NCBI GenBank assembly: GCA_951813045.1
Contig: CATOTF010000002.1
Span: 868,001 to 932,000, forward strand
Direction of reading: 5' to 3'
Origin: an uncultured Rhizobiaceae bacterium
GTDB taxonomy: Bacteria; Pseudomonadota; Alphaproteobacteria; Rhizobiales; Rhizobiaceae
DNA length: 64,000 nt
Below are positions 1 through 64,000 of the stretch, piece after piece (the first letter of the stretch is position 1; every line of letters begins with the position of its first letter). Below the pieces are notes generated by a model. That model saw only the letters and a program-made list of their open reading frames with translations. It was not told the origin of the DNA and searched no databases. The position numbers were made by a program, and so were the translations under genes.

Positions 1-543
1 ACCAAAGTCGGTTGGCAGATACATGGAGCAGACCTTCGTCGCGCTTTTTTCTTTTACGAGGTATTTCACTCCAGCGCGAATCTGGTCGTAGTAGGAAGCG
101 GTGCCTGCATAATGAAGCGGGCTGAGCGGCTCATTCATCTGGCGGGCGGCGGAAAGCGGGGATACGTTGGGAACCCCTTTTGCGTCCTGTAATTTAAATG
201 CTGCGATATTCATCGGTGTGCCCAGCGACAACAGCATTGCAAACACTTTGTCGCCATTGATCAGCTTGTTCATGCCTGCAATGGCTTTGGGCATTTGGTA
301 AGCATGGTCTTCGACGATGAAGCGAATTTTACGTCCATGGATACCGCCTGCGGCGTTCGCCTTGTCGAAAACGAGTTGTGCGGCTTTGGTTGCAGGGCCA
401 CCGAAGGCTGCAAAAATTCCGGAAAGATCGTTGTTTGAACCGATAAGCACTTCTGTGTCGGTTACGCCCTGTTCCGCAAAGGCTGCGCCGGTCATCACGG
501 TTGTCGCAGCTGCTGCAATTAGCAGTTTTCTCAGTTTTTTCAT
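1..543 (-). CDS. ABC transporter substrate-binding protein, LivK type (3' end outside window)
   Basis: This is the first 181 codons of a periplasmic binding protein; the rest lies beyond the window's left edge. It begins MKKLRKLLIAAAATT and carries a clear Sec signal peptide ending near AFA-EQG. The following VLIGSNNDLSGIFAAFG stretch is typical of type-1 periplasmic binding proteins of the branched-chain amino acid/amide family. The start has an AGGAGG-like ribosome site a few bases upstream (reverse complement of cctccc at 552-557). It sits directly downstream of fadD and of the livF/G/M/H genes on the same strand, so it is the solute receptor of that transporter. The actual ligand is not shown by the sequence; the neighbouring acyl-CoA genes argue for an organic acid rather than an amino acid. 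Confidence 0.9.
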   Translation of the reverse strand, partial: MKKLRKLLIAAAATTVMTGAAFAEQGVTDTEVLIGSNNDLSGIFAAFGGPATKAAQLVFDKANAAGGIHGRKIRFIVEDHAYQMPKAIAGMNKLINGDKVFAMLLSLGTPMNIAAFKLQDAKGVPNVSPLSAARQMNEPLSPLHYAGTASYYDQIRAGVKYLVKEKSATKVCSMYLPTDFG

Positions 544-586
544 TTTAGTTCCTCCCAAGGATAATATTGAAATGAAATTCGGTGGT

Positions 587-2485
587 TTAGTACATATCGG
601 CAATCAGTGCCGCGTGTTTGGTTTCCACAAAGCTGCGCTTCAGCTTTAGCGTCGGGGTCAGTTCATCATCTTCTGCCGTCAATAAAATGTCGATCAGGCG
701 AAAATCTTTGATTTGTTCAACACGGGCAAAATCCTTGTTGACGGTGTCAATCTCACCTCGCACCAGTTCCTGAACTTCTTTTGCAGCACATAGTGATTGG
801 AAGTTATTGAACGGTATTCTTTTGTCTTGCGCAAACTTTTCAACGTTTTCCTGGTCGATCATGATCAAGCAAGTGAGGAACTTTCGCTTGTCCCCAATGA
901 GAACGGCGTCAGTAATGTAAGGCGAAAACTTAAGGCGATTTTCAATTTCGGCCGGCGTAATGTTCTTACCACCTGCCGTAATGATAATATCTTTCAGCCG
1001 ACCCGTGATTTTCAGGAACCCCTGATTGTCTAACATTCCCACATCACCGGTTCGCAACCAGCCGTCATTTGTGAAGGTTTCAGCTGTTTTTTCCGGTTTG
1101 TTCCAATACCCCTGAAACACATTTCCCGCGCGATATTGAATCTCGCCGTCGGGTGCAATACGCAGCTCAGCGCCATTAATGGCTGGACCAACAGTCCCAA
1201 CTTTATTTGATTGATGGGAATTAATGGAGATGATGCCGGAGCTTTCGGTCATGCCATAACCTTCAAGTAATGGTATGCCAATACTGTGGAACCAGTGCAG
1301 CAGTTCTGGTGAAATGGGTGCTGCTCCAGAACCGCCGCGGCGAATCCTGTCCATGCCCAACATACGGCGAAGGTTTTTGAGGACAAGGAAATCCCAGAAT
1401 TGATAATTGAGCGTAATACTGGAGGGTACTTCCTTGCCTTCCAATTCTAACTCGGCCTTTTTCTGCCCGGCAGAGATGGCCATGGAAAACGCCCATTTTT
1501 GCATGGTTGTGGCATCAGAAAGCAGGATCGCAACGCGAGAATATATCTTTTCCCAAAGGCGGGGGACGGCAACGAATGTATGGGGGGAAACTTCCTGGAG
1601 ATTGTCGAATACGGTTTCTGGGCTTTCCGCGAAATTCAATGTTGATTTATACGCGATTGGGCCAAGGCCAGAAAACGCCCGTTCCAGAATATGACAGAGT
1701 GGGAGAAAACAAATCTGCTCATCCGTCTCGTATACAGGCGCATCATCAATGCTCGATGAAAGGGAATACATGATATTACCATGACCAATCATTGCACCTT
1801 TGGGCATTCCGGTTGTGCCGGATGTATAGACAAGTATGGCGGTATCGTCGGGTTGCGACAGAGCTATCTCATCCTCAAACCGGGTCTTGTGTTCCTTTTC
1901 AAATGCGCGTCCAAGCGCATATAGATCATCGAGAAACATGACCGTGTCATCTTCAAAACCGTGAAGACCGTCGCGGTCTAGAACAATTGCCTTTGTCAGG
2001 CTGGGAATCCTGTCTTTTACCGCCAGATATTTATCGAGTTGTTCGTCGTTTTCAATGAACAGGAAGCGGCTTTGGGAGTCATTGATCAGATATTCCAACT
2101 GGCTCGCGGAATCAGTTGTGTAAATTCCGGAGCAAATACCGCCGACGCACTGAACCCCCAGGTCAGTATATACCCATTCCTTGTTGTCTTCTGAAATAAT
2201 GGAAACAACTTCACCGCGTTTCAACCCGAGTGAAACGAGACCCAAGCCGATTAATTTAGCGTGGGCGTAAAAGTCGTTCCAGGAGAACGACAACCAGATG
2301 CCGTAATCTTTTTCACGGTGGGCAACCCGCTCTCCCAATGCCTTGCACCGTTGTTCAAACAGTTTGGGTAGCGTGTCACATTCGTCAATGAAATAGGGCC
2401 CTTGGCTCATATCCTCGTTGACCATCATACCATTGGCATGCCGTTGAGGGGGCATCTTTGGGGCTTTTTTTACCTTAGCGTCCAT
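587..2485 (-). CDS. Long-chain fatty acid--CoA ligase (AMP-forming)
   Basis: This 632-residue protein activates a carboxylic acid to its acyl-CoA by way of an acyl-adenylate. The P-loop-like AMP-binding motif YTSGTTGMPKG lies near residues 220-230. EGYGMTESSG follows near residue 410, and the C-terminal hinge and lysine region GRLKDIIITAGGKNITP lies near 500. Length and motifs fit the FAA1/FadD15-like branch (AMP-dependent synthetase COG1022), which is longer than short-chain ligases. The start is preceded by AGGGAGGGAAG. It is 11 bp downstream of livF and 43 bp upstream of the binding-protein gene, so an acid brought in by this transporter would be activated by this enzyme. The substrate chain is unknown. 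Confidence 0.92.
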   Translation of the reverse strand: MDAKVKKAPKMPPQRHANGMMVNEDMSQGPYFIDECDTLPKLFEQRCKALGERVAHREKDYGIWLSFSWNDFYAHAKLIGLGLVSLGLKRGEVVSIISEDNKEWVYTDLGVQCVGGICSGIYTTDSASQLEYLINDSQSRFLFIENDEQLDKYLAVKDRIPSLTKAIVLDRDGLHGFEDDTVMFLDDLYALGRAFEKEHKTRFEDEIALSQPDDTAILVYTSGTTGMPKGAMIGHGNIMYSLSSSIDDAPVYETDEQICFLPLCHILERAFSGLGPIAYKSTLNFAESPETVFDNLQEVSPHTFVAVPRLWEKIYSRVAILLSDATTMQKWAFSMAISAGQKKAELELEGKEVPSSITLNYQFWDFLVLKNLRRMLGMDRIRRGGSGAAPISPELLHWFHSIGIPLLEGYGMTESSGIISINSHQSNKVGTVGPAINGAELRIAPDGEIQYRAGNVFQGYWNKPEKTAETFTNDGWLRTGDVGMLDNQGFLKITGRLKDIIITAGGKNITPAEIENRLKFSPYITDAVLIGDKRKFLTCLIMIDQENVEKFAQDKRIPFNNFQSLCAAKEVQELVRGEIDTVNKDFARVEQIKDFRLIDILLTAEDDELTPTLKLKRSFVETKHAALIADMY

Positions 2486-2496
2486 TACTTCCCTCC

Positions 2497-3282
2497 CTAG
2501 CGCCAGGTTTTACGCTGTTTCCAACGGCGTTGGCCCCGTTGGTTTTCATCCTGAGAAATTCCCAAATAGAATTCCTGTACGTCCTTTGATGCTGCAAGCG
2601 TTGCCGCGTCATCGGCCATGACGATGCGCCCCAATTCCATGACGTATCCGTAGTCGGCAACACCAAGTGCAACGGCAGCGTTTTGCTCCACCAGCATCAT
2701 GGTCACTTTTTGCTCTTCGTTCAACCGTCTGATGATTGCGAAAATTTCTTCGGTGAGCAATGGGGAAAGGCCTAGGCTTGGTTCGTCCAAAAGCATGATG
2801 CGGGGGCTGGCCATCAACCCACGACCGATAGCGAGCATTTGCTGCTGACCACCGGAAAGTGTACCCGCCGCCTGACTCATACGTTCTTTCAATATTGGAA
2901 AATAGGAATAGACCATTTCCGTATCGCGGTTGATGTCCTGTTGGTCTGAACGGGTGTAAGCGCCCATCGCAATGTTTTCAGCGACGGTGAGAAGCGGGAA
3001 TATTTCGCGACCTTCCGGTACATGGACCATTCCACGATTGACGATACGGTCAGGTTCCTCACCTTGAATTTGCTCGTTTTCCAGAACAACGGTGCCTTTT
3101 TCAGGGTCCATCACGCCGGAGATGGTCTTAAGCAGTGTTGTTTTGCCCGCGCCGTTTGCGCCAAGCACGGTTACAATCTGTCCTTCACGGACTTCCAGTG
3201 AGACGCCGCGGATAGCCATGATTGGCCCGTAATAAGATTCCAGATTATCGACGCGGAGAACGGGTGAATTTTTATCAGTCAT
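2497..3282 (-). CDS. livF: Branched-chain amino acid-type ABC transporter ATP-binding protein LivF
   Basis: This 261-residue ABC ATPase powers uptake together with LivG. Walker A GANGAGKTT is at residues 41-49, the signature LSGGQQQML at about 142-150, and Walker B IMLLDEPSLGL follows. The short form, with the HVPEGREIFP segment after the Q-loop, is characteristic of LivF rather than LivG. Its start codon lies inside the end of the upstream 77-residue membrane-protein gene (8-bp overlap), so the two are probably translationally coupled. It is part of the livH-livM-livG-(small ORF)-livF-fadD-livK run. Confidence 0.93.
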   Translation of the reverse strand: MTDKNSPVLRVDNLESYYGPIMAIRGVSLEVREGQIVTVLGANGAGKTTLLKTISGVMDPEKGTVVLENEQIQGEEPDRIVNRGMVHVPEGREIFPLLTVAENIAMGAYTRSDQQDINRDTEMVYSYFPILKERMSQAAGTLSGGQQQMLAIGRGLMASPRIMLLDEPSLGLSPLLTEEIFAIIRRLNEEQKVTMMLVEQNAAVALGVADYGYVMELGRIVMADDAATLAASKDVQEFYLGISQDENQRGQRRWKQRKTWR

Positions 3283-3508
3283 AAAACACCTGTCCGTTTG
3301 CTAAATAGAATGCGCCAATCAACGTCAATATTAATGCGGCACAAATGATTGTCAGAAGCATGATATGATGTTTTTGGACCCACCGTGCCTGTTCCGTTGC
3401 TGTACGGGCTTCGTCTTCGCGAAATTTTTTGGAGAAAACGAATAAATAAAACCAAAGCCAGCCAAACCCGCCCAAAGCAATTAGACAAAGCGCTCCAATT
3501 ATCAACAT
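3275..3508 (-). CDS. Small two-TM membrane protein between livG and livF
   Basis: This 77-residue protein was not recognised as a named family. It has an N-terminal hydrophobic helix (about residues 2-25, LIIGALCLIALGGFGWLWF) and a second one (about 51-70). A charged loop lies between them with FREDEARTATEQARWVQKH. It starts 12 bp after livG and overlaps livF by 8 bp, so it is a fixed member of the transporter operon rather than a chance frame. The topology suggests both ends on the same side of the inner membrane. A role as an accessory subunit of the Liv-type permease is inference from position only. Confidence 0.7.
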   Translation of the reverse strand: MLIIGALCLIALGGFGWLWFYLFVFSKKFREDEARTATEQARWVQKHHIMLLTIICAALILTLIGAFYLANGQVFYD

Positions 3509-3520
3509 TAAGATGCGCCC

Positions 3521-4315
3521 TCACTTCTTTCCGCCCTTTTGAATGCCGGACGTGCCCAAATATGCTTCGATTACGGCAGGATGGGATTGCACTTCGGCGG
3601 GCGTTCCCGTGGCCAGTTCCTTACCGTCTGAAAGGGCGAGCACCCGGTTTGAAACCGCGGATACCAGCCCCATATCGTGCTCGACCATCAAAATGGTTAT
3701 GCCCATCTGTTTCTGCATGTCCTCAATCCAGAAAGCCATGTCCTGCGTTTCTTCAACTGACAGGCCGGACGCCGGTTCGTCGAGAAGCAGGAGTTTGGGT
3801 TCCGTTGCAAGGGCCCGGCCGAGTTCGACTACCTTGCGAACACCATAGGGCAGGCCTGAAATCATCTTGTCGCGATAGGCTTGCAGATCAAGAAAATCGA
3901 TCACCTGTTCCACTGCATGACGGTGCTGGCGTTCTTCGTTCCGCGCCTTCGGCGTGAAAAAGAGTTCTGAGAAAATGTTGGATTTGCGATGCCGATGACG
4001 ACCCACAAGAAGGTTTTGTAAAACTGTGGCCTGTTCAAACAACTCGATATTCTGGAAAGTGCGTGCAATGCCGATGGAGGGAACATCGTCCGATGATAAT
4101 TTCAGAACATCATTCCCGTCAAATGTGATGCTGCCTTCCGCCGGTGTATGAAAACGGGAAAGCAGATTGAACACGGTGGATTTGCCCGCGCCATTGGGCC
4201 CAACCAGCGCAAATACCTCGCCCTCGTTCACATGCAGTGAAACATCATTGACCGCCACCACGCCACCAAAGCGCTGGGTGGCATTCTTGATCTCCAAAAG
4301 CGGTGCATGGCTCAT
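3521..4315 (-). CDS. livG: Branched-chain amino acid-type ABC transporter ATP-binding protein LivG
   Basis: This 264-residue ABC ATPase has Walker A GPNGAGKST at residues 39-47. Its degenerate signature SGLPYGVRKVVELGRAL is typical of LivG proteins, which often replace the usual LSGGQ. Walker B is LLLLDEPASGLS, and the switch histidine is in ILMVEHDMGLV. The start overlaps the livM stop by 4 bp (ATGA), indicating translational coupling. It pairs with LivF to drive the LivH/LivM permease. Confidence 0.93.
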   Translation of the reverse strand: MSHAPLLEIKNATQRFGGVVAVNDVSLHVNEGEVFALVGPNGAGKSTVFNLLSRFHTPAEGSITFDGNDVLKLSSDDVPSIGIARTFQNIELFEQATVLQNLLVGRHRHRKSNIFSELFFTPKARNEERQHRHAVEQVIDFLDLQAYRDKMISGLPYGVRKVVELGRALATEPKLLLLDEPASGLSVEETQDMAFWIEDMQKQMGITILMVEHDMGLVSAVSNRVLALSDGKELATGTPAEVQSHPAVIEAYLGTSGIQKGGKK

Positions 4316-5418
4316 TGCACACGTTCCGTCTTGAGATAGCTTTTCTGGCGGCGGAACATGTCTTTGCGGTAAAATGGAAACAGTTCAAAATAGGTGCGGA
4401 TTTTCAGCCAGCGTCCATATAGGCCCATGGGTTCAAACAGGATGAACGCGATAACAATGCAGGCGAACATTGCACTTTCAAGCCCGGGGATATTGATGTT
4501 GATACCGAATGTGGTTGATAAAAGTGTGCGACCATTGGCGATTAAAACGGGGATAAGCCCGCTGATGATAGCACCAAGAAACGCGCCATGCATGAAGCCC
4601 AACCCACCAACAACGATGGCCAAAAACAGGGTAATCGACATTACAATGTCGAAGGTCTCATGGGTGACATAGGTGGCCGAATGGCCAAACATCGCACCGG
4701 CCAAGCCTGCCATCGTACAGGACAGGAAGAAGGAGGTCGCTTTGGTGCGCGTCAGATTAATGCCCATCGCCTGCGCTGAAACCTCAGAGTCTCTGATAGC
4801 AGCGAAACTACGCCCTGATGGAGACCGCAGCAGGTTTCGGTAGAACATGGTGCAGATAACGACCACGGCAAGCGCGACATAATAGAAGGCATAAGGGTTG
4901 GCGTATTTGTTGATGGTATAACCGAAAATAGAAATATCGGGCACAGAGATACCGCTAACACCACCGGTCCATTTTTCTGTCAAATCAATGACGTCGCCGG
5001 TGATTATCGACATCGCCAGCGTCGCGAGGGCAAGATAAACACCATGGAGGCGCAAGACCGGCATCGCAATTATGGTACCGAATAGTCCGGCGAGTAGGCC
5101 CGCTAGCGGAAATGCGATCAACCATGGCACACCGGCGTTGAGCAGTAGAATGTTGGCGTAGCACCCCATTGCCATAAATGCCGCATGGCCAAGGCTGGCC
5201 AGGCCCGTTTGCCCCGTCAAAAGCATAAGCCCCAAACAGGCAACGCTGAAAATCAGGACGCTGGTGATCTCGCCAAGAAGATACGAGTTGCCGCTGATGA
5301 TAAACACCAAAGGCAGTGCAATCATCATCGCTAGCAAAAGCGCATACCAAAACAGTTGAGCCCCATGTTTGAACCAGCGTATGTCCGCATCGTAGGATGT
5401 TTTGAAGACGAAGCGCAT
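4312..5418 (-). CDS. livM: Branched-chain amino acid-type ABC transporter permease LivM
   Basis: This is an inner-membrane permease of about 368 residues with roughly ten hydrophobic segments. The LTGQTGLASLGHAAFMAMGCYA segment is diagnostic of LivM, as is the EAA-like loop near RDSEVSAQAMGINLTRTKA. An in-frame start 14 codons upstream exists. The start at 5418 is preferred because it has an AAGAAGG ribosome site and leaves only 4 bp after the livH stop. It overlaps livG by 4 bp. It forms a heterodimeric channel with LivH. Confidence 0.92.
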   Translation of the reverse strand: MRFVFKTSYDADIRWFKHGAQLFWYALLLAMMIALPLVFIISGNSYLLGEITSVLIFSVACLGLMLLTGQTGLASLGHAAFMAMGCYANILLLNAGVPWLIAFPLAGLLAGLFGTIIAMPVLRLHGVYLALATLAMSIITGDVIDLTEKWTGGVSGISVPDISIFGYTINKYANPYAFYYVALAVVVICTMFYRNLLRSPSGRSFAAIRDSEVSAQAMGINLTRTKATSFFLSCTMAGLAGAMFGHSATYVTHETFDIVMSITLFLAIVVGGLGFMHGAFLGAIISGLIPVLIANGRTLLSTTFGININIPGLESAMFACIVIAFILFEPMGLYGRWLKIRTYFELFPFYRKDMFRRQKSYLKTERVQ

Positions 5419-5422
5419 GGTG

Positions 5423-6307
5423 TCAGACCTTCTTCTTCTGGGTTTGTGAAAACAATCCACCGGGGCGGAAAATCAGTACGATAATGAGGATGGCATAGGG
5501 CGCGATACGGGCGACCCCCGCAAATCCATCCGGGGCAAATCTGGCAGCCAAAGGTTCGATCAATCCGATGATCAACCCACCAACCAATGCGCCGGGTAGG
5601 GAGCCAAATCCGCCAATCGCTGCTGCGGCAAATGCCTTAATCCCTAAAAGTCCGGAGGAAGGGTCGATCGCGCCCTTAGATGCAAACAGGATACCGGCAA
5701 CCGCTGCGACAACGCCGGACAGCGCCCAAACCAGACTTTGGATACGCTTGACCGGTACACCCATATAATACGCAGCGAGTTGATTTTGCGAAGCCGCCTG
5801 CATAGCAATTCCGAGTTTTGTTCTGGAAAAAAACACAAACAGTGCGACCGTTAAAATGATCGTAACAACAATAATGAGAAGTTCATTCACACCCAGAACA
5901 ACGCCGCCAAAATCGAGATTTACACCCGCAAATGGGGTCTCAAGTGATACCGGTTCATGTGACCAGACTGTACCAGCTACAAATCTGAGAATGAAGCCTA
6001 CTGCAATTGTAAGAATAACGATTGACGTCTGCGATTGACCGGACATATGGCGCAATACGCCCCAGTCAAACACATAACCAAGTATACCCATAAAAATCAT
6101 GGCGAGGGGAACGGCCAGCCAAAAGTTCAGACCCATAAAGTCGGCATTCGTGAAGCCTAAACAGAAGAAGGCTCCGAGCATCATGAAGTCGCCCTGGGCG
6201 AAATTCACAGCCTCCGTGGCCTTATAAATCATCACGAATCCCAACGCTATGAGACCGTAAACACAGCCGTTCGCCAGACCGCTAACAATGAGCTGGACGA
6301 AATCCAA
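5423..6307 (-). CDS. livH: Branched-chain amino acid-type ABC transporter permease LivH
   Basis: This inner-membrane permease begins LDFVQLIVSGLANGCVYGLIAL and contains ATEAVNFAQGDFMMLGA, both hallmarks of LivH. The frame is open to an ATG at 6340, but the TTG at 6307 is a better start. It has GGGAGGG six bases upstream and gives the usual family N-terminus, whereas the ATG has no convincing ribosome site. It is the first transporter gene after the oxidoreductase that ends at 6396, and is followed by livM after 4 bp. Confidence 0.9.
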   Translation of the reverse strand: MDFVQLIVSGLANGCVYGLIALGFVMIYKATEAVNFAQGDFMMLGAFFCLGFTNADFMGLNFWLAVPLAMIFMGILGYVFDWGVLRHMSGQSQTSIVILTIAVGFILRFVAGTVWSHEPVSLETPFAGVNLDFGGVVLGVNELLIIVVTIILTVALFVFFSRTKLGIAMQAASQNQLAAYYMGVPVKRIQSLVWALSGVVAAVAGILFASKGAIDPSSGLLGIKAFAAAAIGGFGSLPGALVGGLIIGLIEPLAARFAPDGFAGVARIAPYAILIIVLIFRPGGLFSQTQKKKV

Positions 6308-6395
6308 CCGCTTCCCTCCCAGTTCCGCGCCCGGCATCATTCCGGTTTACACGATTAGTGTGACGGAGACATTTTTGTCTTCCGCTCTCGTATCG

Positions 6396-7421
6396 TTACG
6401 GCCTAATAAAAACCTTGCCGTTTGGTTTTGCCAATTCATTCGGCAATTGTTCTATAGCTTGGCCCAATGGTACAATAGCCGTAACGTCAGTTTGCCATTT
6501 TCCAGAAGCGAACCGCTGTTGCACAGATTGTATAACGGACATCTTTTCTGCAAGCGGTTTTTCCATCATCCACTTTGTCAGCCAAAACCCTTCGATCACC
6601 TTGGATTGAAAGATCATTTGTCCCGGTTGTATCAGTGTCGGTAGTTCTTCATCCAGTTTTCCATAAATTACCCACCGCCCATGATTAGGCATGGTGTCAA
6701 AAACTTTGGCACTGGTTTGGTTTGCAACCGCATCAAGAAACACGCGCGGTTTTTCTACGCGAGTTATTGCCGATAGATCGGCCAGAAACGTCTGGCTTTC
6801 GGTGTTGAGAACATGGGCAGCACCTATGGCTTTCAAGAGCTCGACCTGACTGTCCCTACGGACAAGTGCGATTGGTTCGTACCCTTCATCGTGAGCAGCC
6901 GAAATCATCAGTTTGCATAACTGGCTGGCGCCGGCACTAACGATGAACGATTTTGAGTCATTTTGCTTCACGAGGTCAAACATGGCCAGAGCGGTCAGCG
7001 GATTGACAATCATCGCTGCACCATCTTCATCCCGGACACCGTCAATCAACGGGATGCAGGTCATGGCATCCGCGATTGAATATTCGCTCCAGGTTCCCGG
7101 TTGTCCCTGAGACGCAACGAAGGCGACGCGCAGACCTTTTAGTCCATCTGCAATGGCACCGCCACCCGATGCAACAATTTCGCCAACGCCCTCAAATCCG
7201 GCACCATTACCCAAAATACGGGGCTGGCCGTAAAGTCCTTGAACGAACATTTCGTCCGACGGATTGACGGACGCCAAAATCATTTTGATCTTCACCTGTC
7301 CATCGGCCGGTTCAGGGTCAGGTAAATCACCATATTCAACAAATGGCACCATATCACTTAGGGCGGTTGATTCAGGCTTTTCACGAGAATAGCCGTCGTT
7401 TTTGAGGATGAGTGATTTCAT
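6396..7421 (-). CDS. MDR-family (zinc-type alcohol dehydrogenase/quinone reductase-like) oxidoreductase
   Basis: This 341-residue medium-chain reductase has a GroES-like N-terminal half (VKIKMILASVNPSDEMFVQG, then a Gly-rich GNGAGFEGVGEIV). Its Rossmann half carries FIVSAGASQLCKLMI in place of the usual GAAGGVG nucleotide loop. No zinc-ligand pattern is evident, so it resembles quinone or enoyl-CoA reductases of the family. It starts one base after the acyl-CoA dehydrogenase stop and belongs to the same operon. A redox step on the imported acid or its CoA ester is likely; the substrate is not readable from the sequence. Confidence 0.82.
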   Translation of the reverse strand: MKSLILKNDGYSREKPESTALSDMVPFVEYGDLPDPEPADGQVKIKMILASVNPSDEMFVQGLYGQPRILGNGAGFEGVGEIVASGGGAIADGLKGLRVAFVASQGQPGTWSEYSIADAMTCIPLIDGVRDEDGAAMIVNPLTALAMFDLVKQNDSKSFIVSAGASQLCKLMISAAHDEGYEPIALVRRDSQVELLKAIGAAHVLNTESQTFLADLSAITRVEKPRVFLDAVANQTSAKVFDTMPNHGRWVIYGKLDEELPTLIQPGQMIFQSKVIEGFWLTKWMMEKPLAEKMSVIQSVQQRFASGKWQTDVTAIVPLGQAIEQLPNELAKPNGKVFIRP

Positions 7422-7422
7422 A

Positions 7423-8670
7423 TCAGGCCATTTTCTGTTGCGTATGTTTTTTCAGCTCCTGCCGGGCAACTTGACGCCGGTGAACCGCGTCCGGTCCATC
7501 AGCAAACCGTAAAGTACGTAAATGCATCCATTGACGGGCCAAAGGTGTATCCTGGGAAATCCCGACGCCGCCGTGCATTTGCATCGCATCGTCGGTCACT
7601 TTCAAGGCAATCAACGGCGCAACAACCTTGATCTGTGAAATCCATGGTGCTGCGGCCCGTGGATCTCCCTGATCCATCATCCATGCAGCCTTCAGGCATA
7701 ACAGGCGCGCCTGTTCAATGGCCATACGGGCATCTGCAATTGTATCGAAATTTGCTCCCAATTGAGCCAATGGCTTGCCAAACGCTTCACGATTAATCGA
7801 GCGTTTGCACATGAGGGAAAGCGCAAGTTCAGCTTGCCCGATTGCCCGCATGCAATGGTGGATGCGGCCCGGTCCAAGGCGGCCCTGTGATATCTCAAAC
7901 CCACGCCCTTCACCGAGCAAAAGGTTCTCCGCTGGAACACGCGCATCGGTGAACTTCATATGCATATGTCCGTGCGGCGCGTCGTCCATCGAGAAGACCT
8001 GCATAGCGCGGAGAATTTCAATGCCCTGCGTATCCGCGGGGACAATAATTTGGCTGTGGCGCTGGTGTTTCGGCGTATCATCATCGCCGGTGCGCACCAT
8101 GACGATGTAGACTTTACAACGGGGGTCGCCCGCGCCGGAAATCCAGTGCTTTTCACCGTTCAACACATATTCATCCCCATCACGGACACAAGACATATTG
8201 ATGTTTGTAGCATCGGACGAAGCGACATCCGGCTCCGTCATCACGTAGGCGGAGCGAATTTCCCCTTCCAGCAGAGGCTTGAGCCAGCGTTCCTTGAGGG
8301 CAGGGGTGCCGTACCGTTCAAATACCTCCATATTGCCAGTGTCCGGTGCTGAACAATTAAATGTCTCGGCACCGAGATGAGCTTTGCCCATTTCTTCGGC
8401 AAGATAGGCGTATTCAACCGTCGATAATCCATACCCCCGTTCTGAGTCCGTGAGCCAGAAATTCCACAACCCGCGTTTTTTTGCTTCCGCTTTCAGGCTT
8501 TCAAGAATTTCGGTCATGCGGGGGGTGTATTCCCATCGGTCACCCTTATCGACTTCTGCCAGATATTCTTCTTCGAGGGGCAGAATTTCATTTTCCACCA
8601 TGTCAGCGATTTTGGCGCGCAGTTCCGCGACTTTTTCCGATACACCTAGATCCATTGCCGCGTCGCTCAT
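7423..8670 (-). CDS. Acyl-CoA dehydrogenase, ACAD10/11-like
   Basis: This 415-residue FAD enzyme introduces a 2,3-double bond into an acyl-CoA. The middle beta-domain motif AYVMTEPDVASSDATNI and the substrate loop HWISGAGDPRC are clear. The C-terminal LRTLRFADGPDAVHRRQVA is the ADGPDxVH form found in ACAD10/ACAD11-type dehydrogenases, not the YEGTxxIQ or YGGSNEIQ form. In animal ACAD11 this domain is fused to a kinase-like APH domain; a stand-alone APH-like gene lies across the divergent promoter at 11.7 kb. The gene overlaps the TetR gene by 4 bp, so regulator and enzyme are co-translated. Confidence 0.9.
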   Translation of the reverse strand: MSDAAMDLGVSEKVAELRAKIADMVENEILPLEEEYLAEVDKGDRWEYTPRMTEILESLKAEAKKRGLWNFWLTDSERGYGLSTVEYAYLAEEMGKAHLGAETFNCSAPDTGNMEVFERYGTPALKERWLKPLLEGEIRSAYVMTEPDVASSDATNINMSCVRDGDEYVLNGEKHWISGAGDPRCKVYIVMVRTGDDDTPKHQRHSQIIVPADTQGIEILRAMQVFSMDDAPHGHMHMKFTDARVPAENLLLGEGRGFEISQGRLGPGRIHHCMRAIGQAELALSLMCKRSINREAFGKPLAQLGANFDTIADARMAIEQARLLCLKAAWMMDQGDPRAAAPWISQIKVVAPLIALKVTDDAMQMHGGVGISQDTPLARQWMHLRTLRFADGPDAVHRRQVARQELKKHTQQKMA

Positions 8671-9380
8671 TTTTCCGTCTCCAAGTTTATCAAAGCCATA
8701 TCCGGCATTTTAAGTCCCAATCCCTGCATGGCATAGCGCACTAGATCGGTCGCAAGAGCAAGTTGTTCTTCCTGCGGGTCCTTGTCGCGAGGGGAATACC
8801 AATAGACGGTGCTGTTGAGTACAGCCAAAAAACTCTTTGAGGCCAGTGATGGGTCCGGCAATTTTACGGGGCCTTGCGCAGCAGCTTCAATTGCTCGTCG
8901 GAACAGGCCTTCGTACTTGTTGCGCAGCCTAATGAGCTCATCAAGGGTTTGGCGTTGGGCGGCTGTTGTTGACCCGGTCTGATGCATCTCTACCCCTTGT
9001 GCGAGCACCCGCTGGAAAGGCTGGTGAGCCATTAATGCAATTGCGTGGGAGATGCTCATTTTGGCAAGTTTCAAACAAGCTTTGTCACCATCAGACTGCT
9101 TTCCACTGGAATAGGGTAATACAGCTTCAAAGTTTATTTCCATCCCGCGCCGGTACACGGCAAAGAACAAATCCATTTTCGATCGGAAATGGTGGTAAAT
9201 CATCCCTTTGGTGGCATTCAGCGACCGGGCAACATCATCGATACTCGTTGCTGCGAACCCGTTCTCCTTAAAACACTCCGCCGCAGCCGCAAGAATTTCC
9301 TGATATGAACCCGATTGTGCAGCCCCGTCCGATTCAACTTTTAAAGCAGCATTTTTCAATACGTCAGGCCCCGGGTTCAC
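8667..9380 (-). CDS. TetR-family transcriptional regulator
   Basis: This 237-residue regulator has an N-terminal HTH over about residues 25-72. It includes AAAECFKENGFAATSIDDVA and the recognition-helix form ATKGMIYHHFRSKMDLF. The C-terminal ligand domain is helical and not diagnostic. The frame opens with a GTG at 9380. It is the first gene of the leftward operon and is divergent from the SDR at 9470; a palindrome in the gap is its likely operator. By family habit it would repress both directions and be released by a CoA ester. Confidence 0.88.
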   Translation of the reverse strand: MNPGPDVLKNAALKVESDGAAQSGSYQEILAAAAECFKENGFAATSIDDVARSLNATKGMIYHHFRSKMDLFFAVYRRGMEINFEAVLPYSSGKQSDGDKACLKLAKMSISHAIALMAHQPFQRVLAQGVEMHQTGSTTAAQRQTLDELIRLRNKYEGLFRRAIEAAAQGPVKLPDPSLASKSFLAVLNSTVYWYSPRDKDPQEEQLALATDLVRYAMQGLGLKMPDMALINLETEK

Positions 9381-9392
9381 ACGTAAAATGTG

Positions 9393-9412
9393 AACATACT
9401 ACTGAGTATGTT
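9393..9412. promoter_or_regulatory. Inverted repeat, probable TetR operator in divergent promoter
   Basis: AACATACT and AGTATGTT form perfect 8-bp arms around a 4-bp spacer (ACTG). The site lies 13 bp outside the TetR start and 57 bp before the rightward SDR gene, a classic position for an operator controlling both operons. The assignment to the adjacent TetR protein is inference. Confidence 0.65.
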
Positions 9413-9469
9413 GTCAACCGGCTCCTGACGACATAGAGTTTTGATAACAGAATTGCGGAGAAGCATTTC

Positions 9470-10297
9470 ATGGCATCATACTTGGATCACCTTTATTCGG
9501 TTGAAGGAAAAATTGCTCTCGTCACCGGAGGTGCGACCGGCATCGGTCGCATGATGGCTGAAGCACTGGTCAGAGCCGGAGCTCATGTGATGATCTGTTC
9601 GCGTAAATCCGAGCATTGCAAAGCGGTGGCTGCGGAACTGAATGGGCTTGACGCAACAGGTTCTGCGGAAGGGTTCGGAGCAGACCTTGGATCGGAAGAA
9701 GGGGTGAAGGCTGCCGCGAGTGAAGTTAAAAAACGTACGGATAAACTGCACATATTGGCTAACAACGCTGGCGCCACATGGGGGTCGAGCTATGAGGAGT
9801 TTCCAAGGTCGGCATGGGACAAGATCAATAATCTTAATGTGACATCGATATTCGAGCTAACGCGTGATTTAACCCCATTGCTTGAGGCCGCTGCCAGTGA
9901 TGCTGATCCGGCACGTATTATCAATACCGCATCTGTTATGGGCATCATGCCTGTAGCGGATGGCTGTTATTCCTATTCGACGTCAAAGGCTGCCGTTATT
10001 CATCTTACTAAAATTCTGGCAAATGAGATGACTAAAAAACGCATTACTGTAAATGCATTCGCTCCGGGCCCCTTCCCAAGCAAAATGACAGCCTTTGCTA
10101 CGGCAACTGAAAAAGGATCAGCGGCAACAGGGGCTAAAAATCCTTTGGGTCGTATCGGACGCCCCGAAGATATTGCTGCAGCCACCCTGTTTTTGTGCGG
10201 TTATGGAGGGTCTTATATAACCGGCACAACCATTCCACTGGATGGTGGATATCTTGTCGATACAGGTGATGAATCCCTATTTCCTGAGGTCGTATAG
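9470..10297 (+). CDS. SDR-family oxidoreductase
   Basis: This 275-residue short-chain dehydrogenase has the cofactor loop TGGATGIG at residues 19-26, the NNAG motif (LANNAGA) and the catalytic YSTSK (Tyr-x3-Lys) about two-thirds along. The C-terminal GTTIPLDGGY is also present. Arg/Ser after the beta-2 strand (ICSRKSE) suggests NADP preference. It resembles 3-oxoacyl or 3-hydroxyacyl reductases. It heads the rightward operon and its stop directly abuts the MaoC start. Confidence 0.88.
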   Translation: MASYLDHLYSVEGKIALVTGGATGIGRMMAEALVRAGAHVMICSRKSEHCKAVAAELNGLDATGSAEGFGADLGSEEGVKAAASEVKKRTDKLHILANNAGATWGSSYEEFPRSAWDKINNLNVTSIFELTRDLTPLLEAAASDADPARIINTASVMGIMPVADGCYSYSTSKAAVIHLTKILANEMTKKRITVNAFAPGPFPSKMTAFATATEKGSAATGAKNPLGRIGRPEDIAAATLFLCGYGGSYITGTTIPLDGGYLVDTGDESLFPEVV

Positions 10298-10774
10298 ATG
10301 AGTGATAGACAAACAATCAGTCTTGAAGAATTGAATGCACAAGTGGGTGGCGAACCCAGATTTTCGCGCTGGTATACTATTGACCAAAGCCGGATCGACA
10401 GTTTCGCCGATGATACCGAAGACTGGCAATTTATTCATGTCGACCCCGAACGGGCAGTTGAAACGCCGTTCCGCGGCACCATTGCCCACGGTTTCCTTTC
10501 GCTGTCCATGCTGTCGGCAATGAGTTACGACAGTGAGTTGCCGCTCGAAAACACAGCTATGGGCATAAATTACGGGTTCAATAAGGTTCGATTTACCTCG
10601 CCGGTAAAATCAGGAGCCAAAATCCGAGCAAAATTTGTAACAAAATCAGTTGATCAGAAAACCGAAAACAGCGTGTTGATCACGCGCTTGGTGACTGTAG
10701 AAATTGAAGATGAAAAGCGCCCGGCGCTATCCGCCGAATGGCTGGGGTATATTGTGATGGAGAAAGATGCGTGA
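10298..10774 (+). CDS. MaoC-family (R)-specific enoyl-CoA hydratase
   Basis: This 158-residue hotdog-fold hydratase contains the hydratase-2 motif: the catalytic Asp/His segment in DTEDWQFIHVDPERA, followed by TPFRGTIAHGFLSLSM. It hydrates 2-enoyl-CoA to a 3-hydroxyacyl-CoA. It is a single-domain form with no SDR or SCP2 fusion. The next gene, an MFE-2-like SDR, overlaps its stop by 4 bp (GTGA), so hydratase and dehydrogenase are coupled as in the fused eukaryotic MFE-2 protein. Confidence 0.88.
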   Translation: MSDRQTISLEELNAQVGGEPRFSRWYTIDQSRIDSFADDTEDWQFIHVDPERAVETPFRGTIAHGFLSLSMLSAMSYDSELPLENTAMGINYGFNKVRFTSPVKSGAKIRAKFVTKSVDQKTENSVLITRLVTVEIEDEKRPALSAEWLGYIVMEKDA

Positions 10775-11682
10775 GTGAAATTCGTTATGACAACCAGGTA
10801 GTCATTATAACAGGTGCCGGCAACGGGCTTGGCAAAAGCCATGCACTTGAGTTCGCAAAGCGCGGTGCAAAGGTTGTTGTAAACGACTTTGGTGGCGCGC
10901 GTGATGGTTCAGGCGGGTCATCCGCTGCCGCGCAAGCCGTTGTTGATGAGATAAAATCCGGTGGCGGTGAAGCACTCGCAAATGGTGCTAATGTTGCTGA
11001 TCGGGATCAGGTGGCAGCGATGGTTCAACAGACGATGGATGCCTATGGCCGCATCGATGTATTGGTGAATAATGCTGGCATCTTGCGCGATCGCAGTTTT
11101 GGTAAAATGTCAGGCGAGGAATGGGATGCCGTTGTTGCGGTTCATTTAACCGGTTCAGCCAATTGTACGTTGGCAGTGTGGAACCAGATGAAGGCCCAAA
11201 ACTATGGCCGTATCGTCATGACGACATCGACCTCTGGCATTTACGGAAATTTTGGCCAAGCCAATTATGGAGCAGCCAAGGCCGGTGTTTGGGGTATGAT
11301 GAATACGCTGCACATTGAAGGGGCGAAGAATAACATTCACGTAAATTGCATCTCTCCAACGGCTGCTACGCGTATGACAGAAGATGTCATTCCGTCAGAA
11401 GCCTTGGGGCACCTTGATCCCAAATGGGTAACACCGGCGGTTCTATTCTTGGGCTCTAAAGAAGCGCCAAGTCGTAATATCGTGCTTGCGGGTGCCGGCG
11501 GCTATACAGTTGCAAAATTGATGGAAGCCGAGGGTGTCTTCTTTTCAGAAGCCGACCGTACACCTGAGATGATTGCCGAAAACTGGGGCGCCATGACGGA
11601 TATGTCGGACGCCCGGGAGATGATGCAGGGCAATGACCATGTGATGAAAATGGTGCAAAAAGCTATGGCTTCGGGCAGTTGA
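10771..11682 (+). CDS. SDR-family 3-hydroxyacyl-CoA dehydrogenase (MFE-2/HSD17B4-like)
   Basis: This protein of about 303 residues has the N-terminal ITGAGNGLGKSHALEFAKRG loop, then VVNDFGGARDGSGGSS. That segment is characteristic of the dehydrogenase domain of peroxisomal multifunctional enzyme type 2. The catalytic YGAAK is present (QANYGAAKAGVWG). The GTG at 10771 is chosen as start because it overlaps the MaoC stop; an in-frame ATG at 10738 would extend deep into the MaoC gene. It would oxidise the (R)-3-hydroxyacyl-CoA made by the upstream hydratase. Confidence 0.88.
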   Translation: MSEIRYDNQVVIITGAGNGLGKSHALEFAKRGAKVVVNDFGGARDGSGGSSAAAQAVVDEIKSGGGEALANGANVADRDQVAAMVQQTMDAYGRIDVLVNNAGILRDRSFGKMSGEEWDAVVAVHLTGSANCTLAVWNQMKAQNYGRIVMTTSTSGIYGNFGQANYGAAKAGVWGMMNTLHIEGAKNNIHVNCISPTAATRMTEDVIPSEALGHLDPKWVTPAVLFLGSKEAPSRNIVLAGAGGYTVAKLMEAEGVFFSEADRTPEMIAENWGAMTDMSDAREMMQGNDHVMKMVQKAMASGS

Positions 11683-11695
11683 GGGCATTCATGCA

Positions 11696-12733
11696 ATGAG
11701 TAATGCGCTCGATGAAAATACGTTGGCACCGTGGTTGGAGCAACATGTGTCTGGTTTTGCAGGCTTTCGCCAGCTAACGAAGTTCGGCCATGGTCAATCG
11801 AACCCGACCTATAGGATAGACGCGGATTCAGGAACATATGTGCTGCGGGCGAAACCACCCGGTGAACTGCTAAAATCCGCTCATGCTGTTGATCGTGAAC
11901 ACCGCGTTATGAATGCACTGGGCCCAACTGATGTGCCAGTTCCAAATATGCTGGCAATTTCGCAAGAAGGCGAAGCCTCACCCATTGGCCGTATGTTTTT
12001 CGTTATGCAATTCCTCGAAGGGCGCATTTTCTGGGACCCTGCGCTTCCCGAAATGGATGATAATGATGCCCGTTTTCGTGTTTACGACGCGATGAATGAT
12101 ACGCTCGCGAAATTGCACAATGTTGATCCAATTGCGCTGGGTCTTGAGACCTTTGGAAAACCCGGCAGCTATTTTGCCCGGCAAACCGACCGCTGGGCAA
12201 AGCAATATCGCGCGTCCGAGGTGGAGTATAATCAAACCGTTCATGATGTGATTGCATGGCTGGAAAAGAACATGCCGGAAGATGATGGCATTGTCTCGAT
12301 CGTTCACGGGGACTACCGCATGGACAATATGATTTTTGCGCCCGATCGGGAGGAGGTTTTGGCAGTTCTCGACTGGGAACTGTCAACACTGGGCCATCCG
12401 CTTGCTGATCTTGCTTATCAATGTATGCAATGGCGATTGCCCCATGACAGTGGTATGAAGGGCCTTGGCGGGTTGGATCGAAATGCTTTGGGTATTCCCA
12501 CGGAGGAAGAATATGTCGCCGCCTATTGCCAGCGCCGCGGCATTGCCTCGATCCCCAATTGGTCATTCTACATCGCGTTTTGCTTTTTCAAACTCACCGG
12601 CATTCTGCAAGGCGTCTATAAACGGGCGTTGGATGGCAATGCTTCCAACCCGAAACGGGCAAAAGAAATGTCCTTTGCTATTCCCTTGCTTGCACAAGCA
12701 GCCATGGATGAAATCAAAAGAGGCGAAGCATGA
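11696..12733 (+). CDS. APH-like phosphotransferase (ACAD10/11 kinase-domain type)
   Basis: This 345-residue protein of the aminoglycoside phosphotransferase/choline kinase fold has the Brenner motif HGDYRMDNMIF and the metal-binding DWELSTLGHPLADLAY. Those exact forms recur in the N-terminal domain of ACAD10/ACAD11 and in LvaA-type hydroxyacyl-CoA kinases. It is not an antibiotic resistance gene by context: it sits between two SDRs in an acyl-CoA operon and overlaps the next gene by 4 bp. A role in phosphorylating a 4-hydroxyacyl-CoA is inference from the family and from the ACAD11-like gene on the other side of the promoter. Confidence 0.85.
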   Translation: MSNALDENTLAPWLEQHVSGFAGFRQLTKFGHGQSNPTYRIDADSGTYVLRAKPPGELLKSAHAVDREHRVMNALGPTDVPVPNMLAISQEGEASPIGRMFFVMQFLEGRIFWDPALPEMDDNDARFRVYDAMNDTLAKLHNVDPIALGLETFGKPGSYFARQTDRWAKQYRASEVEYNQTVHDVIAWLEKNMPEDDGIVSIVHGDYRMDNMIFAPDREEVLAVLDWELSTLGHPLADLAYQCMQWRLPHDSGMKGLGGLDRNALGIPTEEEYVAAYCQRRGIASIPNWSFYIAFCFFKLTGILQGVYKRALDGNASNPKRAKEMSFAIPLLAQAAMDEIKRGEA

Positions 12734-13524
12734 GTGTTGAGCAGACTTTCGAAGACCAAACGGTTTTGATAACAGGAGCTGCTGGCGGGTTTGGACGATC
12801 TGCATCACGCCTGTTCGCGGAGCGCGGTGCCAATTTAGTTTTGAGCGATTTCAACGCGGAAGGTCTGCGGGAACTGGTGACTTCTTTAAATGGTGACGGA
12901 CACACTGTGGAGTCTCTGGTTGGCAGTGTTGCCGAGGAATCCCATTGTAAGGAAACTGTCGAATTTGCGGTGGAGAAGTTTGGGCGATTGGATATTGCAA
13001 TCAACAATGCTGGAATTGGTCACGATCCGGCAAAGACTGCTGATGTTGATTCCGCGCAGGCCATGATGACATTGCAGGTTGATTTGATGGGCGTTTTTTA
13101 TGGCATGAAATATCAGATCAAAGAGATGGAAAAAGGTTTCGCAGATCATCAAAGAACTGCGAGCATTCTCAACGTTGCGTCCCTTGCGGGATTGGGTGGG
13201 GCACCAACAATTGGCATGTATGCTGCGGCGAAGTTCGGTGTTGTGGGTCTGACGAAATCGGCAGCCCTCGAATATGCCCGTCGTGGAATTCGTATCAATG
13301 CAATTTGTCCCGCGTTTGCTCGCACACCGATGGTGGAGGACGGTTTGCTTGCTGCATCTGGCGGCGGGAAAGAAGCCGAAGATTTTCTAACGCGCGGCGT
13401 GCCCATGAGGCGTCTGGCGGAGCCGGAAGAAATTACGCGCTCCATGTTGTGGATGTGCGACCCGCGCAATTCATTCATGACGGGTCAGGCGGTTGCGCTG
13501 GATGGTGGCACAAGTGCCATGTGA
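12730..13524 (+). CDS. SDR-family oxidoreductase
   Basis: This 264-residue short-chain dehydrogenase has the cofactor loop ITGAAGGFGRSASRLF, Asp after beta-2 (LVLSDFNAEG, suggesting NAD), the INNAGIG motif and catalytic YAAAK (MYAAAKFGVVGL). The C-terminal TGQAVALDGGTSAM is also present. It is the third SDR of the operon and starts inside the phosphotransferase stop (ATGA). It probably oxidises a hydroxy intermediate distinct from the one handled by the MFE-2-like enzyme. Confidence 0.88.
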   Translation: MSVEQTFEDQTVLITGAAGGFGRSASRLFAERGANLVLSDFNAEGLRELVTSLNGDGHTVESLVGSVAEESHCKETVEFAVEKFGRLDIAINNAGIGHDPAKTADVDSAQAMMTLQVDLMGVFYGMKYQIKEMEKGFADHQRTASILNVASLAGLGGAPTIGMYAAAKFGVVGLTKSAALEYARRGIRINAICPAFARTPMVEDGLLAASGGGKEAEDFLTRGVPMRRLAEPEEITRSMLWMCDPRNSFMTGQAVALDGGTSAM

Positions 13525-13569
13525 GCAGAAATCAAATACGAAAAAGGTATTGGACCGAAGGATAGCAAG

Positions 13570-14766
13570 ATGGATTTGAATTACACGGTTGACGAACAGG
13601 ATTTTCAAAGCGAGGTTCATGGCTTTTTTAAAACAAAACTACCGAACGATCTGAGCCGTAAGGTGAAAGAAAAGAAAAGGCTTTCAAAGGAAGATATGGA
13701 AACATGGCACGCCATCCTTAACGAGGCGGGCTATTTGAATGCCCATTGGCCAGTGGAATTCGGCGGAAAAGGCTGGAATGCTATTCAACGCGACATATTC
13801 GATGTTGAAAGCAGCGCTGCTGGCGCACCTCGCGTTGTGCCTTTTGGCGTGAATATGTTGTCGCCTGTTCTCATGGCATTCGGCTCAAAAGAACAGCAGC
13901 AACATTATTTGCCGCGTATTCTCGACGGCACCGACTGGTGGTGTCAGGGTTATTCCGAACCGGGTTCCGGGTCTGATCTGGCTTCACTGAAAATGAGCGC
14001 CGTGCGGGACAGTGATCATTATGTTCTAAACGGGCAAAAGACCTGGACCACGCTTGGCCAACACGCCAATATGATCTTCTGCCTCGTACGCACATCAAAA
14101 GAAGGAAAACCTCAGGAAGGTATTTCCTTTATTCTGGTGGATATGGATACGCCCGGTGTTGAAGTGCGCCCGATCATTATGCTCGAAGGCACTCATGAGG
14201 TAAATGAAGTCTGGTTCACCGATGTGCGTGTGCCTGCCGAAAACCTTGTTGGCGAAGAAAATAAAGGCTGGACCTACGCCAAATATCTTCTCGTCCACGA
14301 ACGCTCCGGCATCGCCGGTGTTGGTGATGCGCTGGCGAGTATTGAGCACTTGAAACATATCGCTCAGGACCAGAAAAAAGACGGAAAACCGCTTGCCGAT
14401 GATCCCATGTTTGCCGCGCGCCTGTCCGAGATCGAAATTGATCTTTCAGCGATGCGCACCACCAATATGCGCGTCATGCAGCAGGCCGCTGAAGGTGCGC
14501 CTCCGGGGCCTGAAGTTTCCATGTTGAAAGTAAAAGGCACGGTGTTGCGGCAATCAATCAATGATCTGACCCGCCGGGCACTCGGACCATACGCCATGCC
14601 ATTCGTCTCCGAAGCGCTGGATTTCGGTTATAACGAAAAACCGATTGGGCCAGATTACGCCAACCCGATGTCGATGGATTATTTCAACCATCGCAAGACC
14701 AGTATTTACGGCGGCTCAAATGAAATTCAACGTAATATCATCTCCAAGATGATGATGGGGCTATAA
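13570..14766 (+). CDS. Acyl-CoA dehydrogenase
   Basis: This 398-residue FAD-dependent dehydrogenase has WWCQGYSEPGSGSDLASLK (FAD and substrate loop), KTWTTLGQHANMIF, and the C-terminal IYGGSNEIQRN. The position of the usual C-terminal catalytic Glu is Gly. That fits the large-subunit type, in which the base lies elsewhere, as in the heteromeric FadE-type enzymes of steroid side-chain degradation. It is immediately followed (5 bp) by a second, divergent dehydrogenase gene, the arrangement of such alpha2beta2 pairs. A GAAGGA ribosome site precedes the ATG. Confidence 0.9.
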   Translation: MDLNYTVDEQDFQSEVHGFFKTKLPNDLSRKVKEKKRLSKEDMETWHAILNEAGYLNAHWPVEFGGKGWNAIQRDIFDVESSAAGAPRVVPFGVNMLSPVLMAFGSKEQQQHYLPRILDGTDWWCQGYSEPGSGSDLASLKMSAVRDSDHYVLNGQKTWTTLGQHANMIFCLVRTSKEGKPQEGISFILVDMDTPGVEVRPIIMLEGTHEVNEVWFTDVRVPAENLVGEENKGWTYAKYLLVHERSGIAGVGDALASIEHLKHIAQDQKKDGKPLADDPMFAARLSEIEIDLSAMRTTNMRVMQQAAEGAPPGPEVSMLKVKGTVLRQSINDLTRRALGPYAMPFVSEALDFGYNEKPIGPDYANPMSMDYFNHRKTSIYGGSNEIQRNIISKMMMGL

Positions 14767-14771
14767 TCCAG

Positions 14772-15896
14772 ATGGACTTTAATCACACAGAAGAACGGCA
14801 AATGCTTGCTGATATGGCCGGCCGTTTTGTGCGCGAGCAATATGAGATCGAAACCCGCCACAAGAATGCTGAATCAGATGACGGGTTCTCCCGTGAGACG
14901 TGGGGGCAGCTTGCGGAGCTTGGCTTGATTGGCGCGCTTTTTTCCGAGGATGCAGGTGGGTTTGGCGGTGCTGGTTTTGATGTTGCAGTTGTCTTTGAGC
15001 AGTTTGGTCGAGGGCTGGTCGTTGAACCTTTCCTTGCGAACTTGCTTGCAGGAACTGCGCTAACTGATGGAAATGAATCTCAAAAAACTATTCTTGAGAG
15101 TGTTATTACTGGTGAAACTCTCTTGGCCTTTGCCCATGGCGAACCTTCGGGGCGTTACTACGCCAGCCATGTGGAAACGTCTGCGAAAGCTGCCGATGGC
15201 GGGTATGTTCTCAATGGCAATAAGGGCGTCGTGATTTCTGGCGATACTGCAGATCATCTTGTTGTATCTGCGCGTACCTCCGGCGCAGGTGATGATAAAG
15301 ACGGTATTTCGCTGTTCCTGGTGCCAGCAAATGTCGACGGTGTTCACGTACGGGGCTACCCGACAATCGACGGGTACCGCGCAGCGGAAATTGCGTTGAA
15401 AGATGTCAAAGTCTCTGCCGATGCCTTGATTGGCGCGGAAGGGCGGGGGCTATCAATAATCGAAACCGCCCATGCCCGTGGCACGCTTGCTGTTTCCGCC
15501 GAGGCATTGGGGGCGATTGAAGTTGCGATTGACCTAACCCTTGAATACCTGAAGACTCGTAAACAGTTCGGTGTACCAATCGGCAAATTTCAAGCTTTAC
15601 AACATCGCATGGCGGATATGATGACCGAGCGGGAGCAAATCCGTTCAGCCCTTATCAACGCTGCTGGAAGTCTGGATTCAGATGAACGGGACTGGAATAT
15701 ATCCGCCCTGAAAAATCTTGTAGGTCGATCTGGTCGCAAGATAGCGGAAGAAGTTATTCAAATGCATGGCGGTATCGCGATGACATGGGAATATGCGGCA
15801 GGCCATTATTCCAAGCGTATCATCATGATTGACCATATGTTTGGTGACGAGGATCACCATCTGGAACAGATCATCAAAATTGGTAAAGCCGCGTGA
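14772..15896 (+). CDS. Acyl-CoA dehydrogenase (probable partner subunit)
   Basis: This 374-residue dehydrogenase has the ACAD fold with a short FAD loop region (LAFAHGEPSGRYYASHVE, GNKGVVISGDTADHLVV) that departs from the normal TEPxxGSD motif. The C-terminus is EEVIQMHGGIAMTWEYAAGHYSKR. The weak FAD-loop motif and the tandem position suggest it may act as the second subunit of a heteromeric dehydrogenase with the preceding gene. This is inference. It overlaps the thioesterase gene by 4 bp. Confidence 0.87.
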   Translation: MDFNHTEERQMLADMAGRFVREQYEIETRHKNAESDDGFSRETWGQLAELGLIGALFSEDAGGFGGAGFDVAVVFEQFGRGLVVEPFLANLLAGTALTDGNESQKTILESVITGETLLAFAHGEPSGRYYASHVETSAKAADGGYVLNGNKGVVISGDTADHLVVSARTSGAGDDKDGISLFLVPANVDGVHVRGYPTIDGYRAAEIALKDVKVSADALIGAEGRGLSIIETAHARGTLAVSAEALGAIEVAIDLTLEYLKTRKQFGVPIGKFQALQHRMADMMTEREQIRSALINAAGSLDSDERDWNISALKNLVGRSGRKIAEEVIQMHGGIAMTWEYAAGHYSKRIIMIDHMFGDEDHHLEQIIKIGKAA

Positions 15897-16309
15897 CACT
15901 ACCACCTCCCGCTGAAAAGCCGGAAAAAACTGTCGTGGCAGAAACTGGTCTGCAACGCGTGCTTGATTATGAGCACCGCATTTATGCGGATCGGTGCGAA
16001 ACCCATATGATGATGGATAATCGCCATACGAATCGGCACAACGGCCTGCACGGCGGCATGATCGCAATCCTGCTCGACAGCGCCTGCGGCTTTGCGGCCA
16101 GCCGCGCGTTGTCGGATGATGCCAATCAGCTGGTCTCCACGCTTTCCCTGACGACCAACTATGTGGCGCTCGCCAAACACCCCCATATTTACGCCATCGG
16201 CAAGACTTCAAGGGCAGGGCGTTCCGTGGTTTACGTCAACGGCGAGGTCTTTGACGGGAATGGCACATTAATCGCCACCGGATCGAGCGTTTTAAAGAAG
16301 GTGAAGTGA
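15893..16309 (+). CDS. PaaI-like hotdog thioesterase
   Basis: This 138-residue protein has the hotdog motif HNGLHGGMIAILLDSACGFAA, the catalytic/HGG region of PaaI-type acyl-CoA thioesterases, followed by ending strands GEVFDGNGTLIATGSSVLKK. The GTG start overlaps the upstream dehydrogenase stop by 4 bp. As the last gene of the operon it could hydrolyse dead-end CoA esters and recycle CoA. Substrate unknown. Confidence 0.85.
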   Translation: MTLPPPAEKPEKTVVAETGLQRVLDYEHRIYADRCETHMMMDNRHTNRHNGLHGGMIAILLDSACGFAASRALSDDANQLVSTLSLTTNYVALAKHPHIYAIGKTSRAGRSVVYVNGEVFDGNGTLIATGSSVLKKVK

Positions 16310-16330
16310 GATATCGTGATTTGCGATATC
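16310..16330. promoter_or_regulatory. Inverted repeat after thioesterase gene
   Basis: GATATCG and CGATATC are perfect 7-bp arms separated by 7 bp, starting one base after the thioesterase stop. No T-run follows, so it is either a weak hairpin ending the operon or an operator for the ETF-QO gene at 16438. The 107 bases from there to the ETF-QO start hold no other gene. Confidence 0.4.
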
Positions 16331-16437
16331 AGTGCAATTATCCCAACGATTGATCACGCGTCCACTGTGGTTTAACACGGTGAAAATATGAGCCTAAATT
16401 TCATGGCGCAAAGTGAATTTGCCAACAGGAGCCTGAC

Positions 16438-18123
16438 ATGAGCGACGAACTTGAACCCCGCGAAAGCATGGAATTTGACGTTGTTATCGTTGGGGGCGGA
16501 CCATCAGGTATTGCTGCGGCCATCAGGTTGAAACAGGTTGATCCCGACATCAACGTTGTTGTGCTGGAAAAAGGTGCGGAAATTGGTGCTCACATCCTTT
16601 CCGGTGCTGTTATCGACCCTGTTGCTGTAGATCGTCTTTTCCCCGATTGGCGCGACGAAGAAGACCATCCATTTAAGGTTCCCGTTCGCAAGGATAAATT
16701 CTATCTCATGGGTCCGGCTGGTAAAATACCATTACCAACCTGGGCCATGCCGAAGCTCATGAACAAACACGGTAATTACATTGTCTCACTTGGCAATGTG
16801 TGCCGTTGGATGGCCGAGAAAGCGGAAGCTCTGGGCGTTGAAGTCTTTCCCGGTTTTGCCGCATCCGAAGTGATTTATAATGAAGATGGTGCCGTTATCG
16901 GTGTCGCAACTGGCGACATGGGCTTGCAGCGCGATGGTACACCCGGCCCAAATTTTGAGCGCGGTGTCGAATTACACGGTAAATATGTTCTCATCGGAGA
17001 AGGCGCGCGCGGGTCTCTTGCAAAAACCCTGATCAATAAATTCAACCTTGATGAACATGCCAGCCCACAAAAATTTGGCCTGGGGTTCAAGGAACTCTGG
17101 GAAATCGACCCTGAAAAACACAGCGAAGGCACCGTGATGCACACGCTGGGCTGGCCGCTCGAAAATAACCAGGATGGTGGTTCATTCATCTATCACATTG
17201 AGAACAATCAGGTTTATGTCGGCTATGTTGTCGCGTTGGGGTATAAAAACCCATACCTGTCGCCGTTTGATGAATTCCAGAAATTCAAAACCCACACATC
17301 CGTTGCGCCCTTGCTGGAAGGGGGCAAGCGGATTGCTTATGGCGCTCGTGCGATCACCCAAGGCGGCTGGCAATCTGTGCCGCGGCTTTCATTTCCCGGT
17401 GGGGCGCTGATGGGATGCTCCGCCGGTTTTGTAAACGTGCCGCGTATCAAAGGCAGTCATAACGCCATGCTTTCCGGCATTATGGCCGCGGAACATGTTG
17501 CCGAAGCGCTGAAGGCGGGTCGCGCAAATGATGAGCTCGCAACCTATGAGGCAGCATGGCGCAACAGCGATATCGGCCGCGACCTCAATCCCGTGCGCAA
17601 TGTTAAACCGCTGGTTACGAAATACGGCTCCGTTCTTGGTACGCTAATTTCTGGTCTCGATATGTGGTGCACGTCGCTTTTGGGTGGCTGGTCACCTTTC
17701 GGCACGATGAAACATGAAAAGGCCGATTACCAGGCGACCGAACCGGCGTCAAAACATAAGCCAATTGAATATGGTCGTCCCGATGGGGTTTTAACCTTCG
17801 ACAAATCTTCATCCGTGTTTCTTTCGAATACCAACCACGGGGAAGACCAGCCCAAACATCTTCATTTGAAAGATGCGGACTTGCAGAAATCCTCGGAGTT
17901 CAGCGTCTACGCGGGCCTTTCCCGCCGCTATTGCCCGGTGGGTGTTTACGAATGGGTCGACGCGAATGGCGACGCGGCTAAAGAGGGTGCGGCTGATTTA
18001 GAATATGTGATCAACGCGCAAAATTGCGTGCATTGCAAAACCTGCGATATCAAAGATCCCAACCAGAATATCAACTGGGTACCACCACAAGGCGGGGAGG
18101 GGCCCGTCTATCCAAATATGTAA
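16438..18123 (+). CDS. Electron transfer flavoprotein-ubiquinone oxidoreductase
   Basis: This 561-residue membrane-associated enzyme carries electrons from ETF (reduced by acyl-CoA dehydrogenases) to ubiquinone. The FAD loop VVIVGGGPSGIAAAIRL is at the N-terminus. The C-terminal 4Fe-4S ligands are CPVGVYEW followed by NAQNCVHCKTCDIKDPNQNINW, all four cysteines present. The length matches the family. It follows the acyl-CoA operon with its own 128-bp upstream gap, and three or more dehydrogenases in the locus feed it. Confidence 0.96.
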   Translation: MSDELEPRESMEFDVVIVGGGPSGIAAAIRLKQVDPDINVVVLEKGAEIGAHILSGAVIDPVAVDRLFPDWRDEEDHPFKVPVRKDKFYLMGPAGKIPLPTWAMPKLMNKHGNYIVSLGNVCRWMAEKAEALGVEVFPGFAASEVIYNEDGAVIGVATGDMGLQRDGTPGPNFERGVELHGKYVLIGEGARGSLAKTLINKFNLDEHASPQKFGLGFKELWEIDPEKHSEGTVMHTLGWPLENNQDGGSFIYHIENNQVYVGYVVALGYKNPYLSPFDEFQKFKTHTSVAPLLEGGKRIAYGARAITQGGWQSVPRLSFPGGALMGCSAGFVNVPRIKGSHNAMLSGIMAAEHVAEALKAGRANDELATYEAAWRNSDIGRDLNPVRNVKPLVTKYGSVLGTLISGLDMWCTSLLGGWSPFGTMKHEKADYQATEPASKHKPIEYGRPDGVLTFDKSSSVFLSNTNHGEDQPKHLHLKDADLQKSSEFSVYAGLSRRYCPVGVYEWVDANGDAAKEGAADLEYVINAQNCVHCKTCDIKDPNQNINWVPPQGGEGPVYPNM

Positions 18124-18172
18124 TATTCGAAGGCCGCCAATTGAGCGACCTTCTAGTTTTAGGGGCAATTCC

Positions 18173-18649
18173 ATGGCGAAAACAAAACTTCCAATTCTCG
18201 AACAGCGCCGTATCGAGGCGAATATTATTAAGCCCATCTATAAGGAGATGGTGGAGCGCTTGGGCAAAGAACAGGCGTCGGAAATCCTGCGTGCGGCGAT
18301 TACCTCCGATTCCATCGCGCAGGGCGCTGCCTATGCTGAAGGCGAGGGTGGAGAGACGACGCTGGAAGGTTTTCACAATCTGCTTCCCCAATGGAAAGCA
18401 AACGGCGCGCTGGAAGTTGAGATGTTGGAAGAAAACGACAAGCAGGTCCATTACAATGTGACCCGCTGCATGTATGCGGAGATGTATCGCGAAATGGGGT
18501 TGGCAGAAATCGGCCATATCCTTTCGTGCGGCCGGGATGGCACGTTTTGTACCGGGTATAATCCCAACATCAAACTCGACCGGACCCAAACCATCATGGA
18601 AGGCAAAAGCCATTGTGATTTTCGCTATCGCTGGGAGGAAACCAACTAA
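18173..18649 (+). CDS. L-2-amino-thiazoline-4-carboxylic acid hydrolase-family protein
   Basis: This 158-residue protein has LPILEQRRIEANIIKPIYKE and a C-terminal RCMYAEMYREMGLAEIGHIL, then CGRDGTFCTGYNPNIKL. This pattern recalls the ATC hydrolase family (PF14196), small proteins named after the L-cysteine-forming enzyme but mostly of unknown substrate. Conserved Cys and Asp residues are present. It lies 49 bp after ETF-QO with AGGGGC before the ATG and overlaps the next gene by one base (TAATG). Function in this setting is not established. Confidence 0.7.
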   Translation: MAKTKLPILEQRRIEANIIKPIYKEMVERLGKEQASEILRAAITSDSIAQGAAYAEGEGGETTLEGFHNLLPQWKANGALEVEMLEENDKQVHYNVTRCMYAEMYREMGLAEIGHILSCGRDGTFCTGYNPNIKLDRTQTIMEGKSHCDFRYRWEETN

Positions 18650-19266
18650 TGCGGAAAATTACATCCATTGATGCTCTCGAAGCGCTCTATCCCGGCATTG
18701 CAAAAATGTCTCCGGCCACGACCGAAAAAGAAACACCGGTTATCAACGCCGAATATCGGCGAATAATCGAGGCCGCACCGTTCTTCGCTATTGCCAGCAT
18801 CGGACCGGAGGGCATGGATTGTTCCCCTCGCGGAGACAGCCCCGGTTTTATCCGCATTCTTGATGACAGCACGATTGCTTTTCCTGACCGCCGGGGAAAC
18901 AATCGGCTCGACACGCTGCGTAATATCGTGCGTGACCAGCGTGTCGCCTTGATGTTCCTCATTCCCGGTTGGAATGAATGTCTGCGCATCAATGGCAAAG
19001 CTTATGTAAGCGATGATGCGACGCTTTGTGGCGGTTTTGCTTTTAACGGAAAACTGCCCGCGTCGGTTATCGTGGTCGAGATAGACACCATGTATTTCCA
19101 ATGTGCCCGTGCATTAAAGCGGGCCGGGCTTTGGGATATTGAAACACAGGTGAATCCCAAAACCCTGCCAAGTGCCGGCCAGTTGGTGAAGTCTACGATA
19201 CCGGAGTTTAACGCTGTGGAATATGATGATGCTCTGCAAGACAGGCAGACCAAAACACTCTATTGA
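18649..19266 (+). CDS. Pyridoxamine 5'-phosphate oxidase-family FMN-binding protein
   Basis: This 205-residue protein has the split-barrel flavin-binding pattern FFAIASIGPEGMDCSPRGDSPGFIRILDDSTIAFPDRRGNNR, then a VALMFLIPGWNECLRINGKAYV segment. It matches the PPOX-like subgroup described as the MSMEG_1061 type. These bind FMN and act on small oxidised compounds; the true substrate is unknown. It is the last gene of the ETF-QO run and ends 12 bp from the convergent HAD gene. Confidence 0.78.
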   Translation: MRKITSIDALEALYPGIAKMSPATTEKETPVINAEYRRIIEAAPFFAIASIGPEGMDCSPRGDSPGFIRILDDSTIAFPDRRGNNRLDTLRNIVRDQRVALMFLIPGWNECLRINGKAYVSDDATLCGGFAFNGKLPASVIVVEIDTMYFQCARALKRAGLWDIETQVNPKTLPSAGQLVKSTIPEFNAVEYDDALQDRQTKTLY

Positions 19267-19278
19267 TCAGGCCAGCGG

Positions 19279-19995
19279 TTAGACCTTATTGATCTGGTCA
19301 ATCAAAACCGGCAATCCGCCGATATCGTCAAGAATATGATCAGCGTGGGGAGCGAGAGCTTCTCTTCGCGCACCTCCACTTAAAACGGCGATAGCGCACG
19401 CTCCCGCTTTTTGCCCGGCAATGAGATCATGGGTTGAGTCCCCGACCATCGCGATTTCATGGGGCTGCAACTCTAGATGGTTGACAAATCCGGTAACCAT
19501 GCCGGGCGCCGGCTTTTCCCCATATCCGCTGTCGTATCCCGCGATATAGCAAAAGGGCCCGATCAACCCCAAGTGCTCCAGATGTGCTCTGGCAGCGGAT
19601 TCTGAATCATTGGTAGCCACACCCAGCGGCAGGCCCATTTCAGCGAGGGTATTCAGCGTTGGAATGAGACAGTCGAATGGTGCGATGCTTTCAAGGGAGA
19701 ATTGTACATAAAGCCGGTTGAGGTGTTCAAGAAAAGAGCCTGTCTCTTGCTCTTTCAGATGCGGGAGAAGACAATCGGCGATATTTTGAAGGCTCCCCGC
19801 AATAAGAACAGAATCCGGTTCGAATGTCTGGTCCCGCGTATTAAACCCGACAACTTTAGCCAATTTCTCGACAGCTACTTTCTCCCCCCCGGCCAGTGTA
19901 TCCAACACTTTACCGGTAGCGGGTGCAAATGTTGCTCCGAAATCTATGAGGGTGCCGTCTTTATCAAAGAGTACAGCTTTTATGGACATCGACAT
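19279..19995 (-). CDS. HAD-family hydrolase, phosphoglycolate phosphatase-like
   Basis: This 238-residue hydrolase has motif I LFDKDGTLIDFGAT (nucleophile Asp), motif II GVATNDSESAARAHLEHLGL, Lys in GEKPAPGM, and motif IV MVGDSTHDLIAGQKAG. The cap domain between motifs I and II is of the C1 helical type, as in Gph. Two start codons (19995 and 19989) are both possible. It is monocistronic, convergent with the PPOX-like gene. Phosphatase activity is well supported; the substrate is not. Confidence 0.85.
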   Translation of the reverse strand: MSMSIKAVLFDKDGTLIDFGATFAPATGKVLDTLAGGEKVAVEKLAKVVGFNTRDQTFEPDSVLIAGSLQNIADCLLPHLKEQETGSFLEHLNRLYVQFSLESIAPFDCLIPTLNTLAEMGLPLGVATNDSESAARAHLEHLGLIGPFCYIAGYDSGYGEKPAPGMVTGFVNHLELQPHEIAMVGDSTHDLIAGQKAGACAIAVLSGGARREALAPHADHILDDIGGLPVLIDQINKV

Positions 19996-20151
19996 GTTCC
20001 CATGTTTTCAACCCCGGCTCCTTAACGGGTTGCGCATTGATCTGCTATCTTATTCTGTATGTTGGGTTCAAAGCTCACCATACTGTGCATTTCCTCGCAT
20101 CTATTTAACCCCATGGGTGCAAGGTTGAATGGGGCTATTCAGGAGAATGAT

Positions 20152-20613
20152 ATGAGACATATTCTTACAGTAGCCTTTATTGCGATCTCCATTTCCGCAG
20201 TGCATGCGGACGGGCCACTTGCTGATGCTTCGGTTGAACAATGCGGGGGTCAGGCGCGGGTCGATACTGTCGTTGAACCATGGTCGGATGCTACCCGCAC
20301 GTTTGCAAACGGGAAAATTCGTATCGCCCTGCTCGACACGGCAGAACCGGCGTGTTGTTCTGCTCATCTGGCAATTCTGGCACCGGACCCAAATGATGAG
20401 CTTGGATTGCGCCAGTGCAAGACGTTGTCGGATGGCGGAGAGTTCATGGGGTTTCAGGCGATTGATATCGCCAGGATTAAATCATCCTACAATGCGGCCA
20501 AAGACTTGCTTCTGTCGGTTCCGGTTGAACGGTATATTGATGGTATTCAGTCGAACAAAGCAGTGATTGGCGTGCGTATAAACCAGGCAACCGGCGCTGT
20601 TACGATTGAGTAA
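20152..20613 (+). CDS. Secreted hypothetical protein with four cysteines
   Basis: This 153-residue protein is not recognised. It has a clean signal peptide (MRHILTVAFIAISISAVHA, cleavage before DGP), so it is periplasmic. The mature part has four cysteines, in EQCGGQ, the CC of PACCSAHL and LRQCKTL. A longer frame opens at 20059. The ATG at 20152 is chosen because AGGAG sits 7 bases upstream and the signal peptide begins there. The following gene starts 3 bp after the stop, so the two are an operon. Confidence 0.72.
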   Translation: MRHILTVAFIAISISAVHADGPLADASVEQCGGQARVDTVVEPWSDATRTFANGKIRIALLDTAEPACCSAHLAILAPDPNDELGLRQCKTLSDGGEFMGFQAIDIARIKSSYNAAKDLLLSVPVERYIDGIQSNKAVIGVRINQATGAVTIE

Positions 20614-20616
20614 TTT

Positions 20617-21132
20617 ATGAAGGATGATCTGTACGGGGCGCTTGTTACCTATGACGGAAAATCCGTTGGTGCTCTTCAGAAAATTGAATCCCGCTTTCGT
20701 GAATGTGTCGATTATCCAGAGGCACTGATCGAATTATTCGGCAATAAGACAGGGCATGTTTGTGAAGGAGCAACCTGGTTGTTTAAGTCGGCAGCCGAAT
20801 CCGGTTTGTTTATTCAGTCCAGTCAGCTGCTGATGTTCGTTTCAGCTGCCATGAGATGCTCCATTTGGAGTTCTCAATTACATATCTGCCAAACAGCCAT
20901 GTATTTGAATTTTGATGATATGGATTCTGTAGCTTTATCGGTTTGGCTTAAACCGTTGCTCACCCATGAGAGGCCGTTTTTACGAGCATGGGCGCTGGAT
21001 GCGCTGGTGACGCTTGCAGATCAGAATTCCGATCTGCGCGGGGATGCATTTACAGCGCTTGAACATGCCAGCCATGACCCTGTAGCTTCAGTTCAAGCAC
21101 GGGTTCGCAACCTTAGAAAATCCCGCTCTTAA
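20617..21132 (+). CDS. Hypothetical HEAT-like helical protein
   Basis: This 171-residue protein without a signal peptide has a repeat-like helical pattern. Examples are ALIELFGNKTGHVCEGATWLFKSA and RPFLRAWALDALVTLADQNS, ending LEHASHDPVASVQARVRNLRK. The latter two read as HEAT/PBS-type repeats, which usually make protein-binding scaffolds. No catalytic motif is visible. It is co-transcribed with the secreted protein upstream and ends tail-to-tail (4-bp overlap) with dnaE2. Confidence 0.65.
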   Translation: MKDDLYGALVTYDGKSVGALQKIESRFRECVDYPEALIELFGNKTGHVCEGATWLFKSAAESGLFIQSSQLLMFVSAAMRCSIWSSQLHICQTAMYLNFDDMDSVALSVWLKPLLTHERPFLRAWALDALVTLADQNSDLRGDAFTALEHASHDPVASVQARVRNLRKSRS

Positions 21133-24100
21133 TGAAAATCCCGGCTTTTCGGGATAACCCGCACGTTGCGAGGGTGTGTGCCGCGCGCTGGTACTGTAGG
21201 TCTTGGAGGTATGTTTTTTACCTGTCCGACCGGGCTCTTGTTCCAATGTTCTTCTGCATGTGAACCGATTGGGGATTTCACATGATCAGCATGGGCCACA
21301 ACCTCTGGCAGTTCATCATCGGAAAGCTGGTCGAGATCAGCGGTCAGGTCATCTAACCGATGGGCTATGATGTGAATCACGTCTCCGGCCCGTTGCATTT
21401 CACCGGTAATTTTGACCAATCGTGCACCCATGACAATTTTACGATGTTTTTCCATTACCTTCTTCCAGACGATTATATTGGCAACACCGGTTTCGTCTTC
21501 AATCGTTATGAAGACAACGCCTTTGGCGGTGCCGGGGCGCTGGCGCACCAGAACAACACCAGCAATGCTGCACCGTTGTTTCGATCGCATGTTGTACAGG
21601 TCTTTTGCGACAATCATGCCTTGCTTGCGATAGGTTTCACGCAGGAAGGAGAGGGGGTGCGCCTTGAGTGAGAGGCGATGGGTTTGATAATCCGTCACCA
21701 CATGTTCACTCTCGCGCATGGCGGGAAGGGAAACGAAGACGTCTTCGCCGGTGGAGCATTCGTCAACAGCGGCAAAGAGTGGTAATTGCACATCGCTCAT
21801 CAACCCGCGCACAGCCCACAGGGCTTCGCGACGATCCAACCCGATCGAGCGGAAAGCGTCATTAGATGCCAGCTTTTCCAGCACAGCGATGGTCAACGGT
21901 GTGCGGCGGCGGATGTGATCGAGACTGGTGAAAGAGCGGCACTGCGCGCGCGCTTTCACAAATTCATCCATCACCTCTTCGCGCAATCCATCGGCTTGGC
22001 GAAAGCCGAGGCGAACGGCGAATGTGCCGTCAAAGTTCTCTTCCAATGTGTTGTCCCAGTCAGAATGGTTTACATCAATCGGTCGTACTTCAATGCCGTG
22101 TTCTTTTGCATCACGGACAATCTGCGCCGGAGCGTAAAAACCCATCGGTTGCGCATTAAGAAGCCCGGCGCAAAAAGCATCGGGATAATGGCATTTGATC
22201 CAGGAGGAAATGTAGACCAGCAGGGCAAAACTGGCCGCGTGGCTCTCCGGAAAACCGTATTTACCAAACCCTTTGATTTGCTCAAAACAACGGCGGGAAA
22301 AATCCGGATCGTATCCACGATCAATCATCTGTCCGACCATTTTATCCTGTAACGTATGGATGGTCCCGGACCGGCGAAATGTCGCCATGGCCTTGCGCAA
22401 AAGATTGGCTTCTTCGGGGGTAAAATGGGCGGCATCAATTGCGATTTGCATGGCCTGTTCCTGAAACAGGGGAACACCGAGCGTTCGGCCCAGAATATTG
22501 CGCAATTCATCAGGGTCGGCAGGCGGGGCGGGGGAGGGGTAATTGATCGTTTCCAACCCGTCGCGCCGGCGCAGATAAGGGTGCACCATGTCGCCCTGAA
22601 TGGGGCCAGGGCGAACGATTGCCACCTGTATGACGAGGTCGTAAAATTTGGCCGGTTTTAATCGCGGCAACATGCTCATCTGCGCCCGGCTTTCCACCTG
22701 AAAAGTGCCCAGAGAATCGCCCCGTTGCAACATCTCGTAAGTCACAGGGTCCTCGCGCGGCAGGTTAGCGAGATGATAATCCTGCCGGTAATGGGTGCGG
22801 ATGAGATCAAAACATTTGCGAATACAAGTTAACATGCCAAGCGCCAGCACATCGACCTTCATGATCCGTAATTCGTCGATATCGTCCTTGTCCCATTCAA
22901 TGAAAGTGCGATCAGCCATGGCTGCATTGCCGATGGGTACGGTTTCAACCAAAGCGTCTTCGGTCAGCACAAACCCGCCAACGTGTTGGGAAAGGTGGCG
23001 CGGAAAACCGAGCAATTCCTGAGTCAATTCGATCACCCGCGCCAGGTGCGGGTCGGTGAGGTCAAGCCCGGCCTGTTTGATTTGATCTTGCGGGATACCT
23101 TTCCCCCATGAGCCCCAAACAGTGGAAGCGAGAGCCGTTGTCACATCCTCCGTCAGCCCCATGACCTTGCCCACCTCGCGCACGGCGGAACGGGGGCGGT
23201 AGGTGATAATGGTGGCAGCAATCGCCGCCCGGTGACGGCCGTAACGCCGGTAAACATATTGGATTACCTCTTCGCGGCGTTCGTGCTCAAAATCCACGTC
23301 AATATCAGGCGGTTCCTTTCGTTCTTCGGATAGAAAACGCTCAAACAGAAGATTGATTTTGGAAGGGTCGACAGCGGTCACCCCAAGGCAATAACAAATG
23401 GCCGAGTTCGCCGCCGACCCGCGCCCCTGGCACAGGATATCCTCGTCGCGTGCATAGACGACAATGTCATGGACGGTGAGAAAATATTGCGCGTAACCGA
23501 GGTGCTCGATGAGGGTGAGTTCTTTCAAAATTGTTTCGCGCACGGATTGAGGCAGGCCATCGGGGTAGAATTTCTTCGCCCCTTGCCAGGTTAAATCTGT
23601 CAAATGTTGCTGTGCCGTTTTGCCCGGCGGGACTGGTTCATTTGGATAATGGTAAGACAATTCGTCAAGCGAAAATCGGCACCGGTCCGCAATCTTCTGC
23701 GTGGCGGCGATGGCCTGCGGATAGGCAGCAAAAAGCCGACCCATTTCCAGCGGTGTTTTGAGATGCCGTTCAGCATTTTGCGCGAGCTTGAAACCGGCAG
23801 TCGCGAGCGTACATTTTTCGCGAATGCAGGTAATGACATCCTGTAACGGACGGCGGGCCGGGTCATGATAATGCACATCATTTGTGGCAACCAATGGTAC
23901 GTTGCACCGTTTTGAAAGGGCGTCTAACTCGTTTAACCGCCGTCGATCATCTCCTTGATAAAGCACGTAAGCTGCGATCCATATATTTCCAGGTGACCTC
24001 TGATTCAACTTCTTGATAGAGAGTTCGAAACCGTTGATTTGACTCCCGTTTTCAGCTTTTTCTTTGATGGCCTGTAGTTGAATCAGATTATTAACGCGGG

Positions 24101-24683
24101 TTTGTTTTTTGCCTTTGGAAGCTGGTTTTTCTTCGACTTCCGCTAACCCGTTTTCAGGCGGTAATGCGATAACAATCTGCCCTTCAAGAACTTCCAAAAT
24201 GTCTTCGAACCACAAGTGACATTCGCCTTTTTGTGCCCGCATTTTACCCTTGCTTAAGAGGGCACAAAGCCTGCCCCATGCGGCGCGGTCCGTTGGATAA
24301 ATCAGGCAGGAAAACCCGGGCAGTGCATTTTGAAAATTGCTTTCTGACAGTTTCTCGTTGCGCCCGTCTTTACTGCGCGGTGAAAAGCCGTTGGGCACGG
24401 TGTCGATACGCGCGCCAACCAGAAGTCGCATGTCTTCTTCTTTGGCCGCCGCGTGGGCGCGCACAACCCCGGCGACCGTATTGCGGTCGGCAATCCCGAT
24501 TGCGTTTATCCCGATGGCTTTTGCTGTGGCGACGAGTTCTGCCGGATGCGAGCCACCACGTAGAAAGGAAAAGTTGGAAGCGCATTGCAACTCTGCATAA
24601 GGGGCTGCATCTGCTGGAGGAGGAACAGGCTTTGTATTCGGTCGTTTGAACGGAATGGGCGGGTTTTCAGATGGACGAGACAT
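21129..24683 (-). CDS. dnaE2: Error-prone DNA polymerase III alpha subunit DnaE2 (ImuC)
   Basis: This 1184-residue polymerase has an N-terminal PHP domain (YAELQCASNFSFLRGGSHPAEL). The C-family polymerase core includes CQGRGSAANSAICYCLG and PDIDVDFEHERREEVIQY, with the catalytic Asp pair. A C-terminal OB-fold follows (VFITIEDETGVANIIVW). It performs translesion synthesis together with ImuA and ImuB, not replication. It is the last gene of the SOS cassette and is separated from the DUF559 gene by about 200 bp of hairpin repeats. That gap is unusual because imuB and dnaE2 are commonly adjacent. Confidence 0.95.
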   Translation of the reverse strand: MSRPSENPPIPFKRPNTKPVPPPADAAPYAELQCASNFSFLRGGSHPAELVATAKAIGINAIGIADRNTVAGVVRAHAAAKEEDMRLLVGARIDTVPNGFSPRSKDGRNEKLSESNFQNALPGFSCLIYPTDRAAWGRLCALLSKGKMRAQKGECHLWFEDILEVLEGQIVIALPPENGLAEVEEKPASKGKKQTRVNNLIQLQAIKEKAENGSQINGFELSIKKLNQRSPGNIWIAAYVLYQGDDRRRLNELDALSKRCNVPLVATNDVHYHDPARRPLQDVITCIREKCTLATAGFKLAQNAERHLKTPLEMGRLFAAYPQAIAATQKIADRCRFSLDELSYHYPNEPVPPGKTAQQHLTDLTWQGAKKFYPDGLPQSVRETILKELTLIEHLGYAQYFLTVHDIVVYARDEDILCQGRGSAANSAICYCLGVTAVDPSKINLLFERFLSEERKEPPDIDVDFEHERREEVIQYVYRRYGRHRAAIAATIITYRPRSAVREVGKVMGLTEDVTTALASTVWGSWGKGIPQDQIKQAGLDLTDPHLARVIELTQELLGFPRHLSQHVGGFVLTEDALVETVPIGNAAMADRTFIEWDKDDIDELRIMKVDVLALGMLTCIRKCFDLIRTHYRQDYHLANLPREDPVTYEMLQRGDSLGTFQVESRAQMSMLPRLKPAKFYDLVIQVAIVRPGPIQGDMVHPYLRRRDGLETINYPSPAPPADPDELRNILGRTLGVPLFQEQAMQIAIDAAHFTPEEANLLRKAMATFRRSGTIHTLQDKMVGQMIDRGYDPDFSRRCFEQIKGFGKYGFPESHAASFALLVYISSWIKCHYPDAFCAGLLNAQPMGFYAPAQIVRDAKEHGIEVRPIDVNHSDWDNTLEENFDGTFAVRLGFRQADGLREEVMDEFVKARAQCRSFTSLDHIRRRTPLTIAVLEKLASNDAFRSIGLDRREALWAVRGLMSDVQLPLFAAVDECSTGEDVFVSLPAMRESEHVVTDYQTHRLSLKAHPLSFLRETYRKQGMIVAKDLYNMRSKQRCSIAGVVLVRQRPGTAKGVVFITIEDETGVANIIVWKKVMEKHRKIVMGARLVKITGEMQRAGDVIHIIAHRLDDLTADLDQLSDDELPEVVAHADHVKSPIGSHAEEHWNKSPVGQVKNIPPRPTVPARGTHPRNVRVIPKSRDFH

Positions 24684-24693
24684 GGTGATCCTT

Positions 24694-24877
24694 TCCCTCT
24701 CCCCTTGTGGGAGAGGGATATGCAGACTTCCTTCGCACAGCGAAGGTTAGTCGCAATTGGGAGAGGGGGAATGGTAGATGATGGGAGCTAGATTTAACCC
24801 CCCTCACCAAGGTCGACCAGCGACACTGCTGTGTAGTGCCGGGTCTCGCTATCCTCTCCCACGAGGGGAGAGGATAG
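24694..24877. repeat. Cluster of three hairpin repeats between dnaE2 and the DUF559 gene
   Basis: Three perfect hairpins lie in this gap. CCCTCTCCC/GGGAGAGGG is at 24695-24717 (the arms extend one base each side), CCTTCG/CGAAGG at 24730-24746, and CTATCCTCTCCC/GGGAGAGGATAG at 24849-24877. Unpaired GGGAGAGGGGG also lies at about 24760. The sequences resemble short intergenic palindromes that are dispersed in many alphaproteobacterial genomes. They lie inside the mutasome transcript and could attenuate or stabilise it. Confidence 0.75.
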
Positions 24878-24884
24878 GTATCAT

Positions 24885-25247
24885 TCACAACCACTTTTCT
24901 ACTTCAGCTTCGCCGACTGCTTTTAATATTTGCAGGCACACATCATCTAAAGACATCAAAACCTCACTGTTCCAAAACCTTAGAACTATAAAGCCTTGTG
25001 CCACTAACCAGACATCTCGTTTTCTGTCGTAAGCATTGTCGCCGTGTTGCTCTCCATCAGCCTCTACGACCAACCTTTTCTCGTAACAGATAAAATCGAC
25101 GATGTAGTTTCCGATGACTTCTTGTCTTTTGAATTTAAGGTCGCCTAGTTTACGGCCACGTAATTGCGCCCATAGGGTAGCTTCTGCGTCTGTTTGGTTT
25201 CGGCGCATTTCTTTACTGAAATGTTGTAATCTTTGAGGTCTCCTCAT
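24885..25247 (-). CDS. DUF559 endonuclease-like protein
   Basis: This 120-residue protein matches the DUF559 pattern of PD-(D/E)XK-like small nucleases. It has KEMRRNQTDAEATLWAQLRG, KFKRQEVIGNYIVDFICYEKRLVVEADGEQH (core D...ExD residues), DVWLVAQGFIVLRFWNSEVL and a helical end. The fold is related to Vsr-type endonucleases. It overlaps the imuB stop by 4 bp (ATGA), so it is translated from the mutasome mRNA. A functional link to SOS mutagenesis is inference; alternatively it is a passenger that travels with the hairpin repeats beside it. Confidence 0.85.
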   Translation of the reverse strand: MRRPQRLQHFSKEMRRNQTDAEATLWAQLRGRKLGDLKFKRQEVIGNYIVDFICYEKRLVVEADGEQHGDNAYDRKRDVWLVAQGFIVLRFWNSEVLMSLDDVCLQILKAVGEAEVEKWL

Positions 25248-26866
25248 ATCCCGAAAACCCCGTGCACGAACCAGCCCGGTTGTGAGGCACCACCATAAAG
25301 ACCTTCGCGGAAGAGCCAGTAACGGCGGCCTTGGGTGTCTTCGACTTCATAATAATCGCGTATGGCAGTGCCGCGCGGGCCTTCGCGCCACCATTCAGGG
25401 GCGATACGCTCCGGGCCACGGGCGCGGATGATCTGCCGGGGTATCCGTCGCCACCGAAAATTAAGAGGCGGTCCATCAGGCACTTGCGCGGTGACCTCAG
25501 TCGCCTCCGGCGTATCAAACAAGCGGAAAGGGCGTGGCACGCTGCGGAAAGCCGTTTCCGTTTCGACCTCCTGCCACGCAAGGGCCTGCGCGCCTGTTGA
25601 GGCGGCATTGGCCATATGCCATGCCCGTTCGGGAATATGGCTTTTAATCGGCACCGCATAGGTCACATTACGCTCACCGAACCTGTTGGAAAGCCGGTCT
25701 ACAAGCCCTGAAAGTTCAACGGCAAGAGCTTCATTTGCCGCCTGATTATCAGCCACGAGTGTTGCCTGTTGCACAGCAATGACATCGCAATCAGCGGCCT
25801 CCAACAGGAAACCATCAATACCGTAACCGGGGTCGATCTGGTCCAGCTTTTCGTCAAACAACCGCATCACATGGATGCTGTCCCGCGACGGGCGCGAAAG
25901 GCGGATGGAAACGCCGGAAGAACCGCCATCGCTGTGAAACGCGGTAAGCCGCCACCCCTGCGCCCCTTGTGCCGCTACTTCCATGCGAGTGGAAAGGCGG
26001 GCAAATAATTCCCCAAGCGCGAACTGAATGCCGGTAATGTCCAATACAGGTTCCGCGCATGGCATATGTGCCCGCCATGGAGCGGGAGGGCGCAAGGGTT
26101 TTATCGGTTCATGCAGTGCGCCGTTAAACTGATCGACCCGCATTTGAACCGACCGGGCATCAATTTTAGCTCGGAAACGCCGTTCAAGCGCTTGACGGGG
26201 CACGCGTATAACACTGTGCACAGTTTTAAGCCCCAATCGCCGTAAAAGCAGATTGCGTTCATCACTGAGACGCAGTGCTTCCACCGGCAGATGCCCGGCC
26301 AGGTGCAGGGCTTCTTCTTGTGTTGTGGCGATATCAGATCCGCTGCCGTAATGGCTCAATGCATGGGCCGCGCCGGGGGTGGGGGCCACGGCAGCATGGG
26401 CTGTAAATCCCATGGCCCCAAGGCGTCGCAGGCAGTCACGCATCATATTAGCCTCACCATCAAACAGGTGGTCGCACCCTGTTGTATCGATCAGCAGGCC
26501 GAAATCTTTCACAATATCATGGGGCGCGGCGCTATCATCCATCGCGGTGATGGGGGAATAGCGCGCGGCCCACAGGACAAGCCTTTCCAGCATATCGTCA
26601 TCGGCTTCCGGGCAAGCCTGTTCGGCGGTCAATAACGGACAGACTGCCCGGGCATCCGTCAGCATTTGCCCCACACGGGCTCCCGATTGCTGAGCAAGGG
26701 CGCTAACCGCCGTAATACGGGTTCCGCGCACCCCGTGGTCCACCAGAACGAGAGGGTTTTCGGCATCCGATTCAAGGTGCGTCGCGAAACGCGCCATATT
26801 CTGTTTCTGGCGCAAGTGACGTTCCAGAGCGAAATGGGGAAACCAGATTGAAAGTATGCGTCTCAT
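25244..26866 (-). CDS. imuB: ImuB, Y-family polymerase-like mutasome protein
   Basis: This protein of about 540 residues begins MRRILSIWFPHFALERHLRQ, the usual start of ImuB, and has the Y-family HhH-like DERNLLLRRLGLKTVHSVIRV region. ImuB proteins lack the catalytic acids of active Y polymerases and act as the hub linking DnaE2, ImuA and the beta clamp. The open frame extends 71 codons further upstream. The ATG at 26866 is preferred because it gives the family N-terminus. The start lies 95 bp inside imuA, an unusually large overlap. Confidence 0.92.
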   Translation of the reverse strand: MRRILSIWFPHFALERHLRQKQNMARFATHLESDAENPLVLVDHGVRGTRITAVSALAQQSGARVGQMLTDARAVCPLLTAEQACPEADDDMLERLVLWAARYSPITAMDDSAAPHDIVKDFGLLIDTTGCDHLFDGEANMMRDCLRRLGAMGFTAHAAVAPTPGAAHALSHYGSGSDIATTQEEALHLAGHLPVEALRLSDERNLLLRRLGLKTVHSVIRVPRQALERRFRAKIDARSVQMRVDQFNGALHEPIKPLRPPAPWRAHMPCAEPVLDITGIQFALGELFARLSTRMEVAAQGAQGWRLTAFHSDGGSSGVSIRLSRPSRDSIHVMRLFDEKLDQIDPGYGIDGFLLEAADCDVIAVQQATLVADNQAANEALAVELSGLVDRLSNRFGERNVTYAVPIKSHIPERAWHMANAASTGAQALAWQEVETETAFRSVPRPFRLFDTPEATEVTAQVPDGPPLNFRWRRIPRQIIRARGPERIAPEWWREGPRGTAIRDYYEVEDTQGRRYWLFREGLYGGASQPGWFVHGVFGI

Positions 26867-27578
26867 CGGTCCAGGTAACTTCCAGCGGTTTGGCAAGGGT
26901 TGGGTTGAGGGCGGTATTGCCACCACGGGCACGGGCAAGGGTGACAGCCCAGGCGGCAAAGCCGGGACCTTGTGGGTCTCGTGCATCCGGTGGCCCGGTA
27001 ATGGGCGCAATGCGCCAGCGTGTGCATGCTGCTGACGCGCCAATCGTACCGGAGGTGTTGAGAATGAGGCAGGGCACATGGCTTTCTTGCGCGGCCAGTG
27101 TCAGCCGCCGTGATGCGGTGAAATCCGGTGCCGCCCCTTCACCGATAACTGCAGCAATACGGGGCACCCGTACACATTCTTCAAGCACCAGCGCCAGATC
27201 GCGTTCTTTAGGGACATTAACAAATAAAAACTGTTCTGGAGGTACGCGACTACCGATAAGGCCGGGGGCATAGACACGCCCATATTCGCGCGCATTATAG
27301 GCCGTTTGGCACCACACAATTGGTCCTCGTTGTAGTCTTTGTGGCGGCAAGCGTTGTAAAAGTGCCGCAATAAACCCGGCGACTTGTGGTACGTCTGTTT
27401 TGAGTTCAGGGGTAAAATCATGGCAGGCGTCGTAAGCCAGGCTCTGCGCGGGCAGGGCGTTATCGAGTTCTTCCAGACCCAGTGTCCATAAACCGACCCG
27501 TGGTTCATCAGCCGCGATAAATCGTTTGGTACGCCCTTCAATATTCTCAATTTTCGCCTTCAGCTCATCCAGAACCAT
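26772..27578 (-). CDS. imuA: ImuA, RecA-like mutasome protein
   Basis: This protein of about 268 residues has a degenerate RecA/SulA-like fold: VGLWTLGLEELDNALPAQSLAYDACHDFTP, then PIVWCQTAYNAREYGRVYAPGL and LALVLEECVRVPRIAAVIGE. ImuA is required for DnaE2-dependent mutagenesis. The frame opens at 27647, but that start touches the LexA box. The ATG at 27578 has GGAG upstream and is preferred. It is the first gene of the cassette and carries the SOS operator. Confidence 0.88.
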   Translation of the reverse strand: MVLDELKAKIENIEGRTKRFIAADEPRVGLWTLGLEELDNALPAQSLAYDACHDFTPELKTDVPQVAGFIAALLQRLPPQRLQRGPIVWCQTAYNAREYGRVYAPGLIGSRVPPEQFLFVNVPKERDLALVLEECVRVPRIAAVIGEGAAPDFTASRRLTLAAQESHVPCLILNTSGTIGASAACTRWRIAPITGPPDARDPQGPGFAAWAVTLARARGGNTALNPTLAKPLEVTWTDETHTFNLVSPFRSGTSLAPETEYGAFRDAP

Positions 27579-27645
27579 GCCTGTCTCCAACTCAAAACCC
27601 TTGCCTGAAAAGGCAAAGCCTGTGTAACCGCAAAACTCCTCAGGC

Positions 27646-27673
27646 ATATGTTCCTATTTTGTTCTCATTCAAG
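27646..27673 (-). promoter_or_regulatory. LexA operator and promoter of imuA-imuB-DUF559-dnaE2
   Basis: GTTC-N7-GTTC (GTTC at 27650-27653 and 27661-27664) is the direct-repeat LexA box of alphaproteobacteria. Read on the minus strand, TTGAAT resembles a -35 and CATATG a -10, with the box between them, so LexA would block RNA polymerase. The 28-bp stretch is nearly identical to the one at 33551-33578. Confidence 0.85.
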
Positions 27674-28200
27674 AGTCAAATATTCCTACGGGATAAGAAT
27701 TGAGAGGTGGACGGATGCTTGAAGGCCTCCAGTGAGGTCCTGCATCGGTTGGGTCGTTCTTATAAGGTCAGGGTTTTGATCTAGGCGGCGTTTTACCATG
27801 GGCTTCATCTTTTATTTGATGAACTGCGTACACGTTGAAATGACATCCACAACGCGCTTTAAATAACCGCTCAAGAAGTTGTGATAATCAGCCCAAAAGT
27901 CAAAGACATCAGATTGTTCCGGCTCCCAGGAAGTCAACCAGCACATTCAACTTAACTATATAAGTGGTTAGAAGAACACGGTTTCCCAAAAAAATATTTG
28001 CTCAATTTCGGAGCTATAGGAGTTTCTCAAAACCCTCATAACACGCTGTTAATACTAACTAATATTAATGATTAACAGGTGATTAAATTGCACGAGGTTT
28101 GGCATGATGGAACGCTGGCAAACGATATCATGCGAATAATACCAGCCAATGAACTGGTTTATGAGCGTTCCCGACTGCGATGAAACCCACAGGTGAAACT
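27674..28200. other. Intergenic region between imuA and the RTX-like gene
   Basis: There is no credible gene in these 527 bases. They are AT-rich toward the right. The only recognisable site is TTAA-N7-TTAA at 28072-28086, listed separately. A ribosome site AGGTGA precedes the ATG at 28201. Confidence 0.6.
28072..28086 (+). promoter_or_regulatory. CtrA-like site TTAA-N7-TTAA
   Basis: TTAA at 28072-28075 and TTAA at 28083-28086 are separated by exactly 7 bases, matching the CtrA consensus except that the last base is A not C. It lies 114 bp before the ATG of the repeat protein. AT-rich sequence raises the chance of a random match. Confidence 0.4.
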
Positions 28201-28599
28201 ATGCCCAGTTCAAAAGCCCCGACTACAAAATCAGCAACAACAAAAACTGTTAAAGACGTTATCGCGCCAGTACCAACTCCAGCACCAGTGCTGCCTACAC
28301 CAGTTCCTGCCGCCGACATCATTGTCGGTACGACTCAGCTCGTTGATCCAGGTGTTGGCACTACGGCTCCCGGCATCCCTGTACAGGTGGGGGTGAACCC
28401 CGGTGATAATCTTGACATTAATATCGTCAATGCTGGTTCCATACAGGGGCGGGGTCAGGCACCTGCAACAGATCCGCTTGCAGGGGACGGTATTCGACTG
28501 TTCCCCGGCGCTGCTGGCGTTTCTTTCAGTGGTGACATTGTCAACAAAGGTAGTATTGCTTCGGAAAGTACCCAGGCCCAACAGCGGGTGTTCGCATAG
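28201..28599 (+). CDS. N-terminal fragment of RTX-like repeat protein (frameshifted)
   Basis: This 132-codon fragment starts with MPSSKAPTTKSATTKTV, then a Pro-rich linker (PVPTPAPVLPTPVPAADI), then the first repeat with QGRGQAPATDPLAGDGIRLF and GDIVNKGSIASESTQ. There is no Sec signal, as expected for a type I-secreted protein. It ends at a premature TAG after AQQRVFA. Compared with later repeat copies one G is missing from the GGGCCC at about 28575. The restored frame continues directly into the 28608 frame, so the two are one gene. The ATG at 28201 has AGGTGA upstream; 28180 is an alternative. Confidence 0.75.
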   Translation: MPSSKAPTTKSATTKTVKDVIAPVPTPAPVLPTPVPAADIIVGTTQLVDPGVGTTAPGIPVQVGVNPGDNLDINIVNAGSIQGRGQAPATDPLAGDGIRLFPGAAGVSFSGDIVNKGSIASESTQAQQRVFA

Positions 28600-30760
28600 C
28601 AAATGGCGTGTCCTTTACCGGTAATGTCCACAACACCGCTACAGGCACAATTTCGGGTGCCAATAACGGATTGTATTTCGGAACGGGAAATCATGACACA
28701 AGAGTTGCAAATGAAGGTACGATCTCAAGTGACAGCCGTGCGGTAAATATCGACGGAAACGGTGTAACGTTTAACAACTTTGGCAAGGTGCTTGGTACAG
28801 GAGACCAACGGAATGGCACCGTATACGCCGATGCAACCGCCGATAAGTATGAAGTCAACAATTTCAGACAAGGCGTCATCGACGCGGGCGCTGGTAATGA
28901 TGGCGCGGGTATCGCACTGCAAACAGGAGAAGTTGTTGGTGATACCGTAACCGCTAGCGTGTTCAATGCTGGTACCGTACAGGGGCGTGGACAAGCAGCA
29001 GCCAATGTTGGCCAAGCAGGAGATGGTCTGCGCATTTTCCCCGGCGTTGAGGGTGGCACGACCTTCCAGGGTAATATTGTCAATGATGGAACGTTTGCAT
29101 CTGAAAGCACGCAAGGCCCAACAGCGGGTGTGCGTATTGCAAATGGAGTTGGGTTTGACGGCGCGGTCGTCAACAATTCCGGGGCCACAATTTCAGGAGC
29201 CAACAACGGCCTGTATTTTGGAACCGGTGATCACGACGCCGAAGTGTTGAACTTCGGTACAATTTCCAGCGACAGCCGCGCCGTCAATATTGATGGAACC
29301 GGCGTTAACGTGAATAATTTCGGATCTATTCTCGGAACTGGTGACCAGCGTAACGGTACCGTTTATGCAGACGGAACAGCAGATAAATATGAAGTGAACA
29401 ATTTCAAAGGCGGCGTGATTGATGCAGGTGTCGGCAATAATGGTGCTGGAGTCGCCCTGCAAACCGGTGATGCGGCTGGAGACGTAGTAACAGCCCACGT
29501 TTTCAATGGTGGTACTATACAGGGCCGCGGTCAGGCCGCAGCCAATGTTGGCGAAGCTGGTGATGGCCTGCGCATTTTTGCAGGTGACCCGGGCGGTACA
29601 ACCTTCCGGGGTGACATTGTCAATGAAGGGTCTTTTGCCTCCGAAAGCACACAGGGAACCACCGCCGGTATTCGGGTTGCAAATGGTGTTTCCTTTGAAG
29701 GCAACGTTGTCAATAACGCCGCAGGCACTATTTCCGGCGCTAACAACGGACTGTATTTTGGGACCGGAAGCCATGATGCCGTTGTAACCAACCTTGGCAC
29801 CATTTCCAGTGACAGCCGTGCGTTGAATATTGATGGAACGGGTGTCATTTCCAATAATTTTGGCAATATACTCGGCACCGGGGATCAAAGAATCGGCACG
29901 ATTTATGCAGATGGAACCGCCGATAAATATGAAGTCAACAACTTCAAAACCGGCGTTGTTGACGCCGGGGTTGGCAATGATGGCGCAGGTATCGCCCTAC
30001 AAACCGGTGATTCAGCCGGTGATACGGTGACGGCGAGTGTGTTTAATCTGGGCACTGTACAGGGCCGGGGACAGGCAACTGCCAATGTTGGTGAAGCCGG
30101 TGATGGCCTGCGCATCTTTGCAGGAGACGCCGGCGGAACAACGTTTCAGGGCAATGTCATCAACGACGGTTCATTTTCTTCTGAAAGCACGCAGGGCCCA
30201 ACTGCCGGTGTGCGTGTAGCAAATGGCGTGTCGTTCGACGGTGCTGTCGTCAACAACTCTGACGGGGTCATTTCGGGCGCCAACAATGGGTTGTATTTTG
30301 GAACCGGCGATCACGACGCGGAAGTTCTGAACTTCGGCACAATCACCAGCGACAGTCGTGCGGTCAATATTGACGGTAACGGGGTTGAGTTTAATAACTT
30401 CGCATCCGTTTTGGGCACGGGCGACCAGCGCAATGGCACAACCTATGCCGATGCGACTGCCGACCAATATGAAGTCAATAATTTCAAAGGCGGCACTATC
30501 GACGCCGGTGTTGGCAACAATGGTGCCGGTGTGTCCTTGCAGACCGGCGATGTCGCTGGCGATGTGGTCACAGCCGATGTTTTTAATGCCGGTACTATTC
30601 AGGGTCGCGGTAGTGCCACGGCTGACCTGAATACGGCTGGGGACGGCCTGCGCATTTTCACAACGATTGAGGGCGGTGTTACCTTCAAAGGGGATATTGA
30701 AAACCTTGGTACAATCGCCGGGTCAGCAGATTCCGCCGAAGTTGCGGGCATCCGCATTGC
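28431..30760. repeat. Tandem 540-bp repeats inside the RTX-like gene
   Basis: The same landmark (codons for NNGLYFGTG) starts at 28662, 29202, 29742 and 30282, exactly 540 bp apart each time, giving four full units of 180 residues. A partial unit lies before 28662 (starting near QGRGQ) and a diverging one after about 30650. The exact spacing points to recent duplication or gene conversion. Confidence 0.92.
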
Positions 30761-31328
30761 CGACAATGTGACCTTCGCGGGTACAATCACCAATAAGGGC
30801 ACAATCTCCGGTACACAAAACTCAATTGATGCAAGCCAAGCCGAAGGTGGCGTGAAAGTCGTCAACGAAGATACTCTAATCGGCGATGTTGTCCTTTCAG
30901 AAGGAAATGACACTTTTGACGCCCGTTTCGGAACTGCACAGGGGCAAATCCTTGCGGGCGGTGGTGACGATGTCATCACCACGGGCGATACGGATGATGT
31001 GATTAACGCCGGCGCCGGAAACGATGTGATCACAACCGGAAGCGGTACCGATATGGTTACCACCGGGGCGGGGTCAGATATTCTGGTCGTTCAGCGTGAC
31101 GACAACGGTGTCATCACAATTACGGATTTCACCAACGGCGAAGACCGTATAGACCTGAGTGAATTCGGCCTGGCTGGCGGACCAAACCCGTTTACCGACA
31201 ATTTCAATGCCGCGGGCACATTGAACAACTCTGAAGTGACGATTGATGGGCTCCAGATTCTTCTGGACGGTTTCGGGCTTCAAGACCTTGATGAGACCGA
31301 CTTCATCTTTGAAGATGAGGTTGTCTAA
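28608..31328 (+). CDS. RTX-tailed repeat protein, main body (probable type I-secreted adhesin or S-layer-like protein)
   Basis: This open frame of 906 codons is the body of the gene broken at 28575. It consists of near-perfect 180-residue units with NNGLYFGTG, SSDSRAVNIDG, LGTGDQRNGT, DKYEVNNF, VGNNGAGVALQTGD, QGRGQA and GDGLRIF. These are beta-helix-like. The last about 130 residues are hemolysin-type calcium repeats (GGDDVITTGDTDDVINAG, GAGNDVITTGSG). The end, ITDFTNGEDRIDLSEFGL, is the type I secretion signal region. No ABC/HlyD exporter lies in the window. Function as a surface or biofilm protein is inference. Confidence 0.85.
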   Translation: MSFTGNVHNTATGTISGANNGLYFGTGNHDTRVANEGTISSDSRAVNIDGNGVTFNNFGKVLGTGDQRNGTVYADATADKYEVNNFRQGVIDAGAGNDGAGIALQTGEVVGDTVTASVFNAGTVQGRGQAAANVGQAGDGLRIFPGVEGGTTFQGNIVNDGTFASESTQGPTAGVRIANGVGFDGAVVNNSGATISGANNGLYFGTGDHDAEVLNFGTISSDSRAVNIDGTGVNVNNFGSILGTGDQRNGTVYADGTADKYEVNNFKGGVIDAGVGNNGAGVALQTGDAAGDVVTAHVFNGGTIQGRGQAAANVGEAGDGLRIFAGDPGGTTFRGDIVNEGSFASESTQGTTAGIRVANGVSFEGNVVNNAAGTISGANNGLYFGTGSHDAVVTNLGTISSDSRALNIDGTGVISNNFGNILGTGDQRIGTIYADGTADKYEVNNFKTGVVDAGVGNDGAGIALQTGDSAGDTVTASVFNLGTVQGRGQATANVGEAGDGLRIFAGDAGGTTFQGNVINDGSFSSESTQGPTAGVRVANGVSFDGAVVNNSDGVISGANNGLYFGTGDHDAEVLNFGTITSDSRAVNIDGNGVEFNNFASVLGTGDQRNGTTYADATADQYEVNNFKGGTIDAGVGNNGAGVSLQTGDVAGDVVTADVFNAGTIQGRGSATADLNTAGDGLRIFTTIEGGVTFKGDIENLGTIAGSADSAEVAGIRIADNVTFAGTITNKGTISGTQNSIDASQAEGGVKVVNEDTLIGDVVLSEGNDTFDARFGTAQGQILAGGGDDVITTGDTDDVINAGAGNDVITTGSGTDMVTTGAGSDILVVQRDDNGVITITDFTNGEDRIDLSEFGLAGGPNPFTDNFNAAGTLNNSEVTIDGLQILLDGFGLQDLDETDFIFEDEVV

Positions 31329-31407
31329 AGCATATTAAAACGAACAGAGTGCCACTGGACGCCGAATATACCGCACCTGAATTGGTACCCAACTTGCTCT
31401 GTCCGGT

Positions 31408-31448
31408 GCCGCCATGTTGAATTCTCGATGTGGCGGCGCATGGTTTTT
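31408..31448 (+). terminator. Probable terminator after the RTX-like gene
   Basis: GCCGCCA and TGGCGGC form a 7-bp stem (31408-31437) with a 16-base loop, followed after 6 bases by a run of five T. It is a plausible but weak rho-independent terminator 80 bp after the stop. Confidence 0.5.
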
Positions 31449-31458
31449 AAACGTACGA

Positions 31459-33156
31459 TCAATCTTGAATAAAACGTCTTGATCGTCTGCATCTTTTCCC
31501 GTAACCACGGCGGCGGAGAGGTGGCCGAGTGGTCGAAGGCGCGCCCCTGCTAAGGGCGTAGGCGAGGAATCGTCTCGAGGGTTCGAATCCCTTCCTCTCC
31601 GCCATTTTACACTTTCCCATGTTGATATCTCCTAAGATGTTGAAAGGTATGGTGGTTTTTGGGGTTCGAAGCCCTTGTTTTCGACAGTAGGCCAAAGGGG
31701 CGTCGAAGGCGAGTTTTAGGACTGTTCTTTTGTCTTCGAGGCGGGTGGAAGCCCATAGTTTCCAGGGGTTTGCGAGGAATGTGAGGGCGAGTTCGAACAT
31801 TTCCTCGAATGTGCGCTGTGGGGTGGTGCCATTCTCGAGTTTTTCAGCCTTTATGAGCTTGTCTTTTTCCAGTCTTGCAATGCGGCGTTCATAGGCTGTG
31901 ATGGCGGTGTTTGATTCCGCATCGACGATTTTATCCATGAGATTATCAATCTGCTTGTCGAGTTTGAGAATATCCCGGCGCAGGGTCTTTTTCAGATCGT
32001 TGAGACTGGCAAGGCGTAATTCCCATTCCCGTTTGAAGATGATCCTGAGATAGTTGAACAGGGTCCCACTGGGTTTCATCTGTTTGAGGAGGGTTTCAAA
32101 TTCGCCTTCAAGTGCATCGCGCTTGATGGACTTGCGATAGCTGTCACAGGTTTTGGTGAAGCACATGTAATAGGGATGCTTCGTACCCGTCTTTGATTTG
32201 GAGAAGCAGGACGTCATGGGATTGTTGCAATCGCCACAGGTGATAAAACCGCGAAGGGGGAATTCAGCATTGATATCCTTGCGGGCAGGAACCCTTGCCC
32301 CTTCCTTGATGCGTTGTTGAATGCGCTCAAAATTCTCAAGGCTAATCAGCCCTTCGTGATGGCCTTTGCGCAGGGATATGTTCCATGCGGGGTATTCGAT
32401 GGTGCCGGAATAGATATGGCGTGTCAGAAGCCGGACAACATCCTCATAACGAACTGTGCGCCCTTTCTTCCATCCAACAAAGTCAGGTTCGCTTTCCAGA
32501 TAACGTTTGACCTCCGCCTGAGTTTCAAAACGGCCGGTGGCAAAGCCTTCCAGAGCGACCTGTATAATACTGGCTATAGGTTCATTGCGAACAAGCAGAT
32601 TGCCATGACTGGGGTGTTTTTCGAACTTGTAACCAAGGGGTGCTGCAAAACACCAATAGCCACCCGTCAGACGTGCCCACATACGGTTTTTGGAGGTTTC
32701 CGCAATCTTGCGGCGGGCATGTTCTGCATTAAGGGCCTGCATGCCCTCAAAATAACGCCCGTCTGAATCCTGCCGGAAGTCCATATTGGGACTGTCCATC
32801 TGTGCACCCGTATCAAAGATCGCATCACGCAGATCCAGATAGGCACGGATATCACGGGCCAATCGGCTGATGTCATCAAAGACAACAACATAATCCTGCG
32901 GGACTTTGCTGCGTTTGAGGAATTGTATGAGCTCCTTGATACCGGGGCGGTCAATCAGCTTTCCTGATATGGCCCGGTCGTAGAAGACCCGTTCAACGTC
33001 CACACCCTTGTAGCTGCAATATTCGCGGCATCTCGTTTCCTGCGAACGAAGCCCATCACCTTTACGGGCTTGGGCTTCAGAGGAGATACGACAGTAGACC
33101 AGAGCTATTGTCGCCTGCTGATCGTTTCGCATATTATCTCCGTATCCATTCATCAT
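31459..33156 (-). CDS. Large serine recombinase (integrase of the tRNA-Ser element)
   Basis: This 565-codon frame has a resolvase domain with the catalytic serine in LVYCRISSEAQ and VFDDISRLAR. Then come a recombinase domain (TGGYWCFAAPLGYKFEKH), a zinc ribbon (CGDCNN...CFTKTCDSY) and a coiled coil before the end. The last about 45 residues (MAERKGFEPSRRFLAYALS onward) are the antisense reading of tRNA-Ser. The protein's own end was probably different before integration. Its start overlaps the upstream 114-residue ORF by 4 bp. It likely integrates and excises the 31.6-41 kb element. Confidence 0.9.
   Translation of the reverse strand: MMNGYGDNMRNDQQATIALVYCRISSEAQARKGDGLRSQETRCREYCSYKGVDVERVFYDRAISGKLIDRPGIKELIQFLKRSKVPQDYVVVFDDISRLARDIRAYLDLRDAIFDTGAQMDSPNMDFRQDSDGRYFEGMQALNAEHARRKIAETSKNRMWARLTGGYWCFAAPLGYKFEKHPSHGNLLVRNEPIASIIQVALEGFATGRFETQAEVKRYLESEPDFVGWKKGRTVRYEDVVRLLTRHIYSGTIEYPAWNISLRKGHHEGLISLENFERIQQRIKEGARVPARKDINAEFPLRGFITCGDCNNPMTSCFSKSKTGTKHPYYMCFTKTCDSYRKSIKRDALEGEFETLLKQMKPSGTLFNYLRIIFKREWELRLASLNDLKKTLRRDILKLDKQIDNLMDKIVDAESNTAITAYERRIARLEKDKLIKAEKLENGTTPQRTFEEMFELALTFLANPWKLWASTRLEDKRTVLKLAFDAPLAYCRKQGLRTPKTTIPFNILGDINMGKCKMAERKGFEPSRRFLAYALSRGAPSTTRPPLRRRGYGKRCRRSRRFIQD
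31515..31604 (+). tRNA. tRNA-Ser (anticodon GCU)
   Basis: This is a complete 90-nt class II tRNA. The acceptor stem GGAGAGG (31515-31521) pairs with CCTCTCC (31594-31600), followed by G and an encoded CCA. The anticodon stem CGCCC (31542-31546) pairs with GGGCG (31554-31558) around the GCT anticodon at 31549-31551. The long variable arm GGCGAGGAATCGTCTC and T-loop GGTTCGAATCC are present. The serine recombinase frame on the other strand runs right through it, so the 3' end is the likely attachment site of the element to the right. Confidence 0.95.
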
Positions 33157-33497
33157 AGATCATCCCTTTCTGGATGGTTCTCCTTTTCAAATTCAATCTG
33201 TAGTGGCGGCGTTTCTCGTTCGTCCAATTGAACCCGTTTGTTATCTTGAGCCAATTTCCCGGATTGCCGCATGGCAAGTTGCACGGGGTGAACGCCAAAC
33301 CCGATATCTATAAAGTTGAGCACAATCGTGCCGATGAGTTCAATCAAATCCCGTTTGCGGTCTTCACAAACCTCGGGATCATCGATGACACTCTGGTAGT
33401 AATCGACATCAATTCCGACTGATGGGCGGTGTAACGCAGCTTGTTGTATTTGTAACTCAGTAGTTCCTTTGTCTGTTTCAATATCTGTTGTGTCCAA
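33153..33497 (-). CDS. Hypothetical protein upstream of the recombinase
   Basis: This 114-residue acidic protein is not recognised. It contains GIDVDYYQSVIDDPEVCEDRKRDLIELIGTIVLNFIDIGFGVHPVQLA, a helical stretch, and a charged tail. The start is a TTG at 33497 with AGGAAAACAGG just upstream. It overlaps the recombinase by 4 bp and lies directly downstream of the LexA-type operator. It could therefore be co-induced with the recombinase, for instance as a directionality factor; that role is a guess. Confidence 0.6.
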   Translation of the reverse strand: MDTTDIETDKGTTELQIQQAALHRPSVGIDVDYYQSVIDDPEVCEDRKRDLIELIGTIVLNFIDIGFGVHPVQLAMRQSGKLAQDNKRVQLDERETPPLQIEFEKENHPERDDL

Positions 33498-33550
33498 TTC
33501 CTGTTTTCCTTGTCTTTTTGTTATTGATTATCCATTCATATCTCCCTTTT

Positions 33551-33590
33551 CTTGAATGAGAACAAAAGTAGAACATATACTTTGTTCTCA
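33551..33590. promoter_or_regulatory. LexA-type operator of the mobile element
   Basis: GAAC-N7-GAAC (33560-33563 and 33571-33574) is the reverse complement form of the alphaproteobacterial LexA box. The surrounding TGAGAACAAA...TTTGTTCTCA (33558 to 33590) is a near-perfect long palindrome. Bases 33551-33578 match the imuA operator in 25 of 28 positions. It lies about 60 bp upstream of the TTG start at 33497, so it would put the recombinase under SOS control. Confidence 0.75.
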
Positions 33591-33618
33591 CGCAAGAATT
33601 TTCTACTTGGGAGGGAGG

Positions 33619-34083
33619 TTATCGCTGATGCGAAGGTGCTGGGGTTTGGAGACTGTCATCACCATTTGAGGGACGGCGGGTCTGTCTGAACGCCTCACGG
33701 TCATGCATGTGCAATTGATCCGATTGTTGATCTTGCTGTTGGCCCAGTTGCTGGGTTTGCGACTGTGATTGTTCCAGAGCAAGTTGACGTTTGAGTTGAT
33801 TGATCACGCCATAGGTCTCACGTCCCAATTCAGCCACACGCAGCAGGTCCGATTGAGAGAAGTTCTGAGTGTCTTTGGGATTGCCCCGTTCATCGGAATA
33901 GGTTTTGGCCATTGAAGTTGTGAAGTAAGGGCCTTTGTCCCCTTCATTGCGCCATACGGTGGCTTTCAAACTGCCATCCCTGATGACCATTTCGGGCCTG
34001 TTGTTGCTTTTGGTATTCTGGTTAGGGCTTTGGCCTGTGTTCTGGCCTGTGTTCGGGTTTGTGTTCTGAGTATTATCCATCAT
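33619..34083 (-). CDS. Hypothetical element protein (Gln/Asn-rich)
   Basis: This 154-residue protein has a low-complexity Asn/Gln start, a compact centre (VIRDGSLKATVWRNEGDKG, PYFTTSMAKTYSDERGNPKD, FSQSDLLRVAELGRETYGVI) and a Gln-rich tail. The centre looks like a small folded domain seen beside coupling-protein genes, but I cannot name it. The frame opens at 34134. The ATG at 34083 has AAAGGAGA upstream and is preferred. Confidence 0.65.
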   Translation of the reverse strand: MMDNTQNTNPNTGQNTGQSPNQNTKSNNRPEMVIRDGSLKATVWRNEGDKGPYFTTSMAKTYSDERGNPKDTQNFSQSDLLRVAELGRETYGVINQLKRQLALEQSQSQTQQLGQQQDQQSDQLHMHDREAFRQTRRPSNGDDSLQTPAPSHQR

Positions 34084-34130
34084 GTCTCCTTTGTTGATGG
34101 GTGGGGGTAAACTTGTGCAATCGGGGGTGA

Positions 34131-34490
34131 TCAATCGTTCAACGATTGCCGAAAGGCTTGCGATTTGGACAGGGATTGTTGCGTTGTGGCTTGCACACGC
34201 CGCATCAACTTGAAAGCTTCACGACTGACACTATCCCGTGTTTTACCGACGGCAGGGGCTGTAATTCTGGCAGCATTGACCCTCTCATCGTCAAGAGTGC
34301 GCTTGGAATCCAGCAACTGATCCTTGATGGCTCTTCCTTGCGCCAACTTGTTGGCAACGCGGGCCTGACGGTGTTGGTGATGTTCGCGGTGCTCACGGTG
34401 CAGTTCCTGATAGTGGCTTTGTGCCTTGGGGCCGTGCGACAGCGCGGGGGATGGCTTTAACTCCGGATGTGGCTTTTGTCGTTGCACCAT
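34131..34490 (-). CDS. Hypothetical basic protein
   Basis: This 119-residue strongly basic, His/Gln-rich protein (SHYQELHREHREHHQHRQARV), mostly helical by composition, includes LLDSKRTLDDERVNAARITAP. No family was recognised. The charge suggests nucleic-acid contact. It lies between two other small genes of the element; an accessory mobilisation role is only a guess. Confidence 0.5.
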   Translation of the reverse strand: MVQRQKPHPELKPSPALSHGPKAQSHYQELHREHREHHQHRQARVANKLAQGRAIKDQLLDSKRTLDDERVNAARITAPAVGKTRDSVSREAFKLMRRVQATTQQSLSKSQAFRQSLND

Positions 34491-34499
34491 TTTTGAACC

Positions 34500-34733
34500 C
34501 TAGGCCTGGCCCCGCCGTTTGGCCTTGAATGCCATGGCTTCACGACGGCGTTGGGCCTCACTTGTTCCCACATCTGCAAGTTGCCTTGCATTCAGCGGGC
34601 AACGTTCCTGTTCAAACTGGGGCGTCAGATTTTGAACCTTGCCGTTGAAAGGATTGTCCTTCGCTAATTCAGGATCCGCATTGGCATAAGAAAGACGTGA
34701 TGGGACCGAATGACCTTGTTTTTTGCGGTTCAA
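34500..34733 (-). CDS. Hypothetical small protein after the coupling-protein gene
   Basis: This 77-residue protein uses a TTG start at 34733, preceded by AGGAAAGGAAG. A longer frame to 34847 has no good start and overlaps the coupling protein. The sequence includes ANADPELAKDNPFNGKVQNLTP and QLADVGTSEAQRRREAMAFKAKRRGQA. It begins 23 bp after the coupling-protein stop. Function unknown. Confidence 0.5.
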   Translation of the reverse strand: MNRKKQGHSVPSRLSYANADPELAKDNPFNGKVQNLTPQFEQERCPLNARQLADVGTSEAQRRREAMAFKAKRRGQA

Positions 34734-34756
34734 TGATCTTCCTTTCCTGTTCGTGA

Positions 34757-36355
34757 TTACGTTTTGACGCGCGACCAATACCCATCTGCGTATTGCGGGA
34801 ATTGGGCGTATTGTTCGGGAACTGGTTCGTTGATGACCCTGCGCCAAGCGTGCCCCCAGAATGTCTTAACACGCACTTTGTCCAGCGGCGGGTGATATGG
34901 ATTGGGATGGTATCGCCAGGCCATCCAGCGTTGCTCGTAATAGGGCTTGCGGTCTAAATAAGCGGGCTTTGACAATCGGTCTGTGAAGAACACCATCTTG
35001 TTGGATGGTATATGGAGAACTTCGTTGGGCTCCATCATGTTACGTTTCATTTGGCGGGGACGATCAGCATCACGCTTGTGATGGGCATAATTGATCACCG
35101 AGTTCATCGGATCATCGCCGTTCATCATCGCAACCACGGCCTGACGACGGGCATGTCCGGCCTGTGCAACCTGGACTTCATCGTGATAGTCCAGCGTCTG
35201 CGACCCAATCATTTTGGAAAGCGTGGTGGCGGTTTCCAAATCACGGACACCAAAATAGCTGCGCAATTCCGCTGATGAGGTAATGATGTTCTCTGCGTTC
35301 TCGCCAATGGCCGCCATTTGTTTGGTTGACTGAAAGACAGCAACCGGGCGGGCACCAATGCCTGCCCCATAGGTAAAGGCCTTGATAAGAAGCGGGAACG
35401 CACCCAATTGTGCACATTCATCCAAGAACCAAGTCTGCTGCGGGCTTTGGGGATTACGGGATTTATGAACAAACAGGGCGACGAAGATGGATTTGATAAT
35501 CGGTGACCAGCCATCGACAAATTCCGCCGGTGGCATCAATGACAGTTGCACGGGTTGTGTCTGCGAACACATGTCCGCCAGATCAAAGTCAAAGGGTGGT
35601 GAGACGGACTCAAGCAGGCGTTCATCGCTGAGACAGGCAAAGCCTTTGAACAGCACGCCCAGAATACCGGTAAACCCGCCCGTTGGATCATCCCTCGAAT
35701 TAGCTATTTCTTCTTCAATGCGTTTGGAAATGGGAAAGCCGGAGACTGACATCTCATAGGCGAAGTCGAGCCATTCATCGGTATTGCCCGGTATCAGGTT
35801 TACGATCTCATACAGGCGCGGAAGGGTCAGTACCCCGCTCAACTTTACCTCTTTACGGATAATCCCTTCCAGAAACTCCTGCGCCCGTCTGTCAAAATAT
35901 TCAGAATTATGGGCCTTCGATATCGGCAGGAAGTTCTGACAAAACATCTTCACATCAGAGGACAGGTTTAAATTGTCTATGGTGATATAACCAACCGGGT
36001 TGATACGGTGGCATCCAAGCCCGTGGAGAAAGGCGGGGTTCCACATAACAATGAACTTGTTATCAGCGGTCTGATCCTGGCCGATATAAGTGCCTTCACC
36101 TTTCAAATCCAGCAGAACACATGAGGGCGTATAGATACCGGCGCAGATATTATAGGCCAGCAAATCGCGCAGTTTACCGGAACGAGCTCCAGCGCAAATG
36201 AGCCAGCCACCAGCACCGGAATACCAGAGCGGTTTTTTGCCCCAGAATCCAACCAGCAGGGAATTATCCTGCTGATCGAACATGCCTGCTTTCTTCAGAT
36301 CGCGATAAGATGCAGCGGTGGCTGATCCAAAACGGACCTCACTGTTATCAATCAT
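34757..36355 (-). CDS. VirD4/TraG-type conjugative coupling protein
   Basis: This 532-residue ATPase couples a DNA substrate to a type IV secretion channel. A Walker A-like loop ICAGARSGKLRDLLAYN lies near residue 55, followed by PSCVLLDLKGEGTY (TraG/VirD4 signature). Walker B is QTWFLDECAQLGAFPLLIKA, and VAVFQSTKQMAAIGENAENII follows. The usual N-terminal transmembrane pair is not seen, so it may be a soluble TraG-like form or rely on the small membrane proteins encoded upstream. No relaxase or VirB gene is present nearby. Confidence 0.88.
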   Translation of the reverse strand: MIDNSEVRFGSATAASYRDLKKAGMFDQQDNSLLVGFWGKKPLWYSGAGGWLICAGARSGKLRDLLAYNICAGIYTPSCVLLDLKGEGTYIGQDQTADNKFIVMWNPAFLHGLGCHRINPVGYITIDNLNLSSDVKMFCQNFLPISKAHNSEYFDRRAQEFLEGIIRKEVKLSGVLTLPRLYEIVNLIPGNTDEWLDFAYEMSVSGFPISKRIEEEIANSRDDPTGGFTGILGVLFKGFACLSDERLLESVSPPFDFDLADMCSQTQPVQLSLMPPAEFVDGWSPIIKSIFVALFVHKSRNPQSPQQTWFLDECAQLGAFPLLIKAFTYGAGIGARPVAVFQSTKQMAAIGENAENIITSSAELRSYFGVRDLETATTLSKMIGSQTLDYHDEVQVAQAGHARRQAVVAMMNGDDPMNSVINYAHHKRDADRPRQMKRNMMEPNEVLHIPSNKMVFFTDRLSKPAYLDRKPYYEQRWMAWRYHPNPYHPPLDKVRVKTFWGHAWRRVINEPVPEQYAQFPQYADGYWSRVKT

Positions 36356-36363
36356 GCTCTACC

Positions 36364-36702
36364 TCAAACAGTCTGGTTTGGGACGGAGGAGAGGTAAAAC
36401 AGAACCATCGCAACGAGGCTCACCAGAAGTCCTGCAATGCTATAGTTGTTCAGGCGTTCCCCAAAGACCAGCAAGCCCACTGCAATAAGACAGACCTGAT
36501 AGGCGACTGACGAGAACAGGGCAGCGTTGGTAAACCCGGATGCCAAAATGTTGGAATGAATGATGTAGGACAGATTGGCGATCAACAGGCCTAAGATCAG
36601 ATATGTAAGCCCCTCGCCATCGGCGTAATATTTTATCGAGATTGCGGCGAGTAAAAAACCAATATTGGAAGCAAGAAGAATGCCGTAATAGGTCCAGTTC
36701 AT
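36364..36702 (-). CDS. Four-TM SMR/EamA-like small membrane protein
   Basis: This protein of about 112 residues begins MNWTYYGILLASNIGFLLAA, with four hydrophobic helices and the last loop ILVFGERLNNYSIAGLLVSLV-type pattern (VGLLVFGERLNNYSIAGLLV). That is like small multidrug resistance and half-EamA transporters. The key Glu of EmrE in helix 1 is not seen. It ends 9 bp before the coupling-protein start. It may be a transporter carried by the element or a membrane anchor for the coupling protein. Confidence 0.65.
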   Translation of the reverse strand: MNWTYYGILLASNIGFLLAAISIKYYADGEGLTYLILGLLIANLSYIIHSNILASGFTNAALFSSVAYQVCLIAVGLLVFGERLNNYSIAGLLVSLVAMVLFYLSSVPNQTV

Positions 36703-36788
36703 GGGTGGTTCTCCAGAATGCAGGCACAAAAAAACCGGATCGGTGGTGCCAATACCGACCCGGCCAGTTCAATGGGGTTGAGAATTCC

Positions 36789-36814
36789 GTGCCCCCTGAA
36801 TGCTCAGGGGGCAC
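36789..36814. terminator. Strong hairpin between small membrane genes
   Basis: GTGCCCCCTGA and TCAGGGGGCAC are perfect 11-bp arms with a 4-base loop, 12 bp past the stop of the 35-residue gene. No T-run follows on either strand. It may act as an attenuator or mRNA stabiliser separating the tiny genes from the SMR-like and coupling-protein genes. Confidence 0.55.
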
Positions 36815-36826
36815 TTGATTGTTCAG

Positions 36827-36934
36827 TTATGCGACAATCGCGATAACCAAAAAAATCAATACGATTGCGGCGATAACGCCCGGCCATTCTGATTCTTTCG
36901 TGTAAACGGTGCCCGCAGGTTTCCAAGTTGCCAT
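36827..36934 (-). CDS. 35-residue single-TM peptide
   Basis: This small gene begins MATWKPAGTVYTKESEWPG and ends in one hydrophobic helix (VIAAIVLIFLVIAIVA). AAGGAAA lies upstream of the ATG. It is too short for most gene finders, but position within a same-strand run and the clean helix support it. C-terminal membrane anchor; function unknown. Confidence 0.55.
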   Translation of the reverse strand: MATWKPAGTVYTKESEWPGVIAAIVLIFLVIAIVA

Positions 36935-36978
36935 AGTGTTTTCCTTTTGTTGGGTAGAGATATTTGTAGTCGAGTACG

Positions 36979-37158
36979 TTACCAGCCCCGGATCATGCCG
37001 AGAACACTGGGGATGGTGAGGATCAAACCAAACGCGAGTAGATAAGTTGCGTCTCCTTCCGTTGCGAATGTACTTGTGTAGATGCAGAAGCCGCCGAAGA
37101 CGGCTCCTCCAAAACAGATGAACCGGGTTGCAAAACTCGGTCTGTTGATTGTGCTCAT
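36979..37158 (-). CDS. 59-residue two-TM protein
   Basis: The gene begins MSTINRPSFATRFICFGGAV and holds two hydrophobic helices separated by STFATEGDATYLL, ending MIRGW. AAGGAGAT lies at a good distance from the ATG at 37158. The open frame continues to 37362 without a matching start. The size and double helix recall pilin-like or entry-exclusion-type small proteins, but the sequence shows no family motif. Confidence 0.6.
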   Translation of the reverse strand: MSTINRPSFATRFICFGGAVFGGFCIYTSTFATEGDATYLLAFGLILTIPSVLGMIRGW

Positions 37159-37190
37159 TGGTATCTCCTTATTCTGGGTTGGTTTGACGT

Positions 37191-37478
37191 TCAGGCCGGA
37201 AAGAATCGCATCATCAAGGATGTGCTTCCTGCCATAAGGGTGACCGACAGAACGGCGCGGCTGATGTAGAAAATCCCGGCCCCGCAGATCAGGAACCAGA
37301 GCCAACTCAGCCCATAGGTCCATCCCGGTCCGTAGGACTGGATGAGAAGGCCAATGGCCCATTCTTCACTCAAGGCCGTGAACCAAGGGGTTAAAAACAG
37401 GGTCAAAACCAAAGCTGACAGGCCGCTTAGACCTTCGACACTGGCTTTGAGGCCTGTACTTTTTGTTGCTGTTGAAAT
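37191..37478 (-). CDS. Small multi-TM protein, possible ATT start
   Basis: The frame encodes two or three hydrophobic segments (GLSALVLTLFLTPWFTAL, YGLSWLWFLICGAGIFYI, ending LMMRFFPA). The only conventional start is a TTG at 37412 with no ribosome site. The frame remains open upstream to an ATT at 37478 that has AAGAGGTGAT just before it. The ATT start would give 95 residues beginning with STATKSTGLKASVEG. If ATT is not used the protein is 73 residues. Function unknown. Confidence 0.5.
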   Translation of the reverse strand: MSTATKSTGLKASVEGLSGLSALVLTLFLTPWFTALSEEWAIGLLIQSYGPGWTYGLSWLWFLICGAGIFYISRAVLSVTLMAGSTSLMMRFFPA

Positions 37479-37673
37479 GGTATCACCTCTTTCTCTACTG
37501 ATCGTTCGAAACGAACTCTAATGGGAGGCATCCTATACGACGGGAATAATCGGCCAGCGGGGGATATGGGAAAAAATTAAGCGCAGAGCCCAAAACACGC
37601 ACCCGTAGTTATATGTTTTTGCTCATTTAATCCGTTTTGTGGTAAAATAGATAAATGAGGAAAGAAGGACCGT

Positions 37674-38471
37674 GTGGACAGCTATTCAGATGACTTTAAC
37701 AGACGTTCGGACGCTTCGCGGGGGATGCACGACGTAAACGAGTTCGACGATTTGCAAAATGCAATCGCCGGGCGCGACGTTGGCCGTCAGCGCAAACATA
37801 TCCATCATGACGACATTGATCCTGTCACCGGCAAGAAGCGCAGAACCGCGTTAGAGAAAATGCTGGATACGCTGGAATGGCTACTGGCGAACGACGCATT
37901 ATATAAAGCTGCCCATGAGAATCTTGTGACCACCGTTCGTGAAGCACAGCAAGCAACAAAAACAGTCCTTGAACATCTCATGCAGAGATTAACCCATGAA
38001 CACCTCGCCATGGACGAATTGCTATCATCCGCCGCCAAGCTTCCCGATGGCACAAAAGTATTCCGCGATAAGAGTGGGAGTGTCCGCGACGAAGATGGAA
38101 AAACCATATCAGATGATCTAATCGCCACCATCGAATGGAATGGCAGCGAACCAACCTACGAAGAATATCTGGCACAAAGGCAGATCATTGATGAACTCGA
38201 ACAAGCCGGAAATGAACTGCGCGGGATCGAAACCGAGCTTGGTGATATTCACAATGATGCAACCGACAATGAGAAACCCCAGTCACTGGAAGAACTAAAC
38301 GCGGCAACTGACAGAACGGATGCCTTGAAAGACAGAGTGGAAGAAATCCAAAACGATGTTCTGAATAAAATGCCTGTCGCTGTGGATCAAGAACACAGCG
38401 CGCAAATGGAGCGTGATACCTCATCTCAGAAAATCAGCGCACTCACCATGCCAACAATTCCAAATAAGTAA
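37674..38471 (+). CDS. Hypothetical coiled-coil protein of the element
   Basis: This 265-residue, acidic, largely helical protein is not recognised. A GTG start at 37674 has AAGAAGGA 6 bases upstream. Segments such as LEHLMQRLTHEHLAMDELL and IIDELEQAGNELRGIETEL suggest coiled coils. A short strand-rich centre, DGTKVFRDKSGSVRDEDGKT, lies between them. It is the only rightward gene among the element's leftward ones, so it has its own promoter. This is the kind of gene that may be a mobilisation or cargo protein; the sequence alone does not say. Confidence 0.65.
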   Translation: MDSYSDDFNRRSDASRGMHDVNEFDDLQNAIAGRDVGRQRKHIHHDDIDPVTGKKRRTALEKMLDTLEWLLANDALYKAAHENLVTTVREAQQATKTVLEHLMQRLTHEHLAMDELLSSAAKLPDGTKVFRDKSGSVRDEDGKTISDDLIATIEWNGSEPTYEEYLAQRQIIDELEQAGNELRGIETELGDIHNDATDNEKPQSLEELNAATDRTDALKDRVEEIQNDVLNKMPVAVDQEHSAQMERDTSSQKISALTMPTIPNK

Positions 38472-38484
38472 TGTTCGAATTCAC

Positions 38485-38829
38485 CTATTTGAATTTACCG
38501 CAGGCCTGCTCAACCAAGGCGAGGATCACAGTGCTTGGATGATAGTCGGCGTAATTGGCCATGCCTGACAATATCTCTTGATCACGCTTATCCCTGATTT
38601 GGCTCGTCTGGAAATACCATTCGTCGATGCAGGTCGCTATCTCGGATTTTGTCTGCGTAGCAACCACACCAATCATTGTGATGGATGTATGCAGGTATGA
38701 GGCCTGCGCTTTCCTTTCCCATTTCAAAAAATCTGCCGTGGTCGTTCCGGCGTTTGCAAAACCACTCACAGATAAAACCATGGCAAAAGCTGAAAAGCTT
38801 ATCAGGGTTCGACGGCCTGATTTATTCAA
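38485..38829 (-). CDS. Small secreted protein with two cysteines (Rap1a/Tai-like size)
   Basis: This 114-residue protein has an N-terminal signal peptide (RRTLISFSAFAMVLSVSGFANA, cleavage before GTT). The helical mature domain has two cysteines (IATCIDEWY and VEQACGKFK) that could form a disulfide, and an FLKWERKAQASYLHTSI start. The pattern resembles small periplasmic immunity proteins of the Rap1a type in size and spacing; this is a weak resemblance, not an identification. It is convergent with the coiled-coil gene (13 bp apart). Confidence 0.6.
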   Translation of the reverse strand: MNKSGRRTLISFSAFAMVLSVSGFANAGTTTADFLKWERKAQASYLHTSITMIGVVATQTKSEIATCIDEWYFQTSQIRDKRDQEILSGMANYADYHPSTVILALVEQACGKFK

Positions 38830-38954
38830 TAAGGAACGTTTTTGACTCTATCGAAATTTACGGAGGAATATTATTGAAAATTCTAAAAAACAGCGCAGAA
38901 TGGGGCAGTTCCAACCATCCAGCCTGATCAGAAAGACCAGCCATGACACGTCGC

Positions 38955-38972
38955 CAAAAACGTTCGTTTTTG
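38955..38972. promoter_or_regulatory. Inverted repeat upstream of the small serine recombinase
   Basis: CAAAAACG and CGTTTTTG are perfect 8-bp arms around a TT centre, 20 bp before the recombinase start. Resolvase genes often lie next to their own recombination site, whose crossover has a 2-bp centre flanked by short inverted arms. This is a candidate res-like site or operator. Confidence 0.4.
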
Positions 38973-38991
38973 TCGATTCGGAACTCGCTCC

Positions 38992-39657
38992 ATGACCCAC
39001 TGGCCGCAGCCCATGCAACCACCGTCACCCCACGGTCGGCTCATCGGTTATGCCCGTGTTTCAACCCCTGACCAAAAGCTTGATCATCAGCTTGATCTCC
39101 TCGCCCGTGTTGGCTGCGACAAAGTGTTTTATGATCAAGGCGTCTCTGGCGCAAAAGCCAAACGACCCGGATCGGACAAGCTGCTCAGATATCTCGCCGC
39201 TGGTGATCTGTTGGTCGTCTACAAGCTCGACCGTCTTGGCCGTTCGGTCCAACACCTTTCAGATTTGATTATCCGCTTCGACGAGCGGGACATTCATTTC
39301 TGTTCCCTGACAGAGGGCCTTAACACCGCGACTTCTGGCGGCAAGTTAATCTTCCACATTTTCGCAGCAATGGCTGAGTTCCATCGTGATCTAATCCGGG
39401 AGAACACAAAGAACGGTCTCGATGCAGCCCGCAAGCGGGGTAAGCGATTGGGAAGACCGCCACTATTGAACGACGACCAGACACTCATCGCCCATCAACG
39501 CATATACAACGATGGAGCGACATTGAGAGAAACCGCCATATACTTCGAGGTGTCGCCAATGGACTTGTCACGGTTTAGTTCCGTGTCCTTGAATTGGATT
39601 AATCCCATCAAGGAGAACTATTATGGCACGAGGCCACACAGACGAATTCAAGCGTGA
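38992..39657 (+). CDS. Resolvase/invertase-type serine recombinase, 3' end replaced by IS3 sequence
   Basis: The resolvase domain is intact (GRLIGYARVSTPDQKLDHQL with catalytic Ser, VVYKLDRLGRSVQHL, LIFHIFAAMAEFHRDLI). A Hin-like HTH follows (LRETAIYFEVSP). The IS3 element enters after codon 189 (P of VSP), so the present 221-codon frame ends in IS-derived residues starting MDLSRFSSVSLN. Removing the IS and one CCAA copy restores ITLARRFKQMDLQKADL and a TGA at 40845-40847. That gives an exact 206-residue protein. The DNA-binding helix is therefore disrupted; the catalytic domain is intact but the protein is probably inactive. Confidence 0.9.
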   Translation: MTHWPQPMQPPSPHGRLIGYARVSTPDQKLDHQLDLLARVGCDKVFYDQGVSGAKAKRPGSDKLLRYLAAGDLLVVYKLDRLGRSVQHLSDLIIRFDERDIHFCSLTEGLNTATSGGKLIFHIFAAMAEFHRDLIRENTKNGLDAARKRGKRLGRPPLLNDDQTLIAHQRIYNDGATLRETAIYFEVSPMDLSRFSSVSLNWINPIKENYYGTRPHRRIQA

Positions 39658-39898
39658 AGCGGTGCGTATTGCGCTGACCAGCGGACTTACCCGGAAACAA
39701 GTGGCATCAGATTTGGGGGTCGGCTTTTCGACGTTATCGAAATGGATACAACAATCCCGGCCTGATGACCTTCCACCATCGGTTGATATTGATCTGGCCA
39801 AAGAGAATGAGCGGCTTCGCAGAGAGGTTCGTCTCCTCACGGAGGAGAGGGAGATATTAAAGAAGGCAACAGTGTTCTTCGCGGGTCAAAGCAAGTGA
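39623..39898 (+). CDS. IS3-family transposase OrfA
   Basis: The 91-residue protein has an N-terminal HTH (HTDEFKREAVRIALTSGLTRKQVASDLGVGFSTLSKWI). A leucine-zipper segment (ENERLRREVRLLTEEREILKKATVFF) follows, the standard OrfA design. It ends TGA at 39896-39898, overlapping OrfB by 4 bp in the -1 frame. OrfA binds the inverted repeats, and a -1 frameshift would make the OrfAB transposase. Confidence 0.92.
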   Translation: MARGHTDEFKREAVRIALTSGLTRKQVASDLGVGFSTLSKWIQQSRPDDLPPSVDIDLAKENERLRREVRLLTEEREILKKATVFFAGQSK

Positions 39899-40752
39899 GA
39901 TTTGCGTTTGTCGAAGAACACAGGAAACACGTTCCGGTGGATCGGCTTTGCCATATTCTGAATGTTACATCGCGTGGTTATCGTGCCTGGCACAACCGCC
40001 CTGTTAGTCAACGGCAGCGCGATGACATGGTGGTTCTGGCGCACATCCGTGAACAGCATCACTTGAGCCTTGGCAGTTATGGTCGCCCGAGAATGACGCA
40101 GGAGTTGAAGGAAGCCGGCCTTGCTATTGGTCACCGCCGTGTTGGCCGCCTGATGCGCGACAACGGCATTCGAGTGGTCAGAACACGCAAATACAAAGCT
40201 ACGACCGATAGCAATCACCGCTTCAACATTGCGCCTAACTTGCTGGGGCGGAACTTCCAAGCGGATAAACCCAACCAGAAATGGGCAGGTGACATCAGCT
40301 ACATCTGGACCCGTGAGGGCTGGCTGTATCTGGCAGTGATGATCGATCTACATTCACGCCGTGTGGTGGGTTGGGCTGTCAGCAACCGGTTGAAGAAAGA
40401 CTTGGCATTGCAGGCTCTCAACCGGGCTTTGGCCCTTCGAAACCCACCGCCGGGCTGCATTCATCATACGGACCGTGGCAGTCAATACTGCTCTCATGAT
40501 TATCAAAAACGAATGCGTGAACTGAAGTTTAAAGTGTCCATGAGCCGAAAAGGCAATTGCTGGGACAACGCCGTGGTCGAGACGTTCTTCAAAACACTCA
40601 AAGCCGAACTCATCTGGCGCGGCACATGGCAAACACGACAGCAAGCAACCGACGCCCTGTTCCAATACATCAACGGCTTTTACAACAGCCGCAGAAGACA
40701 CTCAGCAATAGGAGGAATGTCGCCCATCAAATTTGAACGAAAAACGAGTTAA
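39895..40752 (+). CDS. IS3-family transposase OrfB (DDE integrase domain)
   Basis: This 285-residue protein has the rve-type DDE catalytic core: first Asp in KWAGDISYIWTREGWLYLAVMIDL, second in HHTDRGSQYCS, and the Glu in NCWDNAVVETFFKTLKAE. An HTH_21-like N-terminus (ELKEAGLAIGHRRVGRLMRDNGI) precedes it. All three acidic residues are present, so the IS could be active. It begins with GTG at the orfA stop. Confidence 0.93.
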   Translation: MRFAFVEEHRKHVPVDRLCHILNVTSRGYRAWHNRPVSQRQRDDMVVLAHIREQHHLSLGSYGRPRMTQELKEAGLAIGHRRVGRLMRDNGIRVVRTRKYKATTDSNHRFNIAPNLLGRNFQADKPNQKWAGDISYIWTREGWLYLAVMIDLHSRRVVGWAVSNRLKKDLALQALNRALALRNPPPGCIHHTDRGSQYCSHDYQKRMRELKFKVSMSRKGNCWDNAVVETFFKTLKAELIWRGTWQTRQQATDALFQYINGFYNSRRRHSAIGGMSPIKFERKTS

Positions 40753-40794
40753 ACGAGAACAGGATGCGGAATTAATACGGGACAAGTCCACCAA

Positions 40795-40847
40795 TTACTC
40801 TGGCCCGGCGATTCAAGCAGATGGATTTACAGAAAGCAGATCTGTGA
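40795..40847 (+). pseudogene. Severed 3' end of the small serine recombinase
   Basis: These 53 bases after the second CCAA encode ITLARRFKQMDLQKADL followed by TGA once joined to 39559. The sum of both pieces (568 + 53 bp) is divisible by 3. They are the original end of the gene interrupted by the IS3 element. Confidence 0.88.
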
Positions 40848-40955
40848 GCCCGTAAAATATGGCCCCGTATATTGCTCGACATTCATTCAATCTATAGAAA
40901 ACACCCGCCGGACAAAGCCCAGCGGGTGCAATGTAGTCACGTCAAAAAGCTCGCT

Positions 40956-41417
40956 TTAGCTCTGAGGTTCGTTCTGGTCGGCGGCAAGTTTGGAGGTGCG
41001 ATTTCCCCAGCGCACCGCTTCCTGTCTGTAGCGGATTTTGAGGATGGTAATAACCACCCGCACCCGTTCCCATGCTTCCCCGCAAACAAAGGTCCTCGCC
41101 CCAGGAGCTGGTATTTGCCGCCAGTCGCGTATCCATTCACGAAACGACAGTATGTTTAACTCACCGGTTTTTAACCAAACCGGCTCTCTCTTACAATCGT
41201 GAACAATACCGACATAATCGCGAAGAGTATCCGCCAAAAACTCGCGCTGTTGGCCGGTTGGAGCCCATTAAAGAACTTTAGATTGTGTCCTAACAGCACC
41301 ATTCAAGGCGCTTGATCCATAGTTCATCAGGCTGTTTGATCCCACAGGCCCTGACGGGGAACAGATATTGTCCAGTGATGGGGTAACGGTTCCCTTGATC
41401 ATTTGGTGGAATTGCAT
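40956..41417 (-). pseudogene. Two in-frame short ORFs, possible gene remnant
   Basis: One frame holds an ORF from an ATG at 41417 to a TAA at 41268-41270 (49 residues, MQFHQMIKGTVTPSLDNICS...). In the same frame, immediately after the TAA, a second runs to 40956, with REFLADTLRDYVGIVHDCKR and FREWIRDWRQIPAPGARTF. The second has only a TTG start (41237) without a ribosome site. Either these are two small genes or one gene cut by a stop. Not recognised. The opposite-strand frame at 40872-41159 looks like a shadow. Confidence 0.3.
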
Positions 41418-41596
41418 GGCCTCGTTAGCGTGAATTCGGAAGGAATGTCCCGGTCCTTTTTACAGAAGTTGCAGAGAAATTTTTTTGTATTAGTGCCAGT
41501 AATTGACAATTATCTGATGTGGTTTTAGCAAATTGTGAGAAGAGCTTATGTAATTTAACCGTTCTGAATGGCCAACATGCCGGAGGATACAATGTC
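41418..41596. other. Intergenic region between element edge and amidotransferase gene
   Basis: No gene or clear repeat is visible here. If the mobile element ends before the polyamine locus its right boundary is between 41.2 and 41.6 kb. I could not find a second copy of the tRNA-Ser 3' end to prove it. Confidence 0.35.
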
Positions 41597-42286
41597 ATGA
41601 AAATTGTCATCTACGATTGTGTCACCGGTGATGCCCTGACCGAAAAATACGGTCGAACCGGAGCGCTTCTTGTTCGCTGGATTGCCCCCCATATATCAGA
41701 AGCAGATCTTTCATGGATTCATGTCGCTGGTGAGGAAGCATTGCCAGCTCCCGGCGATGTCGATGGTATAATTATCTCGGGTTCGGAGAAAGGGGTTTAT
41801 GACGATACGCCCTGGATGGCGCCATTGCGTGAGAACCTGCGGGAAATGCGGGATGCCGGCGTCCCAATGTTCGGTATCTGTTTTGGGCATCAGATAATGG
41901 CAGATGTCTTTGGAGGAAAGGCGGAGAAGGTAGACAAAGGTTTTGTAACCGGGTCACGGAGATTTCAGACCCGAGACGGCGAATTACAATCCTATCTTGC
42001 CCATCAGGACCAGGTCACTGAACTGCCCCCTGATGCGCGTGTAACCGCATCGGCAGCCTATTGCCCGGTAGCCGCCTTATCTTATGATTTTCCTGCATTA
42101 TCCGTGCAGTTTCACCCGGAATATGGACCTGAATTTACCAATGATCTAATCGATATGTTCGGTGCTGGACTTATGTCTCGGGATGAAATTGAGGCCGCAC
42201 AGGCGTCTGTCCCCGCAGATGTGCCCGAATTTCTATATTGTGCAGAAGTTGCCGCTTTTTTTTGGGAGAATGTGTCTGTTGCATAA
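41597..42286 (+). CDS. Class I glutamine amidotransferase-like protein
   Basis: This protein of about 229 residues begins MKIVIYDCVTGDALTEKYGR. The nucleophile elbow is MFGICFGHQIMADVFGGKAE (Cys) and the His-Glu pair is QFHPEYGPEFTN, so the triad is complete. It belongs to the GATase1 group near GMP synthase-like and PuuD-like hydrolases. The frame opens at 41519 but the ATG at 41597, with GGAGG-like AGGATAC upstream, fits the family. Next to a polyamine transporter and aminotransferase it may cleave a gamma-glutamyl polyamine, but no glutamyl-putrescine synthetase is in the window. It ends 5 bp from the convergent luxR-type gene. Confidence 0.82.
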   Translation: MKIVIYDCVTGDALTEKYGRTGALLVRWIAPHISEADLSWIHVAGEEALPAPGDVDGIIISGSEKGVYDDTPWMAPLRENLREMRDAGVPMFGICFGHQIMADVFGGKAEKVDKGFVTGSRRFQTRDGELQSYLAHQDQVTELPPDARVTASAAYCPVAALSYDFPALSVQFHPEYGPEFTNDLIDMFGAGLMSRDEIEAAQASVPADVPEFLYCAEVAAFFWENVSVA

Positions 42287-42290
42287 AATA

Positions 42291-43085
42291 TCATTGGCCT
42301 AACAGCGGCAGTAGCAGGTTGAACAATTCGGCTTGTGATGAAATTCCGCATTTCTTGTAAAGCTGTTTGCGGAACACTTTTACAGTTTGAGCGCTTATGC
42401 CGAGCTTTAATCCGATCGAAATTGAAGAATGACCCCGCAGAATAAGCATCGCGACTTCTGACTGTCTGGGGCTGAGTTGAATGGCAAGTTGGCTTTGCGC
42501 TGAACGGATTAATCGGGCTGTGATTTCAGCTTCGTCGTAGGCACCGGTCGTATCCAATCCAGACCAATGGCTTTCCACTAAAGAAGAGACAATTGGTGCA
42601 ATTCGTCGCGCGGCGGCAATGGTTTTGGGTGAGAACCTTCGATTTGAGCTTTTGTCCCGTCCCAAGCAAATATGAATTGATACTCCGGGGTTTGGATAAC
42701 AGATAAAGGCGAGTTCATCGATAAGCGTGGTGTGGCGGTAATATTCGGTGAAATACTGGTTGCTCTTAAATTTGTCGGGCGAATTTTCACTGAGGCGGTA
42801 AACACCCCTTTCCGCCTTTCTTAGATGCAGGTCGTGGAACGGGTCTAACAGGTAAGCTCCTTCCAGATAGACACTTTCAATATTTTCATGTACTTCAGGC
42901 CTCGTGTTTTGTGCCATCAGCAGTTCCGGCCCGCGATGTTGGAAATAAGCGAGCCATGACAAATTATCACACGGTACGCTGGCATTGAGCCAATCCGCCA
43001 ATGCCGGAGAGAAGTTGGGGCGACCAATGCGCTCAATAGCCACGGCCAATGCACTTTCAGAAGTTTGATTTGGAGCGACCAACAT
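42291..43085 (-). CDS. LuxR-family transcriptional regulator
   Basis: This 264-residue regulator has a C-terminal LuxR HTH ([43 protein letters not shown]). An N-terminal domain of about 180 residues precedes it, and it is not obviously an acyl-homoserine-lactone domain. It is divergent from the polyamine transporter genes. A perfect 16-bp palindrome lies 9 bp before its start, and a second half-copy lies before the transporter. This supports local control of both genes. The ligand may be a polyamine; that is inference. Confidence 0.85.
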
Positions 43086-43093
43086 ACCTCCTT

Positions 43094-43154
43094 AGGGGTA
43101 TATACCCCTTTAAACCAGCAAAATAGGTTAAATTTAAGCTTAGGGGGGTATAGG
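43094..43154. promoter_or_regulatory. Palindromic operator region between luxR-type gene and potA
   Basis: AGGGGTATATACCCCT (43094-43109) is a perfect 16-bp palindrome close to the regulator's start. CTTAGGGG-TATA recurs as CTTAGGGGGGTATA at about 43138-43151, 13 to 29 bp before the transporter ATPase start. The pair looks like two binding sites for one dimeric regulator. Confidence 0.6.
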
Positions 43155-43166
43155 CTGGGAGGTCTT

Positions 43167-44252
43167 GTGGCAACAGACGTGCAAGTAAAAGACATTGCAA
43201 TTGATATTCGCTCGGTCAGCAAGTTGTTTGGCGACTTTGTCGCGCTTGACAAAGTTTCACTTGGAATTCGGGACAATGAATTTTTCACACTGCTTGGTCC
43301 TTCAGGTTGTGGGAAGACCACGTTGCTACGAACTATCGCGGGCTTCGAGGACGTTTCTGCAGGCGAGATTGTTCTATACGGCAAGGATATAGCCAGTCTT
43401 CCGCCAAACAAGCGACCGGTAAATACGGTGTTTCAGCAATATGCCTTGTTTCCTCATATGGACGTCATGCAGAATGTAAAGTTTGGCCTGTTGCGTCAGG
43501 GAGTTGATGAAGTTGAGGCAACAAAACGGGTCAGTGAAGTTCTGGAACTCGTCCAACTCAACCAATTTGCCAATCGATTGCCCTCCCAAATGTCGGGCGG
43601 ACAACAACAGCGTGTTGCTCTTGCACGGGCACTGGCACCCAAACCCAAAGTGCTACTACTCGATGAACCCTTGTCTGCTCTTGACTTGAAATTGCGTCAA
43701 GCGGTTCGGCTTGAATTGCAGCAAATACAAAACGAAACCGGAATCACCTTTGTTTTCGTAACGCACGATCAGGAAGAAGCGCTGACCATGTCGGACCGTA
43801 TAGCAGTCATCAACGATGGTCAGGTTCAGCAGGTGGGGACGGCTGAAGAGATATATGAGGCACCAAAAAACAAATTTGTTGCCGACTTTATTGGCGAAAC
43901 CAATCTGATCGATGTGAAAGTGAAATCGGTCTCCGGTGGTAAGGCCTCCTGCATTCTCCCCGGAGGAGCAGCAATTAACTGTTCAGCAGCCGATGGAGCC
44001 AAGGCCGGAGACGGTCACCTATCAATTCGACCGGAACGTGTGGCGCTGGTCTCACCCACCAAAGGAACTTTTGTAGGAACTGTGACGCGACAAATCTATC
44101 TGGGAACTGACATGCATGTCGACGTCCAGCTTGACGATAGTGAAACTGTTAAAGTTCGAGTTCAAAACTCCAAAGTCGCGAAAATTCCTGAAATTGGCAC
44201 CAAGGCAGGTCTAAATTTTGATTCCGATGCCGCGCGTTTGCTGGTGGATTAG
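43167..44252 (+). CDS. potA: Polyamine ABC transporter ATP-binding protein (PotA-type)
   Basis: This protein of about 361 residues has Walker [20 protein letters not shown], signature [19 protein letters not shown], Walker [17 protein letters not shown] and the C-terminal TOBE domain ([12 protein letters not shown]). That combination is typical of spermidine/putrescine importers. The open frame begins at 43065. The GTG at 43167 with GGGAGG upstream is the better start, since the upstream frame crosses the operator region. The next gene begins right after its stop. Confidence 0.9.
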
Positions 44253-45173
44253 ATGGCAGGAGCAATTACCAACAACTCGAAGTCCAACAGCGGCATCTAT
44301 GCGGGGTCCGCCCATGTGCTTATGTTGCCCTCATGGTTGATTATAGGATTTTTCTTACTCATCCCTGTTCTGCTCATGTTGGTCTATTCATTCCTGACTA
44401 AAGAGTTTCGCGGGGGGGTAATTTGGGAATTTTCACTAGACGCCTATGACCAGTTCTTTTTCTATCGCGGATTGTTTGGCGATGAGCCACCTGTTTTCGA
44501 GTGGACGTATGTCGGGATATTCTGGCGCTCAATTTGGCAGGCGGGCGCCGCAACCATTTTTTGCCTCATCATTGGTTTTCCAACGGCGTGGTTCATTGCA
44601 ATGCGACGTGGAGCAAATAAGTCGGTCTGGCTATTCCTGATTACCATTCCTTACTGGGTAAACCTTCTCATTAGAACAATTTCGATGAAATTCCTGATCC
44701 GGGATAACGGCCCTTTGAACGAATGGTTGCTATGGATGGGCGCAATTAATGAGCCCATTCATATGATCAACACGAATTTCGCGGTTCAGCTTGGTCTGTT
44801 TTATTCCTATTTACCGTTTATGGTTTTGCCTATCTACGCGAGCGTAGAACGTTATAATTTTGCGCTGTCCGAGGCTGCGGCAGACCTATATGCGTCGCAT
44901 TGGGAGACGCTGCGTTTGATTATTCTTCCAGCCGTTAAACCCGGTATTATTGCAGGGTGCATTCTTGTTTTTGTGCCAAGCCTTGGCGCGTTTTTGGCAC
45001 CTGACCTACTTGGCGGTGCCAAGACCTTTATGATCGGATCACTGATTGAAGAGCAGTTCAAAGGTAATGCTGGTAACTGGCCGTTTGGCGCCGCAGCTTC
45101 CATGATATTGCTATCGATGGTTTTGGCTATGTTGACCTACTATGCACGTCAACAAAGTAAGGAGGTCTCGTAG
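44253..45173 (+). CDS. potB: Polyamine ABC transporter permease (PotB-type)
   Basis: This 306-residue inner-membrane protein has about six hydrophobic segments and the EAA loop ([27 protein letters not shown]). The family motif [23 protein letters not shown] is also present. The gene order potA-potB-potC-potD matches polyamine importers. Its ATG directly follows the potA stop and it overlaps the next gene by one base. Confidence 0.9.
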
Positions 45174-45985
45174 TGGCTTCCAAGAAAATTGATCTGCGAT
45201 ATTTTCCAGGGTTTTTGCCTCTGACATACCTGTGCCTGTTCCTGCTCTACGCACCGCTTATCATTGTCTTGGTCTATTCGTTCAATGACAGCGTATCGAT
45301 CACCAAATGGGGCGGATTGTCGTTACGCTGGTACAGTGATGTCTTTTTCGGCCCGGAAGCCCCCAAATTCCAAACCGCTGCTTTCAACTCACTTACAATT
45401 GCCGTGATCGCGGCAACCGTTTCAACCACGATTGCTACATTAGCTGCGACAGCCATGATCCGTGCCGGAAATTTCAAAGGCCGTTCATTTGGGTTCGTAT
45501 TGATCAACCTACCGATTATGGTGCCCGAAATAGTCACAGCGGTTGCCACTTTGATTTTCTTTTCTGCAATCGGTTTTACGACCGGTTATCTCACGATCTT
45601 GATCGCCCACATCGTGTTTTGCATTCCGTTTGCATATTTGCCCATTGCCGCACGCATGCAGAGTATCGACAATACATATGAGCAAGCGGCGCTGGATTTA
45701 TACGCGACAAAGTTCGAAGCTTTCAAATTGGTTCTCCTACCTCTCATGGCACCGGGAATATTGTCCGGCTTCTTGCTCGCTTTCATCATCTCACTGGATG
45801 ATTTCATCATTACGAATTTCGTCAAAGGTGCAGGTATTGAAACCTTACCTACGGCGATTTTCGGGTCCGTAAAACGCGGAATCCAACCCAATATCATGGC
45901 AATTTCGACACTGCTTTTGCTTGTGTCTGTCGTGTTTGTCACCTTGTCCTATTTGGTCGGACGGGCAGGTGAAAAATCAAAATAA
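45173..45985 (+). CDS. potC: Polyamine ABC transporter permease (PotC-type)
   Basis: This 270-residue second permease has [19 protein letters not shown] near the N-terminus, the EAA loop ([21 protein letters not shown]) and the [19 protein letters not shown] segment specific to PotC-type subunits. GTG start overlapping the potB stop by one base, so translation is coupled. Confidence 0.9.
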
Positions 45986-46009
45986 CGGCCAATCATAAGG
46001 GAGGAAATT

Positions 46010-47044
46010 ATGAAGAAGTTTTTATTAGCGAGTACAACCGCGATTGCGCTGACACTATCAGCAACTGGCGCAATGGCCGCCGGAAATCTGTCGATATACC
46101 ATTGGTTTGAATACATCCCGCAAGATTTGCTGGATAAATTCGCGAAAGAATATGACGTTAAAGTCACGATGGACACGTTCGATTCCAACGAAGCAATGCT
46201 GGCGGCACTCAAGGCCGGTAAACTGGGCAGCTACGATGTATCTGTTCCCGGCGATTACATGGTCGAGATCATGGCTAAAGAAGGAATGCTGGATACGTTT
46301 GAACGTTCTGAACTCAGCAATTTCGGCAATATCGATCCGCAATGGATAGATGTTGGTTTCGACAGGGGTCGCAAAAGCTCAATCCCATATCAAATCGGCA
46401 CAACCGGGTTCATGGTGAATCGCAAGGCCTACACGGGTGACATTGGTTCGCTGGCCGTTTTATTTGACCCGCCTGCCGAACTGAAAGGCAAGATTAACGT
46501 GCTGGACAGCCAGGGCGAGGTTTTGGCCCTGGCGTCAATGTACTTGAATATTCCCCAGTGCTCGACCGACCGCGACCAGTTGAAAAAACTGAATGATCAG
46601 TTGCAAAAATCGAAAGCCGCTTGGGCATCATTCGGTTCGGATATTGCCAAGGACGTACTTGTTTCCGGCGACGCTTCTGCCGGAATGATCTACAACGGAT
46701 TTGGTGCAAAGGCGCGTGCAGAGAACGCTGACCTTGAATACGCCTACCCAAAAGAAGGCTACGTATTCTGGATGGATAATGTGGTTTTGCTGAAAGATGC
46801 ACCTAACCGTGACAACGCCATCAAGTTCATGAATTTCTTGCTGGAACCGGAAAACGCTGCGGCAGTTTCAAACTATGCTCAGTATATTTCTGGCGTGAAA
46901 GGTGCAGGTAAATACTTCATCGATGCTGTGAAAAACGCTCCGGAACTCAACCCACCAGCTGGACAAAAGGGCGCGTTCATTCAGGCGTGCGGTCAGGATG
47001 TCCAGAAGGTCTATGACACGATCTGGACCAACTTGAAGAAATAG
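46010..47044 (+). CDS. potD: Polyamine ABC transporter substrate-binding protein (PotD/PotF-type)
   Basis: This 344-residue periplasmic receptor has a signal peptide (MKKFLLASTTAIALTLSATG, cleavage after AMA). The polyamine-binding signature NLSIYHWFEYIPQDLLDKF with the YDVSVPGDYMVEIMAKEGML segment follows. It is preceded by GGAGG. The binding-site acidic and aromatic residues look conserved in kind. Spermidine and putrescine preference cannot be told apart by eye. Confidence 0.92.
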   Translation: MKKFLLASTTAIALTLSATGAMAAGNLSIYHWFEYIPQDLLDKFAKEYDVKVTMDTFDSNEAMLAALKAGKLGSYDVSVPGDYMVEIMAKEGMLDTFERSELSNFGNIDPQWIDVGFDRGRKSSIPYQIGTTGFMVNRKAYTGDIGSLAVLFDPPAELKGKINVLDSQGEVLALASMYLNIPQCSTDRDQLKKLNDQLQKSKAAWASFGSDIAKDVLVSGDASAGMIYNGFGAKARAENADLEYAYPKEGYVFWMDNVVLLKDAPNRDNAIKFMNFLLEPENAAAVSNYAQYISGVKGAGKYFIDAVKNAPELNPPAGQKGAFIQACGQDVQKVYDTIWTNLKK

Positions 47045-47065
47045 TATTTCGTTGAAGGATCAATC

Positions 47066-47842
47066 ATGAAGCTCGCCCTCTACCAGGGGCCATCGCCGCA
47101 AGGTGACGTGGCATTTGCACTGACGAAAGTAAAAACAATACTTTCTTCTGCTGCCGATGCTGGTGCGCAAATGACGGTCTTTCCCGAATTGTTCCTACCC
47201 GGTTACAACCAACCGGATCAACACCATTCCATGGCCCAGCCGCAGCGTGGGCCATGGGAACAGGAACTAAGTGTTCTTGCTCGCACCGCAAACTGTGGCC
47301 TGACCATAGGTTGGGCTGAGAAAGCCAATGGCATTATATACAACTCGGCCAGTTGTTTCGACCACCGCGGTGAGAAGCTTGCGCATTTCCGAAAACTGCA
47401 ATTGTTCGGACCGATGGAGAGAGCGAATTTTGAATATGGCGATGCCTATTCAATTTTCTATCTGGGTGACTTCAAAGCGGCCCTCCTGATTTGCTATGAC
47501 GTCGAGTTCCCTCAGCATGCCAAAAGATTGAGCGAGTCAGGCGTCAAGCTGTTGCTCGTCCCTACAGCTAACCCCGCACAATTCGACAATGTTTCAAAAC
47601 TACTTGTACGTGCCCGAGCACTGGAAAGCGACATGACGATTGTCTACGCCAACTACTGCGGAAGCGAAGCCGGTCTGGAATATGGCGGACTATCGCTCGT
47701 CGTTGGTCCGGATGGAGAAGCACTGGCTGAAGCCGAAAGAGAAGAAGCACTTCTCATCACCGACTTGAACCATATATCAGCCATCGATCCCGCTCTGCTT
47801 AGCACACAACAACAAGATTTCAGGGAAGTACCAAAATCATGA
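47066..47842 (+). CDS. Carbon-nitrogen hydrolase (nitrilase superfamily)
   Basis: This 258-residue hydrolase has the Glu-Lys-Cys triad in MTVFPELFLPGYN (Glu), AHFRKLQLFGPMERANF (Lys) and ALLICYDVEFPQHAKR (Cys). Members include N-carbamoylputrescine amidase and omega-amidases. In this polyamine setting it may deamidate a catabolic intermediate, but the substrate is not set by the sequence. It overlaps the aminotransferase by 4 bp. Confidence 0.87.
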   Translation: MKLALYQGPSPQGDVAFALTKVKTILSSAADAGAQMTVFPELFLPGYNQPDQHHSMAQPQRGPWEQELSVLARTANCGLTIGWAEKANGIIYNSASCFDHRGEKLAHFRKLQLFGPMERANFEYGDAYSIFYLGDFKAALLICYDVEFPQHAKRLSESGVKLLLVPTANPAQFDNVSKLLVRARALESDMTIVYANYCGSEAGLEYGGLSLVVGPDGEALAEAEREEALLITDLNHISAIDPALLSTQQQDFREVPKS

Positions 47843-49218
47843 ACCAGCACATTTCAACACCACTCACGACAGATGAAATCCTGACCAAGGATGCCCACCT
47901 CATTCAGTCTTTTGCAAATCTGGATGGGCTTAAACAAAATAACGCCCGCACGGCCATTGTTGGCGCTGAAGGAGCCTATGTAACCGATAGCCAGGGCAAT
48001 AAACTGATTGATGGTATCGGCGGCCTGTGGTGTGTGAACGTTGGGCACGGTCGCACAGAAATAATCGATGCGATCGCCGAGCAATTGAGGACGTTGGATT
48101 ATTATTCAACCTTCTACAATTTCACGCATCCAAAAGCTGCGCAGCTGGCTGAAAAAATAGCACATCTTGCACCGGGAAATTTAAACCGGGTCTATTTTGC
48201 CAACTCGGGTTCAGTTGCAAACGACAGCGCAATTCGGATGTTACATCACTATTACAACCGCATAGGAAAGCCGAACAAAAAGAAGATTCTATCTCGCGTT
48301 GGTGCCTACCATGGATCAACCCATCTTGCGATGGCGATGACCACGCCCGCCTACAGTGATGGATGGGACACTGCCGCTGAGGGTCTGGTGCACCATTTGA
48401 TGTCACCCTACGGATATCGCGATGGTGATGGCCTGACGGAAAGTGAGTTCCTCGGCGCGCTGGCAAGTGACATGTTGGAGGCGATCAAGAATATAGGTGC
48501 TGAAAATATTGCATGCTTTATTGCAGAGCCGATCATGGGTGCTGGAGGAATTATCGTGGCACCGGACGGCTATCACAAGCGCATGCGGGAGATTACCGCC
48601 GAGCATGACATTATGTATATCGCTGATGAAGTGGTGACAGCGTTTGGCCGCCTCGGCCATATGTTCGCGTCACAGGATGTGTTCGGCATGGTGCCAGATA
48701 TTATAACAACCGCCAAAGGGCTTACCTCTGGCTATCAACCTCTTTCTGCAACCATAATTTCAGATGAAATCTATGATGTGATTTCAGAGCGTGGCGCAAT
48801 GTTCCTGCATGGAATGACTTATTCTGGTCACCCCGCCGCTGCCGCTGCCGCACTTGCCAATATCGAAATTCTTGAAAGTGAGAAAATCCCTCTCCAAGTC
48901 CAAACCACCGGCAAATTATTCGAGAACGCGCTTCGTGGTTTGACTGATCTGGAGATTGTTGGAGAAGTGCGCGGCAGCCATTTCATGATGGGGATTGAAT
49001 TTGTAAAGGACAAGGAAACAAAAGAAGGTTTCAGTAACGAAATGAACGTGGCACTTCAGATTGCCGAAGAATGTCAAAGACGCGGTCTGATCGCTCGGTC
49101 ACTGGGTAATATTCTTATTTTGTCACCAACACTTATATTAAACGAGGCCCAGATTTCTACAATTGAAGGCATTCTTCGCGATAGTATATCAACAGTTTCG
49201 TCCAAACTTCTGGGCTGA
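47839..49218 (+). CDS. Class III aminotransferase (putrescine/omega-amino acid--pyruvate type)
   Basis: This 459-residue PLP enzyme has SVANDSAIRMLHHYYNRIGK, the Asp binding the PLP ring in YIADEVVTAFGRLGHMF, and the Schiff-base Lys in TAKGLTSGYQPLSATI. An early IDGIGGLWCVNVGHGRTEI segment is also present. It resembles SpuC-type putrescine:pyruvate aminotransferases. It closes the transporter operon (4-bp overlap with the hydrolase), giving import followed by transamination. Confidence 0.9.
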   Translation: MNQHISTPLTTDEILTKDAHLIQSFANLDGLKQNNARTAIVGAEGAYVTDSQGNKLIDGIGGLWCVNVGHGRTEIIDAIAEQLRTLDYYSTFYNFTHPKAAQLAEKIAHLAPGNLNRVYFANSGSVANDSAIRMLHHYYNRIGKPNKKKILSRVGAYHGSTHLAMAMTTPAYSDGWDTAAEGLVHHLMSPYGYRDGDGLTESEFLGALASDMLEAIKNIGAENIACFIAEPIMGAGGIIVAPDGYHKRMREITAEHDIMYIADEVVTAFGRLGHMFASQDVFGMVPDIITTAKGLTSGYQPLSATIISDEIYDVISERGAMFLHGMTYSGHPAAAAAALANIEILESEKIPLQVQTTGKLFENALRGLTDLEIVGEVRGSHFMMGIEFVKDKETKEGFSNEMNVALQIAEECQRRGLIARSLGNILILSPTLILNEAQISTIEGILRDSISTVSSKLLG

Positions 49219-49517
49219 TTGAACCGACTTGATGTAAGCCAAGGTCCTCGAAGGCCCATTCCTAATGGGAATTACGAAGGGTTTAGGAGAATATTGAACA
49301 ATGGTATGATGGACCAAAAATTTGAGTTTGTAAGAGGTAGCTTTAGTGCAACAATAATTTGCGATACTGCATTAAGGTCTCAATAATCTGCATCTCGCTC
49401 ATCCAGCAGAACGAAATTGGTTCCGAATTCAATGGCTGATTTGGTGAACTCGGATAAAATTTTAATCTGATGCCCACGGCAGAAATGGGGAGAAATTCCA
49501 AGCTTAGCGCTGCTTGC
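49219..49517. other. Intergenic region
   Basis: No gene is supported in these 299 bases. A short hairpin (CCCATT/AATGGG, 49255-49269) lies after the aminotransferase and may end its transcript. Tiny frames such as the one near 49308 lack support. Confidence 0.4.
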
Positions 49518-49925
49518 CTAAGATGCGCGATTTTTCTCCCGAGAAAGAAACAGGAGCACCAACGCGATGCTTGCCGGGATAAATTGTGGGAGGCCGGATT
49601 TAAGCGCGACGGTTATGGCGGCCACAATACCCGCAACAGCCACGAAAGTTAAGAAGCAGACCGCAACGTTGAACTGCCACTTATTTTCTTTTATCAATAG
49701 CGACCACGCGAGTCCGACAGCTAGAAACGCATTATAGATGCCTTGGTTAGCGGCCAATTGGATGGTTTGATCAAAGAGCTCTGGCGGGAAAGTGTCAAAC
49801 ACTTTTGGACCGCGCGACGTCCAAGCAAACATCTCAAACCAAGCGATGTAGAAGTGAAGCGCCGCCAACAATGCGACAATTATCAATGCCGCTCTTTTCA
49901 AAATCTTCCCCAAAGCAATATCCAA
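49518..49925 (-). CDS. DUF1304-family inner-membrane protein
   Basis: The 135-residue protein has four hydrophobic helices, starting ALIIVALLAALHFYIAWFEMFAW. ANQGIYNAFLAVGLAWSLLI is characteristic of the DUF1304 family. The family's function is unknown. It stands alone, with about 250 bp of empty sequence on its upstream side. Confidence 0.82.
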   Translation of the reverse strand: MDIALGKILKRAALIIVALLAALHFYIAWFEMFAWTSRGPKVFDTFPPELFDQTIQLAANQGIYNAFLAVGLAWSLLIKENKWQFNVAVCFLTFVAVAGIVAAITVALKSGLPQFIPASIALVLLFLSREKNRAS

Positions 49926-50176
49926 TTCTCAGAGTGCATATATCATCGTCGGTGGTGTAGTCGAGTTTGTCTATGAGAGCTTCACTTGGTTGACGGCTTC
50001 GTCTGCGTTGCCGCCCCTCGGAGCCAATGTGATTACAATTCCTAGAATGACCGCTTTCGTGAATCCGATCGAGATTCGCTGACGTGGCGCGAACGGCCAA
50101 GGGCCGTGATCGATAATATCGGTTCTATCAAATTGAATTTGTTGGCGGTCGGGAACGATGCCGGAGTAATCGGGAT
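49926..50176. other. Intergenic region
   Basis: No credible gene is seen in this gap between the DUF1304 and GNAT genes. Overlapping short frames look like noise. Confidence 0.35.
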
Positions 50177-50623
50177 TTATGAGACCCTCGTCCAACGATG
50201 CTCAACATCCATTAGGCTCGATCCGTCATCAAAAACCTCCATCTCACGGCCAATCTCGATGAGACCTTCACGGCGGTAAAAGCGTCGTGCATCTTTGTTT
50301 TTTTCGTATGCCCAAACGGTGATCCACCCGCGATTTTCTTTGGCGAGGTTTAACAATGCCTTGCCTAGACCGTTACCCCGAGCCATTTTCGCAACGTACA
50401 GTCCGGTGATATTGTCTTCGGTTCGAGCACAAAATCCCAAGATTAATCCTTTGTCGTGTGCGACCCAGCCGCTTTCTTCCTCAAATATGCTGCTCCAAAA
50501 TGCAGCCATAGGAGCTAAGTTGTCGAGTGGGACCATCCACGGTGCTTCATCCCCCCAATCTTGAATGATCTGTGAGCACGCTGCCGCATCCGATGGTGTT
50601 GCCAGGCGAAATTCATAGTTCAT
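50177..50623 (-). CDS. GNAT-family N-acetyltransferase
   Basis: The 148-residue protein has a GNAT core with the acetyl-CoA-binding motif near GLYVAKMARGNGLGKALLNLAKENR (R-x-x-G-x-G/A). The C-terminal AYEKNKDARRFYRREGLIEIGREM completes it. The start at 50623 (MNYEFRLATPSD) is preferred over the longer frame from 50653. It lies beside the truncated rhamnose isomerase, on the same strand; its substrate is unknown. Confidence 0.82.
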   Translation of the reverse strand: MNYEFRLATPSDAAACSQIIQDWGDEAPWMVPLDNLAPMAAFWSSIFEEESGWVAHDKGLILGFCARTEDNITGLYVAKMARGNGLGKALLNLAKENRGWITVWAYEKNKDARRFYRREGLIEIGREMEVFDDGSSLMDVEHRWTRVS

Positions 50624-50683
50624 GTTGTTAATAATGAAGCGCCTCCATCGCACTGTTTATCCCTTGTTCCATCCCAACGGATG

Positions 50684-51369
50684 TTAAACGATTCCACCAC
50701 CGGCACCGGGAGCTGCCGGTCGTATCGTTGCAACCTCTGCTCGATAACCCGCCGTACGATAGGTGGCAATTGGGTCAATCGCGCCGCCTTTTTCAAAACG
50801 TGCCATTGCAAGGATTGGTTCGACATCGGTGCGGAATGCTGCCTTTAGTGTGCTTGTGGCAATCAATGCGTCATTGCTTTCCTGGGCTCTTGAAAGAGCG
50901 CTGCGATCGACCAATACGGCCTGCGCATAAGATCTGAGAACCTCCGTCGCACTCATCATCAGGCTTTCTATCGGGTCGGTGACATTGTGGCTTTGATCAA
51001 GCATGTGCATGGGGTCAAAACCGCTGACCGCTTCACTATCTACCAATTCGTTGAAAACCAGAAACAGCCTGTAGGGGTCAATTGACCCGGAATCGAGATC
51101 ATCATCGCCGTATTTACTGTCATTAAAGTGAAATCCGCCGAGCTTTCCGAATTGGATCAATCTCGCGACGATCATTTCAATATTCACATTCGGAGCATGG
51201 TGCCCCAGATCAACCAGACAATAGGCTTGTTCTCCCAGCTCGGTGGCAATCAGATAATTGCTCCCCCAATCCTGGACCACAGTGGAATAAAAAGCCGGTT
51301 CATACATTTTGTGCTTGTGAATCCCGGAGACAAAATGACCACAGAAATGGTTGGGTAATCTGACCGTCG
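50684..51369 (-). pseudogene. L-rhamnose isomerase, 3' part only (cut by IS21 element)
   Basis: About 225 C-terminal codons remain. They include HKMYEPAFYSTVVQDWGSNY, LVDLGHHAPNVNIEMIVARL, GGFHFNDSKYGDDDLDSGS, PYRLFLVFNELVDSE, DPMHMLDQSHNVTDPIESLM and the end RPAAPGAGGGIV, all typical of the RhaI-type isomerase. The metal ligands (His, Asp) in HFNDSKYGDDD are intact. The N-terminal half is missing: the IS21 element abuts near 51369 and nothing resembling it lies beyond 53.75 kb. The gene cannot function as a whole isomerase. Confidence 0.85.
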
Positions 51370-51424
51370 CGGAGTAAAATTCCGCACTCTGACACCTTGT
51401 GCTTGTGAGTATTAGGTGGGGAAG

Positions 51425-52924
51425 ATGTATTCTGTGGATTTGTATAGTCGGGTGCGTCGAGCGTGCCATGTGGATGGGAAGAACAATAGCGAGGTGGCCC
51501 GTTTGTTCGGGATTGATCGCAAAACCGTGGCGAAGATCCTGAAGCACTCGGTTCCGCCCGGTTATCAAAGAACGACCGCGCCTGTTCGCCCGAAGTTGGA
51601 TCCGTTTGTTGGGATAATTGATCAGATCCTGAAAGACGACAAAAAGGTCATCAAAAAGCAACGGCACACAGCCAAGCGTATTCATGCGCGGTTACGGGAT
51701 GAGCACGGGTTCACTGGCGGGATCACCATTGTCACTGATTATGTGCGTGAGAAGCAAAGACGAACCCAGGAGGTGTTTGTTCCTCTGGTTCACGCGCCCG
51801 GCCATGCTCAGGTCGATTTTGGTGAGACGTTCGGCGTGATCGACGGTGTCGAACGCAAGCTGCATTACATCGCTATATCGTTGCCGCATTCGGATGCGTT
51901 CTTCATGAAGGCGTATCCGGCGGAAACAACAGAAGCCTTCTGTGACGGTCACAATGCTGCGTTTGCTTTCTTCGGCGGTGTGCCGTTGTCGATGCTCTAC
52001 GACAACACCGTGATTGCAGTTGCAAAGATCCTGGGCGGTGGCAAACGGATACGCACGAGAACTTTCTCAGAGCTACAATCGCACTATCTGTTTGAGGATA
52101 AGTTTGGTCGCCCTGGCAAAGGCAATGATAAAGGGAATGTCGAAGGCGTCATTGGTTACGGTCGCAGGAACTTTCTCATCCCAGCCCCACGGTTCGACAG
52201 CTTTGATGCCTTGAACGCCTGGTTGGAAGAATGCTGCCTGAAGCGTCAGGATGATGTTGTTCGCGGACATGGTGAGAGTATTGGTGAACGATTGCTGAGA
52301 GACCTGGACGCGCTGATGGCATTGCCCCCAACGCCATACGACGCGTGTGAAAAGTTTAGCACGCGGGCAACGTCAATCTCGATGATCCGCTACCGCAATA
52401 ATGATTACTCCGTTCCTGTCGCCTTTGCCCATCATGAGGTTCAGGTTCGCGGTTACATCCATGAGGTTGTGATTGGCAGTGGAACCGAGATTATTGCCCG
52501 CCATCGTCGGTCTTATGAGAAGGCAGACATGATCTTCGACCCGCTTCACTATCTGCCCTTGCTGGAACAAAAGGTAGGTGCTCTCGATCAGGCGGCACCA
52601 TTGCAAGGCTGGGGTTTACCCGATGCATTTGCGATCCTTCATCGTTTATTAGAAGCCCGCATGGGTAAGGCGGGAAAACGCGAGTATGTTCAGATCCTGC
52701 GTCTGCTGGAAACTTTTGAGCTGGAGCACGTTCACGCCGCAATCCAACAAGCTTTGGATCTGGGTGCCATTGGCTATGATGCGATCAAGCACCTTATTCT
52801 GTGCCGGATCGAGCGGCGACCGCCCAGGCTTGATCTCGACATCTACCCCTATTTGCCCAAAGCGGTGGTCGAGACGACAAAACCTGCCAGCTATGCCGTG
52901 CTGTTGTCGGAGGCGGCAGCATGA
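51425..52924 (+). CDS. istA: IS21 transposase IstA
   Basis: This protein of about 499 residues begins MYSVDLYSRVRRACHVDGKN, with an HTH (NNSEVARLFGIDRKTVAKIL). An integrase-type DDE core follows: Asp in GHAQVDFGETFGVIDGV, SMLYDNTVIAV, and the Glu in KGNVEGVIGYGRRNFL. The ATG at 51425 has AGGTGGGG upstream; a GTG at 51416 is a less likely start. It overlaps istB by 4 bp. Confidence 0.92.
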   Translation: MYSVDLYSRVRRACHVDGKNNSEVARLFGIDRKTVAKILKHSVPPGYQRTTAPVRPKLDPFVGIIDQILKDDKKVIKKQRHTAKRIHARLRDEHGFTGGITIVTDYVREKQRRTQEVFVPLVHAPGHAQVDFGETFGVIDGVERKLHYIAISLPHSDAFFMKAYPAETTEAFCDGHNAAFAFFGGVPLSMLYDNTVIAVAKILGGGKRIRTRTFSELQSHYLFEDKFGRPGKGNDKGNVEGVIGYGRRNFLIPAPRFDSFDALNAWLEECCLKRQDDVVRGHGESIGERLLRDLDALMALPPTPYDACEKFSTRATSISMIRYRNNDYSVPVAFAHHEVQVRGYIHEVVIGSGTEIIARHRRSYEKADMIFDPLHYLPLLEQKVGALDQAAPLQGWGLPDAFAILHRLLEARMGKAGKREYVQILRLLETFELEHVHAAIQQALDLGAIGYDAIKHLILCRIERRPPRLDLDIYPYLPKAVVETTKPASYAVLLSEAAA

Positions 52925-53697
52925 ACGACACTGTTACCGATACACCGCAAGTTCTACTCAAACATCATCTGACCAAACTTCGGCTGCCAACCTTCCAGAG
53001 TGAATATACCAAACAGGCCCAACAATGTGCCGCTGAGAATAAGGATCATGTCCAATATCTCCTGCGGTTATGTGAGTTGGAGCTGATTGAACGTGAGCGC
53101 CGAATGGTGGAGCGACGCATCAAAGCTGCGAAGTTCCCGGCAACCAAGAGCCTCGACAGCTTTGACTTCAAAACGATCCCGTCAGTGAACAAGGTGCTCG
53201 TGATGGAACTGGCCCGTTGCGAGTACGCTGCGAAACGCCAAAACATCATCGCGTTAGGACCAAGTGGAACCGGCAAAACCCATGTTGCCCTCGGCCTTGG
53301 ACTGGCTGCCTGCCAAAAGGGGATGAAAGTCCGCTTCACCACGGCTGCTGCACTGGTTCATGAGATGATCGAGGCCGTTGATGAACGTCGCTTGCAACGG
53401 CATCAAAAACAACTGGCAGCTCAAGACCTGCTGATCATTGACGAACTGGGCTTCGTCCCTCTCTCCAAAACCGGGGCGGAGTTGCTGTTCGAAGTAATCA
53501 GCCAACGGTATGAACGCGGTTCCATCATCATCACATCCAATCTACCATTCGACGAATGGACAGAGGTCTTCGGATCAGAACGCCTAACGGGCGCAATACT
53601 CGACCGGCTGACACACCACGTCCACATCCTGGAGATGAATGGTGAAAGCTACAGGTTGCACCAGAGCCGAAAACAAAAATCTGTTCAAATCAACTGA
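52921..53697 (+). CDS. istB: IS21 helper ATPase IstB
   Basis: This 258-residue AAA+ protein related to DnaC has Walker A ALGPSGTGKTHVALGLGLA, Walker B DLLIIDELGFVPLSKTGAEL and sensor region SIIITSNLPFDEW. It assists IstA in target capture. Coupled to istA by ATGA overlap. Confidence 0.93.
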   Translation: MNDTVTDTPQVLLKHHLTKLRLPTFQSEYTKQAQQCAAENKDHVQYLLRLCELELIERERRMVERRIKAAKFPATKSLDSFDFKTIPSVNKVLVMELARCEYAAKRQNIIALGPSGTGKTHVALGLGLAACQKGMKVRFTTAAALVHEMIEAVDERRLQRHQKQLAAQDLLIIDELGFVPLSKTGAELLFEVISQRYERGSIIITSNLPFDEWTEVFGSERLTGAILDRLTHHVHILEMNGESYRLHQSRKQKSVQIN

Positions 53698-53754
53698 CAC
53701 TAAACCAGATCAAAAACACAAACGTCCCAAAATCTGGCCAATTTTACTCCGGGA

Positions 53755-54052
53755 TCAAGACCCATTTTAGGCTGGGATTGACAGATATCCTTGACTTATG
53801 CGAATCAGCTTAAAAAATTGATTGTGCGTTTGTGTTTGGGTTAAACAGATAGCTGTTGGGTAAAAAACATCATACGGACAACCAAATCTTGGAAAATCGT
53901 TGGGTTGAACCATAATGTTTTGCCGGAACCTGATATTTTAGATGAACCGGCAGGCTGTTAACAGCGCATCTAAACAAATTCGTTAACAATTTATTAACGA
54001 ATACTTGAAACCGGCTGACAATATGTTTTAGTTATAACTCCGCGGTTATTTG
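53755..54052. other. Promoter region of the autotransporter gene
   Basis: About 300 bp without a gene, AT-rich, with the TTAA-N7-TTAAC site and a TATGTTTTAGTTATAACT stretch before the start. No N-terminal rhamnose isomerase sequence is found here. Confidence 0.5.
53978..54002. promoter_or_regulatory. CtrA-type site in a 9-bp inverted repeat
   Basis: TTAA (53983-53986), 7 bases, then TTAAC (53994-53998) is the full CtrA consensus. The same bases form an exact inverted repeat, ATTCGTTAA and TTAACGAAT with a 7-bp centre. It lies about 50-70 bp before the autotransporter start, in promoter position. Confidence 0.6.
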
Positions 54053-57000
54053 ATGCGCGCGTGGGTTATTCATAATGTTTATTTTGCAGACTACTGTCGG
54101 CTATTGCCGAAATGTATCGAATTTGGGTGTGCCGATTCTATGATTGGGATTGGCTTATCATTTTCGGTGCGGCTTCCGGCGAAATGGTTGAGCTTTACAA
54201 GCGGAATTGCGATGGGGCTTGCGTGTTTGGGGACAGCAACTCTAGCGAACGCGCAAACGGTCGGCCTTTCAGGTGGCTGGTTTGTTACGCCCTATACGTT
54301 CATACCAATTGAAAATGGAAATACCCTCTATTCCGTTCAGCCTCGTGGGGTCGTCGACCTGCAAACCGGAATGGCGACGACGGTGCAAATGGCGTTGTCA
54401 AATGAGACTAATACCCTCGTCTCGCCGGGGCTAGTTACAGGGTATGCATTAGTTGATGCGGTAGCGCTCGCAGCACAAGGTGGGAATACTGGCTTCGCGT
54501 TGTCACTTGGTCTGGGCGATGCGGTTGCAGCTGAGATCGGTGCGGCAACTGTAACTCAGATAACTGCCAATGGTGCCAATGCGTCAAACTCTCAGGTGAA
54601 CAACGCCGCAATTGTAACCGCGCAATCCAATGTCACCTCGACAGCTCAATCGGGATTGACAGGCAATGGCGTGCGACTCAACGATTTACAGTTGTCTGCG
54701 AACGCAAACACAACTGGTAATGCCTCGCCAAATCCGACGGTCATAACATTTCAACCCAATATCAATGCTGTGCCGAATAATTTCGAACTGACAACTAATA
54801 TGTCTCCAGGTGGAATTGTAGCCGCAGCGCAATCTCAGCCGGCGGCAAGTTTGCAAGGTGACTTTGCCAACAATGTCAATGCACAACTCAACGCGCCGTC
54901 AAATGCATTTTCTTTCACCAGCGGGTTCACTGATACCCCCGCGATCTCGTCATTGATTACCACGAACAACGGATCGGCGAATTTCGAAGCAAATTTTTCC
55001 GGAGCTGACCAATCGATTAGGACATTGGCTGCGCGGGCTGCTGGTATTTCGACAATCGTTTCTTCTATAGATGAATCCAATGTTACCATTAGAAGTACAG
55101 GCGATAATTTTAATGCCGCCACAGTGGGTGATAATTCTTATGCGTTGTTGATCGGTGTAAACGGCGGTTCAAATAGCAATGTGAGCCTGGAAACGGCGGG
55201 GGCAAACAGCAATATTGTTACAACTGGGAATCTCGCACACGGGATATTCTCCGTCGCTTCCGCGAGTCAGGGACGCGCAGACCAGGACATTCGTCTTTCC
55301 GGCGCATCAAATAGCGTACGCACAAATGGCAACGGTTCAAACGGCACGATATTGGTCACGACCGCTTCGCAATCTGCCATAAATTCTGTTCATCTATCAG
55401 GAATATCGTCGTCGATTAGAACGAACGGAGCGGATGCTTCCGCAGTGAACCTGTTTGCCCAGGGTGCCAGAACATCTCAAAACGTATTAAGCCTTTCCGG
55501 TGCTAACACGGCTCTCCAAACCGGCGGGCCAAATTCAACTGCGCTTTTGAGTTTCTCGCAAGCGCAGGAAACCGCCCGAAATGAAGTTAACCTGTCCGGC
55601 CAAAATACGTCTATATCCACAAATGGCAATGGATCTTTGGGATATCTTGGATTGGTGTCGGCTGACCTGACCGCCACCAACGCTATTGGGTTGAATGGTT
55701 TCGGTGCGAACATCACCACCCGCGGCAACGACGCTACTGCAACCTGGTCCGCCGCCAGTGCCGTCAACGCCACACAAATTGTTTCACTTGGTGGAAACAA
55801 CGCAAATGTCCGCACAACAGGCCTGCGATCACCCGGTGCACTGCTATTTGGTCTTGGTGGCGAAAACGGTGCTGTTACACTTCAATTGGCTGGAAATGGA
55901 GCGCAGATAAAGACTCGAGGAGATTTTTCACCTGCTGCCGCCCTCGGGGCAACCGGGACACAATCAGCAAACGTTGAGCTTTCTCTTTCTGGTCGCATGG
56001 CTGCTCTAATAACAAGCGGTGATTTTTCTCCCGCTGGGTTTTTTGCCGGGATGAATGCAAATATCGCTCTTACCGGACCCGGTGCCAATATCACCACTGC
56101 GGGGCTTCACTCTCACGGGGTGCATAGTCTCGCGTCCACGATTGAGGTAGCCATCACAAGAACCGCTGGAATATTTGCCAATGGCCCACAATCTGACGCT
56201 ATTCACAGCCCTTCCGTTGGAAGTGTAATAAATTTGCAAAACTCTGGCACCGTGGAAGGGAGCCGGCGCGGCGTGTTTAACGCCGGGATGGCGAGTATCC
56301 AGAATAATGGTCGCATTGCCGGTGGTTCTGCAGAGGCGATCAGGATTGATTCAGGGGATATACAAAACCGGGGCACAGTAATTGGTAACTCCGGTATTAC
56401 CGCCACACAAAACACCGGGGGAGCCGTTTCCGTCACCAACCTTGGAGCCCTGTTCTCCACATTGGGGTTTGCAGGGTCGGCGCTCGATTTTCAGGGTAAT
56501 GCTGCAGATACATTAACTGTTGGGCCGGAAGCAGCGATTTCCGGCACGATTGAGCTGGGGGGTGGAAATGATACGGTTCGATTTTTACCCGGCACCAATG
56601 CTGATCTTGTTTTCCAGTCGCCGGTCGAAACTTCGACAACTGATACTGGAGCGCTGGTCCGATTGGACGGCGGGCGCCGTATTGTTGTTGCTAATCCCGA
56701 CATCTATCTTGACCATTCGCGAATTACGGCTGTTAGCGCGGCCAATTCCGTGGATGATTTCTGGAAATCAAATCTGGCTGAAAATGGCGACCCAGCAAAT
56801 TCCCAATGCTCCACTCAAACGTCTGTTGCCGGCCATGCGGGTGTCTATAAACAGGGTCAGACAAGCTCGAGAAGGCAGGCAAGGCATGAGCAAATTGGCG
56901 CGGTTGGCAGAGCGCAGTTTACTGATTGTTCGAACATCAACCTGGGAATATTTGCCGGGTTTTTCAACAGCGATGTGACCCAGTCAACCATTGCCGATGG

Positions 57001-57646
57001 GGAGTCAGATACTATCATCGCCGGGGCGGACTTGAGTGCCAGCAATGGTGATCAGACGGTATTCTTGCTCGGCGGGGGAGGGCTGACGGAAACGGAGGCT
57101 TCTCGTCGTGTGATCGATAACCGTGAGGACAATGGATTTAGAAACGCTCGAGCTGATTACGATACCGCATTCGTTTTTGCCCAGCTCGGTCTGGCTCAAA
57201 AAGTAGTTAGTGAATTCGTAGATTTTCACCCTTACGTGACTACAAAAGCAGTTGTCGGTCGTCGAGACTCATTAACAGAGAGTTCAGTGCCTGGTCCGCT
57301 TAGGCTTTCAGGTGACACATTTATCGAGACTGAGGTTCTGGCCGGGGTTCATTTTAAAACCGACAACCAGATTACCGGGATAGATGGTGTTGCCTTATTC
57401 GGTGACCTTGCCGCGAGTTTTACTGAAGCGTTTGATGATCAGGAATCAGATGGAACGCTGGCCGGTGCTGCTTCCAAATTTAAGTCGCCTAAAGACTCTG
57501 GTGGTTTTGGTTTTCGCGCTGAAGGTGGTGTAAAAGTATCGTCCAGTATTTCACCTGCATCCTTGCAATGGCTTGTAGCATACAATCAAAAATCAGACTC
57601 AAATTCGAACTATTCGACCTCGTTGGAAATGACAATTCCATTTTAG
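54053..57646 (+). CDS. Autotransporter-like protein with repetitive passenger (type V secretion)
   Basis: A frame of about 1197 residues. A long N-terminal extension precedes a signal region (LSFTSGIAMGLACLGTATLA, cleavage after NAQ). The passenger holds about a dozen units of 36-38 residues with LSG-x2-(N/S)-x-(I/L)-x-T-x-G. Roughly the last 280 residues read as an outer-membrane beta-barrel ending in Phe (LEMTIPF), the usual autotransporter end. A start at 54140 (MIGIGLSFSV) is possible and would give a normal signal peptide. Two cysteines flank the linker. Adhesion or surface display is likely by family; no protease or lipase motif is visible. Confidence 0.82.
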   Translation: MRAWVIHNVYFADYCRLLPKCIEFGCADSMIGIGLSFSVRLPAKWLSFTSGIAMGLACLGTATLANAQTVGLSGGWFVTPYTFIPIENGNTLYSVQPRGVVDLQTGMATTVQMALSNETNTLVSPGLVTGYALVDAVALAAQGGNTGFALSLGLGDAVAAEIGAATVTQITANGANASNSQVNNAAIVTAQSNVTSTAQSGLTGNGVRLNDLQLSANANTTGNASPNPTVITFQPNINAVPNNFELTTNMSPGGIVAAAQSQPAASLQGDFANNVNAQLNAPSNAFSFTSGFTDTPAISSLITTNNGSANFEANFSGADQSIRTLAARAAGISTIVSSIDESNVTIRSTGDNFNAATVGDNSYALLIGVNGGSNSNVSLETAGANSNIVTTGNLAHGIFSVASASQGRADQDIRLSGASNSVRTNGNGSNGTILVTTASQSAINSVHLSGISSSIRTNGADASAVNLFAQGARTSQNVLSLSGANTALQTGGPNSTALLSFSQAQETARNEVNLSGQNTSISTNGNGSLGYLGLVSADLTATNAIGLNGFGANITTRGNDATATWSAASAVNATQIVSLGGNNANVRTTGLRSPGALLFGLGGENGAVTLQLAGNGAQIKTRGDFSPAAALGATGTQSANVELSLSGRMAALITSGDFSPAGFFAGMNANIALTGPGANITTAGLHSHGVHSLASTIEVAITRTAGIFANGPQSDAIHSPSVGSVINLQNSGTVEGSRRGVFNAGMASIQNNGRIAGGSAEAIRIDSGDIQNRGTVIGNSGITATQNTGGAVSVTNLGALFSTLGFAGSALDFQGNAADTLTVGPEAAISGTIELGGGNDTVRFLPGTNADLVFQSPVETSTTDTGALVRLDGGRRIVVANPDIYLDHSRITAVSAANSVDDFWKSNLAENGDPANSQCSTQTSVAGHAGVYKQGQTSSRRQARHEQIGAVGRAQFTDCSNINLGIFAGFFNSDVTQSTIADGESDTIIAGADLSASNGDQTVFLLGGGGLTETEASRRVIDNREDNGFRNARADYDTAFVFAQLGLAQKVVSEFVDFHPYVTTKAVVGRRDSLTESSVPGPLRLSGDTFIETEVLAGVHFKTDNQITGIDGVALFGDLAASFTEAFDDQESDGTLAGAASKFKSPKDSGGFGFRAEGGVKVSSSISPASLQWLVAYNQKSDSNSNYSTSLEMTIPF

Positions 57647-57845
57647 GTTAATGTGGAAACCGGCTTGTTGCTGATTAGGTTTTGCGACCTTAATAGTGAT
57701 AAAAGTTACATACTGTGCCTTGAATATCCAAGAGATTCCGTTTTTCATTTGACAATCATAATTTCCATTGGTACCGATTTGGTGCTGGAAGAATTTATGA
57801 GTTGTCTAGCACTCCAGGGGCATTGTAGGGACTGGAGCTAAAAGT
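57647..57845. other. Intergenic region
   Basis: No gene is visible; a short shadow frame runs over 57653-57841. No clear terminator was found after the autotransporter. Confidence 0.4.
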
Positions 57846-58247
57846 ATGCAGTTTGTAGTAAAAATAGTAATGGTGGTTTTCCTCACCGTTTCGTTCGTCA
57901 TCACTGCAGAGGCGAGAACAAGAAAAATAAGAAACGGAACCATTAGCATGAAAGCTGGCCAAAAGGCTGGACTTCATGAGGTGCTTACCTGGAACAAGCG
58001 TTGTCGTTCAGTCCGAGTTAAATTCCGGAAAATAGATTCAAAACATGGCCGTCTTTACACACGTAGTGCTCGCTTTCGTATCAAGAAGCGGCAGAGCAAG
58101 GCGTGTGCTGGTAAGTCGGTTAGAGGTTACCGTGTGTTCTTCAAGGCGAAGCGCCGGTACAAGGGCAGGTCTTCAGTGAGGTATTCATTGAAGCCCGCTA
58201 ATATCAGAGACACGTATGTGTTCTCTAGACGACTTAGGATTAGATGA
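57846..58247 (+). CDS. Small secreted basic protein
   Basis: A 133-residue protein with a signal peptide (QFVVKIVMVVFLTVSFVITA, cleavage near AEA-RTR). The strongly basic mature part is rich in Arg/Lys (RKIRNGTISMKAGQKAGLHEVLTW, FRIKKRQSKACAGKSVRGYR). It holds two cysteines (RCRS and KACAG). No family was recognised. It sits between the autotransporter and the IS630 element. Confidence 0.6.
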   Translation: MQFVVKIVMVVFLTVSFVITAEARTRKIRNGTISMKAGQKAGLHEVLTWNKRCRSVRVKFRKIDSKHGRLYTRSARFRIKKRQSKACAGKSVRGYRVFFKAKRRYKGRSSVRYSLKPANIRDTYVFSRRLRIR

Positions 58248-58400
58248 TCGGTTACTGTTGGATAGCTTGAGACCAATGTCTCATCTGACCACGGTATAAA
58301 CCTAAGTTTTATCAAATAATACCAACGGCATTATTTTCTGACTCTGTAGGGATTCCCAAATCGAGTTTGATCTGATTCCTTGTGGCAAAGGAGATTTGCT

Positions 58401-58922
58401 ATGGGATCATCAGTGCCACTTCGGACGGACTTTGATGCCGCCAGCCTGCGCCGGACGACCAAGGAATGCAGTGACAACCGACAGATACGCCGGCTGCTTG
58501 CGCTTGCCGCAGTCTATGACGGCATGAACCGCACGGAGGCGGCTCGGATTGGCGGGATGGATCGTCAAACGTTGCGTGACTGGGTCCATCGTTTCAATGA
58601 ACTGGGTCCGGACGGTCTGACCAATGCCAAGGGTGCAGGGCGACCGCGCCTGCTGAGTGATAAGCAGATGCAGGAACTGTCGCTGATTGTCGAAACCGGG
58701 CCGGACCGGGAAGTGGATGGCGTGGTTCGTTGGCGACGCATTGATCTGGTACGCGTTATTGAGGAACAGTTCGGTATCAAATGCTCCGAGCGGGTGATGT
58801 CGGATTATCTGGCACAACTGGGCTTCTCCAACATCTCCGGTCGTCCACAACACCCTGAGCAGGATGGACGTGTGATCGAAGCGTTCAAAAAAACTTCCCC
58901 GACACGCTCGCAGCCCACATAG
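58401..58922 (+). CDS. IS630-family transposase, first frame
   Basis: This is the N-terminal part, beginning MGSSVPLRTDFDAASLRRTT, with a paired-like HTH pair (EAARIGGMDRQTLRDWVHRF; GAGRPRLLSDKQMQELSLIV). It ends TAG at 58922 after the shift site AAAAAAAC at 58887-58894. AAAGGAGA precedes the ATG. A -1 shift in the A run continues the protein as KKNFPDTLAAHIADLPQ in the second frame. Confidence 0.88.
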   Translation: MGSSVPLRTDFDAASLRRTTKECSDNRQIRRLLALAAVYDGMNRTEAARIGGMDRQTLRDWVHRFNELGPDGLTNAKGAGRPRLLSDKQMQELSLIVETGPDREVDGVVRWRRIDLVRVIEEQFGIKCSERVMSDYLAQLGFSNISGRPQHPEQDGRVIEAFKKTSPTRSQPT

Positions 58923-58945
58923 CTGATCTGCCGCAGAGAACGCCG

Positions 58946-59473
58946 GTGGAGATCTGGTTCCAGGACGAAGCGCGCATCGGGCAAAAGAACGGTCAGGTTC
59001 GCCTCTGGGCGAGGAAAGGAACCCGTCCCCGGCTGCCCGCCGACCAGCGCTACGACAATGCCTATCTGTTCGGTGCGATCTGCCCAAAGCGTGGCACGGG
59101 CGCGGCCTTGGTACTGCCCAAAGCCAACACACAAGCAATGCAATTGCATCTCGATGAGATCAGCAAATACGTGACCCGCAAGGCCCATGCCGTGATCCTG
59201 ATGGATCGCGCAAGTTGGCACAGCACCGGCAAACTGGTCGTACCAAAGAATATCACCATCATTCTGCTACCTTCGAAGTCACCTGAACTGAACCCGGTCG
59301 AGAACATCTGGCAATATCTGAGGTCAAACTATCTCTCAAACCGCGTTTTCAAAGACTACACCGCCATCCTTGATGCCGCCTGCGACGCATGGAACGCGCT
59401 CATCGACACACCGAAAATCATAACGTCAATCGGAATGAGAGATTGGGCCCATGTCAGAACGGTCGAAAATTAA
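58946..59473 (+). CDS. IS630-family transposase, second frame (DDE domain)
   Basis: This catalytic half has the DDE pattern: Asp in EIWFQDEARIGQKNGQ, Asp in AVILMDRASWHSTGKL and the Glu in SPELNPVENIWQYLRSNYL. The translated part probably starts at the slippery site near 58890 by -1 frameshift. All three acidic residues are present, so the element may be active if the shift works. Confidence 0.88.
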   Translation: MEIWFQDEARIGQKNGQVRLWARKGTRPRLPADQRYDNAYLFGAICPKRGTGAALVLPKANTQAMQLHLDEISKYVTRKAHAVILMDRASWHSTGKLVVPKNITIILLPSKSPELNPVENIWQYLRSNYLSNRVFKDYTAILDAACDAWNALIDTPKIITSIGMRDWAHVRTVEN

Positions 59474-59484
59474 TGCCGTTGGTA

Positions 59485-59724
59485 TAAATAAATTTTGCGG
59501 CATGTTCTTGCCAACGGCTAAGTGCGGCAAAATTTAAAGAAATCGAACTGGGGCAAAAGTGAATTGCGCGAAGAGCTCAATACTTTTGAAGTATCGATTT
59601 AGCTTTTCTGCGCTGACCGGATTCACAGGTCGGACAATCTGTTCTGTGAATTAATAAGGGGCACTTAACTCATCCTCACGGATGAAACCATGGTGACTGA
59701 CTAAGTCTAAGTAGGAGAAGTAAA
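59485..59724. other. Intergenic region with one inverted repeat
   Basis: No gene is visible in these 240 bp. ATTCACAG (59621-59628) and CTGTGAAT (59644-59651) are perfect 8-bp arms 15 bp apart, in a position to act as an operator for the Gly/Ala-rich protein that starts at 59725. Confidence 0.4.
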
Positions 59725-60276
59725 ATGAAACGTACGATTATTTTAGCAACCGCAGCAAGCGCTGCTTTGATGCTTTCAACTGTTGCCCACTCCGCAACAT
59801 TGTCTGCTGGTGGCGGTATCGGTGGTGGTTTTGCACTTGCAGCTGCAGGTGCTGGAACAGCCTCAGGTAATGGTTCTGGCCTGGCAACTGGTGCAGGCGT
59901 GGCAACTGAAATCGGTGGTAACGTCACCGGTGCTACTGCATCTTCCAATAACAGCGCTACTACATCAACCGCCGGAACCGGCATTGCAGCTGCTGCTGGT
60001 GGATCATTGGGCGCTGGTATTGGTGTCGCTAACGGCTCCGGATCTGCTGCTCTTGGAGCCGGTGTTGCCGGATCCGTTTCTGCATCAGTAGGTAATGCAA
60101 CTGCAAGCGGTGCAGGAACCAGCAGTGGTGTTGGTGGTGCTACTAATGGCCCAGGTGGCGGAAGCAGCGTCGGTGCAGGTAGCGGTGGTGGTACTGCTAG
60201 CGCATCAGCTGGCCCTGGTGGTGCAGGCGCATCAGCAGCGGGTGGCGCCGGAGTTGGCGCAGGCGCGACCAACTAA
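59725..60276 (+). CDS. Secreted Gly/Ala/Ser-rich low-complexity protein
   Basis: The 183-residue protein has a signal peptide (MKRTIILATAASAALMLSTV, cleavage after AHS). The mature part is almost only Gly, Ala, Ser, Thr, Val and Asn, with repeated VGA/GAGV/SGSG patches, and has no cysteine. It is not recognised; the composition resembles structural or matrix proteins. A strong hairpin follows the stop. The protein lies next to the Arg-rich secreted protein and may be its partner. Confidence 0.65.
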   Translation: MKRTIILATAASAALMLSTVAHSATLSAGGGIGGGFALAAAGAGTASGNGSGLATGAGVATEIGGNVTGATASSNNSATTSTAGTGIAAAAGGSLGAGIGVANGSGSAALGAGVAGSVSASVGNATASGAGTSSGVGGATNGPGGGSSVGAGSGGGTASASAGPGGAGASAAGGAGVGAGATN

Positions 60277-60291
60277 GTCCATTCCATTCGG

Positions 60292-60320
60292 TCCGGCCGG
60301 CAGCTTTGCTGTCGGCCGGA
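60292..60320. terminator. Hairpin after the Gly/Ala-rich gene
   Basis: TCCGGCCGGCAGC and GCTGTCGGCCGGA pair over 13 positions with one G-T and a 3-base loop. No T-run follows, only a short TTTT about 10 bases on. It lies 16 bp after the stop, so it is a likely transcript end or stabiliser. Confidence 0.6.
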
Positions 60321-60409
60321 TCTACCCAAATTTTACCAGGGGTAGATCAGGCGCACTGTCACGGCAGTTTAGCGAACTTTAGCGACGGTGCAGAGTATGG
60401 AGATTTACA

Positions 60410-61270
60410 ATGACTAACAAAAGATATGTGGAGGGGGCTTCTGTTCGATCTCGAACTCTGCAAGCCAGTCCCCCTAAACGAAGGCTCAATTCTGTTTCGA
60501 TGAGTGTGACGTTAGCACTTGCCTTCTCTTTATTTACAGCCGCTGATGTCCCTTTTTCCAGCTTTGCTGTAAATCAGGCGCAGGCGCAAGTTGCCGATGG
60601 ATGTGATTTTGCTTGCAGGGTTCAGGCCCGACGTGCGGCTCGTGCTGAACGCAGGGCCGCCCGTGCTGAGCGCAGAGCCACCCGTAGAGCTGAGCGTGCG
60701 GCACGACGAGCAGCCCGAAGAACTGGCCGTAATACCGGCATCGTCATCACATCATGTGTGGCCAAAGGAATTTGCCGCGATGAAGACGACTTTAGCTTCA
60801 GCGCAGTAAGTGCGGCGGCTGCCGCAGCTCCGGCTGCTGGCGGCGGCGGTGCTGGCGGCGGCGGTGGTGGTGGTGGTGCCGGCGGTGGAGCTGGGGGTGG
60901 TGCAGGGACTCCCCCGACAACAACACCCGGAAGCCATGTTGCCATATCCGGTTCAGTTTCCATAAGTGGAACTGTAACGGTTGGAGGGACAACCGTTAGT
61001 GTTGACAGTGATGTTAATGTTGGTGGACGCGCATCTACACCTACAAACGCAGGACCTGAAAATTCTGTTGGTGCAGGCGCTGGTGCAGCCAGTGCAGGCG
61101 CTTCAGGAGCGGGAACAAGTGGTTCTGCCGACGCTAGTGGTTCAGGGTCAGGGGATAGCGCAAGTAAAAGCGCAGATTCTTCTTCTGACGCAAGTTCTGA
61201 CGCCAGCGATGGTGATGGCGGTGGTGTAGGTGTCGGAAGTGGCACAGGCACCAGCAGCAGTGTTGACTAG
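60410..61270 (+). CDS. Secreted Arg/Ala- and Gly-rich low-complexity protein
   Basis: The 286-residue protein has a long N-terminal region and signal peptide (SMSVTLALAFSLFTAADVPF, cleavage near AQA). A 50-residue Arg/Ala/Glu array follows, starting VQARRAARAERRAARAE. Next come two Cys (SCVAKGICRDED), then Gly-rich and Ser/Ala/Asp-rich tails. No family was recognised. The arginine array is strongly cationic and might bind polyanions such as DNA, polysaccharide or LPS; that is inference from charge. A hairpin follows the stop. Confidence 0.6.
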   Translation: MTNKRYVEGASVRSRTLQASPPKRRLNSVSMSVTLALAFSLFTAADVPFSSFAVNQAQAQVADGCDFACRVQARRAARAERRAARAERRATRRAERAARRAARRTGRNTGIVITSCVAKGICRDEDDFSFSAVSAAAAAAPAAGGGGAGGGGGGGGAGGGAGGGAGTPPTTTPGSHVAISGSVSISGTVTVGGTTVSVDSDVNVGGRASTPTNAGPENSVGAGAGAASAGASGAGTSGSADASGSGSGDSASKSADSSSDASSDASDGDGGGVGVGSGTGTSSSVD

Positions 61271-61283
61271 AATGAAAATGCCT

Positions 61284-61315
61284 GCTGCGCGGAGGTCATT
61301 GCATCTCCGCGCAGC
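61284..61315. terminator. Hairpin after the Arg/Ala-rich gene
   Basis: GCTGCGCGGAG and CTCCGCGCAGC are perfect 11-bp arms with a 10-base loop, 13 bp after the stop. No clear T-run follows. A likely transcript-end structure. Confidence 0.6.
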
Positions 61316-61815
61316 GATACTTTGAAGCCTCGCGGAATAAATTAAACGTTATCTTCGCATGGCAGTTTCACGTATGCGGATGATTGATTTCCCGCTGATT
61401 ATACCGGGTATCTAAGTTTGATGCCTCCATCTCAGTTGCTCCGCTCTTTTAGCCTTTCCCCTCTACAAGCGATTCCAATGATATTCATCTAAAATGCTAC
61501 AGTGTTTTGTTATACGCATTTTCATGTCTATCAATTCGACCCATTTGGGAGGAATGATTAATCACGGAAACTGAGTCGGACTTGGATGTGAATTGCGTTA
61601 GTGAAGCGAGAATCCATGTTCCCAACCACCGTTTGATCATCAGTACGCCCTCCGGTGTCCAATTTGACAATGGTCTTTTGACTGTATGTTTCATTGTACA
61701 ATAGCCGAAAATATTATCGAGCTGTTGTAGCGGATCGTATCCAACTGCAATGCATTGGTCGTTCGACGCGCAACGCAATTGGCAAAGTCGTTGCGACCAG
61801 CCGAAGTTCTGAGGA
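61316..61815. other. Intergenic region with a doubtful ORF
   Basis: Holds no supported gene. One frame on the minus strand (61497-61778, 93 codons) includes SNWTPEGVLMIKRWLGTWIL and could be a degraded gene, but has no ribosome site or recognised motif. Confidence 0.4.
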
Positions 61816-62910
61816 CTATTCCATCGTTACAACGATGTTGCCGACGTGTTTTTTATCGATGAATGCTTGCTGAGCCTCGGGAAGACTTTCCAGCGGATAG
61901 GATGCAGCGAGCATTGGCTTGATTTCACCAGCTTCAATGTATTTGACCAGTGCCGAAAATACATGGGGTTCAAATATCGTACACCCGTAGAAGGTTAGAT
62001 CGTGAAGATAGAGTGTTCTAAGATCGAGATTGACTATGGGACCCGCAATAGCACCTGAACAGGCATAACGTCCGCCGCGTTCCAGAGCCTCGATCAGCAT
62101 TGGGAACTGCTCTCCTCCTACAATATCAGCCACGACACTGACCGTGGATTGTCCAATCGCTTTTTGAAGAGACTGGGTCAAATCCCCCGGTTGGCGCGGC
62201 AGAATTGCTGTCGGATTCATCCGGGCGACTTCCGCGTGTTTAGCCTCAGATGCCATGGCAATTGTCTTTGCACCGCGCCGATTTGCCAGTTGAACAAGAG
62301 CGGAGCCAACACCGCCGGAAGCGCCGGGAATGAGAACTGTATCATGCGCTTCAACTTGCGCGCGGTTGAGCATGTTTTCGGCGGTGGAATAGGAAATGGC
62401 AAAAGTGGCAAGTTCTGCGTCACTCAATTCGCAGTCAATAGGGCAGGCGTTGCGCCAGTCGATCACCATATAGTCGGCAAAACCGCCGTCCAGCGCGGAT
62501 CCAACGTAACTGGTCTGGTTGAAATCCATGGGGTTATCCCAATCGCGTGTGATGGTATCAACAATGACGCGCTTGCCAACCAGCCCACCATCAACATTGT
62601 CACCTGTGCCGACGATGATACCGACGGCGTCGCCGCCCTGTATTCTGGGAAAGTTTACTCCACCATCCCATCCCCCATCGGCATCCTGATCACCGTCATA
62701 TTCGCCACCCGTTGTTGCCGTGGTGACAGTTTTGGAGTACCAGCCGGTCCTTGTATTAATGTCTGTATTGTTCAATCCGCATGCTTTTACATTAACCAGC
62801 ACCTGATTGTTCGTCGGTATGGGTACAGGCCAATCGCTATGGAATGTGAGCTGGTCAAACCCACCATGGCCGTGAAGGACAAATGCCCTCATAGTAGATG
62901 GAATTGTCAT
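61816..62910 (-). CDS. MDR-family (alcohol dehydrogenase/quinone reductase-like) oxidoreductase
   Basis: The 364-residue protein has a GroES-like N-terminus (VNVKACGLNNTDINTRTGWY) and a Rossmann loop DTVLIPGASGGVGSALVQL. The C-terminal IEAGEIKPMLAASYPLESLPEAQQAF is also present. AMASEAKHAEVARM after beta-2 suggests NADP. No structural zinc motif is seen, so it is nearer to zinc-independent quinone reductase relatives. It is on the same strand as a LysR gene 118 bp upstream, and its start is at an inverted repeat that may bind that regulator. Confidence 0.83.
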   Translation of the reverse strand: MTIPSTMRAFVLHGHGGFDQLTFHSDWPVPIPTNNQVLVNVKACGLNNTDINTRTGWYSKTVTTATTGGEYDGDQDADGGWDGGVNFPRIQGGDAVGIIVGTGDNVDGGLVGKRVIVDTITRDWDNPMDFNQTSYVGSALDGGFADYMVIDWRNACPIDCELSDAELATFAISYSTAENMLNRAQVEAHDTVLIPGASGGVGSALVQLANRRGAKTIAMASEAKHAEVARMNPTAILPRQPGDLTQSLQKAIGQSTVSVVADIVGGEQFPMLIEALERGGRYACSGAIAGPIVNLDLRTLYLHDLTFYGCTIFEPHVFSALVKYIEAGEIKPMLAASYPLESLPEAQQAFIDKKHVGNIVVTME

Positions 62911-62959
62911 GTATCAGTTTCCGAAAATAGGTGGTGGGTATAATTGTAATAACTGATAC
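62911..62959. promoter_or_regulatory. Inverted repeat at the start of the MDR oxidoreductase
   Basis: GTATCAGTT (62911-62919) and AACTGATAC (62951-62959) are perfect 9-bp arms with 31 bp between. The first arm touches the start codon. A widely spaced pair suits two half-sites of a regulator; which one is not known. Confidence 0.45.
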
Positions 62960-63027
62960 GAACATCGGATTATTTATCCTGCGCGGCAACAGGAAATTTA
63001 ACGCAATGCGCTGCGATATAATCGCGT

Positions 63028-63924
63028 TTAGGCTAGTTTTTCTCTGCAGCCCTCGACCATGTGGTCGATGAGTAGTCGAGTTTTCGGATCCTGAAAGCGC
63101 TTGTGTGGAAAGATGCAGGAGAATGGAATCGTGGTCGGTGGAGTGTCTTTCAATACTTCGACCAATTCTCCGGACTTCATTGCGTCGTTAACTTCGTACC
63201 GTGTTTTATTGACGATGCCGCAATCGGCCATCGCCCAGTCTGTCAGCACGTCCCCATCATCAGATTCCATTGGGCTGACAAGGTCGAACCGGGCACGTTT
63301 CCCACCGATCTGGAGCGTCCAGTAAAATTCCTCCAAACCGGGGAAGCGTAGCAGCAGACATTGGTGATTGTGGAGATCATTGGCGTCTTTCGGCAGGCCG
63401 TATTTTTCCACGTACCGGGGCGTTGCACAGAGTACTCGTTCAAATTCGTAAAGGTGCCGGACCCGCATCTCAGAATCACGGAGTTCCCCCAATACGAAAG
63501 CGGCGTCTAACCCTTCATCTGCAAGGCTAATTTTGCGATCGGACAGGCGTAAACGTACATTTACATCAGGATACTTCTTCTTAAACGATGGAACGAGGGG
63601 GGCGATCAGCTTTTTCCCGATACCAAGAGGAGCTGCAATAAAGATTGAACCCTTTGGGCTTGAAGTTAGGTCGGCTATTCCGCCTTCAACTTCTTCAATC
63701 GTATCCAGAATTTTGGTCGCGCCTTTATAAAAAAGTTCCCCGTGCTCGGTTGGTTTTAGGCTGCGTGTCGTGCGGTTAAACAGTCGTACTCCAAGGTGCT
63801 TTTCAAGCTCCGCAATGCGGCTGCTTGCAACTGCAGCGGACACGCGCAAATCGCGCCCCGCAGCGGACATGTTGCCGAGGTCATAAACCCGAATGAACGT
63901 GCGAATATTAGCAACATAAGGCAT
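63028..63924 (-). CDS. LysR-family transcriptional regulator
   Basis: This 298-residue regulator has an N-terminal winged HTH (NMSAAGRDLRVSAAVASSRIAELEKHLGVRLFNRTTRSLKPT). The LysR substrate-binding domain follows (GSIFIAAPLGIGKKLIAPLVPSFKKKYPDVNVRLRLSD). This subgroup often controls neighbouring oxidoreductases. Its start is 4 bases after a perfect 16-bp inverted repeat. The oxidoreductase gene downstream is a likely target. Confidence 0.9.
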   Translation of the reverse strand: MPYVANIRTFIRVYDLGNMSAAGRDLRVSAAVASSRIAELEKHLGVRLFNRTTRSLKPTEHGELFYKGATKILDTIEEVEGGIADLTSSPKGSIFIAAPLGIGKKLIAPLVPSFKKKYPDVNVRLRLSDRKISLADEGLDAAFVLGELRDSEMRVRHLYEFERVLCATPRYVEKYGLPKDANDLHNHQCLLLRFPGLEEFYWTLQIGGKRARFDLVSPMESDDGDVLTDWAMADCGIVNKTRYEVNDAMKSGELVEVLKDTPPTTIPFSCIFPHKRFQDPKTRLLIDHMVEGCREKLA

Positions 63925-63927
63925 GCC

Positions 63928-63970
63928 AATCTAAAGCACTTTCTTGAAAAATTTGAAAGTGCTTTAGATT
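63928..63970. promoter_or_regulatory. Perfect 16-bp inverted repeat before the LysR start
   Basis: AATCTAAAGCACTTTC (63928-63943) and GAAAGTGCTTTAGATT (63955-63970) are exact inverted arms with an 11-base loop TTGAAAAATTT. The structure ends 3 bases from the ATG, so it could be an operator or an RNA hairpin that hinders ribosome access. The last 30 bases of the window hold nothing else recognisable. Confidence 0.65.
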
Positions 63971-64000
63971 CACTGGTAATCTCTTGAATTCCTCTTCGGT

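Follow-up and report, generated by a model that had tools for sequence, protein, structure and literature searches.

A putative LexA operator ahead of the serine recombinase operon of an element integrated at tRNA-Ser(GCT) in a Rhizobiaceae genome

Results

Organization of the imuA locus and the neighbouring element

The window, by which we mean the whole 64,000-nucleotide stretch analysed here, contains a host imuA locus and an element integrated at tRNA-Ser(GCT), with the following features.

21129..24683, minus strand: dnaE2-type polymerase (DNA_pol3_alpha, E 4.6e-90; dnaE2 by context)
25244..27079, minus strand: imuB-type Y-family polymerase (IMS domain, E 4.8e-5; imuB by context)
26772..27647, minus strand: imuA, a 291-aa open frame as listed, the name taken from its place ahead of the Y-family polymerase and DnaE2
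27646..27673, minus strand: putative SOS operator of the host imuA gene, whose layout suggests that imuB and dnaE2 share it (core 27650-27664; pair match and genus conservation)
31459..33156, minus strand: large serine recombinase, 565 aa, no internal stop (Resolvase, E 6.7e-25; zinc ribbon, E 4.6e-9)
31515..31604, plus strand: tRNA-Ser (GCT), target of the element (tRNA prediction; same tRNA in 5 of 6 genus stretches)
33153..33497, minus strand: S1, a small gene of 114 aa, the nearest one downstream of the operator, with a 4-base overlap with the recombinase start
33551..33578, minus strand: putative SOS (LexA) operator of the element (sequence, family conservation and a score of 29.1 with a 25-relative matrix)
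33560-33574, read on the operon (minus) strand: core GTTC-N7-GTTC of the element operator
33551..33596, no strand: imperfect palindrome enclosing the element operator (read by eye)
33619..34134, minus strand: S3, a small gene of 171 aa, placed here on the upstream side of the operator (homologue in 26 of 44 loci)
34757..36355, minus strand: VirD4/TraG-like coupling ATPase of the element (T4SS-DNA_transf, E 2.2e-28; family in 17 of 44 loci)

A Pfam search finds no family for the imuA protein; its orthologues are 64-76% identical in four genus genomes and 39-43% identical in six more. The imuA box is kept in 10 of the 11 genus genomes having an imuA match, and as five genus relatives (L116-L120) retain the box and lack the ATG at 27647, the true imuA start is probably further downstream than that position.

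The recombinase combines a Resolvase N-terminal domain with a zinc ribbon scoring above cut-off and belongs to the size class of about 500 aa, as is characteristic of large serine recombinases, while its Pfam Recombinase domain (21.0 bits) lies just under the cut-off of 21.1. Together with the VirD4-like coupling ATPase it provides the integrase and the transfer gene by which an integrative and mobilizable or conjugative element is recognised; no relaxase is recognised among the window frames tested. The last recombinase codons come from the antisense strand of tRNA-Ser, and at 47 of 51 loci the frame enters the antisense strand of the target tRNA in one fixed phase. The tRNA 3' end occurs only once in the window. 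A search for the right end of the element did not locate it: a 5.65-kb flank taken from the tRNA-Ser site of a relative is unmatched in the genome that holds the window, an empty result that is uninformative.

Of 44 loci, 42 have an S1 homologue, which lies a median of 383 bases before the recombinase match, and we regard S1 as a candidate excision/directionality or partner factor. Neither Pfam nor NCBIfam has a family for it, and its predicted fold, three helices at low confidence (mean pLDDT 67.7), is silent on function and has no match in the PDB at E 0.001. S3 sits downstream of the operator in some relatives. Some 60 bases separate the operator core from the downstream S1 frame as listed, and no good minus-strand promoter consensus is found there. 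The sole promoter-like match near the element site is on the plus strand (0.7 such matches are expected by chance), and in many relatives a TTG, noted by eye only, precedes the box by roughly 20-30 bases.

The element is one of a large family of integrated elements, mostly alphaproteobacterial, that carry a large serine recombinase and for which we know of no name. The family is not rare, since recombinase relatives (E up to 1e-60) occur in 57 of 397 sampled genomes of the host's order, the host included. Plasmid relatives amount to 41 records; in two of them the match extends over 80% or more of the query, with 23% identity, and in one plasmid record part of the query is matched at 60-80% identity. 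A viral nature of the element found no backing, as no relative was detected among viral contigs with this query, in a scan that reaches close relatives only.

Two matching operator-like sites

The imuA site (27646-27673, minus strand) and the element site (33551-33578, plus strand) are identical at 25 of 28 bases. Direct comparison bears out the initial annotation in that the three mismatches form one contiguous block within the N7 spacer. Both sites contain the direct repeat GTTC-N7-GTTC and, as had been proposed, look like LexA (SOS) operators, judging by their sequence. The coding strand of imuA carries the GAAC form and that of the recombinase operon the GTTC form, so that the reported opposite orientation of the element site relative to its downstream genes holds. 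The longer palindrome said to embed the element site is likewise present at 33551-33596, with arms CTTGAATGAGAACAAA and TTTGTTCTCACGCAAG that pair at 14 of 16 positions (counted by eye) and with one more GTTC, the third half-site, on the plus strand at 33584-33587.

That the two sites match by chance might be argued from the count of GAAC-N7-GAAC in the window, with 3 matches against 2.0 expected, which is weak evidence taken alone. However, the fuller motif TGAGAACAAAANNNGAACATA occurs with at most one mismatch at only three places in the 4.84-Mb genome, these being imuA, the element and the locus of a recombinase paralogue (C2:3635886), and at up to three mismatches there are 11 places versus 4 for a reversed control. 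Given this scarcity, the objection that the motif is a common intergenic one does not hold, and a chance origin is refuted by conservation at both genes, leaving it next to no probability.

Other SOS genes of the host provide a further comparison. With a weight matrix trained on 25 relatives only, the window left out, the element site (29.1), the imuA site (28.3) and the ssb/uvrA box (30.5) score alike, and the extended motif of the element site equals that of several host SOS genes. The recA box reaches 18.7 and the host's own lexA box 12.3, the latter no better than some unassigned genomic sites, which reach 22.9. A search for LexA-type genes in the host genome gives one match.

The box is conserved ahead of the recombinase operon

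In a first sample of 36 recombinase-relative loci with at least 1300 bp upstream, 25 have GTTC-N7-GTTC ahead of the recombinase operon on the strand of that operon, and none has it on the opposite strand (Markov control: mean 0.4, largest 4 in 300 resamples). Across 47,321 bases of upstream sequence, the longer form GAAC-N7-GAACA occurs 26 times on the operon strand and never on the opposite one, versus 4 times in 434,690 bases from other parts of these 43 loci; the reversed motif gives 0 and 2 upstream and 1 elsewhere. Six of 15 further genome stretches have the box, among them a broken paralogue from the window's own genome. A later sample has it in 12 of 23 loci, with 1 of 23 on the other strand (control mean 0.45, largest 3), or in 11 of 21 when two loci duplicating earlier ones are removed. 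Cultured relatives whose assemblies have both the recombinase and the box include Pseudooceanicola batsensis (L083) and Stappia stellulata (L060). Every relative was found by using the window's own recombinase as query and some loci are close kin of each other, so the sampling leans towards its kin.

On the recombinase tree the box appears on both sides of the midpoint, with 35 rows having it, 20 of the 55 scorable rows lacking the strict form and 4 not scorable. Its presence requires at least 14 changes, which is not clearly fewer than when the labels are shuffled (a mean of 16.4, with 65 of 500 shuffles needing no more), and thus the box has been lost or gained often. Applied to eleven relatives without the strict box, the matrix finds near-boxes in L070 (19.4) and L095 (19.6) and nothing above 7.1 on the operon strand in the other nine. 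The gammaproteobacterial relative L091 has no CTG-N10-CAG in its place.

Origin of the element's box

The initial annotation held that the element had captured or copied the imuA promoter of this host. The window pair is indeed the closest of 420 element-by-imuA pairs (35 elements by 12 imuA rows, two rows being one gene), agreeing at 25 of 28 bases through a left flank that matches at 9 of 9. We nonetheless consider copying very unlikely, as relatives from other genera and families have this box at the same place and on the same strand. Similarity fades outside the 28 bases, falling to 28 of 48 when 10 bases are added on each side, and the TTGACTC that the nearest genus members have upstream in their imuA promoter is missing at the element. 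The imuA boxes of the nearest relatives (L112-L115) have CTTA or CTCA in place of CTTG, and while the window pair agrees at 16 of 19 core positions, imuA agrees with elements of other genera at up to 18 of 19 (L082). Within the left flank, AATGA is common to the recA and ssb/uvrA boxes and CTTG recurs in the element's own opposite arm.

Since the site recurs at this position in many related elements, the element most likely inherited it as a switch of its own instead of copying it from neighbouring imuA. In a relative, tRNA-Ser(GCT) lies about 75 bp from the imuA box, and the two boxes of the window stand near each other because the element entered that tRNA.

Discussion

Given a conserved operator that matches host SOS boxes, its placement and orientation, and the one LexA-type gene found in the genome, we think it likely that host LexA represses the S1-recombinase operon and that DNA damage releases the operon and promotes excision. 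In the undamaged cell, LexA would occupy 33560-33574 and repress the operon; upon damage, RecA would become active and LexA would cleave itself, and with its loss S1 and the recombinase would be produced together. S1 is the best candidate for a factor that would let the serine recombinase excise, beyond integration alone. The element would then exit the tRNA, concurrently with induction of imuA-imuB-dnaE2 through a separate conserved LexA operator. Of the earlier proposal that the element is tied to damage, then, SOS control of the recombinase operon is probable, given the family box and its likeness to host boxes, while promoter capture falls away.

The palindrome with three half-sites at 33551-33596 could point to some different repressor, such as a regulator encoded by the element and acting on these 46 bp, the likeness to a LexA box being incidental. 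Inverted repeats round the box are seen in a few relatives as well, most strongly in L093 and L067. However, a palindrome round the box is not supported as a family feature on average: inverted repeats with both arms outside the box have a mean best score of 5.7 versus 5.3 in shuffles, in a test that excludes arms overlapping the box, the arrangement in the window. As the extended motif also equals that of several host SOS genes, we consider such a repressor quite unlikely.

A different possibility is that LexA does bind, yet the recombinase made upon damage serves the integration of incoming copies and excision is controlled otherwise. As a rule, serine recombinases lacking a directionality factor only integrate. 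Judging by layout, however, S1 shares an operon with the recombinase, and few loci lack it, so a partner should be made simultaneously. Entering mobile (single-stranded) DNA is described as able to induce SOS (PMC9578287, section 12; PMC9927553), which fits this alternative, and on balance we regard it as doubtful. More speculative, and rather improbable, is a combination of two switches in one short stretch, LexA providing the timing and an attachment site within the recombinase 3' end providing the other. The recombinase tail would come from the target tRNA in the integrated state and from the opposite end of the element in the circle. Upon damage, the integrated form of the recombinase would be made along with S1 and be set for excision, while the circular form would be set for integration.

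LexA repression through the conserved box, our preferred reading, has parallels in known systems. For the ccr genes of SCCmec, likewise serine recombinase genes of an integrated element, repression by the host's LexA has been reported (Liu et al. 2017, cited in PMC9728531 and PMC9578287); they differ in phylum, in LexA motif (table 1 of PMC9578287) and in target, which is rlmH and not a tRNA. The best NCBIfam match of the window recombinase is CcrB (E 5.8e-24), at 84.6 bits far below the cut-off of 900, and with this score and tRNA-Ser in place of rlmH an SCCmec-type cassette was rejected. We know of no S1 or coupling ATPase in SCCmec. Integron integrases differ from the recombinase here in being tyrosine recombinases, which shuffle cassettes without excising a whole element. 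They are similar in having an SOS box on the recombinase promoter, under LexA (Guerin et al. 2009, cited in PMC9578287).

SGI1 is likewise an integrated mobilizable element with a LexA site, which was tested by gel shift and reporter, but that site lies at the activators sgaDC, has a CTG-N10-CAG motif and operates in gammaproteobacterial hosts (PMC9927553). In SXT/R391, DNA damage also leads to transfer, although the switch described is the element-coded repressor SetR and not host LexA directly (PMC9578287, section 12). The SOS regulon of Caulobacter uses GTTC-N7-GTTC (table 1 of PMC9578287), the operator type of the host genes and the element here, whereas a serine-recombinase element is not among what the passage of that source describes. 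The Mesorhizobium IMEs and ICEs are alphaproteobacterial elements integrated at tRNA genes, but 'SOS' has no occurrence in the main text of that report (PMC8627217), and kinship of their recombinases to this family is not implied. Among titles and abstract openings, with subscription journals thinly covered, we found no account of LexA control in this recombinase family, which does not imply its absence from print. The proposed arrangement resembles LexA control of SCCmec ccr and of the integron integrases.

The conserved operator allows a direct reporter test, and S1 is a testable candidate for the missing excision factor. If the switch works, damage would mobilise these alphaproteobacterial elements just as the host raises its mutation rate.

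Distribution of the shared site and of LexA-type boxes in the genome

The site shared by imuA and the element integrated at tRNA-Ser(GCT) is best considered together with the genes around it:

27646-27673, 28-base site at imuA
31515-31604, plus strand, tRNA-Ser(GCT), the target of the element
31459-33156, minus strand, large serine recombinase
33153-33497, minus strand, S1, a small gene
33551-33578, 28-base site of the element
33619-34134, minus strand, S3, a small gene

As initially annotated, the two sites are identical at 25 of 28 bases, and the three mismatches are adjacent and fall within the spacer. Bare GAAC-N7-GAAC, the reverse complement of the LexA-type box GTTC-N7-GTTC, is near chance level in the window (3 versus 2.0 expected). 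Genome-wide, GAAC-N7-GAACA is seen 42 times versus 15 for the reversed control, and a search for the fuller motif, TGAGAACAAAANNNGAACATA, with at most one mismatch finds three places only: imuA, the element and C2:3635886, on a contig of the same genome. The last is the LexA-type box of a second recombinase from the element's recombinase family (C2:3633853-3635386; loci L020 and L136), some 500 bases ahead of it; this recombinase is in two pieces in different frames at tRNA-Leu(CAG). Separately, letter-for-letter copies of GAACGTGAAGTGAAC stand at 13 or more places of this genome; they probably belong to a repeat or insertion sequence and raise the raw GAAC-N7-GAAC counts.

The genome yielded one match to a LexA DNA-binding domain, and candidate host boxes are situated as follows:

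before lexA (gene identified by PF01726 and Peptidase_S24)
between ssb and uvrA
before recA, with one half-site reading GTAC
before a DNA polymerase III alpha gene

These match the Caulobacter operator GTTC-N7-GTTC as it appears in table 1 of PMC9578287. At locus L015, a tandem pair of LexA-type boxes (1658-1710) precedes a gene for DNA polymerase III alpha that matches the PHP domain over its full length; such boxes before the main replicative polymerase would be unusual.

The box in related elements

A recombinase scan of genome contigs gave 51 loci, of which the first 43 (L060-L102) were analysed with the window added, and eight partial loci at the end of the scan (L103-L110) were excluded. 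The record names are mostly those of Alphaproteobacteria, with a few metagenome assemblies labelled in the records as Bacteroidetes, Gamma- and Deltaproteobacteria and Planctomycetaceae. An S1 gene precedes the recombinase in 42 of the 44 loci; S3 is present in 26/44, a VirD4/TraG-like ATPase in 17/44, and a second ATPase family, F11, in 10/44, its member in L089 being VirD4-like.

Where at least 1300 bases of upstream sequence were available (36 of the 43 loci), the box is found on the operon strand, that of S1 and the recombinase, in 25 loci and on the opposite strand in none, Markov resamples giving a mean of 0.4 loci and a maximum of 4. Loci with shorter upstream sequence have it in 3/7, and stretches from numbered genomes in 6/15, among these the window genome's own broken paralogue. 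In a later sample, 23 of 27 loci offered 1200 bases or more upstream; the box is on the operon strand in 12/23 and on the opposite strand in 1/23; removal of L150 (without box) and L151 (with box), which are identical to earlier loci, leaves 11/21, and L158 (1152 bases) also carries a box. It usually stands shortly before the first gene of an S1-recombinase, S3-S1-recombinase or F22-S1-recombinase run, and therefore tracks the operon rather than one fixed distance from the recombinase. Upstream of S1 in L093 and L067 there are longer inverted repeats around the box (18-base arms with two mismatches and 11-base arms with one mismatch, respectively), unlike the window's palindrome in sequence.

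On a quick tree (LG+G4) of 59 recombinases, 35 with the box, 20 without and 4 not scorable, boxes occur either side of the midpoint. This suggests an old feature, frequently lost or regained, rather than a single recent capture. Of the sister loci L124 and L125, one has both half-sites intact and the other one decayed half-site. The distribution needs 14 changes (shuffled labels, mean 16.4; 65/500 as low), so that the labels are barely more clustered than chance and the boxes may not all share one descent.

Relation to the imuA promoter

The proposal that the element captured or copied the host imuA promoter does not hold up. Members of the host genus conserve the imuA box (GAACAAARTARGAACATA in 10 of 11 genomes with an imuA match, the eleventh having a different box), and the TTGACTC found upstream of it in the nearest species has no counterpart at the element. 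A weight matrix built from 25 element relatives, window excluded, scores the element box at 29.1 and the genus imuA boxes at 24.8-28.3. In G001, a host-genus relative, the distance from the imuA box to tRNA-Ser(GCT) is about 75 bases in alignment coordinates, so the target tRNA is an old neighbour of imuA. About 60 bases separate the alignable imuA promoter from the tRNA there, where the window holds a repetitive protein gene (28180-31328) in two frames (28180-28599 and 28608-31328).

One point speaks against this reading: among 420 element-by-imuA pairs the window pair scores highest (25 against a mean of 17.7) because its left flank matches at 9/9 positions. In the recA and ssb/uvrA boxes, too, GAAC follows AATGA, which is part of this flank, and the element's palindrome has CTTG at the start of its opposite arm as well. 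Either chance or a local exchange of a few bases may account for the match.

A recombinase tail read from the target tRNA

We compared 51 loci with a called tRNA, among L060-L102 and L124-L138 plus window 31459-31604. In 47 the recombinase frame meets the tRNA 3' end in one phase and continues antisense, so that the acceptor and T arm code the C-terminal tail, which in most such loci resembles MAERxGFEP and follows a TPxxxxPFxxL-like motif by about 20 residues. The tRNAs include Ser, Arg, Leu, Met and Phe. In the four exceptions the frame is shifted (L101, L136), stops before the tRNA (L138), or the tRNA is not adjacent (L091). With the expected crossover within the tRNA, the attachment site would lie inside the recombinase gene, whose tail should then change upon excision and circularisation. 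Phage Mx8 has a comparable overlap.

A proposed switch

The operator, its position, strand and conservation, the one LexA found, the open recombinase frame and the four-base overlap of S1 with the recombinase start can be read from the sequence itself. We propose that LexA represses the S1-recombinase operon, that DNA damage would induce it, with S1 and the recombinase made together, and that excision would follow. Excision by serine recombinases generally requires a directionality factor, for which S1 is the nearest candidate; its structure model is of low confidence, with no match among solved structures. A promoter scan near the site gave a single promoter-like pair, on the plus strand (0.7 expected by chance), beyond which the first plus-strand frame longer than 104 aa starts only at 37674. 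Beyond the coupling-protein genes are a small resolvase (38992-39657) and an IS3-type transposase (39895-40752; rve, HTH_21), possibly the element edge or nested insertions.

PMC9578287 describes LexA control of integrons, cassettes, islands and phages. Nearest in kind to the window element are the ccr serine recombinases of SCCmec, placed under LexA by Liu et al. 2017 as cited in PMC9728531, in which ccr induction was not significant under that study's own conditions; the two may work alike. Membership of SCCmec itself was rejected (Ccr model 84.6 bits versus a cut-off of 900; target a tRNA). Control of mobile elements by LexA is already well known, and the window element would be another case.
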